Below are positions 1-64,000 of a stretch of DNA of 64,000 nucleotides, in pieces; the first letter of the stretch is position 1, and each line of letters starts with the position of its first letter. Both the position numbers and the translations under genes were made by a program. The stretch covers positions 1-64,000 of the forward strand of contig JBFMHE010000003.1 in the NCBI GenBank assembly GCA_040752355.1, in the 5' to 3' direction. The notes under the pieces are model-generated. The model ran no database searches. It was not told the origin of the DNA and worked only from the letters and a program-made list of their open reading frames with translations. The DNA comes from Nitrospirota bacterium. GTDB taxonomy: Bacteria > Nitrospirota > Thermodesulfovibrionia > Thermodesulfovibrionales > Dissulfurispiraceae.

Positions 1-2
1 GA

Positions 3-107
3 ACGGGTCGCCCTTGCGGTGATGAGGGGTTCATACACAAGATAGAGCAAGTTGTCGGCAGGAAACTTGTTGCTTTGCCGAGAGGCAGGCCGAGGAGAAG
101 GGAATAA
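3..107 (+). pseudogene. C-terminal end of a REP-associated (Y1/IS200-like) transposase, cut by window edge
   Basis: The first open frame reads in from the window edge and stops at 105-107. Its residues (GRPCGDEGFIHKIEQ, then GRKLVALPRGRPRRR) match the usual tail of REP-associated tyrosine transposases: a GRP-G-E-F pattern, a short helix and a basic GRPR end. Only about 34 residues are visible, so the HUH and Tyr catalytic motifs lie outside the window and it cannot be said whether the gene is intact. Just after the stop is a tandem pair of cctattaaga units (about 119-140), which may belong to the end of the element. Family call is by motif recognition. Confidence 0.6.
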
Positions 108-437
108 ATGGTCGCTGTCCCTATTAAGACCCTATTAAGACCCCGTGTATATGAAGAAAAAAAGACAGAAACTATCATACATGCGCTGGTAGACATTGCA
201 GTATCAATGAAAAAAATCTATTTTGAAATTCTGCCTGAATTAAAACAGCGACAATTATCTGATAATGAATTGAGAGATAGAATTTGGGACATTAGAGAGG
301 AGATGCGACACATAGAATACCATATTAAAGATGCATCTCTTACTGAATTGTAAGATAGAGACTTCAATAGGGTTGCTCAAAAGGTCAGCAGACTAGGATA
401 TTGGGAGTTTGAAGATTACAAAGAATTTGGAAAGTAA
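108..437 (+). pseudogene. Small hypothetical ORF with in-frame stop, probable remnant
   Basis: An 81-residue charged, helical ORF runs from the ATG at 108 to TAA at 351-353. The same frame then stays open for 27 more codons (FNRVAQKVSRLGYWEFEDYK and so on) to TAA at 435-437, directly against the next reading frame. The tail looks like real protein, so this may be one protein of about 109 residues broken by a nonsense mutation. The first dozen residues run over the repeat beside the transposase tail, which suggests the true 5' end was lost. No family recognised. It could also be a real 81-residue protein with a chance extension. Confidence 0.35.
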
Positions 438-461
438 ATGCACAAACAGGTAGGGGGATTG

Positions 462-3400
462 ATGAATAATAAAGCACTAAAAATATGCTGGCTTATGATA
501 TGCCTGGTTTTACTCTTGCCCTCTTTCCTTTTCGCCGACGACTATTACGATGCCGCAGGATTCAATCCTAATCGAGAGACATTTTCGATGGTGCCCTACG
601 AGCATATCGACACCTTTACCGGCGGGGTGATCCTTAATTTTATAGATGCCAAGCTGCCAGGAAACGGCGGGCTAGACCTTGTTGTACAAAGAACCTATAA
701 CAGCAAGATATGGAAGAATATAAATACTCTGAGTCAAAGGCTCGTTGAGAACTCCTGGATGGGCACTGGCTGGTCATTGCACTTCGGCCGAGTCATAAGT
801 CCGGATTCACAGATTCCGATCATCGAGATGCCCGATGGCTCTCGACATAAGGCGTATGTGGCAGCAGGCGATACTTCGAAGAAGATAACAACGGATTATT
901 GGATATATAATTCTCATTCAACACCCCCCACCTTAACATTAACTGATGGCAGGACGATATACTTTGGCCACCGGGGACCACTAGTGGAGGGGGTTACTGC
1001 TTTATATGCAACAAAAATAACAGATGCGGACGGCAATACTATAAACATTACCTATAAATATCCGCTTGCCGGCAATGATATTATAGCTTACATTGAGGAT
1101 ACAAATGGAAGAAGAGTCACCTTCAGTACTACTGTTGTTAACGGGGCTGAAAAACTAACAAGAATATCCGGACCCGGCATAAACATGACGTATACTCATG
1201 TCGCAGTTCCGGAGGCGCAGTATAGCATCCTGACAAAAGCTACTCCGGCTGTTGGAGCGAGCTGGACCTACTCTTACAATACTACCAATAACCCTCTTTA
1301 TGAATTAACAGGAGTTACTTCACCTGCTGGCGGCGCCATCTCATATGCGTATGCTACTAAAGCCTTCGTAATAGGCGGCTCATATGTGTACTTCCGAACT
1401 ATTGTCAGCCGGCAGGCAAGCGGCAGAGATATTCCCTCTGGTACATGGACCTTTAACTATCAGTCCGGTACATCAGGAGACACCACTACGATAAGCGACC
1501 CCTGCGGCAGAACAGTCACCTACCAGCACTATGGCTACGGATACGGCAACCAGTGGGGCGAGCTCTGGAAAACGGGTCTCCTGTTCTCAAAAGCCATCTC
1601 TGGAGAGGAAACGGTTAACTATGGCTGGGATAAGTCCGCAGCGATATCATACGTGAATGAGTGTACTCCTTTCTATTGCGACTATGATATCTGGGCTCCC
1701 CGCCTGATTTCGAAGAGCATAACGCGTGGCGGGAAAACCTACACAACAAATTACAGCAATTATGATTCTTATGGCAATCCTCAAAGAATATCGGAAGCAG
1801 GAGATAAATCCAGGACAACGGATATTGCCTACTGGACCAATGCGAGCAAGAATATAGTGCAAGGGAGACCGGCGAGCGAAGCGGTATCAGGCAGTTATCC
1901 TGGGACTTTCACAACGAGTTATACATATGACACGAACACCGGCAGGATAACATCGATCACAAAGTATGGTGTTAGGACAGACTTTACCTATTACAGCAAT
2001 GGGAACCTGTATACTCAAAAGGATGCGAATGGCAATATAGCGAGCTATCAATGGACTAATGGGAACATTTCGAAAATAACCAATCCTCTCTATTCCATTA
2101 CGCGCTCTATCAACAGCGATGGGACTGTTGCAAGCGAAACCAATGGTCGTGGGCATATCACCTCATTTACCTATGACGGTAATCAAAGACTGACCTCTAA
2201 AACCCCTCCTGCCGGTAATGTCATAAATTATACGTATCCTGCGGACAACTCTTATGTTAAAGAGGCGAGGGGAGGATTCTACACCTATCGCTATTTTGAC
2301 GGTTTCGGAAGGCTATCTGGAACACAGGATAGCCTCGGGGCAACTACTGATATTCAGTACAAAAGCTGCGGTCCGAAATACTACACGACCTCAAATACGG
2401 GAGATACGGTCTACTATGATCATTTCGGCAGGAAGACTTCGGTTCTCCATCGAGACAGCAGCAGCATAAGCTACGCCTATTCGGGAAGCAACGTCACTGT
2501 TACTGATGAGGCAGCAGCTAAGACCTACTTGTACTACGAAGCATTCGGTAACCCCGATGAAAAGCTCCTGGTCAAAGTCGTCGATGCCAAATCCAACAGC
2601 ACTGATTATACGTACAACATGGCCGGAAGTCTTACAGGGATGACGCAAGGGGGCTTGGCGAGAAGCTATACCTATAGCACAAAGAATTTTCTGTCTTCAG
2701 AAACACATCCCGAAAAGGGAACGATTTCCTACGGCAGAGACAGTGTGGGTAACATGACCTCGAAAACCGATTCCCTTGGCACGGTATCTTACTCGTACGA
2801 TGGACTGCATCGACTTAAAACCATCTCCTATACCTCGGGACAGGTGAATTTCGGTTACGACAACGCCGACAACAGGATATCCATGAGCAACCCGCATGCC
2901 TCGGCAAGCTACGGTTACGATCCGGCGAACCGGCTTACCAACAAGGCGGAGACAATCAGTGGAAGGAACTACCCGACCTCCTACTCATATGACGGCAATG
3001 ATAACCTGACCGACATCTATTATCCATCGGGTCGTCACGCCATCTATGCCTATAATGCCAATAATCAGATAACCTCGGTTTCGGGATTCGGCGGGACTAT
3101 AAGCGGTATTTCGTACTATACATCCGGAAACTATTTAGGGCTACCCAGCGGTTTTACCTACGCCAACGGGCTGTATAATTCACTGACGTACAACAGCAGA
3201 AATCTTACCACCCAGGTTAGGGCGGGGGCTTCGGCACTCAACATAGGGTATGGCTATGACAGCAGGGGAAATACGACCTCTATCGTAGACTATCTTGATA
3301 GATCAAGAGATCAGTCGCTCTCCTATGACTCTTTAAACCGTCTCGAAACGTTCAATGCTGGCGGGCTGTGGGGCACAGGGTTGTTTACCTATGATGCCTC

Positions 3401-6400
3401 GGGCAACAGGATGAGCAAGACAGTGGCAGGAGTTACGACAAGCTACGGCTATTCCGGTAATCGGCTTGCTGCAACGTCGGGAGGGGAGGCCTTTTCATTC
3501 GGTTATAACGGCAGCGGCGATGTGACCTCCTTAAATGGATACGCTCTTGAGTACGACCAGCTTCACAACCTTACGAGCTACAAACAGAACGGCACGCCTG
3601 TTGCCGGATTCAGCTACGACGGCGACGGCATGCGGATTACCAAGACTGCAGATGGCAAAACTATCGTCTATCACTACGACCAGGGCGGCAGGCTTTTGTC
3701 GGAGAGCTACAGTGACGGAATGCTTATAGCCGATTATGTGTATCTATTCGGCAAGCTGGCGGCAAAAGTAGTTGCCACGCCCACCCTATCGGTGACCCCC
3801 GCCCCCAAGGATTTCGGCGCCGTGCCGCTCGGCACGCAGCCTCTGCAGACCTTCACCATAGCCAACACCGGAAGCGCAGTGCTTGAGCTGGGCGCCACAA
3901 CCCTATCCGGGGCCCAGATAGACGAGTTTGTGAAGACCGCTGATAACTGCTCGGGGAGGGCTCTTGCGCCGGGCGGCAGCTGCACCGTTGACGTAACGTT
4001 GACTCCTAGAGGCATCGGCGTGAAGAATGCGATCCTCTCCATTGTCTCCAACGATCCGGACTCCCCCACGAAGAACATAGCCCTTACCGGCACCGTAGTC
4101 GTTACCCTCACCACGAGCAAATCAGGGTTGGGCATAGGCACGGTCACGAGCAGTCCTGCAGGCATCTCCTGTGGAACGGACTGCACGGAGAACTATAGCC
4201 AGGTTACGACCATCACCCTCACCGCGTCTCCGGATGCCTGTTCAGATTTTGCGGGATGGTCAGGGGGAGGATGCAGCGGGACAGGAGAGTGTACGGTGAC
4301 GGTGGACAGCAGTCACGTGACCATAACTGCGCTCTTTAATCCTAAGCCAATAACGGCAGCTTTCTCGATGCTCCCTGAAAGCGGCTATGCGCCGCTTTTT
4401 GTAACACTTACCGATTTGTCGGCGCACTGCCCGGTCTCCTGGAGCTGGACATTCGGCGACGGTTCAAGCAGCAATGTGCAGAATCCGCCGCTTCACAATT
4501 TCGAGGGTGAAGGGAGCTACACCGTGTCACTCACCGTGATAAATCGGGCCGGGGTCTCCAGTACCGCAACCAAGACGGTAACAGCCCAGGCTTGCCCGAA
4601 TCATCCGGTGAGGATCGGAACGACTTACTTCCCGTCACTCCAGGCGGCCTACGATGCCGCAGCGGACGGTGACGTAATTCAGAGTCATGCCATCAGGTTC
4701 TATGAGAACGTGACTATCGCAAAACAAATTGCAGTGACTTTTGACGGCGGCTATGGGTGTGATTACTCTTCGAAGCGCGGGTTTACGACACTGCAGGGGC
4801 AGATGGAGACGAAGCCCGGGGCCGGGACAGTGACGGTCAAGAGCTTTATGCTTACCTATGATACTTCACCGGTAACGACGGTTGCCGCGCCGACTGGCGG
4901 ATATTACAATGCTCCACAGAATATCACGTTAACCTGCACCGGCCCTTGCGGCCCTGTCTACTACACCACCGACGGCTCTCAGCCGACAACCGCCTCGAGC
5001 GTTTATACAGGACCTGTTGCCATCTCGTCAACAACAACGCTCAAGTTTTTCGCCTTGACCACTGAAGGCGGCCGTGAATCCATTAGGAGTCAGACGTATA
5101 TCATGGATACCGCACCGCCGACCGGCGGCATAACAATAAACGGCGGCGCTGCATTAACGAATAGTATAAGCGTGACATTGAGCCTTACCTGCACCGACGA
5201 CAACGGCTGCGCACACATGAAATTCAGTACTGATAATGCGGTCTGGTCATCAGCCGAAGCGTACAGTACCGGTAAAGCATGGCAGCTGTCCTCGGGTGAT
5301 GGGACTAAGTCAGTGTATGTGAAATATCAGGATATGGCAGGCAATTGGTCACCAGAGGCATACAACGCCGACATCGTGCTCGACGCGACACCGCCGGTGG
5401 TTACGGTGTCACCGGCAGGCGGGACATACAGCAGTACCCAGAGCGTAGTCCTTGGCTCGAATGAGCCGGCAACCATCTATTACACTGCCGACGGGAGCGA
5501 TCCTTTAATCAATGGTATTGTTTATACGAATCCCCTGGATATTGCGGTGACAACAACGCTCAGATTCTATGCAAAGGATTCTGCAGGGAACAGCTCGGCT
5601 GGGGGACAGGAGATCTACTCTATCGGGGTGCCTACGTGCTCTATTTCTATCAACTCCGGTGCACCATTTACCAACAGTACGGCTGTTACCGCAACGATCG
5701 GCTGTGGGGGCGGAAACAGTTGCACAGAGATGCAGTTCAGCAATGACAATGCAGTATGGTCTGCAGCAGAGCCCTATGCATCGACCAGGGCTTGGGAGCT
5801 TGCGGCAGGAGACGGCTCTAAAACGGTTTATGCAAAGGTCAAGAACACTATCGGCGGATGGTCTTCGGCGTGCACTGCCACTATTGTGCTTGACACGGCC
5901 CTGCCGGTAGCCAGCGCATCTCCCCCCGGAGGCGTTTATACGGTGCCCCAGGAAGTCATGCTGACCTGTAGTGATGGCACTGGCTCCGGATGCGGCAGCA
6001 TCTATTATACGATTGATGGAAGCACGCCAACGCTGCAGTCGCTTGTGTATAACGGGCCCTTAACTGTTGCAGCAACCACAACGCTGAATTTTTTTGCAGC
6101 TGACCGGGCAGGCAACAGCGGATCGGTAACTGCGGCGACCTATACCATTGATGCCAACGCGGCCCTGCCGGTAAGAATTGCCGGGACTGCGCCCTACTAT
6201 TTCAGCACGCTGCAGGATGCCTATAATGCTGCAATTGACGGCGATGTCATTCACGTGCAGGGGACAACTCTCGTTGAGAGCCTGACCGTTAACAGGAATA
6301 TCTCGGTACTTATCGACGGCGGCTACAGCAATGACTTTTCGAACAAGAGTGGATTCACGACGCTCAAGGGAACGGTACAGACCCTCCCCGGCGGAGGGAC

Positions 6401-6434
6401 GATAACGCTGAAGAATTTTATGCTGATACAGTAA
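462..6434 (+). CDS. Secreted YD-repeat (Rhs-like) protein fused to adhesin-type Ig/PKD/chitobiase C-terminal domains
   Basis: I prefer the ATG at 462, after a purine-rich site, over the ATG at 438. It starts a clear Sec signal (basic NNKALK, hydrophobic core, SFLFA-DD). Numbered from 438, an Rhs N-terminal region (DTFTGG, QRTYNS) spans about 30-150. YD repeats (many GxxxxxxYDxxGN/RL units) run from about 490 to 1105 and end in an Rhs-type YVYLFGKLAAKV. Instead of the DPxG motif and a toxin tail, the chain continues into a choice-of-anchor-D domain (about 1115-1215), a Cys-containing bacterial repeat (1217-1300), a PKD domain (1304-1385), a FTTLQG module (1390-1476), three chitobiase-C-like YYTTDGS domains alternating with Ig-like domains, and a second FTTLKG module to the end. 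Likely a large surface or exported filament protein. Export and YD shell are inferred from family; ligand unknown. Next gene starts 17 bp downstream. Confidence 0.85.
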   Translation: MNNKALKICWLMICLVLLLPSFLFADDYYDAAGFNPNRETFSMVPYEHIDTFTGGVILNFIDAKLPGNGGLDLVVQRTYNSKIWKNINTLSQRLVENSWMGTGWSLHFGRVISPDSQIPIIEMPDGSRHKAYVAAGDTSKKITTDYWIYNSHSTPPTLTLTDGRTIYFGHRGPLVEGVTALYATKITDADGNTINITYKYPLAGNDIIAYIEDTNGRRVTFSTTVVNGAEKLTRISGPGINMTYTHVAVPEAQYSILTKATPAVGASWTYSYNTTNNPLYELTGVTSPAGGAISYAYATKAFVIGGSYVYFRTIVSRQASGRDIPSGTWTFNYQSGTSGDTTTISDPCGRTVTYQHYGYGYGNQWGELWKTGLLFSKAISGEETVNYGWDKSAAISYVNECTPFYCDYDIWAPRLISKSITRGGKTYTTNYSNYDSYGNPQRISEAGDKSRTTDIAYWTNASKNIVQGRPASEAVSGSYPGTFTTSYTYDTNTGRITSITKYGVRTDFTYYSNGNLYTQKDANGNIASYQWTNGNISKITNPLYSITRSINSDGTVASETNGRGHITSFTYDGNQRLTSKTPPAGNVINYTYPADNSYVKEARGGFYTYRYFDGFGRLSGTQDSLGATTDIQYKSCGPKYYTTSNTGDTVYYDHFGRKTSVLHRDSSSISYAYSGSNVTVTDEAAAKTYLYYEAFGNPDEKLLVKVVDAKSNSTDYTYNMAGSLTGMTQGGLARSYTYSTKNFLSSETHPEKGTISYGRDSVGNMTSKTDSLGTVSYSYDGLHRLKTISYTSGQVNFGYDNADNRISMSNPHASASYGYDPANRLTNKAETISGRNYPTSYSYDGNDNLTDIYYPSGRHAIYAYNANNQITSVSGFGGTISGISYYTSGNYLGLPSGFTYANGLYNSLTYNSRNLTTQVRAGASALNIGYGYDSRGNTTSIVDYLDRSRDQSLSYDSLNRLETFNAGGLWGTGLFTYDASGNRMSKTVAGVTTSYGYSGNRLAATSGGEAFSFGYNGSGDVTSLNGYALEYDQLHNLTSYKQNGTPVAGFSYDGDGMRITKTADGKTIVYHYDQGGRLLSESYSDGMLIADYVYLFGKLAAKVVATPTLSVTPAPKDFGAVPLGTQPLQTFTIANTGSAVLELGATTLSGAQIDEFVKTADNCSGRALAPGGSCTVDVTLTPRGIGVKNAILSIVSNDPDSPTKNIALTGTVVVTLTTSKSGLGIGTVTSSPAGISCGTDCTENYSQVTTITLTASPDACSDFAGWSGGGCSGTGECTVTVDSSHVTITALFNPKPITAAFSMLPESGYAPLFVTLTDLSAHCPVSWSWTFGDGSSSNVQNPPLHNFEGEGSYTVSLTVINRAGVSSTATKTVTAQACPNHPVRIGTTYFPSLQAAYDAAADGDVIQSHAIRFYENVTIAKQIAVTFDGGYGCDYSSKRGFTTLQGQMETKPGAGTVTVKSFMLTYDTSPVTTVAAPTGGYYNAPQNITLTCTGPCGPVYYTTDGSQPTTASSVYTGPVAISSTTTLKFFALTTEGGRESIRSQTYIMDTAPPTGGITINGGAALTNSISVTLSLTCTDDNGCAHMKFSTDNAVWSSAEAYSTGKAWQLSSGDGTKSVYVKYQDMAGNWSPEAYNADIVLDATPPVVTVSPAGGTYSSTQSVVLGSNEPATIYYTADGSDPLINGIVYTNPLDIAVTTTLRFYAKDSAGNSSAGGQEIYSIGVPTCSISINSGAPFTNSTAVTATIGCGGGNSCTEMQFSNDNAVWSAAEPYASTRAWELAAGDGSKTVYAKVKNTIGGWSSACTATIVLDTALPVASASPPGGVYTVPQEVMLTCSDGTGSGCGSIYYTIDGSTPTLQSLVYNGPLTVAATTTLNFFAADRAGNSGSVTAATYTIDANAALPVRIAGTAPYYFSTLQDAYNAAIDGDVIHVQGTTLVESLTVNRNISVLIDGGYSNDFSNKSGFTTLKGTVQTLPGGGTITLKNFMLIQ

Positions 6435-6450
6435 AGGAGGAGGAAAGACT

Positions 6451-7458
6451 ATGAAGAAACTGGTGCTGGCGGTGCTAACGGGTCTATTGCTGATGGGAAT
6501 GTCCGCATTTGCGGCAGATGGGGATTTGATTGTGAATGGGAAAGTGGGGGTGGGGACGACGAGTCCGGTAGATCGGTTGGATGTTTTCGGTAATATACGA
6601 TTAGTGGGAGGAGGGTATTTGCAGCAGGTAGGCGGAAATTACTTGAGGTTAAATACGGATAGTGGAGTGCCGGGATCACATATTGCTTTCACAAGGGGAG
6701 CAACAGAGATAATGAGAATAGACGCTAGTGGGAATGTTGGAATCGGAACGACAAATCCAACTAACCCGCTTACAGTTGACGGTACTAACTATGGGGGCAA
6801 TGATAGTATAATTGTTGCTCGTTCACGCTCAAATTATGATATGTTTTCTGTTCTTCCATGGTCTGGGGGTACCTATATTGGTTCAGGTGCGTATTATAAA
6901 GATGGGGTATGGATACATAGCGGCACTGATGCTACCAATGCCCTCTTTTACATTGGTGGAACTGGAGGACGCTGGCTTGCTTCGAATAATGGCGTAGCTT
7001 CCTGGAATGTAACGGGAGGCAGCTCAATTTTACTGTGGACGGCTTCAGGTGTTCTTCAAGGCGCCTCCTCTCGAGCGGGCAAAGAGAATTTTGAGCCTCT
7101 TAACTTCAACGATATTCTTCATAAAATAAACAAACTCGACATCACACGCTGGAACTATAAAACCGAAGGTAGTGAGGTGAAACACATTGGCCCAATGGCT
7201 GAAGATTTTAGGGAAGTCTTTGGGGTAGGCGAGAGCGACAAGAATATTGCCCTGATCGATGAGGCTGGTATAGCTCTGGCGGGAGTAAAAGGGTTAATAG
7301 AAAGGGTTAAGGTGCAAGAGGATATTATCACTAGTCAAAAGGATGAAATCAGCGGCTTGAAAAAGGAGCTGAGCGATATCAAGAGCGTGCTTCAGAAGAT
7401 GGCAATTCAGATAACTATAAACAGCAATAATGCCATTGTATCTCAGGCTCAGCATTAA
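6451..7458 (+). CDS. Secreted fibre-like protein with C-terminal S74 intramolecular chaperone domain
   Basis: 335 residues with a Sec signal (MKKLVLAVLTGLLLMGMSAFA) and a strong AGGAGG site at 6437-6442. The middle has repeated VGIGTT-P motifs typical of bacterial tail-fibre-like passengers. From about residue 205 it looks like the S74 chaperone that trimerises the passenger and cuts itself off: S206-S-R-A-G-K211 keeps the Ser/Lys dyad spacing (Ser to Lys +5), and IGPMAEDF and a C-terminal coiled coil (about 290-325) follow. It lies 17 bp after the YD-repeat gene, so co-transcription and shared surface use are likely. Cleavage is inferred from the dyad. A hairpin terminator follows at 7500. 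Confidence 0.8.
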   Translation: MKKLVLAVLTGLLLMGMSAFAADGDLIVNGKVGVGTTSPVDRLDVFGNIRLVGGGYLQQVGGNYLRLNTDSGVPGSHIAFTRGATEIMRIDASGNVGIGTTNPTNPLTVDGTNYGGNDSIIVARSRSNYDMFSVLPWSGGTYIGSGAYYKDGVWIHSGTDATNALFYIGGTGGRWLASNNGVASWNVTGGSSILLWTASGVLQGASSRAGKENFEPLNFNDILHKINKLDITRWNYKTEGSEVKHIGPMAEDFREVFGVGESDKNIALIDEAGIALAGVKGLIERVKVQEDIITSQKDEISGLKKELSDIKSVLQKMAIQITINSNNAIVSQAQH

Positions 7459-7499
7459 AGGTGTAATTAAGTTTTAGAATAGTAATCCCTTTTGTAGCT

Positions 7500-7534
7500 G
7501 GAGTGGTGAGAGGCGTTTTCACCACTCCGAGTTT
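7500..7534 (+). terminator. Intrinsic terminator after the S74 protein gene
   Basis: A perfect 10-bp stem (ggagtggtga / tcaccactcc) with a 9-nt loop is followed by gagtttt. It ends the YD-repeat/S74 transcript and separates it from rpmH. The rest of 7459-7723 holds only the rpmH promoter. Confidence 0.8.
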
Positions 7535-7661
7535 TGTTGAGGCGCGTGCTACCGTAATCTCACTGTTGATAAAGCACAATAATTACAGTGATCTGCCCCG
7601 AACTTTTGGAGATATGTGCGGAGGCCTGTGTCTCCACGAGGCTGCAGAACGTTTGAAAGGA

Positions 7662-7691
7662 TTGACAGAAGGACCCCTAAAAAATTATAAT
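7662..7691 (+). promoter_or_regulatory. Consensus sigma-70 promoter for rpmH
   Basis: TTGACA at 7662-7667 and TATAAT at 7686-7691, both perfect consensus hexamers, are separated by 18 nt. The site lies 32 bp before the rpmH start and would drive rpmH-yidD-yidC strongly. Confidence 0.8.
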
Positions 7692-7723
7692 TTTATTTCA
7701 ATAATTTTCTCAGGAGGTCTCTT

Positions 7724-7864
7724 ATGGGCACGTATACTACCTATAATCCACATAAAAGCAGAAGGAAGAAGACCCACGGTTTCCTGACGCGGATGAGCAC
7801 CCAGGCGGGCAGGAGGATTATCAAGAACCGGCGGGCCAAGGGAAGAAAGCGCCTTGCAGGATAG
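7724..7864 (+). CDS. rpmH: 50S ribosomal protein L34
   Basis: A 46-codon gene with an AGGAGG site at 7712-7717. The protein has the L34 pattern: an N-terminal [19 protein letters not shown] stretch and a C-terminal [10 protein letters not shown], almost all Arg and Lys, for binding 23S rRNA. Length is normal for the family. It lies at the head of the classical rpmH-yidD-yidC cluster, but the rnpA gene that usually follows is missing: the next gene begins only 24 bp later. Expression is expected from the consensus promoter just upstream. Confidence 0.95.
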
Positions 7865-7888
7865 GTCTGCAGAGGGAGCATCGCTCTC

Positions 7889-8098
7889 GTGAAGACGCTG
7901 CTCATAGCCTTGCTCAAGGCATACCGTTATCTGATTTCTCCGCTGTTGCCGCCGCGTTGCCGGTTTACGCCTTCCTGTTCCGAGTACTCCCTGGAGGCAG
8001 TGCGGAAATACGGCGCTCTCAAGGGCAGCTGGCTGACTGCACGGCGCCTCTTGAAGTGCCACCCTTTTCATGCGGGCGGATACGACCCGGTGAAATAA
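7889..8098 (+). CDS. yidD: Membrane protein insertion efficiency factor YidD
   Basis: 69 residues from a GTG start, with a gaggga site about 12 bp upstream. It shows the YidD hallmarks: an amphipathic N-terminal helix ([14 protein letters not shown]), [16 protein letters not shown], then [24 protein letters not shown] with the three conserved Cys. YidD is a small inner-membrane-associated helper of YidC. It sits directly after rpmH, with no rnpA between, and 19 bp before yidC, so the three genes form one operon. Confidence 0.93.
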
Positions 8099-8117
8099 CA
8101 TACGAGGATTTCACGTT

Positions 8118-9647
8118 ATGGATAAAAGAACACTCCTTGCCATCGCGCTCTCCATGGCGATACTGCTGGGCTACCAGTATCTTTTTGTAACCCCTACGCC
8201 GCCGCCTGCTCCGGACAAGCAGGCCGCACAGGCTCCGGCTAAAGAGACCCCGGCAGCGTCTGCAGCGCCGGCTGCCGTTTCTCCCGGTCCTCCCGGAGCC
8301 GTATCGGGCCCCGAGAAAGAGGTCATTGTAGAGAACAATCTTTACCGGGCCGTGCTGACATCGCGGGGCGGCACTATAAAGAGCTTTACGCTGAAGCAGT
8401 ACAAGGACAAAAGCGGCAACCCGATTACCCTCAAGGGCAACGAGGGCGCTGCGCCGCTCGCGCTCGGCACGAGCGAGGATTTTCAGCTCGCTGCGGTCAA
8501 CTTCTCGGTAAGCGGGAGCGATATCCGCCTCGACCCTTCGGCGCCGACGGGCTCGCTCATTTTCGAATACGCTTCAGGAGACCAGGTCATCCGCAGGACC
8601 TATGTCTTTTACCACGATAAATACGGCTTCGACCTGAAGGATGAGGTGAAGGGGCTGCCTTCCTACTGGATCACGCCGGGCAGGGATTTCGGCATCTACG
8701 CACGCGAGGACGGCGCGCATGCCGGGCCCGTGATCCTGCGCGATGCCGAGCGGATGGAGTTCACCGTAAAGGATGTGAGGGATGCGCGGAGCTTCAGGGA
8801 GGGCATAAAATGGATCGCCCAGGAGGATAAGTACTTCTTCTCCTCCATCGTGCCGCGCTCACCCGTCGAGGAGGCGAGGGTCTGGAGCAGCAATAACGAC
8901 GCCCTGGCAGCGCTGAAGATGCCGGCAGGGGTAAACAGCTACTTCGTCTATACAGGACCGAAGGAGCTCGGCCGGCTGAAGGACCTCGGCATGGGCCTCG
9001 AGCACATCGTCGACTTCGGTTTCTTCTCGATCCTGGCGAGACCGCTCTTCTGGGTCCTGATGCTCCTCTTCGATCTTACGAAGAACTACGGCGTGGCGAT
9101 CATCCTTCTCACGATCCTTCTGAGGATTCCCTTCATCCCGCTCATCAACAAGAGCCAGGAGTCGATGAAAAAGCTGCAGGACATACAGCCCAAGATGGCG
9201 GCAATCCGGGAGCAGTACAAGAACGACCCGCAGCGGATGCAGCGCGAGCTCATGGAGCTGTACAAGAAGAACAAGGTGAACCCGGTAGGCGGCTGCCTCC
9301 CCATGCTGCTCCAGGTGCCCTTCTTTTTCGCCCTCTACCAGGTCCTGAATACCGCCATCGAGCTGCGGAACGCGCCGTTCATGCTCTGGATCAACGATCT
9401 GGCGGCCAAGGACCCCTACTTCATACTGCCCATCATCATGGGCGCGACCATGGTGATACAGCAGAAGATGACGCCGTCGACCATGGACCCGACGCAGCAG
9501 AAGATCATGCTGCTCATGCCGGTGGTGTTCACCTTCATGTTCCTCAGCTTCCCCTCGGGGCTCGTCCTCTACTGGCTGGTGAACAACGTGCTGAGCATCG
9601 CCCAGCAGTTCTACATCAACCGGAAGCTGAAAACCCAGCCCGCGTAA
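8118..9647 (+). CDS. yidC: Membrane protein insertase YidC
   Basis: 509 residues, the usual size for the Gram-negative form. An N-terminal membrane anchor (LLAIALSMAILLGYQYLF) is followed by a Pro/Ala-rich linker, the large periplasmic beta-domain (about 70-310), and the conserved insertase core from about residue 330 (NYGVAIILLTILLRIPFIPL, then NPVGGCLPMLLQVPFF, and LVLYWLVNNVLSIAQQ). It inserts small inner-membrane proteins alone or with SecYEG. Gene order rpmH-yidD-yidC-(jag missing)-mnmE supports the call. Confidence 0.95.
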   Translation: MDKRTLLAIALSMAILLGYQYLFVTPTPPPAPDKQAAQAPAKETPAASAAPAAVSPGPPGAVSGPEKEVIVENNLYRAVLTSRGGTIKSFTLKQYKDKSGNPITLKGNEGAAPLALGTSEDFQLAAVNFSVSGSDIRLDPSAPTGSLIFEYASGDQVIRRTYVFYHDKYGFDLKDEVKGLPSYWITPGRDFGIYAREDGAHAGPVILRDAERMEFTVKDVRDARSFREGIKWIAQEDKYFFSSIVPRSPVEEARVWSSNNDALAALKMPAGVNSYFVYTGPKELGRLKDLGMGLEHIVDFGFFSILARPLFWVLMLLFDLTKNYGVAIILLTILLRIPFIPLINKSQESMKKLQDIQPKMAAIREQYKNDPQRMQRELMELYKKNKVNPVGGCLPMLLQVPFFFALYQVLNTAIELRNAPFMLWINDLAAKDPYFILPIIMGATMVIQQKMTPSTMDPTQQKIMLLMPVVFTFMFLSFPSGLVLYWLVNNVLSIAQQFYINRKLKTQPA

Positions 9648-9755
9648 AGGCAGCTCGAAGCTCATGGCTGACAGCTCACAGCCGATGATGCATGGCTTGT
9701 GCTCTCACCCGGTGCTCATTTCATCAGACGCTCTAGGAATTGTGGAGCATAGGCC

Positions 9756-11135
9756 ATGAACTCTCTCGATGACACCATAGCAGCCGTATCGACGCCGCCC
9801 GGAGAAGGAGGCATCGGCATTGTGCGCCTGAGCGGCAGGGACGCCCTCGCGCTTGCCGGAAGGGTCTTCGTATCGCCGCGGGGAAAGCCGCTCACCGGGA
9901 CGCGGTCCCATACGATCCTGCACGGCTTCGCGGTTAATCCGGCCGACGGCGCGCGTATCGACGAGGTGCTCGTCACGGTAATGCGCGCCCCCGCCACCTA
10001 TACCCGCGAGGATGTGGTCGAGATCAACTGCCACGGCGGCATCGTGCCCCTCAGGGCGGTGCTCCAGGCGCTGCTCGATGCGGGCGCGCGGCTCGCCGAG
10101 CCGGGGGAGTTCACGAAGCGCGCTTTTCTGAACGGCAGGATCGATCTCATTCAAGCCGAGGCAGTGATCGACGTGATACGGGCGAAGACGGAAACAGCGG
10201 AGCGGATCGCCCAGCAGCAGCTCGAGGGAAGGCTCTCCCGGCGCATCGCGGCGCTCCGGGAGAGGGTCACGGAGCTCTGCGCCCATGTCGAGGCGTATAT
10301 CGATTTCCCCGAAGACGAGATAGAACCGCTCCCGGCCTCCGCGCTGCTCGGCGCCATGGCAGAAATAGAGGCTGAGCTGGCGGGGCTCTCGCAGGGGTAT
10401 GCCGAGGGCAAGTTCTTCAGGGAGGGCGTCTCCGCAGCCATCGTCGGCAAGCCGAACGTCGGCAAATCGTCGCTGCTCAATGCGCTGCTCGAAAAAGACC
10501 GGGCGATCGTGACCGAGATCCCGGGTACTACAAGAGATGTCATCGAAGATGTCCTGAACATCAAGGGCCTTCCCCTCAGGATCATGGATACCGCCGGTAT
10601 ACGGGAGACGCACAACCTCGCCGAACAGGAGGGAGTGAAGCGGAGCGTGAAGGCGATCGAGGGGGCCGATCTCGTCATCGCCGTGCTCGATGCGGGCAGG
10701 GAGCTCGATGATGCCGACAGAGAGGTGCTCGACCGGATAGCTCGGAAGCGGGCGATGGTAGTGGTCAACAAATGCGACATCCTGTCGCCGCGCTTTGCCT
10801 TCACCGGATATCCCGGCGACGCCGTGAGGGTATCGGCGCTCACCGGAGAGGGCATCGAGGCGGTCAGGCAGCGCATCTATGAGCTCTGCATCGCTTCCGG
10901 CAGCGGGCACGACCGGGAAGACCTCCTGGTGACCAACCTGCGCCACAAGCACGCCCTCGACCGGGCGCTCCAGTCCCTCGCTGAGGCGCGGCAGGCGCTG
11001 GAGACTCACCTGCCGCTCGAGGTCGTCGCTCTCTTCCTCCGGGAATCGCTCGACCATCTGGGCGGCATCATCGGCGCAGTGACCACCGAGGATATCCTGG
11101 AGAGGATCTTCAGCGCATTCTGCATCGGGAAGTAA
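9756..11135 (+). CDS. mnmE: tRNA modification GTPase MnmE
   Basis: 459 residues, normal length. An N-terminal folate-binding domain (DTIAAVSTPPGEGGIGIVRL) is followed by a helical domain and an inserted G domain. The G domain carries GKPNVGKSSLLN (P-loop), GTTRD (switch), DTAGIRE (G3) and NKCD (G4). The C-terminus is the family signature CIGK, whose Cys is part of the active site. With MnmG it installs the cmnm5 group on U34 of certain tRNAs; MnmA, encoded 1.7 kb downstream, thiolates the same base. A 108-bp gap separates it from yidC. Confidence 0.96.
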   Translation: MNSLDDTIAAVSTPPGEGGIGIVRLSGRDALALAGRVFVSPRGKPLTGTRSHTILHGFAVNPADGARIDEVLVTVMRAPATYTREDVVEINCHGGIVPLRAVLQALLDAGARLAEPGEFTKRAFLNGRIDLIQAEAVIDVIRAKTETAERIAQQQLEGRLSRRIAALRERVTELCAHVEAYIDFPEDEIEPLPASALLGAMAEIEAELAGLSQGYAEGKFFREGVSAAIVGKPNVGKSSLLNALLEKDRAIVTEIPGTTRDVIEDVLNIKGLPLRIMDTAGIRETHNLAEQEGVKRSVKAIEGADLVIAVLDAGRELDDADREVLDRIARKRAMVVVNKCDILSPRFAFTGYPGDAVRVSALTGEGIEAVRQRIYELCIASGSGHDREDLLVTNLRHKHALDRALQSLAEARQALETHLPLEVVALFLRESLDHLGGIIGAVTTEDILERIFSAFCIGK

Positions 11136-11164
11136 GGGCGGATACCCGGTTCCGGAAGGGCCGA

Positions 11165-11202
11165 ACAAAAAAGGCAGGAAGAAGACTCTTCCTGCCTTTT
11201 TG
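11165..11202. terminator. Bidirectional intrinsic terminator between mnmE and the parvulin lipoprotein gene
   Basis: A palindrome with stem ggcaggaaga / tcttcctgcc is flanked by an A-run on the left and a T-run on the right, so it can end transcription from both converging genes. Confidence 0.85.
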
Positions 11203-11220
11203 CATCGTTGAGCGACAGCG

Positions 11221-12126
11221 CTATTTCTTGGGGGCCTCCGGCGTCTGCACCGGCGGATGGCCGCCTGGGGCAGCGGGGGCTGTCGGCGCCAGCGAGAGCT
11301 TCTGTGCCGCCTCTTTGTTTATGTCGACTTTATACGTCTTCTTCAGGTTCTCGATGAACGTGTCGAAGCTGTTCTTCTGGCGTTCTGCCACGAGCCTCTG
11401 GCTGATCAACCCCTTTACCTTCTCGAACTCGACGGTCGACCCTTTCAGATCGAGCACCTTCAGGATATGGATGCCGTCTTTCAGCCGTATCGGCATGCTC
11501 ACCTCGCCCCTCTTGAGCCTGAACACCGCGTCTTCGAGCTCGGGGGAGAGGTCGCCCTTCTTGAAGGTCCCCAGCTTGCCGCCGTCCTTGGCCGACGCCT
11601 TGTCGGCGGACATTTCGGCAGCTACCTTTCCGAAGTCCTCGCCTTTCTGTATACGGTCATAGACTTTTTTAGCATCGTCTTCGGTCTTGACCAGGATCTG
11701 GCCGATGGTCACCTGGCTGCTCAGGATGAAGTCTTCCTTATGGCTGTCGTAAAACTCTTTGATATCCTTTTCGGTTATATTGGCCGACGCCTCGATCTCT
11801 TTTTCGAGGAGCTGGTTGATGAGGGTTATCTTCTTGAACTCCTCGACCTTGCGCTGGAACTCCTTATCTTTATCGAGCCCGCGCTTCTTCGCCTCGAGGT
11901 AGAGCAGCTCTTTCTTCGTCAGCTCCTCGACGAACCGCTCGGCTCCTCCGGGACCCATGAAGAACTGCTGGGCCATGGGAGGAAGCGACGCCATCTCAGC
12001 CTTCACATCCTCGGTCGTTATGGTGGTTCCCCCTACCTTCGCCACATAGCTGCCCTTGGACCCGCTTCCCTTCGAGCAGGAAACGGCAATCAAAAGGGCG
12101 AACGCCACGATGAGTACTTTCTTCAT
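11221..12126 (-). CDS. Periplasmic parvulin-type peptidyl-prolyl isomerase lipoprotein (SurA/PrsA-like)
   Basis: 301 residues with a lipoprotein signal (KKVLIVAFALLIAVSC; lipobox with Cys17). A SurA/PrsA-like N-terminal helical chaperone region (about 30-130, starting KVGGTTITTEDVKAEM) precedes a rotamase domain at about 136-235 (QVTIGQILVKTEDDA, GGKLGTFKKGDLSPELEDAVF, KDGIHILKV), and a Pro/Ala-rich tail closes the protein. It would assist folding of exported proteins from the membrane surface. Transcribed alone, convergent with mnmE. Confidence 0.9.
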   Translation of the reverse strand: MKKVLIVAFALLIAVSCSKGSGSKGSYVAKVGGTTITTEDVKAEMASLPPMAQQFFMGPGGAERFVEELTKKELLYLEAKKRGLDKDKEFQRKVEEFKKITLINQLLEKEIEASANITEKDIKEFYDSHKEDFILSSQVTIGQILVKTEDDAKKVYDRIQKGEDFGKVAAEMSADKASAKDGGKLGTFKKGDLSPELEDAVFRLKRGEVSMPIRLKDGIHILKVLDLKGSTVEFEKVKGLISQRLVAERQKNSFDTFIENLKKTYKVDINKEAAQKLSLAPTAPAAPGGHPPVQTPEAPKK

Positions 12127-12431
12127 GTGTCACACTCTCCTTCACGGTTATTAATCTACCACTCTAACATATTGGTCTTCCCTGCGGCAAGCAGCAGTGG
12201 CGCTGGCGCAGAGAGGCATCGCCTTCGCCCGCAGCCCGTTCAGTACACGAAAGGGAAAGGCGCTCGCTGCTATTTTTGCTATAATTTTAGTAATACCCTC
12301 CGTACTTCCCCGCACCTGTATGCCGATCCGCTGTTCCGATCCCGGGAGATACTATCTTGTGCAAGAGGATGCGCAGCAGCACGGAGGGGAGGGTTTCCTG
12401 CAGCAGTGATTTGCAGAGAGGAGGAGCTGCT
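12127..12431. other. Intergenic region (305 bp) between divergent genes
   Basis: Contains the ribosome site of the parvulin gene (minus strand) at its left end and an AT-rich patch with gctataatttt near 12283-12292 that could be a -10 element for the plus-strand genes. I see no RNA gene or clear coding sequence in it. Confidence 0.4.
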
Positions 12432-12779
12432 GTGGCGCTTCCAGCCCTGGTCAGGGTCATCGCGGAAAAGAAGGTGAGCCGGTTTTGCGAGCGGCGCGTG
12501 CCGAAGCAGGCGCGCCACCATGTCCGGCTCCTCTATCTGTTCCGGGGCAGTACGGTTACCATTGTCGAACGCAGGGCGCCCTGGCACGCGGGCATGAAGG
12601 AGTGGCCTTCGATGCCTATCGCCCAGATACGGTATAATGAGAAGACCGGAAGGTGGCGCCTCTATTATGCCGATGCGGCGATGGGCTGGCAGGAGTGCAG
12701 TGACATCGAGGCGACCAGGGACATCGATGTCCTCCTCCGGGAGATCGATGAAGACAGCACCGGTATCTTCTGGGGGTAG
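12432..12779 (+). CDS. DUF3024 family protein
   Basis: A GTG start at 12432 after a gagaggaggagc site gives 115 residues; longer upstream starts lack such a site. The sequence follows the DUF3024 pattern: CERRVP near the N-terminus, RLLYLFRGSTVTIVERR, a WP-PIAQIRYNEKTGRWRLYY core and the family's DIDVLLREIDEDSTGIFWG ending. These small proteins are widespread in bacteria, with no proven function. It lies 27 bp before mnmA, so the two are probably co-transcribed. Confidence 0.8.
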   Translation: MALPALVRVIAEKKVSRFCERRVPKQARHHVRLLYLFRGSTVTIVERRAPWHAGMKEWPSMPIAQIRYNEKTGRWRLYYADAAMGWQECSDIEATRDIDVLLREIDEDSTGIFWG

Positions 12780-12791
12780 GTCGTCCGGTGA

Positions 12792-13883
<1,092 letters not shown>

Positions 13884-13994
13884 TATCGTGCATGATGCAC
13901 CGCCCTTCAGCCTGATGCGATGGGCGTCGGTAGTGCTGACTTCACTGCATTTTTTGTGGTATCGTAAGAAGTATTACTACGGTGAGGCGAGGTC

Positions 13995-14441
13995 ATGACG
14001 GGAAGAATAGTATCCATCAATATCAGCGAAAAAAAAGGCGTGCGGAAGAAGCCGGTCGATGAGGCGGTGATAGCAGAGAATTACGGCATCGACGGCGATG
14101 CCCATGGGTCGTCGGAGTGGCACCGGCAGGTGAGCCTGCTCGCGCTCGAGAGCATCAGGAAGATGCAGGACCTGGGGCTCGAGGTCAAGCCGGGAGACTT
14201 TGCGGAGAATATCACCACCGAGGGGCTCGACCTCCTCGCCCTGCCGGTCGGGACGAGAGTGCGCCTCGGCAGCGACGTTATCGGCGAGGTGAGCCAGATC
14301 GGCAAGGAGTGCCATTCCCGGTGCGCCATCTACTACCAGGCGGGCGATTGCGTCATGCCCAAAGAGGGGATATTCATCAGGGTCCTCAAGGGCGGCACGA
14401 TCAAGACCGGCGACAGGATAGAGATTTCCCTCAGAAAATAG
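13995..14441 (+). CDS. MOSC-domain protein
   Basis: 148 residues covering one MOSC domain: GRIVSINISEKKGVRKKPV at the start, the YGIDGDAHG motif, DFAENITTEGLDL, then GKECHSRCAIYYQAGDCVMP with the conserved Cys, and a KGGTIKTGDRI ending. MOSC domains bind molybdenum cofactor or carry sulfur in its chemistry. The gene stands 97 bp before a MoaB/MogA gene, an association common in anaerobes, which supports a role in molybdopterin maturation. Substrate not known. Confidence 0.88.
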   Translation: MTGRIVSINISEKKGVRKKPVDEAVIAENYGIDGDAHGSSEWHRQVSLLALESIRKMQDLGLEVKPGDFAENITTEGLDLLALPVGTRVRLGSDVIGEVSQIGKECHSRCAIYYQAGDCVMPKEGIFIRVLKGGTIKTGDRIEISLRK

Positions 14442-14538
14442 CTTCAAAGAGAGATGCCGCCCTGTGCTGGAGCGCGTACGATCCTTTCACCGCATTTCTT
14501 CTGAAGCGCCCGAATGGATAAACCTGTGAGAGGTAGAG

Positions 14539-15018
14539 ATGATAACGGTTGCAGTGCTTACTCTCAGCGATAAGGGTTCCCGGGGAGAACGGGCCGATGC
14601 GAGCGGCCCTGCGATCGCCGAAGCGCTTAAAGATCTTGCCGAGGTAAAGCATTACGATGTCCTGCCCGATGAGCGGGAGATGATACGGGATAAGCTCATG
14701 GAGTATGTCAATAAGGTCGATCTCGTTCTTACGACCGGCGGCACCGGACTCTCGCCGCGCGACGTCACGCCCGAGGCGACACGGGAGGTCATCGAGCGGG
14801 AGGTCCCCGGCATTGCCGAGGCGATGCGGAGGGAAGGTCTGAAAAAGACGAACCGGTCCATGCTCTCCCGGGCGGTTGCCGGTGTGCGGGGAGCGACGCT
14901 GATCATCAACCTGCCGGGCAGCCCTGCCGCGGTGCGGGAGAACCTGGCGGTCATCATCGAGGTGCTGCCCCATGCAATCGAAAAGATCAAGGGAGATGCC
15001 GGAGAGTGCGCACGGTAA
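14539..15018 (+). CDS. moaB: Molybdopterin adenylyltransferase-type protein (MoaB/MogA)
   Basis: 159 residues, typical for stand-alone MoaB/MogA. Visible motifs: TVAVLTLSDKGSRGERAD at the N-terminus, the molybdopterin-binding TTGGTGLSPRDVTPEAT, and NLPGSPAAV. It activates molybdopterin by adenylation before metal insertion. Preceded by the MOSC gene; its end overlaps the dsbD start by 13 bp, so the three genes read as one unit. MoaB and MogA cannot be separated by eye. Confidence 0.88.
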   Translation: MITVAVLTLSDKGSRGERADASGPAIAEALKDLAEVKHYDVLPDEREMIRDKLMEYVNKVDLVLTTGGTGLSPRDVTPEATREVIEREVPGIAEAMRREGLKKTNRSMLSRAVAGVRGATLIINLPGSPAAVRENLAVIIEVLPHAIEKIKGDAGECAR

Positions 15019-16805
15019 GCGGCCTTTCAGCCATACTCTGCAGCCTGCTCATCCTCATCGGCTTTGGACCTGCTGCGACTGCTGAAGCACCCGAAGATAT
15101 CCTCGCCGTAACCCCCTACTACGCCACCGGCGAGATCGCTGCGGGCAGCCCCTTCACGCTGGCGCTGCAGGTGCGTCTCAAACAGGGCTGGCACGTGAAC
15201 AGCAATACACCGTCCGGCGCGTTCTCGATTCCCTCCGAGCTCGTCCTCGACGCCGTACCGGGGATCGGCATCGAGAGGATCGTCTTTCCCCCTCACGTCG
15301 TAAAACAACTGACCAAGACCGGCGAAAAGAGCGAGCTCTTCGAGGGGACGTTTTACGTGGCTATTCACGGAAGGGCCGATGCTGGTCTCCAACCGGGGAA
15401 CTATGCAGTGAACGGGAGCTTCCGCTACCAGGGATGCAACGAGGTCACCTGCCTGCCGCCCGCGGAGAAGACGGTCGCTTTTACGCTGCAGGTAGTGCCC
15501 GCGGGAGCGAGCGTCAAGGAGGTCAATCCCGGTATCTTTTCGAATATCACCGCCTCGGGAGCAGTCGTTGCCGCCGGAGAGAAAGCGGACGATTCCATCT
15601 CGCGCTCCATCGCCGAAAAAGGGCTCCTCCTCACGCTGCTGCTCATCTTCCTGGGCGGCCTTGCGCTGAATCTCACGCCCTGCGTCTATCCGCTCATTCC
15701 GATTACGGTCAGCTACTTCGGCTCCCAGCAGCATAGGGGCAAGGGGGTGCTTAATGCGGCAGCGTATGTGTGCGGGATTGCGCTCACCTATTCGGTGCTC
15801 GGTACCGTCGCTGCGCTTACCGGAGGCATGCTCGGCTCGCTGCTGACCAGCCCGGTTACCATCGTGGTCATCGCCGGTATCATGGTCGGCCTTTCGCTCA
15901 GCATGTTCGGCCTCTACGAGATACGGGTGCCCCGCTTCCTGATGAACATGGCGGGCGGCGAGGCGCGCGGCGGCGCGCTGGGGGCGCTGATCATGGGGCT
16001 CTCGATGGGCGTTATCGCCGCTCCCTGCATCGGCCCCTTCGTGATCGGGCTCCTGACCTATGTGGCGACCCTCGGGAGCCCGGTAAAAGGCTTCCTTATG
16101 TTCTTCGTCCTCTCCCTCGGATTGGGCCTCCCCTATCTCATCCTGGGCCTGTTCTCGAGCAGGATCAGCTCCCTGCCCCGGTCGGGAGAGTGGATGATCG
16201 GGGTGAAAAAGATATTCGGGTTCATCCTGATCACCATGGCGGTCTACTTTCTCAATCCGCTCCTGAGCGCCCCGTGGTACCGCATCCTCTTCTCCGGCTC
16301 GCTCTTCTTCGGCGGTTTCTGGCTCCTCGTCATCGACCGTTCGGGCGAGGGGAGGCGCGGTTTTCACGCCTTCAAGGCGGTTGTCGCCATCGCGATGATC
16401 GTTGCCGCCACCTGGTTCATCAAGCCCGAGCCCGAGGCTGCAGCGCGCCTCCCGTGGCAGCCCTATTCGGCCGAACAGCTTGCCGGTGCACGGGAGGCGG
16501 GCACGCCGGTGGTGATCGACTTCTATGCGGACTGGTGCATTCCCTGCAAGGAGCTGGACGAATTCACCTTCACCGACCCGCGGCTCCAGAAGTATGCAGG
16601 GCAGTTTATCTTTCTGAAAGTCGATCTCACCAGCGATGCGAGCGAACAGACGAAGCGGCTCAAGCAGCAGTACGCGATCAAGGGCGTTCCTACCATTGTC
16701 TTCCTGAATCCTGCCGGGGCCGAGATGGCGGAGCTGCGGCTCACCGGGTTCGAAGAGGCCGAGCAGTTCGCCGCCCGCCTCGAGAGGGCCCGGGGCGGCG
16801 GGTAA
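15006..16805 (+). CDS. dsbD: Thiol:disulfide interchange protein DsbD
   Basis: 599 residues from a GTG start inside the 3' end of moaB. Order: signal peptide, periplasmic DsbD-alpha domain (about 30-175) with redox pair C144 and C149, an eight-helix membrane domain with NLTPCVYPLIPI and IAAPCIGPFV (the two intramembrane Cys), and a C-terminal thioredoxin domain with WCIPC (C511, C514). It passes electrons from cytoplasmic thioredoxin to the periplasm, for cytochrome c maturation and disulfide isomerisation. Full length, all six Cys present. Confidence 0.94.
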   Translation: MRTVSGLSAILCSLLILIGFGPAATAEAPEDILAVTPYYATGEIAAGSPFTLALQVRLKQGWHVNSNTPSGAFSIPSELVLDAVPGIGIERIVFPPHVVKQLTKTGEKSELFEGTFYVAIHGRADAGLQPGNYAVNGSFRYQGCNEVTCLPPAEKTVAFTLQVVPAGASVKEVNPGIFSNITASGAVVAAGEKADDSISRSIAEKGLLLTLLLIFLGGLALNLTPCVYPLIPITVSYFGSQQHRGKGVLNAAAYVCGIALTYSVLGTVAALTGGMLGSLLTSPVTIVVIAGIMVGLSLSMFGLYEIRVPRFLMNMAGGEARGGALGALIMGLSMGVIAAPCIGPFVIGLLTYVATLGSPVKGFLMFFVLSLGLGLPYLILGLFSSRISSLPRSGEWMIGVKKIFGFILITMAVYFLNPLLSAPWYRILFSGSLFFGGFWLLVIDRSGEGRRGFHAFKAVVAIAMIVAATWFIKPEPEAAARLPWQPYSAEQLAGAREAGTPVVIDFYADWCIPCKELDEFTFTDPRLQKYAGQFIFLKVDLTSDASEQTKRLKQQYAIKGVPTIVFLNPAGAEMAELRLTGFEEAEQFAARLERARGGG

Positions 16806-16828
16806 TATTCCCGAGGAAAAGGGGAGGG

Positions 16829-16864
16829 ACAGGTGCGCTGAGAACGCCTTTTCAGCGCACCTGT
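16829..16864 (+). terminator. Hairpin after dsbD
   Basis: A perfect 13-bp stem (acaggtgcgctga / tcagcgcacctgt) with a 10-nt loop lies 24 bp after the dsbD stop. There is no strong T-run, so termination may be weak. Confidence 0.6.
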
Positions 16865-16972
16865 TCCTGCTCATTCCGTTAAGCACCCTCAGCCGGTAGT
16901 CAAGGCGTTTCCTTGCTAATGCCGTTCTGTTTATGGTAGTTTTTTAGAGCGTCTAACAGAATGAGCAGAGGC

Positions 16973-17108
16973 GAGTCAGACAAGGCACAGTATGTTCGCT
17001 CATTCTCGGACGGCATCCAGCCGTCCTCCGAGGCACCAGCCCGCTTCGTCATCCATGACTTCGCTCGGGCTGCTGATACCGCTCCACATACTATACCTTG
17101 TCTGACTC
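16973..17108. repeat. Palindromic cruciform element (136 bp), MITE- or REP-like
   Basis: The outer arms gagtcagacaaggcacagta and its partner (16973-16995 and 17086-17108) pair over 23 bp with two mismatches. They enclose two inner hairpins: ggacggc/gccgtcc at 17008-17026 and agcccg/cgggct with an inner gtcat/atgac at about 17037-17072. This is a cloverleaf-like structure in the dsbD-leuS gap. The antisense 73-residue ORF across it (16900-17121) is explained by the repeat. The rest of 16806-17162 holds only the dsbD hairpin. Confidence 0.7.
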
Positions 17109-17162
17109 CAAGCTCTTTCATTATTATCAGGAGCTCTTAGATGGTTTCGGAGGAGAAGAGCG

Positions 17163-19730
17163 TTGGAAGAGAAGTATAATGCGCAGAAAATAGAGGAGAA
17201 GTGGCAGGCCTTCTGGTCAGGGCGGCAGCTCTACAGGGCGGGGCGGGACGAAGGGAAGAAAAAGTTCTACTGCCTCGAGATGTTCCCCTATCCCTCGGGT
17301 AAGATCCACATGGGGCATGTCCGCAACTACGCCATCGGCGATGTTATCGCGCGCTACAAGCGGATGCGCGGGTTCACTGTGCTCCATCCCATGGGCTGGG
17401 ACGCCTTCGGCCTCCCTGCGGAGAATGCGGCGATCAAGCACGGGCTGCATCCGGCAAAGTGGACCTATGAGAATATCGCCTTCATGAAGAAGCAGCTCGT
17501 CCGCATGGGACTGAGCTACGATTGGGATAGAGAAGTGACCACCTGCAGCCCCGGGTACTACCGGTGGAACCAGTGGCTCTTCCTCAAATTCTTCGAGAAG
17601 GGGCTCGCGTATAAAAAGGCCTCGTTCGTCAACTGGTGCCCCTCCTGCGTCACCGTCCTCGCCAACGAGCAGGTCATCGACGGCAGGTGCTGGCGCTGCG
17701 ACGCCCCCGTCGTCCAGAAGGAGCTCGAGCAGTGGTTCTTCAAGATCACCGCTTACGCAGAGGAGCTGCTCCGGGGCTGCGATAGCCTCACCGGCTGGCC
17801 CGAGCGGGTGGTCGCGATGCAGAAGAACTGGATCGGCAAGAGCGAGGGCGTCGAGGTCGATTTCCCTGTCGAGGGGAGCAGCGGGGCGTTGCGCATCTAT
17901 ACCACGCGGCCGGATACCCTCTTCGGGGTCACTTATATGTGCCTCGCGCCGGGCCATCCGTTTGCGGACCGCCTCGTGGCTGATAAGCAGGCGCTCGAGG
18001 CGATCAAGGCGAAGTACGGCAAAGAGGACGAGAAAGTCGGTCTCTTCACCGGCCATTACGCCGTCAATCCCCTCACCGGGGACCGAATCCCGATCTATAT
18101 CGCCAACTTCGTTCTCATGGAGTACGGAACCGGCGCGATCATGTCCGTCCCCGCCCATGACCAGCGCGACTTCGAGTTCGCCCGGAAGTACGGCCTGCCG
18201 GTCAAGGTCGTCATCGTACCCGAAGAAAGTCCGGAAGCACGGGCTTCCGAGCTTAGCGCCGCTTTCGAGGATGAGGGCGTGCTCGTGAGCTCGGGCCGGT
18301 TCAGCGGCATGAGGAGCAGCGAGGGGAAGCGTGCGATCGCAGCGTATATCGAAGAAAAAGGGTTGGGGAAGCGGACCGTGAACTACAAGCTCCGCGATTG
18401 GGGAATCTCGCGTCAGCGCTACTGGGGCACGCCTATTCCCATCATCTACTGCGACCGCTGCGGCATGGTCCCGGTCCCCGAAAAGGAGCTCCCGGTCCTC
18501 CTGCCCGAAGATATCACGCTCACCGGGAAAGGGTCCTCTCCGCTCAAGGAGTCGGAGGCGTTCCAGAACGTGCCCTGCCCGCAGTGCGGGGGAAGGGCGC
18601 GGCGGGAGACGGACACCATGGATACCTTTGTGGACTCCTCATGGTATTTTGTGCGGTACTGCTCGAAGAAGGAGGAGGACCCCTTCGCCAAACAGAATAT
18701 CGCCTCCTGGATGCCGGTGGACCAGTATATCGGCGGCATCGAGCATGCGGTGCTGCACCTGCTCTATTCGCGCTTCTTCACGAGGGCGATGAGGGACCTC
18801 GGCATCCTCTCCATCGACGAGCCCTTCGCGAACCTCCTCACGCAGGGGATGGTCTGCAAGGAGACCTGGAAATGCCCGGAGCACGGGTGGCTCTTCCCCG
18901 AAGAGGTGAACATAAACATATGCGTCCACTGCGGAAGCGCGGTCGAAAGGGGCCGGGTCGAGAAGATGTCGAAGTCGAAGAAGAATGTCATCGACCCCGA
19001 TGCGCTGATAAGCCGCTACGGCGCTGACACGATGCGGCTCTTCTCGCTCTTTGCCGCACCGCCCGAACGGGATCTCGAGTGGTCCGATAAGGGGGTCGAG
19101 GGCGCGTACCGCTTCCTGAACAGGGTCTGGGCCGTTGTCCATAAAAACCGTAACGAGCTGCGCGCGGCGGGCGGCGAGAGGGAAGAGATTTCTCCCTCGC
19201 GGATCACGGACCACGCTTCACGGCTCCTGCGGAAGACGCACCAGACGATACGGAAGGTCACCGCCGATATCGAAAAGGACTACCACTTCAACACGGCGAT
19301 CGCCTCGCTGATGGAGCTGGTGAACGAGATGTCGTCCTTCACTCCGTCCCCCTCGCCCTCGAATAACGAGGATGCTGCGGTGCTCTCCTTCGGCGTGAGG
19401 AACACCCTGCTGATGCTCGCTCCCTTTTCACCGCATATTGCCGAAGAGTTGTGGCGCGCCATCGGCGAAGAGCGCGGCAGCGATACCAGTATCTTCGAGC
19501 ATCCCTGGCCGGCATGGGACGAGGAGCTCGCCAAAGAGGAGGAAGTGGAGCTGGTCATACAGATAAACGGAAAGCTCCGCGCAAAGGTCCTCGTGCCTGC
19601 CGGGATATCCGATGAGGAGGCGCAGCAGCGCGCATTGGCCGATGCGAAGGTGAAGGAGATACTCGACGGCAGGAGCGTCAGGAAGATCGTGGTCGTAAAG
19701 GGAAGACTCGTTAACATTGTCGTATCATAA
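17163..19730 (+). CDS. leuS: Leucyl-tRNA synthetase
   Basis: 855 residues from a TTG start ([18 protein letters not shown] is the normal LeuRS beginning). The class I motif is [14 protein letters not shown] (HMGH from H49), the Zn region has paired Cys (WCPSC, CWRC), the editing domain carries TTRPDT and [10 protein letters not shown], and KMSKS starts at K601. It charges tRNA-Leu; a tRNA-Leu(CAA) gene is at 24.3 kb. leuS-lptE-holA is the same order as in many Gram-negative bacteria. Confidence 0.96.
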
Positions 19731-20741
19731 ATGAGACGTGGAAGGTGGAAAGTGGGAACTGAAGAACGGAAGGAAAGCAGAACCGGGGCAGCCCTGTCTG
19801 CAGCTATGGACCAAAGCCCAGGCTCTTCGACAGTTCGTCCTAAGGCTTGCTCTCCTCTCCTCCTTACTTCCTGTTTTTTACTCCTTGCGTTTTTTTTATA
19901 CGGGTGCGGCTATACGCTCCATACGAGGGCCCAGCTTCCTTTCGATACGATCGCGGTCGGCAGGATCGAGAATAAAACGTTCGAGCCGAAGCTGCAGGAC
20001 AGGTTCAACAGGGTGCTGGTCGATACCTTTGCGGAATACGGCTATCGCCTCAGCCCCTCGGCCCGGTACCTGCTCGAGGGCGAGATCGCCGAGTTCGAGC
20101 TGACGCCCCGCTCGGAGCAGGCCCTCGTGGCTACACAGTACGAAGTCATCATCAGGGCAGCGTTTCGCCTGATCGACCGGGAGACCGGCAGGGCCATTCC
20201 CCTGGTTGCCGGGAGCCCCTTCATCACCTACTTCAGCACCACGGGGAAGCTCGAGAACGTCCTGGCGCAGAAAGAGGTCTCGACCGTAAGCGCGATGAGG
20301 AACCTCTCGCAGGAGCTGGTGCGCCAGATAACGTATACGACGCCCCAGAACTTCGCCTCCCTCCTGTTTACGGCCGATACGATACGCGATGCGGACAGGT
20401 TCGCTCGCAGGCTGCGGGACGCCGGAGATCCCCTTTCGCGGTACCTCTACGGCAGGCTCTCGCCGGATACGCGCCGGCTTCTGTCGGAAGCCGGCAGCAC
20501 GAGGGCTTCCGATAAAGAGTTCTTCGAGCGCCTCAAGACCGCGCTGGCGAACGAGCTGAACCAGGTCGTTCAGGGCCTTAGTTTATATGACGAGGAGCGC
20601 TTCGCCCACCTGCAGCTCTCTGCCGAAGCGCGCCGCCTTGTCGAGCAGCAGCCGACAGGAATAGAACGCATGCGCCTCAACCGGCTCCTGCTCGAAGAGG
20701 CATATCCCGCCGAGCTCGCCCGCTCTTCGGAGCAGCGCTGA
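19731..20741 (+). CDS. lptE: LPS-assembly lipoprotein LptE, with a long C-terminal extension
   Basis: A lipobox (FFLYGC, Cys59 from the first ATG) and GYTLHTRAQLPFDTIAVGRIENKTFEPKL, then EFELTPRSEQAL and YEVIIRAAF, follow the LptE pattern. Its place between leuS and holA supports this. LptE plugs the LptD barrel that moves LPS to the outer leaflet. The first 25 codons look like noise, and the ATG at 19806 would give a more usual signal. The protein is 336 residues, whereas typical LptE is under 200: about 140 residues after QITYTTPQNF (DADRFARRLRDAG to the end) are an extra charged helical domain of unknown role. Confidence 0.82.
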   Translation: MRRGRWKVGTEERKESRTGAALSAAMDQSPGSSTVRPKACSPLLLTSCFLLLAFFLYGCGYTLHTRAQLPFDTIAVGRIENKTFEPKLQDRFNRVLVDTFAEYGYRLSPSARYLLEGEIAEFELTPRSEQALVATQYEVIIRAAFRLIDRETGRAIPLVAGSPFITYFSTTGKLENVLAQKEVSTVSAMRNLSQELVRQITYTTPQNFASLLFTADTIRDADRFARRLRDAGDPLSRYLYGRLSPDTRRLLSEAGSTRASDKEFFERLKTALANELNQVVQGLSLYDEERFAHLQLSAEARRLVEQQPTGIERMRLNRLLLEEAYPAELARSSEQR

Positions 20742-20762
20742 CCGGGTGAACGGGGGAGCGGT

Positions 20763-21656
20763 ATGAGCATCAAGCAATTCGAACAGGAGCTCGCAGCCGG
20801 GCTTCCCGCGCCGGTATATCTCTTCTCTTCATCAGAGGGCTTCCTCCTCTACGAAGTCCTCTCGGCGGTCAGAGAGCGGTATGCCGCTGACAGCGGGTTC
20901 AACTTCGATGTCTACGACAGCAAGTCCCCGGATGACGACGTGCCGATGGAGCATATTGTCGATACGCTGAATACGCTCCCGTTTCTTGCGGAGCGGCGGG
21001 CGGTGGTCCTGAAGAATGCGCAGAAGCTGGCCAAGAAAGAGGTAAAGAAACTCGAAGAGTACCTGGCGGACCCGTCGCCGGCATCGCTCCTGGTCCTGCT
21101 CCACGAGGGGGCAGCGCCCAAGCTCTTCGACGCTGCTGCGCTGAAGAAGGTGAAGGCGATCGCGCTCGCGGTCCCCGAGCGGGAGATCCCGATGTGGGTA
21201 GCGGCGCAGGCGAAGAAGAAGGGGATGAAGCTCACGGGCGAGGCGATAGAGTATCTCGTCAGCATCGTGGGGACGGACCTCGGCCTGCTCGCCGCAGAGC
21301 TCGAGAAGCTCTCCTGCCTCGGCGCTGCCTCGACGATTACCCTCAACGATATAAAAGGAATGTTCTATGCCGGCGCAGAATACAGCGCCTTTGATCTCAT
21401 CGATGCGCTCAAGCGGAGGGAGGTGCGCGAGGCCTTCCGGATATTCGAGCAGGTGAGCAGGGACCAGGACCCGCAGATGCTGCTCGGTGCTCTGAACTAC
21501 CACTTCTCCCGGCAGTTCGGGGGGGGCTACGGTTCGGGGAAAGGCGCGGGAAACGACGGCGGGGTCTTCAGGCTCCTGCACGAGGCCGATATCGCGCTGA
21601 AAACCTCGCACCGCTACGTCATCGAGGAGCTCCTCGTCACCCTGCTGCGGCGGTAG
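20763..21656 (+). CDS. holA: DNA polymerase III delta subunit
   Basis: 297 residues, somewhat short for HolA. It shows the clamp-loader pattern: PVYLFSSSEGFLLYEVLSAV, LNTLPFLAERRAVVLKNAQKL, LLVLLHEGAAPKLFDAAAL, the helical middle VSIVGTDLGLLAAELEKL, and AFDLIDALKRREVREAFRIF followed by the C-terminal LLGALNYHFSRQF. Delta opens the sliding clamp within the clamp-loader complex. It follows lptE by 21 bp, as in other bacteria. Confidence 0.9.
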   Translation: MSIKQFEQELAAGLPAPVYLFSSSEGFLLYEVLSAVRERYAADSGFNFDVYDSKSPDDDVPMEHIVDTLNTLPFLAERRAVVLKNAQKLAKKEVKKLEEYLADPSPASLLVLLHEGAAPKLFDAAALKKVKAIALAVPEREIPMWVAAQAKKKGMKLTGEAIEYLVSIVGTDLGLLAAELEKLSCLGAASTITLNDIKGMFYAGAEYSAFDLIDALKRREVREAFRIFEQVSRDQDPQMLLGALNYHFSRQFGGGYGSGKGAGNDGGVFRLLHEADIALKTSHRYVIEELLVTLLRR

Positions 21657-21696
21657 CCGCGCGCAGGGCCTGCCGCCGTGCGGAGCCCGGGAGCGA

Positions 21697-21978
21697 CTAG
21701 CTCAGCGCTCCCTGGACCTTCTTGCTCAGCCGGGCGATCTTTCTCGATGCAGTGTTCTTGTGGATCACGCCCTTCGATGCAGCCTTATCGATGGTGCTGA
21801 CCGTCTTCTTCAGCTCTTTGGCCAGTTCGTCTTTGCTGCCTGCCGCCAAGAGGGACTCTATCTTCTTGGTCGAGGTCTTGATGCTGCTCTCTACGGACTG
21901 GTTGCGCAGCCTGCGCTTTTCATCCTGCCGGGTCTTCTTCAGTGCGGAAAGATTTTTTTTCGGAGCTGCTTTTGCCAC
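21697..21978 (-). CDS. rpsT: 30S ribosomal protein S20
   Basis: 93 residues: APKKNLSALKKTRQDEKRRLRNQSVESSIKTSTKK, then DKAASKGVIHKNTASRKIARL. This is the S20 helical-bundle pattern with the KG-IHKN-A-RK-ARL signature. The gene converges with holA. The leader on the minus strand (21979-22082) has a GC-rich hairpin (cgccccttcaggggcg near 22030-22045) before a gcaaggagg ribosome site, which might affect its translation. Confidence 0.95.
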   Translation of the reverse strand: MAKAAPKKNLSALKKTRQDEKRRLRNQSVESSIKTSTKKIESLLAAGSKDELAKELKKTVSTIDKAASKGVIHKNTASRKIARLSKKVQGALS

Positions 21979-22106
21979 TGCCGCCCTCCTTGCTATAGGG
22001 AAAGTTTTTATACGCTCAGGGATACCCCTCGCCCCTGAAGGGGCGGAAATACAAACTTAGCATAAAACTTAACAGAAAATCAATGTTTATGCTACACTTA
22101 GAGGTT

Positions 22107-23045
22107 ATGAGATACCGTCCCGTCGACAGCAGCAGGCTCACGACCTACTCTCTGCGCGAGCGGACGAGCAAGGTCTCTGTCGAGTACCTGGCCCGCCCGC
22201 ACGACAAGGGAGCCTCGTTCGGGTCGTTTGTCGAACGCCTCCCCGGGTTCCTCGCTGCCCGGGATATCCGGGCGGTCGCACAGGCGGTCGTGGCTGCCTT
22301 CCGCAACGGACGGCCGGTCATCCTCGGGATGGGGGCGCATGCGCTCAAAGTGGGGCTCTCTCCGATCATCATCGACCTGATGCAGCGGGGCGTCATCAAC
22401 GCGGTGGCGACCAACGGCGCCTGCATTATCCACGATTTCGAGCTCGCCTGCATCGGGCAGACCTCTGAAGATGTTGCCCGGGAGCTCTGCACCGGCACCT
22501 TCGGCATGGCTGAAGAGACGGGCCGGCTGCTCAACGAGGCTATCAGCAGGGGCGTTGCAGAGGGGCAGGGCATCGGTCGCGCTGTCGGGAGCTTTATCGA
22601 TGCCGCCGATTTCCCGTTCAAGGACCGGAGCATCTTCAGGGAGGGGTTCCGTAAGGATATCCCGATGACGGTGCATGTGGGCATCGGAGCGGACATCATC
22701 CATATGCACCACGCTGCCGACGGCGCCCGTATCGGCGAAGGGAGCCTCAGGGATTTCAGGCTCTTCGCCGGAGTCGTCGCCGAGCTCGAGGGCGGCGTCT
22801 ACCTCAATCTCGGCTCTGCGGTCATGCTTCCCGAGGTCTTCCTCAAGGCGTTGACCATGGCGAGAAACCTGGGCCATACGGTGGAGTCGTTCACGACCGT
22901 GAATATGGACTTTATCCAGCACTACCGTCCGCGCGAGAATGTGCTGCGGCGTCCGACCATGGGCAAGGGGCGGTGCTTCGCCCTTACCGGCCACCACGAG
23001 ATCATGGTCCCGCTCCTCGCGGCCCTTATCATAGAGGAATTGTAG
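22107..23045 (+). CDS. Deoxyhypusine-synthase-like protein of unknown function
   Basis: I prefer the ATG at 22107 (MRYRPVDSSRL), just after a tagagg site, to 22083. Of 312 residues, the central RPVILGMGAHALKVGLSPII, DLMQRGVINAVATNGACIIHDFE and VGIGADIIHMH recall the Rossmann-like deoxyhypusine synthase fold (in DHS, TTAGGVEED and an NAD site lie at like places). Bacteria generally lack eIF5A and I cannot see the DHS catalytic Lys segment, so the substrate is unknown. The ferredoxin starts 1 bp after its stop, a hint that it may be a redox partner. Family resemblance is from memory; function is not claimed. Confidence 0.6.
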   Translation: MRYRPVDSSRLTTYSLRERTSKVSVEYLARPHDKGASFGSFVERLPGFLAARDIRAVAQAVVAAFRNGRPVILGMGAHALKVGLSPIIIDLMQRGVINAVATNGACIIHDFELACIGQTSEDVARELCTGTFGMAEETGRLLNEAISRGVAEGQGIGRAVGSFIDAADFPFKDRSIFREGFRKDIPMTVHVGIGADIIHMHHAADGARIGEGSLRDFRLFAGVVAELEGGVYLNLGSAVMLPEVFLKALTMARNLGHTVESFTTVNMDFIQHYRPRENVLRRPTMGKGRCFALTGHHEIMVPLLAALIIEEL

Positions 23046-23046
23046 A

Positions 23047-23238
23047 ATGAACATTATCATTGACGACGAAAAGTGCATCGGCTGCGGCAGGTGTGAAGAG
23101 ATCTGCCCTGCCGTGTTCCATCTCAACGAGACGATCGGCAAGTCCGAGGTGATCGACCCCGAAGCGTGCGAGTTCGTGGGCTGCTGCGAAGCTGCGGAAG
23201 AGAACTGTCCTGTCGACGCGATAACCGTAGAGGAATGA
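23047..23238 (+). CDS. Small 4Fe-4S ferredoxin
   Basis: 63 residues with CIGCGRCEEICP (CX2CX2CX3CP) and a distal CEAAEENCPVDAI. This is the layout of a single-cluster ferredoxin with the fourth ligand near the C-terminus, as in the Desulfovibrio and Thermotoga types. It carries one electron in the cytoplasm. It lies 1 bp after the deoxyhypusine-synthase-like gene and is certainly co-transcribed. Confidence 0.9.
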   Translation: MNIIIDDEKCIGCGRCEEICPAVFHLNETIGKSEVIDPEACEFVGCCEAAEENCPVDAITVEE

Positions 23239-23296
23239 AGCCCCGGGACCTGGCAACGGCCTGGCCGCTGCTGAAGTGCAAAGGTATGAGCAGATA

Positions 23297-23335
23297 AAAA
23301 AAGGGCCCTCTCCGGGGGAAGAGAGGGCCTCTGTA
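23297..23335 (-). terminator. Terminator for the TetR gene (minus strand)
   Basis: The stem gggccctct / agagggcc is preceded on the plus strand by a run of seven A, so on the minus strand the hairpin ends in seven T. It ends the TetR transcript; on the plus strand it may also stop the ferredoxin transcript. A second 9-bp palindrome (tgcctgtgc / gcacaggca, 23375-23414) lies between it and the TetR stop. Confidence 0.7.
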
Positions 23336-23421
23336 TGATCCAGGGCAAAGGGGGGTTCACCCTGGAGGGGGAAAATGCCTGTGCATAGGGGGGAGGGTCA
23401 ATCCCGCACAGGCAGGAAACA

Positions 23422-23973
23422 TCACGCTGCTACACCGCGCATCAATACCGTGTAAATTTCCGCTGAGAGCCGCTCTGCCTCGACCGTCCCGTTCATCGAT
23501 GATTTGATCATCCCCATCACGATCTCGGCGGTGGTCGGTATATCCAGATCCCGCCGCAAGCGGCCGTCGGCTATGCCGCGGGCCAGGAGCGCATGGAGCA
23601 GGTCCCTGATCGAGCAGGCGCGCTCGTAGCAGTTCTTCAGCCTTTTCGAAAAGAGGCTTCCCTCATCCCGCCGCAGCACCTCGAAGAATTCCTTCTTCTC
23701 ATTGAAGAACAGGGCGAGTCGGGTGATGAAGAGCCTCAGGTCCTCGACGGCGTCGGTCCCCTTCGATTCGGTTTTGAGACTGACCAGGAGGTTGTCGATG
23801 CCCTCCTGAAGGAGCGCGGCATAGAGGTCCTCCTTCGACGTGAAGTGGTAATAGAGGGTCCCTTTTGCCACCCGCGCCTTCTTCGCGATATCGTCCATGG
23901 CCACCTGGTGGTAGGGATTCTTCGCGAAGAGCCTGGTAGCGGCGTCGAGTATGGCGGTCCGCTTCGCACTCAT
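23422..23973 (-). CDS. TetR-family transcriptional regulator
   Basis: 183 residues. The N-terminal helix-turn-helix is typical (AATRLFAKNPYHQVAMDDIA, then ARVAKGTLYYHFTSKEDLY, to about residue 55), and the C-terminal ligand domain holds FNEKKEFFEVLRRDEG. A perfect palindrome lies 11 bp upstream of its start, so it likely represses itself. No efflux or enzyme gene is beside it, so the regulated set and ligand are unknown; the tail EIVMGMIKSSMNGTVE resembles regulators of fatty-acid or efflux genes. Confidence 0.88.
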   Translation of the reverse strand: MSAKRTAILDAATRLFAKNPYHQVAMDDIAKKARVAKGTLYYHFTSKEDLYAALLQEGIDNLLVSLKTESKGTDAVEDLRLFITRLALFFNEKKEFFEVLRRDEGSLFSKRLKNCYERACSIRDLLHALLARGIADGRLRRDLDIPTTAEIVMGMIKSSMNGTVEAERLSAEIYTVLMRGVAA

Positions 23974-23984
23974 GTGGTAGTATA

Positions 23985-24000
23985 CTGACCGCCCGGTCAG
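23985..24000. promoter_or_regulatory. Palindromic operator for the TetR regulator
   Basis: ctgaccg-cc-cggtcag is a perfect 7-bp inverted repeat with a 2-bp centre, 11 bp before the TetR start. The form tgacc-nn-ggtca with ACCGnnCGGT is common for TetR operators. Autoregulation is inferred. Confidence 0.75.
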
Positions 24001-24312
24001 ATTGTCAATATATTATTAAACTATTAAACTAATTAATAGCAGGTGCGGGGGCAGGGGCTGTGGGCAGGGGCTGTGGTCAGGGGGAACCGAGGCGAACATA
24101 TCATCTCCGCCCGGTCTCAAGGGCCTCTCTCTATTAAAAAGGTGGCTCTCCGTTCCCCTCGCGTACCGTGGCCGTAGCGCACATTTTCCCGTTTCTGCGG
24201 GAAGGAGGGCCTGATCGCCACCTTAACAGCCTCATCTCTACTTACAGAGTATCGCCATTCCGGAGCGCTGTCAAGGGGCGGGGAAGGGTATTTCTCAGGG
24301 TTCCTCAAACAA
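24001..24312. other. Intergenic region (312 bp) with a tandem repeat and a long-range stem
   Basis: Holds an AT-rich stretch (24006-24040), a perfect tandem pair of the 13-mer gcaggggctgtgg (24051-24076), and an aaggtggc / gccacctt pair (about 24140-24147 and 24216-24223) that encloses a cccg-gcggg hairpin. The latter may be part of an RNA, but no known RNA family is recognised. No convincing coding sequence. Confidence 0.4.
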
Positions 24313-24398
24313 TGGTGCCGGAGGAGAGACTCGAACTCTCACGGGGTTGCCCCCAGCGGATTTTGAGTCCGCCGCGTCTGCCATTCCACCACACCGGC
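24313..24398 (-). tRNA. tRNA-Leu (anticodon CAA)
   Basis: 86 nt with CCA encoded. The anticodon stem gcgga/tccgc surrounds the loop ctcaaaa, giving anticodon CAA. A GC-rich long variable arm (tgggggcaaccccg) and T arm gagag-ttcgagt-ctctc follow, as expected for Leu. The acceptor stem has six pairs and one U-U mismatch at position 6-67. The 5' half (24358-24399) is repeated at 39180-39221, which marks it as the integration site of the defence island. It reads the UUG codon. Confidence 0.93.
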
Positions 24399-24399
24399 A
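24358..24399. repeat. Left attachment repeat (attL), 5' half of tRNA-Leu
   Basis: The 42-bp segment starting ggattttgagtccgcc recurs at 39180-39221 with one mismatch (A to G at 24388). The repeat spans the tRNA 5' end to the anticodon loop, so the insertion rebuilt a complete tRNA on the left side. The intervening 14.8 kb is the island. Confidence 0.88.
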
Positions 24400-24405
24400 A
24401 TAGTA

Positions 24406-24885
24406 TTAACAGCTTTCTTGTATTGGGCTTTGGGGATGCAGAAAATAGTGCTTATTTTTTAATATAGCATAGAGTTTCTTTGAAATGGGAATTTCTTGTA
24501 GGTAGCTTCCGCTCTTCGATGCTTTGATCTTTACGAGCCGGTTGGAAATATCTAAGACCTCTTTCCCTGTGGCCGATGTGCTTCGACTAATCGGCATCCT
24601 GTGTGGACCCTGAGCACAATAAAGGCATAAAGGTATTCCGATGTTGCAACTGCCAGCAATCTTTTCTCCTCCTCTCTCCTTGCTTTCGGTAATGTAATCA
24701 TTTACCTTCTTTGCGGTGGTCTCTCTGGCTTTCGTCACGAAAAAAGGGATAAGATGATCCAGGTATGCTTTTGCCACGTCCTCATCAGTGGTGTCGCAAG
24801 AGCGGAAATAGCGTTGCCCGTTGAGCATGAAGTGGATCATGCCATATTTGTTCAAAATAACAAAGTGTTCATAAAAAATGAACAT
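24406..24885 (-). pseudogene. Tyrosine recombinase (integrase) remnant
   Basis: 159 codons directly beside the attL repeat, pointing towards it. The first part (YGMIHFMLNGQRYFRSCDTT, then DEDVAKAYLDHLI) is the start of a phage-type integrase arm domain. The late part (EVLDISNRLVKIKASKSG, then QEIPISKKLYAIL) matches the start of the catalytic domain around the conserved Lys. Between them the core-binding domain and first Arg are missing, and the RxxH and Tyr end is absent, so the gene is deleted and inactive. Its neighbour, the tRNA repeat, supports the call. Confidence 0.72.
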
Positions 24886-24989
24886 ATATATTTTTGAACG
24901 TATTATAGTAGTTCATTGATATAAAATTAAATTAAGAAAAGTTAAATTCTGGCCAACTTGACTTTTGTTCAAAAATTATATATGTTCAT
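24878..24989. promoter_or_regulatory. Paired inverted repeats upstream of abiEi, likely AbiEi operators
   Basis: atgaacatatatatttttga at 24878-24897 is repeated in inverse at 24967-24989 (gttcaaaaattatatatgtt), and a further half-site gttgaac lies at 24994-25000. AbiEi-type antitoxins are known to bind two inverted repeats of about 23 bp to repress their own operon. The gap between them also contains the divergent promoters of the integrase remnant and abiEi. Confidence 0.65.
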
Positions 24990-25020
24990 AATAGTTGAAC
25001 ATAATAGGATGGTGAACAAA

Positions 25021-26064
25021 ATGCGTGGAACTATGGAGACCTTGGAAAATGAAATCGTTCAGCTTGCGGTAAACGCACTCAAAAAAGATATCACTCTGGA
25101 TATCCAGCCCGAAGTGTTGATGCCGACGGATGACACGGCCAGAAGAGGAGATTTCATCGTTACGTTTACTGTTCAAGGGAGAGAGTTCCGTTATTTTGCT
25201 GAGGTGAAGACGCTCGTGACGAAGGCTACGAAGCTTTTGGCTCTCGTGCAAAAGGAAAAGACCAATCTCCCCTATCTGCTGGTCACCCGCTATGTCAATC
25301 CTGAAATGGCAGAGCAGTTGAAAGCAGACGACCTCCAGTTCATCGACACGGCAGGAAACGCCTATATCAAGCAACTGCCCCTCTATATCTTTGTTAAAGG
25401 CAACAGGCCCCCTGAGATAACTATGCGTGCTCCTCAGAAAAGAGCCTTTAAGCCGACGGGGCTTAAAGTCATCTATGCCCTTCTCTGTAACCCAGGTCTG
25501 GAGAACAAGCCCTATCGTGATATCGCTGATGCCGCTGATGTCGCGCTGGGAACAATCGGGTGGATGATGAGGGAGCTCAAACAAATGGACTACCTGCTCG
25601 ACATGGGAAAAAGAGGGAAGAAGCTGACTCAGAAAGAGGCGCTCTTACAACGGTGGGTGACGGAATATCCGGAGAGGCTGCGGCCAAAGCATGTAGTGGG
25701 CCGTTACAGAGGACCGGAAGAGTGGTGGCAGCAAACAACTCTGGACCCTGTGATTGCGCAGTGGGGGGGAGAAGTGGCTGCACAGAGGTATACGAATTAT
25801 CTGAAGCCTCAGGTGATTACTCTCTATACAAATACCCGGTACCTGAACCAACTCCTCATGCAGCATCGACTGAAGCGGGACCCGCAGGGAGATATCGAGA
25901 TCCTCGAAAGGTTCTGGAAGACTACGCAAGAGTGGCAATATGGAGATAAAGTTCATCCGCTACTGGTTTACGCAGACCTTATGGCTACCGGTAATGAAAG
26001 AAACATCGAAGTCGCTAAAATGATCTACGAGGAGTACCTTGCTGGACTTGTCAGGCAGAATTGA
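25021..26064 (+). CDS. abiEi: AbiEi-type antitoxin of a type IV toxin-antitoxin system
   Basis: 347 residues from ATG 25021 (aggatgg site 8 bp upstream); earlier in-frame codons overlap the operators. The N-terminal part resembles a restriction-endonuclease-like fold (DFIVTFTVQGREFRYFAEVKT), then a central winged-helix stretch (GLKVIYALLCNPGLENKPYRDIADAADVALGTIGWMMREL) expected to bind DNA. The toxin gene follows with a 26-bp overlap. The antitoxin represses transcription and counters the toxin's action without binding it. Coverage by operators upstream fits this. Confidence 0.82.
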   Translation: MRGTMETLENEIVQLAVNALKKDITLDIQPEVLMPTDDTARRGDFIVTFTVQGREFRYFAEVKTLVTKATKLLALVQKEKTNLPYLLVTRYVNPEMAEQLKADDLQFIDTAGNAYIKQLPLYIFVKGNRPPEITMRAPQKRAFKPTGLKVIYALLCNPGLENKPYRDIADAADVALGTIGWMMRELKQMDYLLDMGKRGKKLTQKEALLQRWVTEYPERLRPKHVVGRYRGPEEWWQQTTLDPVIAQWGGEVAAQRYTNYLKPQVITLYTNTRYLNQLLMQHRLKRDPQGDIEILERFWKTTQEWQYGDKVHPLLVYADLMATGNERNIEVAKMIYEEYLAGLVRQN

Positions 26065-26893
26065 TAATCATTACGTCGAAGCACTTCATGTGCTGAAGGG
26101 CGTTACGGATGACCTCGGCATTCCATTCTTCATCGTGGGTGCGACGGCCCGAGACCTTATTTTTGAGCACTGCTACAATATCAGGGCACCCAGAACGACG
26201 TTAGATATCGACCTGGGAGTTGAAGTCGCGGACTGGGACCAGTTCACCAGGTTGACTCAAGCAATGATCGGTTCAGGGAGACTCACCGCAGGTGGAGAAC
26301 CACAGAGGTTTCTTTTCGGGCCTGTCAGAATTGATATCCTTCCCTTCGGACCGGTTGCCGATGCGCAGGGAAGGATATACTGGCCGCCGGAGCATGAAGT
26401 ATTAATGAGTATGCTGGGGTACCGAGAGGCATATGATTATTCGGAAACTGTAAGGCTGAGCACGGCTCCGGAGTTGGATGTGCGCGTGTCTACATTGCCC
26501 GGACTTGCCTTGATGAAGATCATCTCCTGGAATGATAACTATTCTGTTCGTAAGAAAGATGCAGAGGACCTGCTGTTCATAATGCATAACTATGGGGAAG
26601 CGGGTAATGAAGAGAGACTTTATGATCGCGAGCAAACCTTGATGGAAGAGGAGAGATTCGATATTCGTCTGGCCGGTATAAGGTTGCTCGGGCGCGATAT
26701 CGCCCGCATTTGTGATCAGAACACCGCTGAGGTGATTAAATCGATCTTTCTGAAAGAGACTATGGAAGAAGGAGAGTATAGGTTGGTTCGGCATATGATC
26801 GCAGGCACTCAAGAGTTCGATAGCAAGTTCGAAGATGTGCTGCAGCTTATAGAGAAGTTGAAGCAGGGTTTTTCAGAAGGTACCGAGAGCTGA
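26039..26893 (+). CDS. abiEii: AbiEii nucleotidyltransferase toxin
   Basis: 284 residues from a TTG start with a gaggag site, overlapping the antitoxin by 26 bp. Nucleotidyltransferase motifs are visible: FFIVGATARDL with TTLDIDLGVEV (DxD metal site), RIDILPFG, and LALMKIISW with SVRKKDAEDL. AbiEii toxins use a nucleotide, typically GTP, to modify a target and arrest growth when phage infects. All key acids are present, so it is likely active. It opens the defence cargo of the island. Confidence 0.87.
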   Translation: MLDLSGRIDNHYVEALHVLKGVTDDLGIPFFIVGATARDLIFEHCYNIRAPRTTLDIDLGVEVADWDQFTRLTQAMIGSGRLTAGGEPQRFLFGPVRIDILPFGPVADAQGRIYWPPEHEVLMSMLGYREAYDYSETVRLSTAPELDVRVSTLPGLALMKIISWNDNYSVRKKDAEDLLFIMHNYGEAGNEERLYDREQTLMEEERFDIRLAGIRLLGRDIARICDQNTAEVIKSIFLKETMEEGEYRLVRHMIAGTQEFDSKFEDVLQLIEKLKQGFSEGTES

Positions 26894-27294
26894 AATCGAG
26901 GGATTACTCTTAAAAAATTATAGAGGAAATCCCAGGATATTCTTTCCCGAACCCATCTGAAAGGAATCAAGCATGTCCGCCTGCTGCGCCGCTTATGTAA
27001 GCCACTTATCCATCTCTATGAACGAACGTATAAAATGTATTAAAACCAAAAAACAGAAACAGCTTGAAATTTAAGCAATGAGTCTGCAACAATATGCCCA
27101 TTATTATGTTGCTGGGGGGAGCATGGCAGTTGTCGAAAAACTTATAGAGGCATCAACGTGTAGTTTTTTCTCATGTTTAGAATTTGAAGAGAGATGCAAC
27201 ACAGTTCAAGAACACCAGCCTGCCCTCAATCACTCCCTCAGCTCTGGGTGCATACCCAAGACAATGATGCTTTCTTCTGATTAATTGGTGCCCC
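26894..27294. other. Intergenic region (401 bp) before the Wadjet operon
   Basis: AT-rich, with acgtataaaatgtattaaaa near 27027-27046 as a possible promoter core for jetA. A 68-codon ORF (27078-27284) lies within it, listed separately with low confidence. No RNA or repeat recognised. Confidence 0.35.
27078..27284 (+). CDS. Possible small protein before jetA
   Basis: 68 codons starting MSLQQYAHYYVAGGSMAVVEKL, with no family resemblance, no clear ribosome site and an unbalanced second half. It lies 10 bp before jetA in the same direction. Probably chance, but a leader peptide or small island protein cannot be excluded. Confidence 0.2.
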   Translation: MSLQQYAHYYVAGGSMAVVEKLIEASTCSFFSCLEFEERCNTVQEHQPALNHSLSSGCIPKTMMLSSD

Positions 27295-28764
27295 ATGAAT
27301 GCGCCTGTAGGAAATATGGATCACAATAGATCGTCGGGACAATTGGCAGAAGGTCTTATCGACCTTGCGCCACAGCAACGGAATTTGCTGTTGATGCGCC
27401 CATTGTTTCACTTGGAGCTCACAAAAAACAAATTTTCAGACGGTAGTGGCGGGAATCTTCTGGAGAGCATCGATACCCACTATCTCAGCCTTGCAGCGCT
27501 AGCCTATATGATGGAAGGCACAGCCGTTGCTTTAGGATACACTCTCTCAGAAGTTCAGCAGTATCTGGCCCAAGTTATCGCACACATGAAGCCAGCGCTG
27601 ACGACGGCACAACGTAGCCGAATCTCTGAAATTATTCTTGATTCGCTCGACAACGCGTCAAACAACTATCAAGAGCACAGCTACGATTATTTCCACGCAC
27701 CCACCGGCGACACACGGACGGTGCGCTTCAGACTCACAACCTACGAGCCGGACCTCGAAGACACTTATCGTTATCGCCCCACCGCCGAGGGTTACCTGCT
27801 TCTGATGGGGATGCTGGATTTGGAGGTCGAGGATCATCAAATTCTAATCGAGCGTATGCTCCAAATGCTTATCGAGAGGGGAAGATTCGACCAGGCGTAT
27901 GAGTTTGCGCGCCGCGCACGGATGCTCTCCATCGAGCACCGTCAACAGTTACGCGATTTCATTACCCAGGCCTGGCGGGCACCGGGTTCGGTGGTCTGGA
28001 CGCGCGACATAGCCCCTCGCCTGAACGAAGCCCGCATTCACATTCATGCACGGCAGGAAGAGGATCGCCGGATGGAGGAATCAGTACGGGAACAACTCAT
28101 CCAGATCGAAGATATCAGAACCCGCGAACAGCTCGTCCGCCTACACGGAGTACTGAAAAGCGCAAGCAACGTCCGTGCCCACCTTCAGCTGGAAGTGACG
28201 AGGGCGGGGGACAAGTTCATGGATGCACAGGCCGGCGCGTTCCGTGCCCGCAAACCGTCGGGACTACCTGACTTGGAGGCAAAACTACTTCCGGCACTCT
28301 TGGAGCGTCCGGTGAGCATACTTGCGGAAAATGCTGAGGAACTGCTCCTCAGCCTATATCCCGCCATTGTGCCAAAAACCCCTGACCTTTCAGACCTTCT
28401 ATCCTTGCTGCTAGAGCAGCGCTCAGTCGAGGAAGACTTTGATGACGAGGAGGAGAAAGGGGAGGTACTGCTATTCAGGATCTATCGAGAACCTTTCTCT
28501 GCTGAGATCGTTCAGCACGTATACCAGTGGTTAAGGACGAAATTCTCGCTTGGTGCCAGTTGGAAACTTGATGAGTTATTGATTGCTGCAGAGGATGAGG
28601 GCTTTACAGCCCTGGAGAAGCAGTGCATTGCGTATACTCTTTATGGGAGTTTCCCTGATAGCGAGAGCCTTTTCCCGAACATGAAGGCGCACCCTGATGG
28701 CGTTTTTCGCGCAGACGTTGTCCAGGGCGACAACCTGCGTTTCGACCAACGGGAGGCAGTGTGA
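27295..28764 (+). CDS. jetA: Wadjet JetA (kleisin-like MukF/MksF homologue)
   Basis: 489 residues, mainly helical, starting with a winged-helix-like region (QQRNLLLMRPLFHLELTKNKF) and ending with an acidic stretch (EEDFDDEEEKGE) before a C-terminal winged-helix-like domain (YQWLRTKFSLGASWKLDELLIAAEDEG). Its own sequence is divergent; the call rests mostly on gene order jetA-jetB-jetC-jetD, with 4-bp overlaps and sizes that fit. The kleisin bridges the two JetC heads and holds JetB. There is no clear ribosome site at 27295; the ATG at 27316 is an alternative start. Confidence 0.8.
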   Translation: MNAPVGNMDHNRSSGQLAEGLIDLAPQQRNLLLMRPLFHLELTKNKFSDGSGGNLLESIDTHYLSLAALAYMMEGTAVALGYTLSEVQQYLAQVIAHMKPALTTAQRSRISEIILDSLDNASNNYQEHSYDYFHAPTGDTRTVRFRLTTYEPDLEDTYRYRPTAEGYLLLMGMLDLEVEDHQILIERMLQMLIERGRFDQAYEFARRARMLSIEHRQQLRDFITQAWRAPGSVVWTRDIAPRLNEARIHIHARQEEDRRMEESVREQLIQIEDIRTREQLVRLHGVLKSASNVRAHLQLEVTRAGDKFMDAQAGAFRARKPSGLPDLEAKLLPALLERPVSILAENAEELLLSLYPAIVPKTPDLSDLLSLLLEQRSVEEDFDDEEEKGEVLLFRIYREPFSAEIVQHVYQWLRTKFSLGASWKLDELLIAAEDEGFTALEKQCIAYTLYGSFPDSESLFPNMKAHPDGVFRADVVQGDNLRFDQREAV

Positions 28765-29468
28765 CAGCGCTCGCCCGTGATGCTACCCGCCTGCTCTATA
28801 AGGCTCTCCAGCTAGGTCTCTCGCCAGCAAACGATACTGAATATCGCGAGTTGCTGGGCAAGTACCGGGCGGACGGGGCCTTTTCAGAGGCCGTTCAGGC
28901 GGCAGCCACCGGCATGGAACTGATGATTCTGGACGTGAGCGAGCGAGGACTCGTTATTGCGCCCTTGAGCAGAGAGAGCCGCTTCTCCTTGCGGCTGGCC
29001 GACCTGAGACAATACCTCAGCGGCGAGCAGAAGGTGGCGCTTGTGCTTGCGCATCTAGCCATTAGCGCGGTGTTTTTCCCCACTACTGACCGTTTGGAAG
29101 ATGACGCTAAAACACCATTGCCTGCAACAGTGGCCCGTTTCCGCGATACACTGCTCAGCATGGTGAACCGTCTGGCTGAGGCACAGACTCCGAACGAGTC
29201 TGTAGAACAGCTGGTCCCCGGCTGGCAGCTGCTCAAGCGCCTTCCCCCTGTTATCCCGAAGGCTGAGCGCGCAGCGACGAACTCGGTTGAGGGATTTGTG
29301 AAACTCGCTCTCAAGCAAATGGCTGAGTACGGGCTTGTCCGCCTGGAACGGGAAAGTGAGGACGAAACACAGACAGTCTATACCGCCACTCATCGCCTCC
29401 GCGTCCATTTACGAGAACTTACGCTTTGGCGTCTTTTCGATGCGACGCGTGAGAGCGTCGAGTCCTGA
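28761..29468 (+). CDS. jetB: Wadjet JetB (MukE/MksE homologue)
   Basis: 235 residues from a GTG that overlaps the jetA stop by 4 bp. It begins ARDATRLLYKALQLGL, then has helices with RFRDTLLSMVNRLAEAQT and a C-terminal winged-helix-like VEGFVKLALKQMAEYGLVRL. JetB dimerises and binds the kleisin JetA in the SMC-like Wadjet complex. Identified from size, place and fold-type pattern. Confidence 0.78.
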   Translation: MTALARDATRLLYKALQLGLSPANDTEYRELLGKYRADGAFSEAVQAAATGMELMILDVSERGLVIAPLSRESRFSLRLADLRQYLSGEQKVALVLAHLAISAVFFPTTDRLEDDAKTPLPATVARFRDTLLSMVNRLAEAQTPNESVEQLVPGWQLLKRLPPVIPKAERAATNSVEGFVKLALKQMAEYGLVRLERESEDETQTVYTATHRLRVHLRELTLWRLFDATRESVES

Positions 29469-29472
29469 GGCT

Positions 29473-32400
29473 ATGATGCAAAGAATCTCTCGCATCTACG
29501 TCGGCCGCTTCGGCAGCAATACCGCTTGGTATGAGCATCATTTATTTGACTTGACTGATCCCGATACACAGGAAACTACTGATACGGTCTTCAATTTGGA
29601 GAATGGCGGCGGGAAAACATCTCTTCTTTCGTTCATATTCAGCATGTTCGATCCTAAACAGGAGCGCTGGTTACAGCACCTTCAGAAAAAAGAACTTCGA
29701 TTCACTGACTACTTCGCTCGGGATGGACGCCCTTCGTTCCTGATAATGGAGTGGGACATGCCAGCTCGTGCAGCAGACCTGTTTGACTATAAGCTCATCA
29801 TCGGCCAGTCGGTTGCCTTAAAGGAGAGTACCGAACGTGGCACTGATGTGGACCGCTGCTTTTTTGCATTCGAAGCTACAAAAGATATGGGCCTTGAGGA
29901 GATCCCCGCTCCCGGCCTCACGGATACGCCGGTGCGCTCAATGACGGAATTCACGCAATGGATGCAACAGGCGAGCAAACGTGCCGGGGACTTCCACCAC
30001 ACAAAAACACAGGATGATTGGGTGAAACACCTCAACTATCGGCTCTTGGATACCGAGTTGTTGCGCATGCAGGTCGATTTCAACAGCAGCGAAGGCGGCA
30101 TGGAAAAAGGCTTCCTGACTTTTAACACTGAGATAGACCTGCTGCGTCGTTTCCTCTGGCTGACTCTCGACCAGGAGAGATCCGCAACGGTTCGGGATGC
30201 TGTAGCTCAGACAGCCGATAAGCTTAAATCAAAACCAAAATACGAGCGGAGGCTTGAGCAACTGATACGCCTTCAATCGGTCATGGTACCTTTTGCGGAG
30301 ACTGCCACACAGTATGAGACCGCTGATGCAGTCCACAAGGAAACGCAGAGACAGGCGGCGGGTATAGCCGTAGCACTTCTTAAGCACCGTGAACAGAGGC
30401 AGCGAAGCATGCAGGAAAAGACGTCCTACGCGCTCACGCAGGACGGCATTGTCAAAACATCACAGGATATAGCCGCTCAGCATCAGAACGATATCATAGC
30501 ACTGCGGGGACTACTGTATGATCGCAAAGTTGCTGCCGCGGCTGAAAAGCACGGCGCATCCAAGGAGGCTCTTGAGAAGGGAGCACACCGCTTGCGGTGC
30601 GTTGAAGGCACCGAGGCCATGGTCCATGTTGAAGCAGCCCGTGAAAGGGTGAAAGAGCTTGAGGCCTTATATGAAAGCGAACGTGAGGGGCTGAAGCCCG
30701 CCCGCCAGCAGGCCGAAATTCAAGGCTCTCTCTTTAGCTGCGCACTGCACTCTGCTGAAAAAGCAGCTCTTCAGCGAAAAGGGCAGGCCGAGGAAGCGGA
30801 GCGAATCGCAAAATCATTGATTGCCGCCCTTAAAGGGCAACAGAGTGATACCCATAAAGAAATCATTGCGTTATCTACCGAGGAAGGCCAGCTTATACAG
30901 TTTCTGGAGACTTACCAAACACAGCGGGATCGACTACGGCAGGAACTCCTTCTTCAGCCTGATGATGCCGATTCTTCATCTGCCCTGAAAAGGCTTCGGC
31001 AGCAACTCAAGGGTCTGGAAGAACAGCTCGTAAACTTTCACAAGGAACACCAAGAGTTGGACGCAAAGGAACGCACCCTTAGACAGGGAGCGTCAGAAGA
31101 AGCGCTTGCGGCAGCCCATGCGCATGCCGAACAGGAGGCACATCGGACTGTCCTTGCAGCCGGAGAGGCACTGCGTGATGCTCTCAGGCAAGATTCCTCA
31201 CTGTGCACCGCAGCAGATGCCGAAGAGGTCGATCCAGATTCGCAGGTCTTGTTGGAAGCACTAGACCGTTTGCTCGCTGATACACAGCGAGAAATAGCAG
31301 ACCGGAACATCAGTCTGGCACAGTTGAAGGCGGACAGAGGGTCGATCATAGAGACAGGTTTGGCTGGCCGCAGCGCTGATATTGATGCGGTTGTTCGTCA
31401 GCTTCAAGGAGCGGGAATCCGCTCGGCGAGGGCTGCCAATACGTATGTGGCTGAACTGCGTCCTTCGGTGGAAGAGGCGCGGGCACTTGTTCTCTCAGAT
31501 CCAGCCCGTTTTCTAGGGGTGAACGTTGCCAAGGGGGAGTGGGCGAAAACTCGACAGCGCATAGGGAGCTTGGTATTCAAATTGTCTGCACCGGTCACCA
31601 TCGCAGTGGCTTCCGTGGACGATGCCCCTGACACAGGCGACCGTATTGTACTTGCGTCACAGGATGACTCAGCCTACAACAAAGAGGCGGCCCGTACTGT
31701 TTTAGCGGCTCTTGATGCACGCATCCACGATCAGGAGGACCAGCTGGCTGCATACGAGAAGCGGCGTGACCTTGCTATAGGAGCACGGGAAAAACTTGTA
31801 CGGTACCAGTCCGATTACGGAACAGCTTGCTTACGGAAGGCCGAGGCAGAGATAGAACGCCTTCAGGCCGAAGAGCAGGCAGCGCAGAACAGGGGGCACG
31901 AGCTTACTATACTGGCAAACAGTGCTCAGGAGGAAGGCAAAATAATTGCGGCCAAGACGCAGTCTTTGCCCACACAGATAGAGAGTATTAAAGGCTCGAT
32001 CAGACGCATCGGGGACTTCCAGCGGGATTTAGAAACGCCATCGGCAGATAAACGGGACCGTCTTAAGGAAGTGCAAAGTTTGCTGGATTCAAAGAGAAAG
32101 CTCCTTGAGGATACAGATAGACAACGCAACGAGGCGGATGAACAAGCCAGGCACGCACTGGAAGACTGCATCAATTACGGCAAAGAGGCGCAGTCCCTTG
32201 CAGCCGAGCGGGCGCAAATCACTTATCACGACACTGAGTATCCGGCCGAAGAGCAACTACGGAAAAAACCACGGGGGATCGAAACTCTTCGAATCACGTA
32301 TGCCGATGCGGAAGAGGCACTGAAAACTCAGGAGAGGCATCGTCTCGGTGTGCTTGCTGAAAAGCTTTCAACTGCGCGTAATGAGCTCACGAAGGCGACA

Positions 32401-33807
32401 GTCTCTTTCAATGAGGAATTTGCCGACCTTGATACCGCCGAGTTGGAACCTTTTCGGGCCCTCGACTTTGAAGGAGCTCTTCGCGACCAGCGCATTGCTG
32501 TGCAGAGGTTGTACAATGCACAACAAGAGGCTCAAACGGCATTCACCGTGGCAAACACCGAAAGAACTGAATTCTGGAAAGGGAAGCGGAAAATTACGTC
32601 TACTCAGGAAATGCACGAGAAAACGGATGAAGCCCTTGTTACCACAATCGAGGAGATCAGTGCTGACATCACACGATTTGAAGATATGGCTACCAGGGCA
32701 GCACAGGAGGCTGAAAAGGCTCGACACGTAGCCAACCAGGATGATAGGATTGCCAAAGAACTCGAAACACTCCACGCGGCATTAAAAGCGACTATTCCCT
32801 TCGACTCGGTGGTGTCTGAACATCTCAGCCTTTCTGATGATGTGTCCATTGCTGTACAAAATATCATCTCTGAGTTCCGTAGACAAGAGAATTCTCTCAA
32901 TACATTACGGGAGAAGGCGCTCGAAGCTTTTCGCCATCTCACCAGGGTTGCTAGCGCGAAGGAATTTAGCGACGTGGAGCCAGAACTATCACGTGATATT
33001 ATCGATAGCGACTTTGAGCCCGCCTGCTCAGACCGTGTGCGGATTGCGTCGCTTGTCGAGGATCGAATTAAGGCAACTCAAGATACGCTGGAGGGCATGA
33101 AGCCGGATTTCGAAAACTGCGTCGGCGAACTCTACAACCTGACCTATGAGGGGATTGGTCTTCTGAATCGTGCGTGCACGATGACCATGCCCTTTTCGAC
33201 CCCTTATGTGGGTGGCAAGCATATCCTTAAAATGAAAGCATCGTTCGTGGGAATTTCAGTAGAGGTGCGCAAGGAGGCGATTCGCCACTATTTGAATACC
33301 TTGATCGATAGCAATGTTATTCCTGCCAAGGGAGCGGATATCGTAGCACAGTGCCTTGTCCTTGTCAGTGGTCGCAAGGAACTGGGTCTTCAAGTGCTCA
33401 TAATGGAACAAAACGAGGCCTATCAGTATCAGTTCATCGCTGCCCTGAAAGACTCCAGAGGACAAGGTACCGTGATTGCCATGTTCCTTTACCTGCTTAT
33501 TAGCCAATTGCGCGCCGACACCCAGGCGCGGGTAAAACGCGGAGGAGGTGGCCCTCTTATCCTCGACAATCCGTTTGCCAGTGTCCAGACCCGCTCCCTC
33601 CTCGATGCGCAACGTTTGCTGGCGAAAGAAATCGGCGTTCAACTGATATTCTTTACCGCTCTTAAGGATCCCAATATCCTGTCCGCTTTCCGTCGTTTGA
33701 ACCGCCTCAGGAAAACCGGCGTAAACTCTGTAACAAACCGTTCACATGTGGAGATGGTGAGCGGCGTATTTGAGGATTTAGCCGGACAGCAGGCAGAGGA
33801 AGCATGA
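29473..33807 (+). CDS. jetC: Wadjet JetC (SMC-like ATPase, MukB/SbcC type)
   Basis: 1444 residues from ATG 29473, 4 bp after jetB. The N-terminal Walker A is NLENGGGKTSLL (about residues 37-48). Two long coiled coils (about 300-620 and 800-1150) flank a hinge-like segment with VNVAKGEWAKTRQRIGSLVF (about 670-690). At the C-terminus come GQGTVIAMFLYLLISQL (signature-like) and Walker B PLILDNPFASVQ. The Walker B ends in DN rather than DE, as in some SbcC-like relatives. JetC extrudes DNA loops of plasmids until JetD cuts them. Translationally coupled to jetD. Confidence 0.92.
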   Translation: MMQRISRIYVGRFGSNTAWYEHHLFDLTDPDTQETTDTVFNLENGGGKTSLLSFIFSMFDPKQERWLQHLQKKELRFTDYFARDGRPSFLIMEWDMPARAADLFDYKLIIGQSVALKESTERGTDVDRCFFAFEATKDMGLEEIPAPGLTDTPVRSMTEFTQWMQQASKRAGDFHHTKTQDDWVKHLNYRLLDTELLRMQVDFNSSEGGMEKGFLTFNTEIDLLRRFLWLTLDQERSATVRDAVAQTADKLKSKPKYERRLEQLIRLQSVMVPFAETATQYETADAVHKETQRQAAGIAVALLKHREQRQRSMQEKTSYALTQDGIVKTSQDIAAQHQNDIIALRGLLYDRKVAAAAEKHGASKEALEKGAHRLRCVEGTEAMVHVEAARERVKELEALYESEREGLKPARQQAEIQGSLFSCALHSAEKAALQRKGQAEEAERIAKSLIAALKGQQSDTHKEIIALSTEEGQLIQFLETYQTQRDRLRQELLLQPDDADSSSALKRLRQQLKGLEEQLVNFHKEHQELDAKERTLRQGASEEALAAAHAHAEQEAHRTVLAAGEALRDALRQDSSLCTAADAEEVDPDSQVLLEALDRLLADTQREIADRNISLAQLKADRGSIIETGLAGRSADIDAVVRQLQGAGIRSARAANTYVAELRPSVEEARALVLSDPARFLGVNVAKGEWAKTRQRIGSLVFKLSAPVTIAVASVDDAPDTGDRIVLASQDDSAYNKEAARTVLAALDARIHDQEDQLAAYEKRRDLAIGAREKLVRYQSDYGTACLRKAEAEIERLQAEEQAAQNRGHELTILANSAQEEGKIIAAKTQSLPTQIESIKGSIRRIGDFQRDLETPSADKRDRLKEVQSLLDSKRKLLEDTDRQRNEADEQARHALEDCINYGKEAQSLAAERAQITYHDTEYPAEEQLRKKPRGIETLRITYADAEEALKTQERHRLGVLAEKLSTARNELTKATVSFNEEFADLDTAELEPFRALDFEGALRDQRIAVQRLYNAQQEAQTAFTVANTERTEFWKGKRKITSTQEMHEKTDEALVTTIEEISADITRFEDMATRAAQEAEKARHVANQDDRIAKELETLHAALKATIPFDSVVSEHLSLSDDVSIAVQNIISEFRRQENSLNTLREKALEAFRHLTRVASAKEFSDVEPELSRDIIDSDFEPACSDRVRIASLVEDRIKATQDTLEGMKPDFENCVGELYNLTYEGIGLLNRACTMTMPFSTPYVGGKHILKMKASFVGISVEVRKEAIRHYLNTLIDSNVIPAKGADIVAQCLVLVSGRKELGLQVLIMEQNEAYQYQFIAALKDSRGQGTVIAMFLYLLISQLRADTQARVKRGGGGPLILDNPFASVQTRSLLDAQRLLAKEIGVQLIFFTALKDPNILSAFRRLNRLRKTGVNSVTNRSHVEMVSGVFEDLAGQQAEEA

Positions 33808-34835
33808 GTGAGCTATTTCTGCAGGCCATTCGGTCCGGCCACCGGAAGCGCATTGTTCTGACAACTCTGCGACGTCTCTGGCTGGACACGAATCCGGAGC
33901 AGTTACAGCACCCCGAGCGTGATGCGCTCCTTCTAGCTGCCCTGAAGGAATTGGAAGTGAGGGGTGAACTAATATTGCCGGCGCAGGGTAGCTTCGAGCG
34001 GCTCGGGAACCCGCCTATGCCAAAATTCGTAACCTTGGTAAACAAGTCTTACGTTCGTCCCCCTGATGATTGGTCTCGTATTTCGTGGCTTCCAGAGCTT
34101 GGATTTTGGACTGATTTGAATACAAGCGAGCTAGTTACTGCCAAAGCTATCAACGACTGGCTGCTCCGTAGACGGGGAAAATTCCTACGCGTGCCTCTGC
34201 GAGAGCGGTCATTAGAGATTTTTGGCGACGAGAAATACTTGGATCTTCGGGTCCGGGACAACGCTCTATTCTCTGGGCGCTTGCCTCTCGCGGTAATTGG
34301 TGCATTTATGGTCCCGCATCCGCTACCTTATCGTGCAGCTATCGCACCTGGTAAGCCATTACTCGTAGTGGAGAACCATCATACCTACTGGAGTCTGGCA
34401 GAATGGAACCTACAGGTCTGCCGGTATGCTGCGATTGTCTATGGAGCCGGGAAGGCCTTCTGTTCGAGCGGGCAGGCTCTTCATGAGATAATACGTGAAT
34501 GTCACGGCGATGGAGCTTTGTACTTTGGAGATCTGGATCCCGCTGGTATTATGATACCCCTTCGGTTTAATGCTTCCAGTGAGTTTCCCGTTCACCCAGC
34601 AACCGACCTTTATCAGTTCGCTCTTGAGCGCGGTTATCGGCGTCCCAGTGTTATCAGAGTAGCCGAGGATGAAACAGCTGCGAAGAGATGGTTGCCACAA
34701 TTGAGCGATATGCTTTGTTTGCTCTGGGCCTCGGATCACTGGATTCCCCAAGAAAGCCTCGGAACCGAACAACTCTTCAGCAACTGGAATATTGATCCCA
34801 ATATGGTCGTACCGCGCCTTCTGGAAAGCCGATGA
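33804..34835 (+). CDS. jetD: Wadjet JetD (TOPRIM/topoisomerase VI-like nuclease)
   Basis: 343 residues, 4-bp overlap with jetC. The N-terminal winged helix (residues 15-70) is followed by WDF-like strands and a TOPRIM core with PLLVVENHHTYW (catalytic Glu) and LYFGDLDPAGI (DLD metal pair). JetD is the nuclease subunit that cleaves DNA after JetABC has looped a small circular plasmid. All acidic residues are present, so the operon appears complete. Its shorter length suggests a type other than the best studied type I, which I cannot settle by eye. Confidence 0.9.
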   Translation: MSELFLQAIRSGHRKRIVLTTLRRLWLDTNPEQLQHPERDALLLAALKELEVRGELILPAQGSFERLGNPPMPKFVTLVNKSYVRPPDDWSRISWLPELGFWTDLNTSELVTAKAINDWLLRRRGKFLRVPLRERSLEIFGDEKYLDLRVRDNALFSGRLPLAVIGAFMVPHPLPYRAAIAPGKPLLVVENHHTYWSLAEWNLQVCRYAAIVYGAGKAFCSSGQALHEIIRECHGDGALYFGDLDPAGIMIPLRFNASSEFPVHPATDLYQFALERGYRRPSVIRVAEDETAAKRWLPQLSDMLCLLWASDHWIPQESLGTEQLFSNWNIDPNMVVPRLLESR

Positions 34836-34871
34836 CTATTGTTGCTGAATTTAATAATATAAAATAGCTGA

Positions 34872-35579
34872 ATGGACTTCAATCAGGCAATCAGGGTCAT
34901 CACTAGGTTATTAACTGCTAAAAATCCCGATGCCTTTAACAGTTCCTGGATACTCGCCCATGCTCCGGAGTGTTATCGCTATATTCATAAAAATGTCAGA
35001 ACGGAACTGGGATACATCGATTGGGATAGAGTTACCTCAGCTTTACCACGGAAATTCCAGCGCAGATGGGTTCCTGCACGAATATCCATGCGTCGGAAAC
35101 CCTATGAGGATTGCTCGGAGGTTACAACGATTCTCAATAAATACCAGGAGAAGTTATATGTCTTCGACGCCCTCATGAACGAAGATGACAGGAGAATACG
35201 GGATAGTATCAGCATCGCTCTGGTGCGTCTTGCTCAGCATGGTAATATCTCAGCAAGACAGGAGATCTTAGAACGCGCTCGCCATACCATTGACGACTGG
35301 ATTGAACGGTATCGCTCCTTGGCTCGTTGGCAAGGATACAACGAGGAGATTCAGAAAAGGCTCGAAGCATGTATACGCTGTTACCGCTATTCGGGATCAT
35401 TCATCAAATATGTCTTCCTTACCTTGGTATATGCCGGGAGGGGGCTGCGGCCACTCTACACATACTCTTTAGATGACCCGATAGCGTTCGGCTCGGAGAA
35501 ACGTAGAGTTGAGAATGTCTTTAAAGATGAAAGGACGAATGAAATTCGTATCTATAAGCGTACTGATCACCGCTCATAA
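34872..35579 (+). CDS. Unknown protein with sigma-70 region-2-like segment
   Basis: 235 residues starting 36 bp after jetD, with no usual name. Residues about 110-200 (SIALVRLAQHGNISARQEIL, then IDDWIERYRSLARWQGYNEE and CIRCYRYSGSFIKYVF) have the layout of sigma-70 region 2: L--AQ-GN--AR-E, a W-rich helix, an aromatic turn and a SF--Y end. No region 4 or other DNA-binding part is visible. It might be an anti-sigma-like or sigma-like regulator of the island. The comparison is inference from pattern, not from a search. Confidence 0.5.
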   Translation: MDFNQAIRVITRLLTAKNPDAFNSSWILAHAPECYRYIHKNVRTELGYIDWDRVTSALPRKFQRRWVPARISMRRKPYEDCSEVTTILNKYQEKLYVFDALMNEDDRRIRDSISIALVRLAQHGNISARQEILERARHTIDDWIERYRSLARWQGYNEEIQKRLEACIRCYRYSGSFIKYVFLTLVYAGRGLRPLYTYSLDDPIAFGSEKRRVENVFKDERTNEIRIYKRTDHRS

Positions 35580-35836
35580 GTTACTCCTACTTCATCCTGC
35601 AAGCTTTTCTCTATAATCACTGTAAAAATTACTCTCGTTTTGTGCATAATAGAGTGGCTTTAACCTTTTGCATGGATAGGGGGGTATCTTATGCATCTAA
35701 TTGTAGCAGAGATAAGTAACGCTTATTCTCCTCTCGAATTAAAAGCTATATACGCGTATGCATGCCTTACCTTATTTTCACCTAACAGACTATTCCCATT
35801 GGTAGGTGTAAATCGGCACGGCTAGGATGAATCGTT
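35580..35836. other. Intergenic region (257 bp) before the SIR2/Argonaute pair
   Basis: AT-rich, with ttgcat-17-tatctt near 35668-35697 as a possible promoter. No coding sequence, RNA or repeat recognised. Confidence 0.35.
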
Positions 35837-37579
35837 ATGGAAAAAGGAAACGATGTGCCTCAGATAGACGCGGATGATTTTGCCCGACGTTTTTCTTTGC
35901 GGGCTGGAAATCTTATGTGGCTGCTCGGTGCCGGTGCATCAGCAGCGGCGGGAATTCCAACTGCCGGGGATATGGTTTGGGAGTTTAAGCAGCAGCTGTT
36001 CATTAGCCAACGACGCGTTTCACCCCAAGCTGTGGCTGATCTCTCGAATCCGGCAATCCGTGCTCAGCTGCAGGCCCATATCGATGCCTCTGGGAAAATG
36101 CCAGCGCCCGGATCTCCGGATGAGTATGCCGCACTTTTTGAAGCAGTCTATCCGGCTGAGACAGACCGTCGCACCTACTTAGATGCCAAGATGGTCGGAG
36201 CAAAGTTGTCGTATGGTCACGTGGCCCTCGCTACTCTGATGCGTGCACAACTGACGCGCCTGGTGTGGACGACGAACTTCGATCCTCTCGTGGCAGATGC
36301 TTGTGCTAAGGTCTATGGCGGAACGGGATCACTCACGACGGTGGCTCTCGACGCACCGGATTTAGCTGCTCAGTGCATCAGCGATGGAAGGTGGCCGATC
36401 GAGGTAAAGCTGCATGGCGACTTCCGATCTCGGCGACTCAAGAATACAGGAGATGAGTTGCGCCATCAGGACAAACGCCTGAGGCAAGTTCTGGTTGATT
36501 CCTGCAAGCGGTTCGGACTTGTAGTAGTCGGCTATAGTGGCCGCGACGACTCTACTACGGAGGCGTTAGAGGAGGTGCTGGAACACAGCGTCGCTTACCC
36601 TTCTGGATTGTTTTGGCTGCATCGTGGAGAAGAGCCACCGCTCGACCGCGTTGAACAATTGCTGACGCGTGCGAAACAGGCTGGAGTGGAGTCAGCCCTG
36701 GTTAGAATTCAAAGCTTCGATGAGGCAATGCGAGACTTGATGCGCTTGGTAAAAGGCATCGATACCACAATACTCGACGCTTTTGCTGTCGAGCGCCGTC
36801 GCTGGAGTGGTGCACCGCTACCAGGGGGAAGTCGTGGTTGGCCAGTAGTGCGCCTTAATGCCTTACCCGTCGTGCAGATTCCTACTGTCTGTCGGCGCGT
36901 CATCTGTCAAATAGGTGGCTACGCAGAGGCTCGGGAGGCTGTCGAGCAGGCCGATGTCGACGTGCTCGTTGCTCGCACTCAGGCTGGCGTGCTGGTCTTT
37001 GGAGCCGATACTGACGTGCGGGCAGCCTTTGAGAAGTACAGGATCACTGAATTCGACCTGTACACCATTGCCATCAAGCGCTTGCGCTATGATTCCGGCG
37101 AGCGAGGGCTATTACGTAGCGCGCTGACCCGTGCTATTGGACGCCATCATCGCTTAGACGTTATTCGTCGGCGAAGTACCGACTTGCTGGCACCTTCGAA
37201 TCCAAAGGAAAGTACCTGGGCACCACTAAGCCGCCTAGTGGGACCGCTTAGCGGCTCAATTAAAGGTTTCGATAACCTGCATTGGCGAGAAGGCATCAGC
37301 ACTCGCCTCGATTGGGCGGATGATCGGCTGTGGCTTCTGGTCGAACCGCGCACTGTCTTCGACGGAATTACTGATGAGAACAGGGCGGCGGCTGCTGATT
37401 TCGCCCGTGAACGAACGGTCAAGCGTTATAACAGGCAACTCAACGATCTGATCGACTTTTGGGCAGACCTGCTCTCCGGTGATGGAGGGGATCTGCGCGC
37501 GTTAGGGGTCGGAAGCGGAGTCGATGCGGTCTTCCGTCTTTCCAGCACCACGGGGGTATCGAGGAGGGCTGGTGTATGA
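35837..37579 (+). CDS. SIR2-APAZ effector of a short-Argonaute (SPARSA) defence system
   Basis: 580 residues. The SIR2 domain (about 20-290) has the NAD loop MWLLGAGASAAAGIPTAGDM, WTTNFDP with N147, and KLHGDF with H193, the residues needed for NAD hydrolysis. The rest, about 330-570 (SRGWPVVRLNALPV at the start, GLLRSALTRAIGRHHRLDVI), is the APAZ module that pairs with short Argonautes. It overlaps the Argonaute start by 4 bp. On sensing plasmid or phage transcripts or DNA through the Argonaute partner, the SIR2 domain drains NAD and kills the cell. Both active residues are present. Confidence 0.9.
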   Translation: MEKGNDVPQIDADDFARRFSLRAGNLMWLLGAGASAAAGIPTAGDMVWEFKQQLFISQRRVSPQAVADLSNPAIRAQLQAHIDASGKMPAPGSPDEYAALFEAVYPAETDRRTYLDAKMVGAKLSYGHVALATLMRAQLTRLVWTTNFDPLVADACAKVYGGTGSLTTVALDAPDLAAQCISDGRWPIEVKLHGDFRSRRLKNTGDELRHQDKRLRQVLVDSCKRFGLVVVGYSGRDDSTTEALEEVLEHSVAYPSGLFWLHRGEEPPLDRVEQLLTRAKQAGVESALVRIQSFDEAMRDLMRLVKGIDTTILDAFAVERRRWSGAPLPGGSRGWPVVRLNALPVVQIPTVCRRVICQIGGYAEAREAVEQADVDVLVARTQAGVLVFGADTDVRAAFEKYRITEFDLYTIAIKRLRYDSGERGLLRSALTRAIGRHHRLDVIRRRSTDLLAPSNPKESTWAPLSRLVGPLSGSIKGFDNLHWREGISTRLDWADDRLWLLVEPRTVFDGITDENRAAAADFARERTVKRYNRQLNDLIDFWADLLSGDGGDLRALGVGSGVDAVFRLSSTTGVSRRAGV

Positions 37580-38997
37580 GTAGCGAAATTTCCCCTCACG
37601 TTTGGCTTCCTGAACCCAAGTTGGCCTTCCATCCGGACCGCCAATCAGACCAAGACATTCACCCTCTTCGCGGGCTGTTGAGATTCGGTCCACACTCAAG
37701 TGGTCTGGTGCCTGACCCAATCAGGGTCGCCACAATAGCCCCAGCTGACGAGGGGCATCACCTTTACAGTTTCATGAGAGAACTCAAGGTGGTAGCAAAA
37801 GCAACCGAGCGTGTCGACTATCTTCCAGAGTGGCCCGGTTTTCATAGAGTTTTCGGCCTCCATATGCGTAGCGCTGGTGCAGGCTGCCATATAGAACTCG
37901 ACAAAGAGCTTGAGGTCGAATTGCGTGCCTCCTCAACGCCACACATAGTACTGGCTGACCGCTTAATCCGTACGATCCAAGGACTGGAAGCTCAACGCGA
38001 CAAATTTGATGTGCTGTTTATCTACATTCCCAAGCGTTGGATGCCCGCCTTCACAGGAGGCCCGGGTGAGGATTTCGATCTGCACGACCACCTGAAAGCC
38101 GCCACCGCTACACGTCGACTCCCCGTCCAGCTGGTGCGTGAGGATAAGGCTTTGGCTTACCCACACCGCGCCAGCGTTATGTGGCGTATTGGGCTGGCGC
38201 TCTATACAAAAGCCGGTGGTGTGCCCTGGAAGCTGGCTGATGTCGATCCTGAAACAGCCTACATAGGTATCTCTTACGCTGTACGCCCACCTGATTCGGA
38301 GCGACCGCGCTTTGTGACCTGCTGCAGTCAGGTCTTTGATGCTGAGGGATCGGGTCTGGAGTTCATCGCTTATGACACTCATGAGGTAGAAGTACAGCGA
38401 GAAAATCCCTTCCTCTCACGAACAGAGATGTTCCGTGTCATGACACGCTCTATGGACCTTTACCGTCGACGGCACGCGGGCCGCTCTCCCCGGCGTGTGA
38501 TGGTGCACAAAACCACCGAATTCAAAAAAGACGAGATTGACGGTTGCATGGAGGCTCTTCACCTCTGCGAGGCCGTCGACTTGGTGCAAATTGTCGAAGA
38601 CGTTGGATGGCGCGGCGTCCGGGTCGACCTTGACACTGGCACAGAGAGAGGCAAACCTGCTCCTTTTCCCGTCTCACGAGGTACTCTTGTTGGCTTAGGT
38701 CCGCGTGAAGCATTACTGTGGACACACGGTGATGTGCGCGGCATCAGTGATCGCAGGGCATATTTTCAGGGGGCTCGAAGTACTCCGCGGCCAGTGCGCT
38801 TGGTGCGACACGCTGGCCATGGCCCATGGGATGAAACAGCACGCGCGATCCTTGCGCTTTCGAAGATGGACTGGAACAACGATGCCTTGTATGACCCACT
38901 ACCTGTAACAATCGGGTACGCGAAGGTGCTTGCACGAGTTGTTAAGCGTATGCGCGGCTTGGGTAGCGCGCCTTACCAATTCCGCTTTTTCATGTAG
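37576..38997 (+). CDS. Short prokaryotic Argonaute (MID-PIWI) with inactive PIWI
   Basis: 473 residues, the size of short pAgo proteins that lack N and PAZ domains. A MID-type region (DVLFIYIPKRWMP, FDLHDHLKAAT, RRLPVQLVRED) precedes a PIWI domain with AYIGISYAV, RRVMVHKTTEFKKDE and TPRPVRLVRHAG. The first catalytic Asp of active Argonautes is replaced by Ser233, so it guides rather than cuts. It forms a heterodimer with the upstream SIR2-APAZ protein. Confidence 0.9.
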   Translation: MSSEISPHVWLPEPKLAFHPDRQSDQDIHPLRGLLRFGPHSSGLVPDPIRVATIAPADEGHHLYSFMRELKVVAKATERVDYLPEWPGFHRVFGLHMRSAGAGCHIELDKELEVELRASSTPHIVLADRLIRTIQGLEAQRDKFDVLFIYIPKRWMPAFTGGPGEDFDLHDHLKAATATRRLPVQLVREDKALAYPHRASVMWRIGLALYTKAGGVPWKLADVDPETAYIGISYAVRPPDSERPRFVTCCSQVFDAEGSGLEFIAYDTHEVEVQRENPFLSRTEMFRVMTRSMDLYRRRHAGRSPRRVMVHKTTEFKKDEIDGCMEALHLCEAVDLVQIVEDVGWRGVRVDLDTGTERGKPAPFPVSRGTLVGLGPREALLWTHGDVRGISDRRAYFQGARSTPRPVRLVRHAGHGPWDETARAILALSKMDWNNDALYDPLPVTIGYAKVLARVVKRMRGLGSAPYQFRFFM

Positions 38998-39179
38998 ACA
39001 GGGAAGATGTTCGATAAAAGACTTAAAAGAGGCGGAACTCCACTGTATCTATTTTGTATCTTTTTTGCGGTAGTTAAGGGTATTTACCGGTAAGTATCTA
39101 TGACGCCAAACGGTACTATTTTACTTAATAATCAATGGTATTAATTGAAAATAGAGGAAAAGCCTAAACCTTCAAAATG

Positions 39180-39221
39180 GGATTTTGAGTCCGCCGCGTC
39201 TGCCATTCCGCCACACCGGCA
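39180..39221. repeat. Right attachment repeat (attR), second copy of the tRNA-Leu 5' half
   Basis: 42 bp identical to 24358-24399 apart from one base. It lies 4 bp from the CDF gene stop, so before insertion the tRNA gene stood directly after that gene. The rest of 38998-39179 is AT-rich and holds nothing else I can identify. Confidence 0.88.
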
Positions 39222-39225
39222 GCGG

Positions 39226-41287
<2,062 letters not shown>

Positions 41288-41369
41288 TTAATTATAACCG
41301 CAATGCCTCGTTCATGCAGGATGCACTGCAGCTGTCACGTGCCCGCCCCTGATCACGCGAGGCGTGCAG

Positions 41370-43352
41370 TTAAAGGGCGGGCAGATGGATCGTGAACTGC
41401 GTGCCTCTGCCGACCGTGCTTTCGACGGCAATGTGGCCGTTGTGCGACTTCACGATGGCATGCACCGTCGCGAGTCCGAGCCCGGTCCCCTTATCAACGG
41501 GCTTGGTGGTAAAGAAGGGCTCGAAGATATGGCTCAGCACCTCTTTGTCGATGCCCGTACCGGTATCGGCGATCATAATGGTAACATATCTTCCCGGCGG
41601 GAGGTAGGGATAGCGGGGGTCCTTGTCCGCGATGAGGAGCTCGAAGGTCGTGACGGCCAGCCTCCCCCCTTCGGGCATGGCGTCCCTGCCGTTGATGCAG
41701 ATATTCAGAACAGCCTGTTCGATCTGGGACGCATCTCCCCGGACCGGCGAGAGATGCTCCGCGAGCCCGGTGACAATCTCGATGTTCTTGGGAAAGGTGT
41801 TGCTGAGGAGCTGTTCGAGGTCGGCGATGATTGTATTGACCGCTACGGGCCCCGCGGCGTCTTCTCCCAGCGCCTTTCCCTTCGCCAGCTTGCTCAATTC
41901 GCGCGCGAGATTGCTCGCCCGTTCGGAGGCGCGTTCTATCGACTCCATATGCCGGAGCAGCGCCTCGAGCGCTTCCCCTCCGATCGCCTCGTCCCTTTCC
42001 CGCGCCTCCCGCAGCTGCATGCTCACGAAGGAGGCGTAGCCGAGGACGCCGACGAGCATGTTGTTGAAGTTGTGCGCCACGCCGCTGACCAGGACATTGA
42101 TGCTCTTCAGCCGCTGCTCCTGCAGGATCTGCTCCATGAGCCGCTCCTCTTCCCGCTCTTTTTCGAGGATCTCGAATTCCGCAGCGACTATCTGGCCGAT
42201 GGTCTTGAGCACATTGATATCCGACTCGGAGAACTCCCGCCGCGGCCCCGAAGCATTGACGACGCCGATGACCTCGTCTTTCCGGTCGAACACGGGGAAC
42301 CCTATATAGGACTCCGCCTGTGACGCCCTCAGGCCCGCTGCATCGGGGAACATCCTGAAGGCGTCCCGCTCTACGATCACCAGCTGCCTCTTTGCGCAGA
42401 CCCCTTCACAGGGGGTTCCCTTGAGGGAGATCGTCATGTCCCTCCTGAGCGCGCCGTCGAGATACTGCGCCACGATATGGGCGTCCGCGCCGTTGTTGTT
42501 CACGGTGGCGATGAGGGAGCTCATGCCGAACATCTTGCCTATGGTGGTTGCGATCTCGCCGAAAAACTCGTCCCCTCTCCTGGTGACCGCGATCTGATAG
42601 ATATGGTTGATCCAGCGCGTCTTTTCTTCCAGCGCTGCCACGATCCCTCCGATCCTGCTGCTGATGAAGGCGAGCTCCCTGATCGGTCCCTTGTAGACAG
42701 GGAGCTCCCCGCGCTCGAGGGGCGCGATGATGTCGTTAACCGGGCGCGCAATGGTCCTGTTCAGGTAGGAGAGGAGCAGTATCGTGGCCAGGAACAGCAC
42801 GCCCCCGGTAACCCCGTGGGCGATCTTGACGTCCCGGAGCAGCGCGGCATGCGCGGCAGCGTCCTTGATGAGGAGAATATCCCACTGCCAGGGCTCGAAC
42901 GGTATCTTGTAAAGATAATATTGCCTTCCCTCATGCCGGATCAGCGAAAAGGTGTTCTCTTGTATCGTTTTCCGCGCCGCATCGGATAACGAGGGGTACG
43001 TCTCGCAATCGCAGATGAGCTCTCTCCCTCCCTCGAGAACGATCCCCTTGAGATTGTTCTGAAGCATGAAGCCGCCGATCGTCTCTGCAACCATCGCCTT
43101 TTTGGCCTTTACCGCACGGAGGTCGGCTGTCATGCCCTCCTCGATGAGCTCATGGAGGCCCTTATCGCAGATGCTGTAGATGGCACGCGACAGCTCCAGG
43201 AGGGACTCTTTTATCTGGCGGTCGGCAAAATCGGAAACGGAGCGGAGGATGACGACGTAGAGGCCGAATCCCATCACGCCAACGACGGCGGTCACCGGGA
43301 CTATGATCCTGAAGGCGAGGCTATTGACGATCCTATGGCGGTATGCAGTCAT
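41370..43352 (-). CDS. Membrane sensor histidine kinase with GAF domain
   Basis: 660 residues. Membrane helices at about 13-32 and 185-205 flank an extracytoplasmic sensor region. A GAF-like domain (about 245-400, with IGFPVFDRKDEVIGVVNASG) precedes the kinase. The H box SGVAHNFNNML has phospho-acceptor H427; the N box is NICINGRDAMPEGG, then DTGTGIDKEVLSHIFEPFFTTK and GTGLGLATVHAIVKSHNG. The extracytoplasmic loop has a Cys pair (ELICDCE) that could bind a ligand or metal. No response regulator is beside it, so the partner is unknown. Confidence 0.9.
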   Translation of the reverse strand: MTAYRHRIVNSLAFRIIVPVTAVVGVMGFGLYVVILRSVSDFADRQIKESLLELSRAIYSICDKGLHELIEEGMTADLRAVKAKKAMVAETIGGFMLQNNLKGIVLEGGRELICDCETYPSLSDAARKTIQENTFSLIRHEGRQYYLYKIPFEPWQWDILLIKDAAAHAALLRDVKIAHGVTGGVLFLATILLLSYLNRTIARPVNDIIAPLERGELPVYKGPIRELAFISSRIGGIVAALEEKTRWINHIYQIAVTRRGDEFFGEIATTIGKMFGMSSLIATVNNNGADAHIVAQYLDGALRRDMTISLKGTPCEGVCAKRQLVIVERDAFRMFPDAAGLRASQAESYIGFPVFDRKDEVIGVVNASGPRREFSESDINVLKTIGQIVAAEFEILEKEREEERLMEQILQEQRLKSINVLVSGVAHNFNNMLVGVLGYASFVSMQLREARERDEAIGGEALEALLRHMESIERASERASNLARELSKLAKGKALGEDAAGPVAVNTIIADLEQLLSNTFPKNIEIVTGLAEHLSPVRGDASQIEQAVLNICINGRDAMPEGGRLAVTTFELLIADKDPRYPYLPPGRYVTIMIADTGTGIDKEVLSHIFEPFFTTKPVDKGTGLGLATVHAIVKSHNGHIAVESTVGRGTQFTIHLPAL

Positions 43353-43535
43353 TTGAAGGGATGCTGGGCATCAGGTACAAAGAATGCTATAATTAGGAAA
43401 ACGAACAAAGCTGCCATGACAGCGGTTCCGGTCATGGCCCCTAGTATACCAGATTTTTCTTAACAATCAGTTCACAGGCATTTCACAGTAAAAGGACAAC
43501 AAAATCAGCTAATTTAGAAACTTCCAATTTTTTCC

Positions 43536-43564
43536 TTGACTCGTACAAGATATTGTGGTTTAAT
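43536..43564 (+). promoter_or_regulatory. Sigma-70-type promoter of nrdJ
   Basis: TTGACT (43536-43541), 17 nt, then TTTAAT (43559-43564), 82 bp before the chosen start. It overlaps a candidate NrdR box. Confidence 0.65.
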
Positions 43565-43590
43565 TCCAGTCGTTATACAAAATAGCGGCC
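43543..43590 (+). promoter_or_regulatory. Candidate tandem NrdR boxes
   Basis: gtacaagatattgtgg (43543-43558) matches the NrdR consensus acaCwAtATaTwGtgt at 11 of the 13 central positions. A weaker copy, atacaaaatagcggcc (43575-43590), starts 32 bp later, the spacing normally seen between paired NrdR boxes. The first box overlaps the promoter spacer, a usual place for this ribonucleotide-reductase repressor. The second half of box two is poor, so only the first box is firm. Confidence 0.55.
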
Positions 43591-43646
43591 TGTTCAAGAA
43601 CGCTGCATCAGTTATTGAGGGGTTAAAATCTTATCAGGGGGACTCT

Positions 43647-45890
43647 ATGGAAGAGACGTCAAAGAATGTTTTACACCTTACCGCGAATGCAAAGACGGTA
43701 CTCGAGAAGCGCTACTTGAAGAGAAATGAAGACGGGGCCGTTACAGAGACCCCTGAGGAGCTGTTCCGCAGGGTCTCCCGTTGCATCGCTTCCGCCGACG
43801 CCCTCTACGGCAAGAGCGAGCAGGAGGTGCGGCGTACCGAAGAAGAGTTCCACGAGCTCATCACCTCGCTCGTCTTCCTCCCCAACAGCCCGACGATAAT
43901 GAACGCCGGCAGGAGGCTGGGCCAGCTCTCGGCCTGCTTCGTCCTGCCCGTAGAGGACTCCATGGAGTCGATCTTCGATGCCGTCAAGTACGCCGCCATC
44001 ATTCATAAGTCGGGCGGCGGCACCGGATTCAGCTTCTCCCGGCTGCGGCCCAGGGGCGACGTGGTCGGCTCCACCAAAGGCATCTCCTCGGGCCCCATCT
44101 CCTTCATGACCGCCTTCGACACCGCCACCGAGGCGGTGAAGCAGGGCGGCACCAGGCGGGGCGCCAACATGGGCATCCTGCGGGTCGATCACCCTGATAT
44201 CCTCAACTTCATCACCTGCAAGGACCACAACCACCGCCTCAACAACTTCAACATTTCGGTCGGCCTCACCGAGGACTTCATGAAGGCGGTCGAGGAAGAC
44301 AAGGAGTACGACCTCATCAACCCGAGGACGAAGAAGGTGGCGAACAGGCTCAGGGCGCGGACCGTCTTCGACACCATCGTCAAACAGGCGTGGAAGAACG
44401 GCGAGCCGGGTATCGTCTTCCTCGATCGGATCAATGCATCGAACCCGACACCGAAGCTGGGAGACATCGAGTCGACCAATCCCTGCGGCGAGCAGCCGCT
44501 CATGCCGTACGAGTCATGCAACCTCGGCTCTATCAATCTCGCCAGGATGGCGCGCACCGGCGCCGACGGGAGCTGCGAGATCGACTGGGAGCGGCTCAGG
44601 GCGACCACCTGGAAAGCGGTGCACTTCCTGGATAACGTCATCGACGTCAATAAATATCCGCTGCAGATGATCGACGAGATGACCAAGGCCAACCGGAAGA
44701 TCGGCCTCGGGGTCATGGGATGGGCGGACATGCTCCTCCAGATGAAGATACCCTATAACTCCGACCGGGCGATCAAGCTCGCCGAAGAGGTCATGGGATT
44801 CATCCAGACCGAGGGGCGGCTCGCTTCAGGCGCCCTTGCCGAGGAGCGCGGCGTCTTCCCGAACTTCGAGCTCAGCATCTACAAAGACGAGATGCAGGTG
44901 CGGAATGCGACGGTGACGACCATCGCGCCCACGGGCAGCCTCTCGATCATCGCCGGGTGCTCGTCGGGCATCGAGCCCCTCTTTGCCGTGTCGTTCGTGC
45001 GGAACGTCATGGAGGGGACGAAGCTCATCGAGGTCAACCCCCATTTCGAGAGGGTGGCGAAAGAGCGCGGGCTCTGGAACAGGGAGCTCATGGAGCGCAT
45101 CGCCGAGACCGGCTCGGTCAAGGACATAAAGGAGATACCCGAGGAGGTGCGGGAGGTCTTCGTCACGGCGCACGACATCACGCCGATCGACCATATCAGG
45201 ATGCAGGCGGCGTTCCAGAAGTACATCGATAACGCGGTGTCGAAGACCGTGAACTTCTGCCGCACCGCGACCACCAAGGATGTGGAGGACGTCTACATGC
45301 TCGCCTACAAGAAGGCCTGCAAAGGGGTGACGGTCTACCGCGACGGGTCGCGCGAGGACCAGGTGCTCTCGACGAAGACCGGGAAGGAGGCCTCCGGGCA
45401 GGAGGCGGCTCCGGCAAAGATCAGCCCGAAGAAGCGGCCGGCGGTGATCAAGGGAGAGACGAGGCTGATGAAGACCGGGTGCGGCCATCTCTATGTCACG
45501 ATCAACGAGGACGAGAACGGCAGGCCCTTCGAGGTCTTCACCAATATCGGCAAGGCCGGCGGCTGCGCATCGAGCCAGGCAGAGGCGATCGGCAGGCTCA
45601 TCTCGCTCGCCCTCAGGTCCAACATCGAGCCCGAAGAGATCATCCAGCAGCTCAAGGGGATCTCGTGCCACCAGCCCTCATGGACCGAGGGCGGCAAAGT
45701 GCTCTCCTGCTCCGATGCGATCGCCAAATCGCTCGAGAAGTACAGGCATGCGGGCCACGGCAACGGCAACGGCAAGAAGAGCGACGAGGTGCTGCACCAG
45801 ATCGGCGCCTGTCCCGAGTGCGGCGGCGCGGTCGAGCACGAGGGCGGCTGCGCCATCTGCCACAACTGCGGGTTCACGAAGTGCGGATAG
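43647..45890 (+). CDS. nrdJ: Adenosylcobalamin-dependent (class II) ribonucleotide reductase
   Basis: 747 residues from ATG 43647 (cagggggac site); the upstream in-frame part overlaps the promoter. Motifs of the class II family: FLPNSPTIMNAGRRLGQLSACF (substrate and Cys region), GGGTGFSFSRLRP, GTRRGANMG, NPCGEQPLMPYESCNLGSIN (catalytic Cys and radical region), and TGSLSIIAGCSSG. The C-terminal tail CPECGGAVEHEGGC and ICHNCGFTKCG carries the Cys that regenerate the active site. It makes deoxyribonucleotides without oxygen, using B12. Confidence 0.95.
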   Translation: MEETSKNVLHLTANAKTVLEKRYLKRNEDGAVTETPEELFRRVSRCIASADALYGKSEQEVRRTEEEFHELITSLVFLPNSPTIMNAGRRLGQLSACFVLPVEDSMESIFDAVKYAAIIHKSGGGTGFSFSRLRPRGDVVGSTKGISSGPISFMTAFDTATEAVKQGGTRRGANMGILRVDHPDILNFITCKDHNHRLNNFNISVGLTEDFMKAVEEDKEYDLINPRTKKVANRLRARTVFDTIVKQAWKNGEPGIVFLDRINASNPTPKLGDIESTNPCGEQPLMPYESCNLGSINLARMARTGADGSCEIDWERLRATTWKAVHFLDNVIDVNKYPLQMIDEMTKANRKIGLGVMGWADMLLQMKIPYNSDRAIKLAEEVMGFIQTEGRLASGALAEERGVFPNFELSIYKDEMQVRNATVTTIAPTGSLSIIAGCSSGIEPLFAVSFVRNVMEGTKLIEVNPHFERVAKERGLWNRELMERIAETGSVKDIKEIPEEVREVFVTAHDITPIDHIRMQAAFQKYIDNAVSKTVNFCRTATTKDVEDVYMLAYKKACKGVTVYRDGSREDQVLSTKTGKEASGQEAAPAKISPKKRPAVIKGETRLMKTGCGHLYVTINEDENGRPFEVFTNIGKAGGCASSQAEAIGRLISLALRSNIEPEEIIQQLKGISCHQPSWTEGGKVLSCSDAIAKSLEKYRHAGHGNGNGKKSDEVLHQIGACPECGGAVEHEGGCAICHNCGFTKCG

Positions 45891-45927
45891 GCTGTTGACG
45901 GTAATTCACCACCCGGGTGCATGAACA

Positions 45928-45961
45928 GAGCCCCGAAGAGTCGAGCGACTTTTCGGGGCTC
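45928..45961 (+). terminator. Hairpin after nrdJ
   Basis: gagccccgaa pairs with ttttcggggctc around an inner agtcg-ag-cgact. It is a strong stem, 38 bp after the nrdJ stop and without a T-run, so its efficiency is uncertain. Confidence 0.55.
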
Positions 45962-45988
45962 ACGTATGACATGGTAGAATAGAAGAGT

Positions 45989-46516
45989 ATGAGCGGAGAT
46001 AACGGAAATAAACCTTTTATCCGGCCTGCGTGGGATGACTATTTCATCGAAATCGCAAAGGTCGTCTCATCGCGCTCCACCTGTCTCAGGCGGCGCTACG
46101 GCGCGGTCATCGTCAAGGACAATGTCATCGTCAGCACCGGCTACAACGGCGCGCCGCGGGGCTCGGTGAACTGCGTCGACCTCGGCAGGTGCAAACGGCG
46201 GGAGCTCAACATCCCCGCGGGAGAGCGCTACGAGCTCTGCGAGGCCGTGCACGCGGAGCAGAACGCCATCATCAACGGCTCGCCCGAGCGCATGAAGGAC
46301 GCCGTGATCTACATAGCGGGCTTCGAGGAGGACGGTTCCTTTGCCGACGGCACGCCCTGCCTCCTCTGCCGCCGCATGATCCAGAACTCGATGATCCGGC
46401 AGATCGTCTATCTCAAAAAAGACGGGACTATCGAAAAGATCGACAACGTGCTCTCCTGGCTCCACCAGGGAGTACCGCATGCAGACGCAGGGGAAGGCTC
46501 CTCGAACAAGGAGTAA
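45989..46516 (+). CDS. Deoxycytidylate deaminase family protein (ComEB-like)
   Basis: 175 residues with the zinc deaminase signature: CEAVHAEQNAI (His ligand and catalytic Glu) and GTPCLLCRRMI (two Cys ligands), plus YNGAPRGSVNC of dCMP deaminases. It converts dCMP to dUMP for thymidylate synthesis. Its place after ribonucleotide reductase fits nucleotide metabolism. Full length for the family. Confidence 0.92.
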   Translation: MSGDNGNKPFIRPAWDDYFIEIAKVVSSRSTCLRRRYGAVIVKDNVIVSTGYNGAPRGSVNCVDLGRCKRRELNIPAGERYELCEAVHAEQNAIINGSPERMKDAVIYIAGFEEDGSFADGTPCLLCRRMIQNSMIRQIVYLKKDGTIEKIDNVLSWLHQGVPHADAGEGSSNKE

Positions 46517-46720
46517 CGGGCTCCCTGCCCGCCTTTCTGTTGAGCACCGTGAAGCCGAAGTGGAGAGAGTAGTCGGCGCTCCTCGAAAAATCTCCGAGCA
46601 CAAAACCACCCCGCATTTCCAGTTGACAGCATTTTGTTTTGTCTCTATAGTTAGATGATAGTCTGCAAAATTCATTATGGGATTTTTCCCAGGGCAGCGA
46701 CAACGGTCCGGAGTGTGGTG

Positions 46721-47104
46721 ATGAATACAGAGAGAAAAGAACGGTTGACGGCCCTTCTGCTGAACAAGAAAGCGGAACTGCTCAACATCTCGAAGCGAGA
46801 CATGGGCAGCCTCATCAATGCCGAAGCGCGGAAGGCCTACGGCGCGGGGAGCGACGACGGCGACGTGGCTGCCTCGCTGCAGGTGGAGGATGTGAGCATC
46901 GGCGCGCTGAATGTGCGGAGGGACATGATACGGCAGATCGACAACGCCCTGCTGCGTCTGCGGGAGGACGAGTACGGCATCTGCAGCGACTGCGGCGAGG
47001 AGATCGAAGAGCGGCGCTTGAATGCGCTGCCGTTCGCCCTGCTCTGCCGGGATTGCCAGGAGATCAAGGAAGAGCTTGCAAAAATAGGAGAACGCCCGTC
47101 ATAG
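46721..47104 (+). CDS. DksA/TraR-type zinc-finger protein
   Basis: 127 residues from ATG 46721 (a start at 46655 has no supporting site). Residues about 5-60 form a helical region, LLLNKKAELLNISKRDMGSL, followed by DVSIGALNVRRDMIRQIDNALLRL. The C-terminal zinc finger is CSDCGEEIEERRLNALP with CRDC, the DksA four-Cys pattern. The first helix lacks the clear DxxDxA tip of DksA, so an RNA-polymerase role is likely but not certain. Confidence 0.85.
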   Translation: MNTERKERLTALLLNKKAELLNISKRDMGSLINAEARKAYGAGSDDGDVAASLQVEDVSIGALNVRRDMIRQIDNALLRLREDEYGICSDCGEEIEERRLNALPFALLCRDCQEIKEELAKIGERPS

Positions 47105-47141
47105 AGGAGCGCTGCGCTGTTTTGCTTCGCGCGCTGAGCAT

Positions 47142-47176
47142 AAAAAAGAGACGGTGGGCCACGGGCCACCGTCTCT
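47142..47176 (-). terminator. Hairpin downstream of the DksA-like gene
   Basis: gagacggtgggcc / ggccaccgtctc stem with an A-run on the left and no T-run on the right; it looks best as a terminator on the minus strand. The rest of 47105-47323 has a tttacaat patch near 47308 as a possible -10 for the next genes. Confidence 0.5.
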
Positions 47177-47323
47177 CCGGTCACAACCGCCAGCAGAGCA
47201 GCTTGCTGCAGTCTTTTCAGCCGGCTGATCTCGGCATTCCTCCGGCCGGTGATCGCTTTCCGGGGGCCGTATTTATACTGGGCATCGGGAAAAAGCAGCG
47301 ACAAATAGTTTACAATAGCCCTC

Positions 47324-47557
47324 ATGAAGGCAAAGAAGAACCTCATCGTCCCCTATTCCGCCATCCCCGCCCTCGTCCGCACTGATATCAACGATAGAGA
47401 TGAAAAACAGGCATGGGAGCTTTTTGTCTCCCGGCCGGATAAATTCTACAGCTTTACCGGCTGCACGAGTTTCGCCGTGATGAAGAGGTTGAAGATCGTG
47501 AAGTGCCTTTCGCTCGACCGCCATTTCAAGCAGGAAGGCTTCGAAGAGGCAGTATGA
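47324..47557 (+). pseudogene. PIN-domain toxin remnant
   Basis: 77 codons. The second half (DEKQAWELFVSRPDKFYSFT, then GCTSFAVMKRLKIVKCLSLDRHFKQEGF) is the conserved C-terminal part of PIN-domain proteins (SFTDCTSF, DrHF). The N-terminal Asp motif and the middle of the domain are gone, as the first 20 codons are unrelated. It is therefore probably inactive. Its end overlaps the rmuC start by 4 bp, which keeps the fragment in place. Confidence 0.65.
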
Positions 47558-49005
47558 CCGAGCTGCTCCTCATAGGGTCGGGAATCCTCATCGGCGCGTT
47601 TTTCTCGTGGCTCATTGCCGGTTTCCGCCACCGTGGCGAGATCGCCCGCCACACCGCCGCGCTCCAGGCGGACTATGCTGACCGCATCGCCGGCCTCGAG
47701 GGCAGGGCAAAAGGTTCCGAGGCGGTCGTCGGCGAGCTGCGACAGCAGCTGCAGCAGAAAGATGACGATCTGCTCCAGCTGCGGAAAGAGCTCCAGGGGG
47801 AGCGCCACCAGCGCATTGAGACCGTGACGCGATTGGAGGAGTCGCAGAAGCGGCTCGAAGACTCGTACCGCAGCCTAGAGCAGCAGAAAGAGCTGATCGA
47901 GGTGATGAAGAAGGAGATCGCCGACACTTTCAGCGTGCTCTCGTCGGCAGCGCTCAAGAGCAGCAGCGAGGATTTCCTGAGGCTCGCCTCGGAGAACCTC
48001 GGCAAGATCGTTGCCGAGACCAAGGGCAAGCTCGGGGAGCACCAGGCCGCCCTGGACGGCACGGTCAAGCCCCTCCAGGAGATGCTCAAGCGCTACGAGC
48101 AGCAGCTGCGCGAGATCGAGGAGGGCAGGCACCGGAGCTTCGGGAGCCTGACGGAGCAGCTGAAGTCGCTCTCGACCATGCACGAACAGCTCCAGCGGGA
48201 GACGAGCAACCTGGTCACGGCCCTGAGCAAGCCGAAGGTGAGCGGCTCCTGGGGAGAGCTCGGCCTGCGGAGAGTGGTGGAGCTTGCAGGCATGACCGCC
48301 TATTGCGATTTCTACGAGCAGGAGTCGGTAGCCACCGAAGGGGGCCGCATCAGGCCCGATATGATCGTGAGACTGCCGAACGGCAGGGAGATCGTCATCG
48401 ATGCAAAGGCCCCGGTCGAGGCCTATATGGCGGTGGTGGCCGCTGCCTCGGACGAGGAGCGGAAAAAAGCGATTGTGCACTACATCGCCAGCGTGCGCAG
48501 CCACCTGAACGTCCTGAGCTCAAAGGCCTACTGGGACCAGTTCGCCCAGTCACCGGAGATCGTCGTCATGTACCTGCCGGGCGAGTCGTTCTTCAGCGCG
48601 GCCATCGAGCACGACCATACGCTGATCGAAGACGGCAGCGCCAAGCGGGTCATCCTCGCCACGCCGACCACCTGCATCGCGCTGCTCAAGGCGATCGCCT
48701 ACGGCTGGCAGCAGGAGCAGATGACCAAGAGCGCCCAGGAGATCAGCAAGCTCGGCAAGGACCTCTATGAGCGGTTCTCGATCGTGCTCGAGCACTATAC
48801 AAAGAGCGGGCAGGCGCTCCGCAAGGCGGTCGAGTCGTACAACGACGGGGTGCGCTCGGTCGAGACGCGGCTCATCCCCTCGCTGCGGAAGTTCAAGGAG
48901 CTCGGCGTCTCGAGCGCCAGGGACGCTGCTCCTCCTCCGGAGATAGACCAATCCCCCAAGCGCGCACAGCACCTGGCCCTTGAATTTACCGAGGAAGATA
49001 CGTAG
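47554..49005 (+). CDS. rmuC: DNA recombination protein RmuC
   Basis: 483 residues from ATG 47554, overlapping the PIN remnant by 4 bp. An N-terminal membrane anchor (LLLIGSGILIGAFFSWLIA) is followed by a long coiled coil (about 25-200) and the RmuC nuclease-like domain with VSGSWGELGLRRVVELAGM, RIRPDMIVRLPNGREIVIDAKAP, and FLP-like VVMYLPGESFFSAAIE. The IDAK is typical of restriction-like nucleases. RmuC limits DNA inversions and is linked to repeat stability. Complete. Confidence 0.93.
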   Translation: MTELLLIGSGILIGAFFSWLIAGFRHRGEIARHTAALQADYADRIAGLEGRAKGSEAVVGELRQQLQQKDDDLLQLRKELQGERHQRIETVTRLEESQKRLEDSYRSLEQQKELIEVMKKEIADTFSVLSSAALKSSSEDFLRLASENLGKIVAETKGKLGEHQAALDGTVKPLQEMLKRYEQQLREIEEGRHRSFGSLTEQLKSLSTMHEQLQRETSNLVTALSKPKVSGSWGELGLRRVVELAGMTAYCDFYEQESVATEGGRIRPDMIVRLPNGREIVIDAKAPVEAYMAVVAAASDEERKKAIVHYIASVRSHLNVLSSKAYWDQFAQSPEIVVMYLPGESFFSAAIEHDHTLIEDGSAKRVILATPTTCIALLKAIAYGWQQEQMTKSAQEISKLGKDLYERFSIVLEHYTKSGQALRKAVESYNDGVRSVETRLIPSLRKFKELGVSSARDAAPPPEIDQSPKRAQHLALEFTEEDT

Positions 49006-49015
49006 GATAGAGGGC

Positions 49016-49729
49016 ATGGCGCCGTACAAAGACAACACGGTACGAATCGAAGACCTCAAGGGATCGGAGTCATTCAGGATATTCAGGATTCAGGGCGAGC
49101 TGGTCGACGGCTTCGAGGCGCTCTACAATCTGGGGCCTGCGGTGAGCATCTTCGGCAGCGCCCGGCTCGGCGAGGATACCTACTATTATCAGAAGGCTGT
49201 CGAGGTGGCGCAGATGCTCTCGAAAGCGGGCTTCTCGATCATCACCGGCGGCGGCCCCGGTATCATGGAGGCGGCGAACAGGGGGGCCAAGCTGGGGAAG
49301 GGCACCTCGGTGGGCCTGAATATCGTCCTGCCCCATGAGCAGAAGCCGAACCCCTACCAGGACATCAACATCTCGTTCAAGTACTTTTTCGTGCGGAAGC
49401 TGATGTTCGTAAAATACGCCATGGCCTTTATCATCTTTCCCGGCGGCTTCGGGACCATGGACGAGATGTTCGAGGCATTGACCCTCGTCCAGACCGGCAA
49501 GATCGACGCCTTCCCGGTCATCCTCTTCGGCAGGGAGTACTGGCAGGGCCTCATCGACTGGATGAAGACTTCCCTGGTAAAAGAAGGGACCATAGGCCGC
49601 GAGGACTTCGCCTTCTTCCAGGTTGTCGATGAGCCGAGAGAGGTGTGCGAGCTCTTGAAGGAGCACTACCGCGTCTTCGGCGGGCCGGTGCCGATCGGCG
49701 AGTGCAACGAGAATAACAAAAGACCGTGA
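49016..49729 (+). CDS. LOG-family (TIGR00730) Rossmann-fold protein
   Basis: 237 residues from ATG 49016, 10 bp after rmuC. FGSARLGEDTYYY, ITGGGPGIMEAANRGA and the hallmark PGGFGTMDEMFE are seen. The latter motif is used by cytokinin-activating LOG enzymes, which release a base from nucleoside 5'-monophosphates. In bacteria the exact substrate varies, but purine nucleotide salvage is the usual suggestion. The earlier ATG at 48980 overlaps rmuC and has no good ribosome site. Confidence 0.88.
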   Translation: MAPYKDNTVRIEDLKGSESFRIFRIQGELVDGFEALYNLGPAVSIFGSARLGEDTYYYQKAVEVAQMLSKAGFSIITGGGPGIMEAANRGAKLGKGTSVGLNIVLPHEQKPNPYQDINISFKYFFVRKLMFVKYAMAFIIFPGGFGTMDEMFEALTLVQTGKIDAFPVILFGREYWQGLIDWMKTSLVKEGTIGREDFAFFQVVDEPREVCELLKEHYRVFGGPVPIGECNENNKRP

Positions 49730-49732
49730 CGC

Positions 49733-49812
49733 GTAATGCGTGATGCGTAACGCGGTCAAAGCCATAAGGCCTTTTAATCATCTACAGAGTACGCTTTACG
49801 GATCACGCATTA
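49733..49812. repeat. Inverted repeat between converging genes
   Basis: cgtaatgcgtgatgcgta (from about 49735) pairs with tacggatcacgcattacg (to 49812), 21 of 23 positions, around a 35-bp loop. It stands between the LOG-family gene and trpD and may be a terminator or a palindromic repeat element. Confidence 0.6.
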
Positions 49813-49818
49813 CGGCTT

Positions 49819-50829
49819 TTAAAGTGAATTCGTTACTTTCCTGACCTCTTCCAGCTTGTCCAGCGCCTTCTTCGCATCGATCGCATCCGCCGCTATTTCT
49901 ATGCCGGCAGTGAAATTGTCGGTGCGGCCGCCTGCAATCAGGGCGGCGGCGGCATTGAGCAGCACGATATCGCGCCGCGGGCCGTCCTCGCCGTTGAGGA
50001 TCGAGAGGGTTATCCGGGCATTCTCTTCCTTGTTCCCTCCGGCGAGCGCTTCCGTAGCGGCCCGCGCGAAGCCGTAATCTTCCGGGGTGATATAGGAGGT
50101 CTCGACCTCCCTGTTGCGGTAGCGGGAGATCCTCGTGCCGTCGCAGACCGTGATCTCGTCGAGACCGTCCTCTCCATGCACTACCATGGCGTCTTCGGCG
50201 CCAAGGTTTCCGAGGACCGAGGCGAGCAGGTCGGTGAGACGGCTCGCAAAGACGCCGAGCACCTGGCGCTTCGCATTCGCCGGATTGGTCAGCGGGCCCA
50301 GGATATTGAAGATGGTCCTCACCCCCATCTCGCGGCGGGGGCCGATGGCGTACTTCATGGCCGGGTGAAAGAGCGGGGCGAAGAGAAAGCCGAAATTCGT
50401 CTCGAAGAGACACGTCTCGACCTTTTCGGGGACGAGGTCGATCTTCACGCCGAGGGCTTCGAGCACATCGGTGCTCCCGGACTGGCTCGACACCGAGCGG
50501 TTGCCGTGCTTTGCCACAGGCACTCCCGAGGCGGCGACGACGAGGGCAACGACGGTCGAAATATTGAAGGTGTTCGACATATCGCCGCCGGTGCCGCAGG
50601 TGTCGATGACTCCTTCAGGCGCCTTGATCCTCGTCGCCTTCTCCCTCATGATGCGCGCGGCGCCCGTAATCTCGTCCACGGTCTCGCCCTTTATTCTGAG
50701 CGCAGTCAGAAAGGCGCCGATCTGGGCATCGGTGGCGCGGCCCTCCATGATCTCGGTCATGCACTCCGCCATCTCCTCCTCGGAGAGGCTTATGTTCTGG
50801 ATGAGCAGGTTGATACCCTCTTTGATCAT
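49819..50829 (-). CDS. trpD: Anthranilate phosphoribosyltransferase
   Basis: 336 residues with the TrpD motifs: [17 protein letters not shown] (PRPP loop), [21 protein letters not shown], and [16 protein letters not shown]. It joins anthranilate with PRPP in tryptophan synthesis. Its start overlaps the trpG stop by 4 bp. The rest of the pathway (trpC, F, B, A) is not next to it, so the operon is split. Confidence 0.95.
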
Positions 50830-51401
50830 GACGCGGCCCCGAGGCCGAGAAAGTTCTTCAAGAGATCTCTGCCGGCCGTGGTGAGAATGGATTCGGGATG
50901 GAACTGTACTCCTTCCACGATATGCGTTTTATGGCGGACGCCCATGATGACGCCGTCTTCGGTCCATGCCGTGATCTCGAGGCAGTCGGGCAGGGACTCT
51001 CTCCTGATGACCAGGGAGTGGTAGCGCGTCGCGTCGAAGGGGTTGGGCAGTCCCGTGAATATCGTCCTGTTGTCGTGGTGGACGCGGGATATCTTGCCGT
51101 GCATGAGATACGGCGCCCGTATGATCTCGCCGCCGAAGGCCGCGCCGATCGACTGGTGGCCCAGGCAGACGCCCAGGAGCGGGACTCTGCCGGCGAAATG
51201 CGTGATTACCTCGATCGAGACGCCCGCCTCCTTCGGCGTGCACGGCCCCGGAGAGACGACGATCCGCTCCGGCCCGAGCCGCTCGATCTCTGCGATAGTG
51301 ATCTTGTCGTTCCTGAAGACGCGGACCTCCTCGCCCAGTTCCCCCAAATACTGAACGATATTATAGGTAAAGGAGTCGTAGTTATCGATCATCAGAAGCA
51401 T
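50826..51401 (-). CDS. trpG: Anthranilate synthase component II (glutamine amidotransferase)
   Basis: 191 residues of class I amidotransferase: [33 protein letters not shown] (nucleophile Cys in GVCLGHQ) and [12 protein letters not shown] (His-Glu). It supplies ammonia to TrpE and may also serve PabA function. Five bp after trpE, 4-bp overlap with trpD. Confidence 0.95.
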
Positions 51402-51406
51402 CTGCG

Positions 51407-52918
51407 CTACTCCCTGCGGGGCCGCTCGAAGAAATCGACCGCCTTCATCATGGCTGACGCCTTGTTCACGGTCTCGGTATACTCGCTTTCGGGAACGGAA
51501 TCGGCGACGATCCCGGCGCCGGCCTGTACATATATTCTACCATTCTTGACGACGAGCGTTCTAATCGTGATGCAGATATCCATGTTGCCGGAATAGCTGA
51601 AATAGCCTACCGACCCGGCGTAGGGTCCGCGCCTGGTCGGCTCGAGCTCCTCGATGATCTCCATAGCCTTCACCTTCGGCGCGCCGGTGACGGTGCCGGC
51701 GGGAAAGCAGGCCCTGAAGACATCGAAGGCGTCGAGGCCCCTCTTCACCGTTCCTTCCACATTCGAGACGAGGTGCATCACATGGCTGTACCGCTCGACT
51801 TTCATGAGCTCCGTCACTGTCACCGAGCCGATCTCGGCCACCCTGCCGACATCGTTCCTGCCCAGGTCGACGAGCATGATGTGCTCGGCGACCTCTTTGG
51901 GGTCCTGCTTCAGGTCCTCCTCGAGCGCGAGGTCCTCTTCTTCGGTGGCGCCCCGCTTCCGCGTGCCGGCGATCGGCCTGAGCGTGATCGTCTCCTCCTC
52001 GAGCCTCACCAGGATCTCGGGAGAGGAGCCGACGAGCTGCGCATCCCCGATATCGAGATAATACATATACGGCGAGGGATTGATGACCCGCAGGGCGCGG
52101 TAGAGCTCGAAGGGGCCGGCGGTCGCCTCGGTCTCGAAGCGCTGCGAGAGGACGACCTGCACCACGTCGCCGGCAAGGACATGCTCCTTCGACTGCGCAA
52201 CGGCCTCGAGGAAGTCCTCTTTCCGAAAGTTCGAGACGAACTTTTTGGCGGGGGTCGGGCGTGCCGCTCCCGGGGATGGATGCCCCGAAGGAATCCTCAG
52301 CGCCGCGCCCGGGCTGACCTGCCCGCCGGTCAGGTCCCCGATGATCCGGTCGATCTTCTTTCCCGCCTCGTCATACGCCCCTTTCCGGTCGTCGCCGTTC
52401 ACATGAACGTTGCAGACGATCTTTATGGTCTGTTTGAGGTTGTCGAAGATGAGGAGGGTATCGGTGAGCATCAGGAAGATATCGGGCATGTCGAGGGCGG
52501 GCTTCCGGAGGTCGGGAACGCGCTCGAAGAATTTCACCACATCATACCCGATGTAGCCGACGAAGCCGCCTGAAAAGCGCGGCAGGCCCGGCACCTCGAC
52601 CGGCGTAAACTGCCCGAGGGTCTCTTTTATAATGATGAGCGGATCCTCTGCCTCGACCGTCGAGCGGCTACCGTTGCTGCTGATCTCGCCTCGCCGCCCG
52701 TGAAAGACGACGGTCATCGCCGGATCGATACCGAGAAAGGAGTAGCGGGCCCACTTCTCGCCCCCGGTTACGCTCTCCAGGAGAAAGGCGGGCTTTTTGT
52801 CGAGCTTCAGAAAGGCGCTTACCGGCGTCTCGCTGTCGCCGAGGATCTCCTTATACACGGGAATAAGATTACCCTGCCGTGCCAGGGCGATGAAGGTGTC
52901 GAAATCGGGAAACAACAT
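51407..52918 (-). CDS. trpE: Anthranilate synthase component I
   Basis: 503 residues from the ATG at 52918 (agggag site), which gives the standard [22 protein letters not shown] start. Conserved core: [59 protein letters not shown], and the end [19 protein letters not shown]. It makes anthranilate from chorismate. The LLES-GGE element of the feedback site is present, so Trp inhibition is likely. A short Pro-rich insert lies at about residue 240-260. Confidence 0.95.
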
Positions 52919-53038
52919 GGCCGCAACTCCCTCTCTTGCTGCAAAAACTACAGCGATTTTACACGCATAAGGCTCGAAATAGAGCGAAAATTCAATAACT
53001 AGTAGCATACCATACTTTACTTTTTCAGAGAAAGCTTT

Positions 53039-53171
53039 CAGCCGTCAGCAATCGATGACAAGCTGTCAGTCCTCAGCCGTCAGCTATCAGCTAAAACGAC
53101 AGGCATTGAGACCCGGGCCCTCAGAGCTGATTGCTGACGGCTGAGGACTGACAGCTGATTGCTGATGGCTG
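53039..53171. repeat. Large imperfect inverted repeat upstream of trpE and the NusG paralogue
   Basis: Arms 53039-53092 (starting cagccgtcagcaatc) and 53125-53171 (ending gctgattgctgatggctg) pair over about 46 positions, with one 7-nt insertion and a few mismatches. The arms themselves are made of short degenerate units (agctgattgctga, ctgtcagtcctcag). No coding sequence is here. It fills most of the 318-bp divergent gap between trpE and the NusG-like gene. Confidence 0.75.
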
Positions 53172-53193
53172 ATTGGATCGAAACCGCGGGATA

Positions 53194-53204
53194 TGTGCTA
53201 CAAT
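53194..53204 (+). promoter_or_regulatory. Extended -10 promoter for the NusG paralogue
   Basis: TGTGCTACAAT contains the extended -10 form TGnTACAAT (53196-53204), 32 bp before the ATG. No good -35 at normal spacing, as expected for extended -10 promoters. Confidence 0.45.
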
Positions 53205-53236
53205 TTACCAGTATGCAGCTTTCAGGTGATGGCGTA

Positions 53237-53734
53237 ATGAGCTGGTATGCGATTTATACGAAGCCGAAGCAGGAAGACCGCGTGGCCGAAAATCTCTCCC
53301 GGGCTCTGCACGGGGTCTTCAACCCGAAGCTGAAGAGAAAAAAGCTGATCCGCGGCAGGTATGAGCAGGTGATACGGCCCTTCTTCCCCTGCTATGTGTT
53401 CGCGCAGTTCGATCCTGCAAGCCAGTACCACATGATCAAGTACACCCGCGGCGTGCGGGGCATCGTCGGAAGCCCGGGCTCTCCCTGGCCGGTGAGCGAA
53501 GAGATCATCGGCATCATCAGGGCAAAAATGGATGACGAGGGGCTCATCGTCATCAAACCGGATATACGGGTGGGGGACCCGGTGGAGATTACCGAGGGGC
53601 CTCTGCAGGGGTTCGCGGGGATCTTCGAGAAGGAGATGAAAGACCGGGACCGCGTCGTGGTGCTGCTGAACACGATCGAGTACCAGGCCACGGTCGAGAT
53701 CGAGCGGGAGTTTCTCAGGAAGCGGCCCGCCTGA
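53237..53734 (+). CDS. Specialised NusG paralogue (RfaH/LoaP-like antiterminator)
   Basis: 165 residues from ATG 53237. The N-terminal NGN domain begins MSWYAIYTKPKQEDRVAENL, the usual RfaH/NusG start, and PFFPCYVFAQFD follows; the C-terminal KOW segment is GDPVEITEGPLQGFAGIFEK. It stands alone at the head of the polysaccharide locus rather than beside rplK, so it is an operon-specific paralogue. Such proteins bind paused RNA polymerase at an ops element and let it read through long operons; an ops-like sequence lies 192 bp downstream. Confidence 0.85.
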   Translation: MSWYAIYTKPKQEDRVAENLSRALHGVFNPKLKRKKLIRGRYEQVIRPFFPCYVFAQFDPASQYHMIKYTRGVRGIVGSPGSPWPVSEEIIGIIRAKMDDEGLIVIKPDIRVGDPVEITEGPLQGFAGIFEKEMKDRDRVVVLLNTIEYQATVEIEREFLRKRPA

Positions 53735-53987
53735 GCGATCATGGTGAATAGTACCCAAGGCAAGAGATATGATACGAACCACCATAAGGGCGGTCAATAG
53801 AGTGGATGGGAGTAAATCATCTATGCTATCCTACTATGCTGTTCTGCTTCTTTATCCTCAGTGCGGTCATAGTGGGGGAGATAGCTACAGAAGTAATTTT
53901 TTGCGTGCCCGTAATCGGACATGAAGGGCGGTAGCCTGTCCTTTTTCCTCTAACAACCCGACGCACTAACCCCGAGAGCAGGAACTA
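53735..53987. other. 253-bp leader of the polysaccharide operon
   Basis: Untranslated gap between the NusG paralogue and the first sugar gene. It contains short ctatgcta/ctatgctg repeats near 53821-53840, the ops-like element at 53927-53938 and a cctttttcct pyrimidine run just after it. No ORF. Confidence 0.6.
53927..53938 (+). promoter_or_regulatory. ops-like element (operon polarity suppressor)
   Basis: ggcggtagcctg matches 11 of the first 12 bases of the E. coli ops element GGCGGTAGCGTG, the RfaH recruitment sequence. It stands 50 bp before the first polysaccharide gene, in a long leader following an RfaH-like gene, exactly where function would require it. Confidence 0.75.
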
Positions 53988-54959
53988 ATGGGAAAAATCA
54001 TCGTTACCGGAGCTGCAGGATTCATCGGCTGGAGGACCTCGGCCCAGTTGCTGGCGGCAGGACGGCAGGTCATCGGCATCGACAACATGAATGATTATTA
54101 TGATGTCTCGCTCAAGACGCATCGTCTCGATGAGCTCAAACGGCAGGCGGGGTTCTCCTTTCACCAAACGGACATCGAGGACCTCAATGCTCTTGATACG
54201 ATCTTCGGCAAGAGCGGGATCGATGCCGTGATCAACCTCGCCGCGCGCGCGGGAGTGCGGTACAGCCTCGAAAACCCCCATGTCTACATGAGCACCAACG
54301 CGCAGGGCACCCTGAACCTTCTCGAGATGATGCGGAAGCACGGGGTGAAGAAGATGGTGCTCGCTTCGACCTCTTCCCTCTACGCAGGGCAGAAGATGCC
54401 CTTCAGCGAGGACCTGCCGGTCAATACCCCCATCTCGCCCTATGCCGCATCGAAAAAGGCGGCGGAGGCGATGGCCTATGCCTACCACTACCTCTTCGGC
54501 CTCGACATATCGGTGGTGAGGTATTTCACCGTCTACGGCCCGGCGGGCAGGCCCGACATGAGCATCTTCCGGTTCATCAAGTGGATCGATGAGGGGACCC
54601 CTCTCGAGCTCTTCGGCGACGGCTCGCAGAGCAGGGATTTTACCTATATCGACGATGTCGCGAGCGGAACCGTACTCGCCCTGAAAGAGGTGGGATACGA
54701 GATCATCAATATCGGGGGGGGAAAGGACCCGCGCTCGCTGAACTACGTTATCGGCAAGATCGAAGAGCATCTCGGGAAGAAGGCGGCCTTCGACTATAAA
54801 CCGTTCCATAAGGCGGACATGACCGAAACCAGCGCAGATGTCGGGAAGGCGGCCCGGCTTCTGGACTGGAAGGCGGAGGTGGGCCTCGACGAGGGGATCA
54901 AGAGAACGGTGGAGTGGTATCTGGCCAACAGGCAGTGGCTCAAGGACGTGAGGCTGTAG
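53988..54959 (+). CDS. NAD-dependent epimerase, UDP-glucuronate 4-epimerase type
   Basis: 323 residues of the extended SDR family: TGAAGFIGWRTSAQLLAAGR (NAD-binding GxxGxxG), NLAARAGVRYSLENPHVY, catalytic Ser-Tyr-Lys in STSSLYAG and SPYAASKKAAE, and YFTVYGPAGRPDMS with FTYIDDVA. NLAA-RAGVRYS-E-P is typical for UDP-glucuronate epimerases. The next gene, ugd, makes UDP-glucuronate, so the pair probably produces UDP-galacturonate for capsule or LPS. 4-epimerase of another UDP-sugar is possible. Confidence 0.85.
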   Translation: MGKIIVTGAAGFIGWRTSAQLLAAGRQVIGIDNMNDYYDVSLKTHRLDELKRQAGFSFHQTDIEDLNALDTIFGKSGIDAVINLAARAGVRYSLENPHVYMSTNAQGTLNLLEMMRKHGVKKMVLASTSSLYAGQKMPFSEDLPVNTPISPYAASKKAAEAMAYAYHYLFGLDISVVRYFTVYGPAGRPDMSIFRFIKWIDEGTPLELFGDGSQSRDFTYIDDVASGTVLALKEVGYEIINIGGGKDPRSLNYVIGKIEEHLGKKAAFDYKPFHKADMTETSADVGKAARLLDWKAEVGLDEGIKRTVEWYLANRQWLKDVRL

Positions 54960-54962
54960 GGC

Positions 54963-56288
54963 ATGAAAGTATCGATCATCGGCACCGGATATGTGGGACT
55001 CGTCACCGGCGCATGCATTGCCGAGATGGGGAACAATGTCATCTGCGTGGACGTGGATGCAGGGAAGATCGAGGGGCTGAAGAAGGGGATAATCCCCATC
55101 TATGAGCCCGGCCTCGAGGCCCTGGTCCTCGAGAACTTCAAGATCGGCACCCTGGCGTTTACGACCGATATCAAAGAGGCGCTCGACAGCAGCGAGATCT
55201 GCTGCATCGCCGTCGGCACGCCGATGGGAGAGGACGGGAGCGCCGACCTCCAGTACGTGCTGCAGGTCGCCCGGGACATCGGCAGGAATATGTCCCACTA
55301 CCTCGTCGTCGTCGATAAATCTACCGTGCCCGTAGGCACTGCCGAAAGAGTCAGGGAGGCCATTCTCGAAGAGCAGCGCGCGCGGAAGGTGGCGATCCCC
55401 TTCGACGTGGTTTCGAATCCCGAGTTCCTGAAAGAGGGCGCTGCAATCGAGGACTTCATGAAGCCGGACAGGGTGGTGGTCGGCGCCGATAGCCCCCAGG
55501 CCCTCGAGAAGATAAAGGAGCTCTACGCCCCTTTTACGAGGAGCCACGAGCGCTTCATAGCAATGGACATCAAGAGCGCCGAGATGACGAAGTACGCGGC
55601 CAATGCGATGCTGGCGACCAAGATCTCTTTCATGAACGAGATCGCGAATATCTGCGAGCGGGTCGGCGCCGATGTGAACAAGGTGCGGGTCGGGATCGGG
55701 AGCGACACCAGGATCGGCTACAGCTTCATCTATCCCGGCTGCGGCTTCGGTGGAAGCTGTTTCCCCAAGGACGTAAGGGCGCTCGAGCGGCTGGCGATGG
55801 AGAGCGGCTACCTGCCGAAGATGCTCAGGGCGGTTCAGGAGGTGAACGAATCGCAGAAGCTGGTGCTCGCGGAGAAAGTGGTGAAGCGCTTCGGCGAGGA
55901 TCTGAAAAGTCGCGCCTTCGCCGCGTGGGGATTGTCGTTCAAGCCCGAGACCGACGACACGCGGGAGGCTTCGAGCATCACCATCATCAACGAGCTGACG
56001 AAACGCGGCGCAAGGATAAAAGCGTATGACCCTAAAGCGATAGAGATGGCGAGAGACTTCTATCTTAAGGACAACAAGAATATCGAATACGTCGATTCCA
56101 AATATACCGCGCTCACCAATGCCGACGCCCTGCTCCTCATTACGGAGTGGAAAGAGTTCAGAAGCCCCGACTTCGACGAGATAGCGAAACGGCTCAAGAA
56201 CAGAGTCATTTTCGACGGCAGGAACCAGTACAATAGAGAGCGGTTGCAGGAGATGGGGTTTGAGTATTATCAGATAGGGGTGGGATAG
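54963..56288 (+). CDS. ugd: UDP-glucose 6-dehydrogenase
   Basis: 441 residues. [18 protein letters not shown] starts the NAD domain, [10 protein letters not shown] and [19 protein letters not shown] follow, then catalytic Cys266 in [15 protein letters not shown], and a C-terminal domain with [12 protein letters not shown]. It oxidises UDP-glucose to UDP-glucuronate for surface polysaccharides. It begins 3 bp after the epimerase gene. Confidence 0.95.
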
Positions 56289-56332
56289 AGCAGGATCAGT
56301 CGGCAACGAGTCAAGGGAATCGGCAGCAAACC

Positions 56333-56704
56333 ATGACTACATTATCGCACTATAAAAAGTACTGGGATGAGAGAGAAGCCAGAGATAAAAGGGCACGAGA
56401 GCGACTGCGCCAAAAGGCGATCCGGAATGCAAGGCAATTGGCGAGAATACTGGCTGAAGAATTCCCGGTGAAGAAGGTGGTTTTGTTCGGCTCTGTCCTG
56501 GAAAAAGAGGGCTTCAAAGAGGATTCGGACATTGACATTGCAGTCGAAGGCCTTCCCAAGGGAGCTTACTTCACCGCGGTGGCAAGGCTCATGATGGAAA
56601 GTCCGTTTGAAGTAGATTTGAAGCCGTTAGAAGATGTAGACGATCTCCTCAGGAAGAACATTGCAAGGGGAAGAGTCCTCTATGAGAAGAGAGCATATTC
56701 CTGA
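56333..56704 (+). CDS. MntA-type nucleotidyltransferase antitoxin
   Basis: 123 residues of the small MNT fold: VVLFGSVLEKEGFKEDSDIDIAVEG has the GS-x10-DxD motif (Ser and two Asp). It overlaps the next gene by 23 bp, in the usual MntA-HepT order. MntA-type antitoxins inactivate the HepT RNase toxin by adding AMP to a Tyr. Set inside the polysaccharide operon, it may have been gained with a mobile segment. Confidence 0.85.
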   Translation: MTTLSHYKKYWDEREARDKRARERLRQKAIRNARQLARILAEEFPVKKVVLFGSVLEKEGFKEDSDIDIAVEGLPKGAYFTAVARLMMESPFEVDLKPLEDVDDLLRKNIARGRVLYEKRAYS

Positions 56705-57167
56705 TTTGGTCTCTGAGCTCAGAGATGAGCTTGCTCTCCTGGAAACTCTTGTCGCCGATATCAAAGAGACCAGCACGGCCATACCAAAGTCCCCCAAAAA
56801 GAGAAGGATATACGAAGAGAGCCTCGCCCTCAAACTGCATAATTTCTATACCGGATGCGAACGAATGTTCCAGAAGATAGCCGAGGATATTAACGGCGGC
56901 GTTCCGAGGTCGATGGATTGGCATAAACGACTGTTACGGAGCATGGCCCTGGAGATAGAAAACATACGGCCTCCGGTCATATCCAAAGAGACAGCGAGGG
57001 CACTCGAGGAGTACTTGGCATTCCGCCATGTCATAAGAAATATCTACGGCTTCGAGATTGATAGTGAGCGCCTGAAAGGCCTGATAGGGCGGATATTCGG
57101 AACATATACCCGGCTGAAGAAAGAGCTTTTCGGCTTTATCGACCTACTAAGAAAACTGGCAGGATGA
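56682..57167 (+). CDS. HepT-like HEPN toxin
   Basis: 161 residues from ATG 56682 inside the antitoxin 3' end. Helical HEPN pattern: LALKLHNFYTGCERMFQKIA, and LEEYLAFRHVIRNIYGFEID in place of the canonical Rx4-6H motif. The final His is replaced by Asn (RNIYG), which is common in one HepT-like subgroup. The Tyr of IYG is a likely target of the MntA partner. RNase activity is expected but is not certain with the Asn. Confidence 0.8.
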   Translation: MRREHIPDLVSELRDELALLETLVADIKETSTAIPKSPKKRRIYEESLALKLHNFYTGCERMFQKIAEDINGGVPRSMDWHKRLLRSMALEIENIRPPVISKETARALEEYLAFRHVIRNIYGFEIDSERLKGLIGRIFGTYTRLKKELFGFIDLLRKLAG

Positions 57168-57190
57168 GGGCGACGGCCTAAAAGGAGTCG

Positions 57191-57532
57191 ATGGTGAGGC
57201 CAACAGGTAATCAGAGTATCGAGGAACAGATTTTAATAGATGTGAAAAAGGTAATTAAGGACATAGGTGGTGACAGCATCCTTAGAATTGTTCTCTACGG
57301 CTCAAGGGCGAGAGGAGATTATGATGCCATATCTGATATTGATGTGGCGGTCATCGTCCGTGGTTTGACCAGAGAGCTCAAAACGAAACTGCTCGATGCC
57401 GTGGCAGAGGTGGAATTGAGATATCTTGCTCCGCTTTCAATGCTCGTTCTCGACGAAAAGGATTTCGAGTTTCTTAAAAAAAGGGAGAGAAGGATAGCGC
57501 TTGATATTGAAAAAGAAGGAATTCTCCTATGA
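57191..57532 (+). CDS. Second MNT nucleotidyltransferase-domain antitoxin
   Basis: 113 residues: VLYGSRARGDYDAISDIDVAV has the GSRARGD and DxD motif of small nucleotidyltransferases. It overlaps the following HEPN gene by 4 bp. With the pair just upstream this makes a tandem array of two MNT/HEPN modules in one operon. The two MNT proteins differ in their active loop, so they are not recent copies. Confidence 0.85.
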   Translation: MVRPTGNQSIEEQILIDVKKVIKDIGGDSILRIVLYGSRARGDYDAISDIDVAVIVRGLTRELKTKLLDAVAEVELRYLAPLSMLVLDEKDFEFLKKRERRIALDIEKEGILL

Positions 57533-57936
57533 CTGAAGAGAACAAGAAGGAGAATATCAAAGATGAACTGCAGCGGGCCTCACAGGCATTGCAAGCCGCT
57601 GACCTTTTGTTTGAGAAGGGATTATTAAACGATGCAGTCTCACGCTTATACTATTTTCTGCTTCATACCATAAGGGCGCTTCTCCTGACGAAGGGGCTTG
57701 AACCGAAGAGCCACGAGGGAGCCTTGAGGACCTTCGGGCTTCATTTTGTGAAGGAAGGAATCTTTGCCGCAAAAGACTCCCATGTGTTTTCAAAAATGAT
57801 GAAACTCAGAGAGGAAGCCGATTATAATCCTGCTTATGTTTTTACAAAAGAGGATTTTGCGGAGTTTAAGGATGAGTCACTGGTATTGTCGGATAAAATA
57901 AGGGTGTATCTGAGAGAAAGAGGGTACCTTGCATGA
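57529..57936 (+). CDS. Second HEPN-domain protein (MNT partner)
   Basis: 135 residues of HEPN type: DAVSRLYYFLLHTIRALL, then KSHEGALRTFGLHFVKEG, and KLREEADYNPAYVF at the place of the R-x-H-like motif. This is the broad substrate-binding HEPN group (REEADY) rather than a typical HepT RNase. It may be toxin or a nucleotidyltransferase partner. Overlap with the MNT gene shows that they work together. Confidence 0.8.
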   Translation: MTEENKKENIKDELQRASQALQAADLLFEKGLLNDAVSRLYYFLLHTIRALLLTKGLEPKSHEGALRTFGLHFVKEGIFAAKDSHVFSKMMKLREEADYNPAYVFTKEDFAEFKDESLVLSDKIRVYLRERGYLA

Positions 57937-58029
57937 CAGGGGCTTGCCGGCCTGTCAGCAGGAACATCCCGGCGTCCCAAACGCATAAAGAGCAAACCTG
58001 ATCCGTTGTCTCATCAATCACCAGCATCC

Positions 58030-59391
58030 ATGAGCCTCTCCTGCTTCAAGGCCTATGACATTCGCGGGCATGTCCCGGACGAACTTAGTGAGGAGCTCGC
58101 CTGCCGCATCGGTTTGGCCTATGCCGCAGAGATCGATCCGAGGATTGTTATCGTCGGGCGGGACGTACGCCTGGAAAGCCCCCTGCTGGCAAATGCTCTC
58201 GTCAAAGGCCTCAACGATGCCGGCGTGGAGGTAATCGATATCGGTCTGTGCGGTACTGAAGAGGTGTATTTTCAGACCTTCCACCGGCAAGCGGAGGGGG
58301 TCGGCGGCGGCATCATGGTCACGGCGAGCCACAACCCTAAAGGGCATAATGGCATGAAGCTGGTGCGCGAAGGCTCACGGCCCATCAGCGGAGACAGCGG
58401 CCTGTTTGCGATCCGCGATCGAATCGAGCAAGGACAGCTCCCTGTCTCTGCCGGCCGCGGCGTGACCATCGCGGAAGGCGACAAAACCGCCTATATCGAC
58501 CACCTGCTCACCTATGTCGACCGCACCGCCCTCACGCCGCTGAAAATCGTCGTTAACCCGGGCAATGGCAGTGCAGGTCCGGTGATGAGGCTCTTGGAGC
58601 GCCGGCTCCCCTTCGAGGTCATCTATCTCCACGAAAGGCCTGACGGCAACTTCCCGCACGGCGTGCCCAATCCGCTGCTGCCCGAAAACCGTGAGGTGAC
58701 CTCCAGGGCGGTGCTTGAGCACGGCGCCGACCTCGGCACCGCCTGGGATGGCGATTTCGACCGATGCTTTCTCTTCGACGGCCAGGGCCGCTTCATCGAG
58801 GGCTACTACCTGGTAGGATTGCTTGCGGAGGTCATGCTGGCCAAGCATCCGGGGGCCAGGATCATCCACGACCCGCGCCTCACCTGGAATACCATTGATC
58901 AGGTGCGCGCAGCGGGAGGGACGCCGGTCCAATCCAAGACAGGGCATGCCTTCATCAAGGAACGCATGCGCCTCGAAGACGCGGTCTACGGCGGGGAGAT
59001 GAGCGCGCACCATTACTTCCGCGACTTTGCCTACTGCGACAGCGGCATGGTACCGTGGCTCCTGATCGCCGGACTGATGTCGCGCACAGGCCGCTCCCTG
59101 GCCGATCTGGTCGAGGCGCGCATGACGGCCTACCCATGCAGCGGAGAGATAAACCGGAGAATCACCGATCCGTCTGCTGTTCTCGGAGAGGTAGAAAGCA
59201 GGTATGGGAAAAGAGCGGTATCCGTGGATCATACAGACGGGCTCAGCATGGAGTTCGGTGAATGGCGGTTTAATCTGAGGCGTTCGAATACCGAGCCGGT
59301 GGTCCGGCTCAATGTCGAAGCGCGGGGAGATGCGTCGTTAATGAGAAGGATGACCGATGAGGTGCTTGGGCTCATCGATATGAGGAGCTGA
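58030..59391 (+). CDS. manB: Phosphomannomutase/phosphoglucomutase
   Basis: 453 residues from ATG 58030; a TTG at 58006 would add eight codons, and neither has a strong ribosome site. The phospho-Ser loop is [18 protein letters not shown], the metal loop [13 protein letters not shown], the sugar loop [13 protein letters not shown], and [11 protein letters not shown] binds phosphate. It converts mannose-6-P to mannose-1-P, which fits with manC just after it, and with GDP-fucose synthesis. It is of the AlgC/CpsG group, so glucose phosphates may also be used. Confidence 0.92.
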
Positions 59392-59393
59392 CC

Positions 59394-60815
59394 ATGAAGG
59401 CGATAATCCTTGCGGGAGGGTCAGGCACAAGACTCTGGCCGCTCTCCAGGAAGAACTATCCGAAGCAGTTTTTGAAATTGAGCGGTGATACATCGCTTCT
59501 GCAGCAGACCATAGAGAGACTGAAAGGAGCGGTCCTGCCTGAAGGTATCGTCGTCATGACAAACAGCACCTATAAGTTCCATGTGCTGTCAGACCTCCAG
59601 GCCCTCACCCCGGAATTCCCGATTCCGGGTGCTAATATCGTCCTCGAGCCTGCAAGCAGGAATACGGCCCCGGCCATTGTCCTGGGGGTCAAACACTGCA
59701 TGGAGCGACTCGGATGCCGTGAGGACGAGGTTGTATTTGTTTGCCCGTCGGACCACATAATCAAATCAGTCGATACATTCAGGGAGCATATCAGCCAGGC
59801 CGAAAAAATAGCTGCAGAAGGAAAGATTGTCACCTTCGGGATAAAGCCGGAGAGGCCGGAGACAGGATACGGGTATATTAAAACCGTCAATCAGCAATCG
59901 GCAATCGGCAATCAGCATTTTCTAAAAGTAGAGAGATTCATAGAGAAGCCGGATATCGAAACAGCAACAAAATACCTTAATGAGGGCGGCTACTACTGGA
60001 ATTCGGGGATGTTCGCATTCAGTATCGGCGCGATCATAGAGGAGCTCAAAAAGCATGCTCCTTCGGTAATGGAAACGTTCGAGATGCCCCTTGATGCAAT
60101 GGTTTCGACCTTTGACCAGATGCCCGCTATATCCATAGATTATGCGGTCATGGAAAAATCGGACAGGGTCGTTACACTGCCTCTTGATGTGTACTGGAAC
60201 GACATCGGCTCATGGGATTCGCTCTATGATGTCCTGGATAAGGATGAAATGGGAAATGTGAAGAAAGGCGATGTCCTGTCGATAGAGACAAGGAACAGCC
60301 TGATAATCGGCAACAAGAGAATCGTCTCGACAATAGGACTTGATGATTTCCTCGTAATCGAGACAGACGATGCGCTGCTTGTTGCCAAAAAAGGCGATTC
60401 TCAGAAGGTGAAGGATATAGCGAGCAGCTTAAAGGAGCAGGGCAGAATCGAAGCGGAGGAGCATGTCACCACGTACAGGCCATGGGGCAACTACACCGTG
60501 CTCGAAGAGGGGCCGAGATACAAGATAAAGAGGATAGTAGTAAAGCCAAAAGAGAAGTTAAGCCTTCAGATGCACTATCACAGGTCCGAACACTGGGTGG
60601 TTGTAAAAGGAACAGCCAAAGTGATGATAGGCGGCAAGGAAATAATCATTCATGAAAACGAATCAGCGTATGTCCCCAAGTCGACGCTCCACCGGCTCGA
60701 GAACCCGGGCAAAGTGCCCCTGGAGATCATCGAGGTGCAGAATGGCGAGTATGTGGGGGAGGATGATATTGTGAGGATGGAAGATAGCTACGGAAGGGAT
60801 AAGGAGCAAGGATGA
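59394..60815 (+). CDS. manC: Mannose-1-phosphate guanylyltransferase / mannose-6-phosphate isomerase
   Basis: 473 residues, bifunctional type II PMI. The N-terminal pyrophosphorylase has [36 protein letters not shown] and NSGMFAF; the C-terminal cupin has [38 protein letters not shown] with metal His, and [18 protein letters not shown]. It makes GDP-mannose for gmd. A short stretch [12 protein letters not shown] near residue 163 is extra to the family and encoded by degenerate aatcagcaatcgg repeats. Confidence 0.95.
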
Positions 60816-61927
60816 AACGTGCACTTATAACGGGTGTTACGGGACAGGATGGAGCGTACCTCGCGGAGTTCCTTTTAAGTAAAGGATACGAAGTACATGG
60901 AATAAAGAGACGGAGCTCTCTTTTCAATACTGATAGAATTGACCATCTCTACAAGGACCCCCATGAAAAAGATGTGCGGTTCAAACTCCATTATGGAGAT
61001 ATGACCGATTCCACCAATCTGATAAGGATTATTCAGGAGGTCCAGCCGGATGAAATATATAATCTTGCTGCCCAGAGTCATGTCAAGGTCTCTTTCGAAA
61101 CCCCTGAATACACGGCAAATGCCGATGCCCTCGGAGCGCTTCGCTTGCTTGAGGCGATACGCATACTGAACCTCGAGAATAAGACAAGATTCTATCAGGC
61201 ATCCACCTCCGAACTGTACGGTAAGGTCCAGGAGATGCCCCAAACGGAGCAGACCCCTTTCTATCCACGAAGCCCCTACGCTGTAGCTAAGCTTTACGCT
61301 TATTGGATTACGGTTAACTATCGTGAGGCTTATAATATGTATGCCTGCAACGGTATTTTGTTTAATCATGAGTCACCGATACGCGGTGAGACTTTTGTTA
61401 CTCGTAAAGTTACCCGTGCGCTGGCGCGTATACGTCTCGACCTGCAGGACTGCCTCTATCTGGGCAACCTCGATGCGAAGCGCGACTGGGGACATGCCAG
61501 GGACTTTGTGGAGGCGCAGTGGTTGATGCTGCAGCAGGATATGCCTGAAGATTGCGTCATTGCTACCGGTGAGCAGCATTCCGTTCGTGACTTTGTTAAT
61601 GCAGCAGCAAACGAGCTGGGTATTACTCTTGAGTGGCGTGGCAGCGGTATTGATGAAAATGCCATTATTGTTTCGGTACAACATAATGAGCATTCCTCTC
61701 TAAAGCCGGGCAAGACTATTGTTAAGATAGACCCGCGCTACTTCAGGCCCACGGAGGTGGAGACGCTGCTGGGTGATTCGAGTAAAGCAAGAGAAAAGCT
61801 CGGCTGGAGACCAAAAGTGACTTTCAATGAGTTGGTTGCTGAAATGGTTCGAGAGGACCTCAGGGCGGCAGAGCGGGATGAGCTTATAAAGCGCCATGGA
61901 TTCATTTCGTGTGATTATCACGAATAG
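60812..61927 (+). CDS. gmd: GDP-mannose 4,6-dehydratase
   Basis: 371 residues. [20 protein letters not shown] (NADP-binding), [51 protein letters not shown] (Thr/Ser-Glu and Tyr-Lys active residues), and [21 protein letters not shown] with RDWGHA. It turns GDP-mannose into GDP-4-keto-6-deoxymannose. 4-bp overlap with manC and 12 bp before fcl. The 3' half has more T/A-rich codons than the 5' half. Confidence 0.96.
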
Positions 61928-61939
61928 GAAGTGCTATTA

Positions 61940-62989
61940 GTGGAACCTGATTCAAAAATATACGTTGCCGGACATCGGGGACTCGTCGGTTTTTCTCTTA
62001 TGCACCGACTAAGTGGTGCCGGTCACAGCAATATTGTCACGCGGACGCATGCGGAACTGGACCTCAGGGATCAACGTGCGGTGCAGCAGTTCTTCGAGAG
62101 AGAAAAGCCCGAATACGTTTTCCTCGCAGCAGCCAAGGTGGGGGGAATCCTCGCAAACAGTACCTATAAAGCAGAATTTATTTATGATAACCTCATGATA
62201 GCCTCAAATATCATACATTCAGCTTATGAGTGTGGAGTTAAAAAACTTTTGAATCTAGGCTCCTCGTGCATCTATCCGAAGCTTGCTCCCCAACCGATGA
62301 AAGAGGAGCATCTCTTGACAGGGAGCCTAGAACAGACTAACGAACCGTATGCCATTGCAAAAATTGCAGCTATAAAACTCTGCCGGTACTACAACGAACA
62401 GTATGGAACAAGTTTCATTTCTGTAATGCCGACAAACTTGTATGGACCAAATGATAACTTTAATCTAGAAACAGCGCATGTGCTTCCTGCGCTTATAAGA
62501 AAGTTCCACCTTGCGAAGCTTTTAGCGGAGAAGAGATATGATGAGATCAAAAGAGACCTTCAGAGATTTCCTGTCGGCTTTCAGTCTGCTATCAGCCATG
62601 ATTTTGAGCTTGTTCTAAATAAGCTAGGCATTTTTGCAGACCGTGTTGTCCTCTGGGGCAGCGGAGAGCCTTATAGGGAATTTTTGTATATAGATGATCT
62701 TGCTGATGCCTGTGTGCATTTAATGAAAAAATTCGATTATAAGGATATTGGAGAGTTTGTAAACGTTGGTTCAGGAGAGGATATAAAGATAAAAGAGCTC
62801 GTCGGTTTAGCTAAAAGCTTAGTAGGCTTTGAGGGAAGAGTAGAGTTTGATACAACAAAACCGGATGGCACCCCTAGGAAACTGTTAGATGTAAGCAGGA
62901 TAGAAATGCTGGGATGGAAGCCGAAAGTAAGCTTGTCCACAGGAATACAAACTACCTATAAGTGGTATTTAGAGTCTCTAAAAAAATGA
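61940..62989 (+). CDS. fcl: GDP-L-fucose synthase
   Basis: 349 residues from GTG 61940, 8 bp after aggaag; the GTG at 61931 lies in that site. VAGHRGLVGFSLMHRLSGAG (NADP-binding), NLGSSCIYPKLAPQPMKEE and NEPYAIAKIAAIKLC (Ser-Tyr-Lys), MPTNLYGPNDNFNLETAHV. Compared with the usual fcl, about 25 residues (YDEIKRDLQRFPVGFQSAIS) are inserted before the substrate loop. It completes GDP-L-fucose, for surface polysaccharide. Confidence 0.92.
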   Translation: MEPDSKIYVAGHRGLVGFSLMHRLSGAGHSNIVTRTHAELDLRDQRAVQQFFEREKPEYVFLAAAKVGGILANSTYKAEFIYDNLMIASNIIHSAYECGVKKLLNLGSSCIYPKLAPQPMKEEHLLTGSLEQTNEPYAIAKIAAIKLCRYYNEQYGTSFISVMPTNLYGPNDNFNLETAHVLPALIRKFHLAKLLAEKRYDEIKRDLQRFPVGFQSAISHDFELVLNKLGIFADRVVLWGSGEPYREFLYIDDLADACVHLMKKFDYKDIGEFVNVGSGEDIKIKELVGLAKSLVGFEGRVEFDTTKPDGTPRKLLDVSRIEMLGWKPKVSLSTGIQTTYKWYLESLKK

Positions 62990-63066
62990 ATTTGTTGTTC
63001 GGGCTCGAAAGATTTATTAACCCGGCGACAAAACAGTGAGCTTAGGAAGTATGACAGAATATAAGT
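62990..63066. other. Gap before the IS630-type transposase
   Basis: 77 bp, probably containing the left end of the insertion element. I cannot fix the terminal inverted repeat, as the right end is outside the window. Confidence 0.3.
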
Positions 63067-64000
63067 ATGGAGAAGTTAGATGCACGAAGGTTCAATCAAG
63101 AGACGCAGTACCAGCTACGGAGGCAAGTAGTACGGCTCCGCGAGCGGGGGATGAAATACAAGGAAATAGCTGAGATAGTCGGCATAACATACAACCATGC
63201 TCGAACGATTTACAAGCGATATGAACGTGGAGGACTACAGGCAATCGCCAAGCGTAAACGGGGGCGGCGGTTGGGTGAACATCGGACCTTATCGGCAGGG
63301 CAGGAGGCTGCGATACAAGGGATGATACAAGATAAGACACCCGACTCCTATGGTATGCCGTATGCGTTATGGAACAGAGAGGCAATCCAGCAGTTGATAA
63401 AGAGGCAGTATGGGATAAAGATGCCGATCCGAACCGTGGGAGATTATTTAAGGCGGTGGGGATTTACTCCTCAGAAGCCGTTAAAGAGGGCCTATGAGCA
63501 GGACCCTGGGGCGGTGCAGCGGTGGTTAGATCATGATTATCCGAAGATAGCTGCACGAGCCAAAGCAGAGGGAGCGTCCATGCACTGGTGTGACGAGACG
63601 GGTCTCAGAAGTGATGAGAATCGGCGCAGAGGGTATGCGCCCAGAGGGAAGACTCCGGTCGTCCACATAAACGTTAACCGAAAGAGTGTCAGTATGATTT
63701 CGGCAATTACCAATCAGGGCAAGGTACGGTTTATGGTGCTTGAGAGCGGCATCACGGTGCCTCTTCTGATTACGTTTTTAGAGCAATTGCTCAAGGATGT
63801 AGAGCAGAAGGTATTTGTAATTCTGGATAATCTCAGGGCGCACCATAGCAAAGAAGTAAGGGAATGGGCAGAAAAACATAACAAGAGAATAGCATTGTTC
63901 TATCTGCCGCCGTATTCACCGGAGCTGAATCCTGACGAATATCTTAATGGAGATATGAAGGCAGCGGTTCTGTCAGGGACACCTGCACGGAGCAAACGCG
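63067..64000 (+). mobile_element. IS630-family transposase, partial at window end
   Basis: An ORF from ATG 63067 stays open to the window edge (311 codons). It begins with a helix-turn-helix segment (MKYKEIAEIVGITYNHARTI), then LIKRQYGIKMPIRTVGDYL with a winged part, and a DDE core: MHWCDETGLRSD, VFVILDNLRAHHSKEV, and YLPPYSPELNPDEY with the third acid. RRWGFTPQKPLKR and PELNP are the IS630 family signs. All visible motifs are intact; the C-terminus and right end lie outside. It closes the polysaccharide locus. Confidence 0.9.

Follow-up and report, generated by a model that had tools for sequence, protein, structure and literature searches.

The 235-amino-acid open reading frame (ORF) at positions 34872-35579 of the window (the 64,000-nt stretch of contig JBFMHE010000003.1 from a Nitrospirota bacterium that was analyzed as a whole) is a genuine gene, beyond chance, and its product belongs to a protein family that is unannotated in every library searched. 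In our preferred reading, to which we assign a probability of roughly 40%, it encodes a putative RNA polymerase-binding regulator of mobile elements, which has a domain akin to region 2 of sigma-70, lacks region 4, and would read promoters with only a -10 element, including its own. This explanation is favored by the conservation of the protein, its predicted fold, the -10-only promoter, the linkage to recombinases, tRNAs and AbiE, and the tRNA-Leu repeats around the gene's own island.

The gene, its family and its promoter

The gene and its parts are as follows:

34872-35579, plus strand: sigma-region-2-like gene, 235 aa (ORF from ATG 34872 to TAA 35579; homologs; dN/dS)
34872-35180, plus strand: N-terminal helical domain, residues 1-103, with the core IDWD..T...L......W invariant (alignment; model pLDDT 81.5)
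35181-35459, plus strand: sigma-70 region-2-like domain, residues 104-196 (AlphaFold model and VIA-align; hhalign)
34858-34863, plus strand: -10-like hexamer TATAAA, 8 nt before the ATG (family-conserved start-proximal box)

The ORF begins 36 bp after the stop codon of jetD (at 34835) and on the same strand, and its coordinates confirm the position given in an earlier note on this DNA; the segments SIALVRLAQHGNISARQEIL and CIRCYRYSGSFIKYVF quoted there are indeed present in the protein, and the PADLOC E-values bear out the names given to the neighbors (Wadjet and an Argonaute system). No annotated family had come to mind then, and scans of the ORF against Pfam, NCBIfam, PHROGs and PADLOC likewise returned nothing. 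Searches with the protein sequence gave only chance matches among PDB sequences (phmmer/hmmsearch), nothing among plasmids, and one chance match or nothing among phages.

Homologs are nevertheless plentiful: more than 30, with 41-62% identity (clear ones at 49-62% in the search for relatives), are spread over Nitrospirota, Thermodesulfobacteriota, Acidobacteriota and genomes of Patescibacteria type, with one copy on a viral contig, and homologs from other genomes span the whole 235-aa protein. When 84,980 species genomes were scanned on the basis of an alignment, 32 loci came up, of which 31 are real (a spurious match in Leyella, L062, was dropped); they belong mainly to Nitrospirota, and also to Syntrophaceae, Desulfobulbaceae, Acidobacteriota and Patescibacteria-type genomes. 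The gene is found in 22 of the 230 genomes of the window's class and as a single copy in the source genome, and several of the homologs are decayed or truncated. Differences at the three codon positions (0.36/0.26/0.60) are concentrated at the third, and dN/dS among close pairs is about 0.1-0.2, which together indicate a protein under purifying selection. The gene tree mixes phyla (e.g. the Desulfobulbaceae copy L046 falls inside a Nitrospirota clade with good support), a pattern that fits horizontal movement.

In many homologs a TATAAT-like hexamer is located 5-10 nt upstream of the start codon regardless of the DNA that precedes it, which is jetD in the window, palindromes resembling terminators close to tRNA genes in L033, L050 and L061, and other DNA elsewhere. 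By a strict count, the start-proximal box is present in 16 of 31 family genes versus 36 of 321 control ORFs (P 3e-7), where the controls are other long ORFs of the same loci with unverified starts and related rows are not independent; for a Shine-Dalgarno-like site the corresponding counts are 1/31 and 92/321. No -35 element rises above shuffled sequences in the upstream regions of the family (best match 2.7 versus 2.9 in shuffles). The simplest reading of these sequences is a leaderless, -10-only promoter that travels with the gene, which would therefore be an independent unit; this promoter is the only one tied to the sigma-like protein. A terminator was found neither between jetD and the gene nor after it, so read-through from jetD is possible. 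The ATATAAAAT shared by the regions upstream of AbiEi and of the sigma-like gene was set aside, because the AbiEi start is probably at 25009 and its promoter, in our own reading, would be the downstream TTGACT...TATATG.

A predicted sigma region 2 fold without region 4

Conservation extends along the whole protein, with invariant positions in the N-terminal part that include D50, W51, D52, T55 and W66, and in the C-terminal part L117, V118, R119, Q122, G124, N125, W143, W153, C167, Y171, Y173, F177, Y180, T184 and G191. The AlphaFold model, built on 31 sequences, is mediocre (mean pLDDT 73.5, pTM 0.43). Structure prediction of 34872-35579, suggested earlier as a check, placed sigma-70 region 2 in each of the first 47 rows when VIA-align was run on Foldseek candidates from the PDB, with 84-90 residues aligned (residues 102-196) and Z from 8.3 to 4.9, compared with 4.4 for the best unrelated protein in the list, although Z values as high as 8.3 may arise by chance for helical folds. 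The row for 3les is an epitope scaffold, the base of which we took to be a sigma fragment from its residue numbering. In Foldseek itself, sigma factors make up 5 of 36 matches, all weak and with E-values above 1. The N-terminal domain alone has no PDB match above Z 3.9 and no convincing fold match.

Comparisons of sequence profiles were less favorable. Aligned by hhalign with a profile of sigma region 2 made from 21 sigma genes of the source and related genomes, the family falls into the expected register with weak significance, since an equally good score arises in 3 of 300 column shuffles, and with a small profile of ECF factors only the result is not significant (54/500 shuffles). Pfam and NCBIfam scans at E 10 or 1 gave no match to the sigma-70 region 2 model PF04542, and no sigma family was matched by any of nine family members scanned against these libraries; by this sequence-model test, the protein is not a member of the sigma-70 family. 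The layout of sigma-70 region 2, which the earlier note had read from the letters, is thus upheld by the predicted fold, while its support from sequence profiles is weak, and residues ~104-196 likely, though not provably, adopt the sigma-2 fold. The absence of region 4, remarked on at the same time, is confirmed: the chain stops about 40 residues past the region-2-like part, and several homologs end at ~200 aa. Contacts made by Gln/Glu in region 2.2 are typical of sigma factors; according to our reading of the alignment they are only partly conserved in this family.

Several known systems offer points of comparison. The layout LV..AQ.GN..A..E, helix, (D/E)xIQ, GSF..YL and SLD.P resembles region 2 and the following linker of ECF and group 3 sigma-70 factors, but unlike them the protein lacks region 4 and a match to Pfam Sigma70_r2 and has an extra N-terminal domain. 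The nearest working analog appears to be T4 gp55, the sigma of late promoters, which acts together with gp33 and gp45 and reads -10-only promoters. Regions 2.1-2.4 of gp55 (aa 44-123) have been modeled after domain 2 of sigma-70 as placed on the beta' coiled coil, the upstream contact being supplied by another protein (PMC2988020). Both are small sigma-like proteins associated with -10-only promoters; the present family differs in showing no clear sequence match to gp55, a C-terminal sigma-like part, a location in bacterial integrative islands, and no demonstrated partner of the gp33/gp45 kind. In a check for gp55-type relatives, the best PHROGs match did not fall below E 0.48, the protein from the viral contig (L063) had no match in phage records, and a BFVD fold search gave weak matches only.

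SigO-RsoA and GafA would be looser precedents. In Bacillus subtilis, SigO-RsoA is a sigma factor split over two small polypeptides of 22.5 and 9.0 kDa (PMC10141391), and in three of our homologous loci a neighboring ORF with a helix-turn-helix (HTH) might similarly take a region-4-like role. This uncharacterized ORF of 139-168 aa has a terminal HTH that looks region-4-like by eye (L027:6249-6665, L029:9700-10116, L021:10357-10860), and it is multi-copy in some genomes (several in G083). It is present in 8 of 229 genomes and adjoins the sigma-like gene only in the three loci mentioned (L021/L031, L027, L029/L048); unlike in SigO-RsoA, it is missing from the source genome and from most homologous loci. 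Since it is mostly found elsewhere, we rejected it as an obligate partner in a split sigma. GafA, the activator of the gene transfer agent RcGTA, has only local sigma-like and DnaA-like DNA-binding similarity and contacts RNA polymerase through omega (PMC9638019). It too is a mobile-element regulator with sigma-like similarity, but its sigma-like part is the DNA-binding domain, its sequence and domain order differ, and it is known from Rhodobacterales and Hyphomicrobiales.

The tRNA-Leu island and the surroundings of homologs

The defence cluster of the window forms a single integrative island at tRNA-Leu(CAA), composed as follows:

24313-24398, minus strand: tRNA-Leu (CAA), the integration target of the island (ARAGORN)
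24358-24399, no strand: left copy of the 42-nt direct repeat, which corresponds to the 5' half of tRNA-Leu and matches the right copy at 41 of 42 positions (repeat search)
24400-39179, no strand: tRNA-Leu integrative defence island, 14.8 kb (direct repeats, GC)
24958-26064, plus strand: AbiEi-type antitoxin, true start probably ATG 25009 (Pfam AbiEi_2 5e-43; linkage)
26039-26893, plus strand: AbiEii-type nucleotidyltransferase toxin (Pfam AbiEii 6.6e-5; linkage)
27295-34835, plus strand: Wadjet type III jetABCD, a neighbor outside the system (PADLOC)
35837-38997, plus strand: SIR2-APAZ-like and short pAgo pair, SPARSA-type, a neighbor outside the system (PADLOC 1e-191, 1e-198; Pfam SIR2_2, Piwi)
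39180-39221, no strand: right copy of the 42-nt direct repeat (truncated tRNA-Leu; repeat search)

A direct repeat of the tRNA end is found at both borders, as in tRNA-integrated islands, and the GC content is 51.5% inside versus 60% in both flanks. The sigma-like gene lies between Wadjet III and the SIR2/short-pAgo pair, and AbiEi/AbiEii comes first. JetA, JetC and JetD were recognized by PADLOC (E 1e-218, 0 and 4e-87, respectively), while jetB was assigned only by its position and a weak match to DUF6063. Among the island ORFs scanned with Pfam and PADLOC no recombinase gene was recognized. A cargo island bordered by a tRNA recalls tRNA-anchored islands such as tycheposons, which carry a tyrosine recombinase (PMC10872708); the island of the window differs from tycheposons in lacking a recognized recombinase and in having defence genes as cargo.

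Elsewhere, about 11 of 34 loci have recombinases near the sigma-like gene; both the tyrosine and the serine type are represented, and some were named by eye from sequence. Tyrosine recombinases are present in L021/L031, L027, L029/L048, L032, L037, L038 and L040, and serine recombinases in L049, L063, L050 (convergent) and L053, with operon-like spacing to the sigma-like gene in L049 (1 bp upstream) and L063 (9 bp). In 7 of the 34 loci a tRNA is located within 500 bp of the gene, compared with 2.4 expected from random placement (P 0.002). From these sequences, the sigma-like gene is probably an accessory gene of integrative elements.

Individual loci illustrate the variety of these settings. 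In the viral contig (IMG/VR; L063:981-5185) the order is terminase, serine recombinase, sigma-like gene and tRNA-Ser, which suggests that the gene can occupy the end of a prophage. In L039 (7034-12655) an intact tRNA-Phe is followed by three 3' fragments of tRNA-Phe, at 8985, 11091 and 12589, each bounding small cargo (an ATPase, an HTH/RelE-like pair with the sigma-like gene, and a Fic protein); the sigma-like gene and the HTH/RelE-like pair fill a 2.1-kb segment between two of the fragments. In L043, the promoter and the initial 34 codons recur in diverged form 3.4 kb upstream (6414-6625, compared with 9818-10102), oriented alike; this duplicate, which flanks an AbiE pair, appears to have been left by repeated insertion or recombination and shows element turnover, without a clean att site. 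In a Yanofskybacteria genome (L050:12268-13398) the sigma-like gene and the serine recombinase near it have a reverse transcriptase gene as their neighbor.

The survey of neighbors proposed in the earlier note gave a divided answer: the link with Wadjet fell (0/34 loci), while a looser tie to islands with defence or toxin-antitoxin genes emerged, strongest with AbiEi/AbiEii. A pair 55-58% identical to that of the window adjoins the gene, within about 1.1 kb, in L035, L041, L043 and L045 (and G139, G140, G136, G175), and other AbiE-like genes adjoin the copies in L029/L048 and L046. This AbiEi occurs in 10 of 229 genomes of the class, and six of these have the sigma-like gene, against about one expected (P 6e-5); 4 of the 10 AbiEi copies are within about 1.1 kb of it, and that of the window is 8.8 kb off in the same island, with Wadjet standing between. 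In L041, L043 and L045 the AbiEi and sigma-like genes are divergent, and the intergenic region has repeated GTTCA/TGAAC motifs on either side. Other neighbors include HsdR (L025, L026) and HsdM/HsdS (L021). Most homologous loci have no AbiE, and therefore no single cargo is essential.

Proposed role and its alternatives

In the regulator that we propose, the sigma-2-like domain would dock on the beta' clamp helices of the host RNA polymerase, and the N-terminal domain would provide the DNA or protein contact that normally comes from region 4. The complex could then initiate transcription from the element's -10-only promoters, that of its own gene included, and the element would thereby control itself or its cargo through a switch that does not depend on the host. 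A more far-reaching version is that these proteins form a new family of sigma factors with region 2 alone, carried by tRNA-targeting mobile defence islands of several phyla, which use leaderless -10-only promoters via host RNA polymerase, autoregulate, switch the element or AbiE-type cargo, and so give the island its own transcription programme; as a whole we regard it as doubtful.

The strongest competitor, though unlikely, is a repurposed sigma-2 fold that inhibits or appropriates RNA polymerase (a superinfection-exclusion or abortive factor) and does not direct it to promoters. The solitary, moron-like gene with its own promoter at element ends, by tRNAs and recombinases, would suit such a factor, as would the frequent defence or toxin-antitoxin neighbors, including AbiE, and the partial retention of the canonical sigma contacts; but the protein bears no toxic or inhibitory signature, and the strict conservation of the -10-only promoter fits self-recognition better, even if a host sigma could read the box.

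Also unlikely, in our view, is an accessory of mobility, acting in the directionality of excision and integration or in transfer of the element, in which the sigma-like fold would bind single-stranded or melted att DNA. Such a role would be in line with the recombinases of both types that adjoin the gene in about one third of the loci (in operons in L049 and L063), with its place beside tRNAs at element ends, and with the 2.1-kb tRNA-Phe-bounded segment of L039, which holds a toxin-antitoxin pair and the sigma-like gene only. However, the recombinase partners come from unrelated families, often there is none, and none is recognized in the island of the window.

We give still less credence to the idea that the likeness to sigma is a chance arrangement of helices and that the protein is a DNA-binding regulator of AbiE-type islands with no relation to sigma factors. 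Weak profile scores, moderate Z values and the GTTCA/TGAAC repeats of the divergent AbiEi/sigma-like intergenic regions speak for it, yet the structural matches at the head of the list are all sigma region 2 and span the whole domain. That the gene is an extra member of the Wadjet operon, or of the defence operon as the earlier note had thought possible, can practically be dismissed despite the 36-bp distance from jetD on the same strand and the lack of a terminator, given its own family-conserved -10 box and no Jet or SPARSA homolog near any of the 34 homologous loci, so that its position next to Wadjet looks incidental.

The regulator that we favor is of a known kind, as sigma-like regulators of mobile elements have precedents; what is new is a form with sigma-2 only, found in defence islands integrated at tRNA genes. 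Without such a reading, the same ORF beside Wadjet could be taken by mistake for one of its subunits, and the hitherto unannotated family may serve as a flag for integrative elements and new defence cargo. If our reading is true, mobile defence islands bring with them a minimal, portable sigma-like factor and do not wholly depend on transcription control by the host, which would account for the expression of passenger systems in hosts that are unrelated, and the protein would offer a one-domain sigma system in which to probe what region 2 achieves alone.
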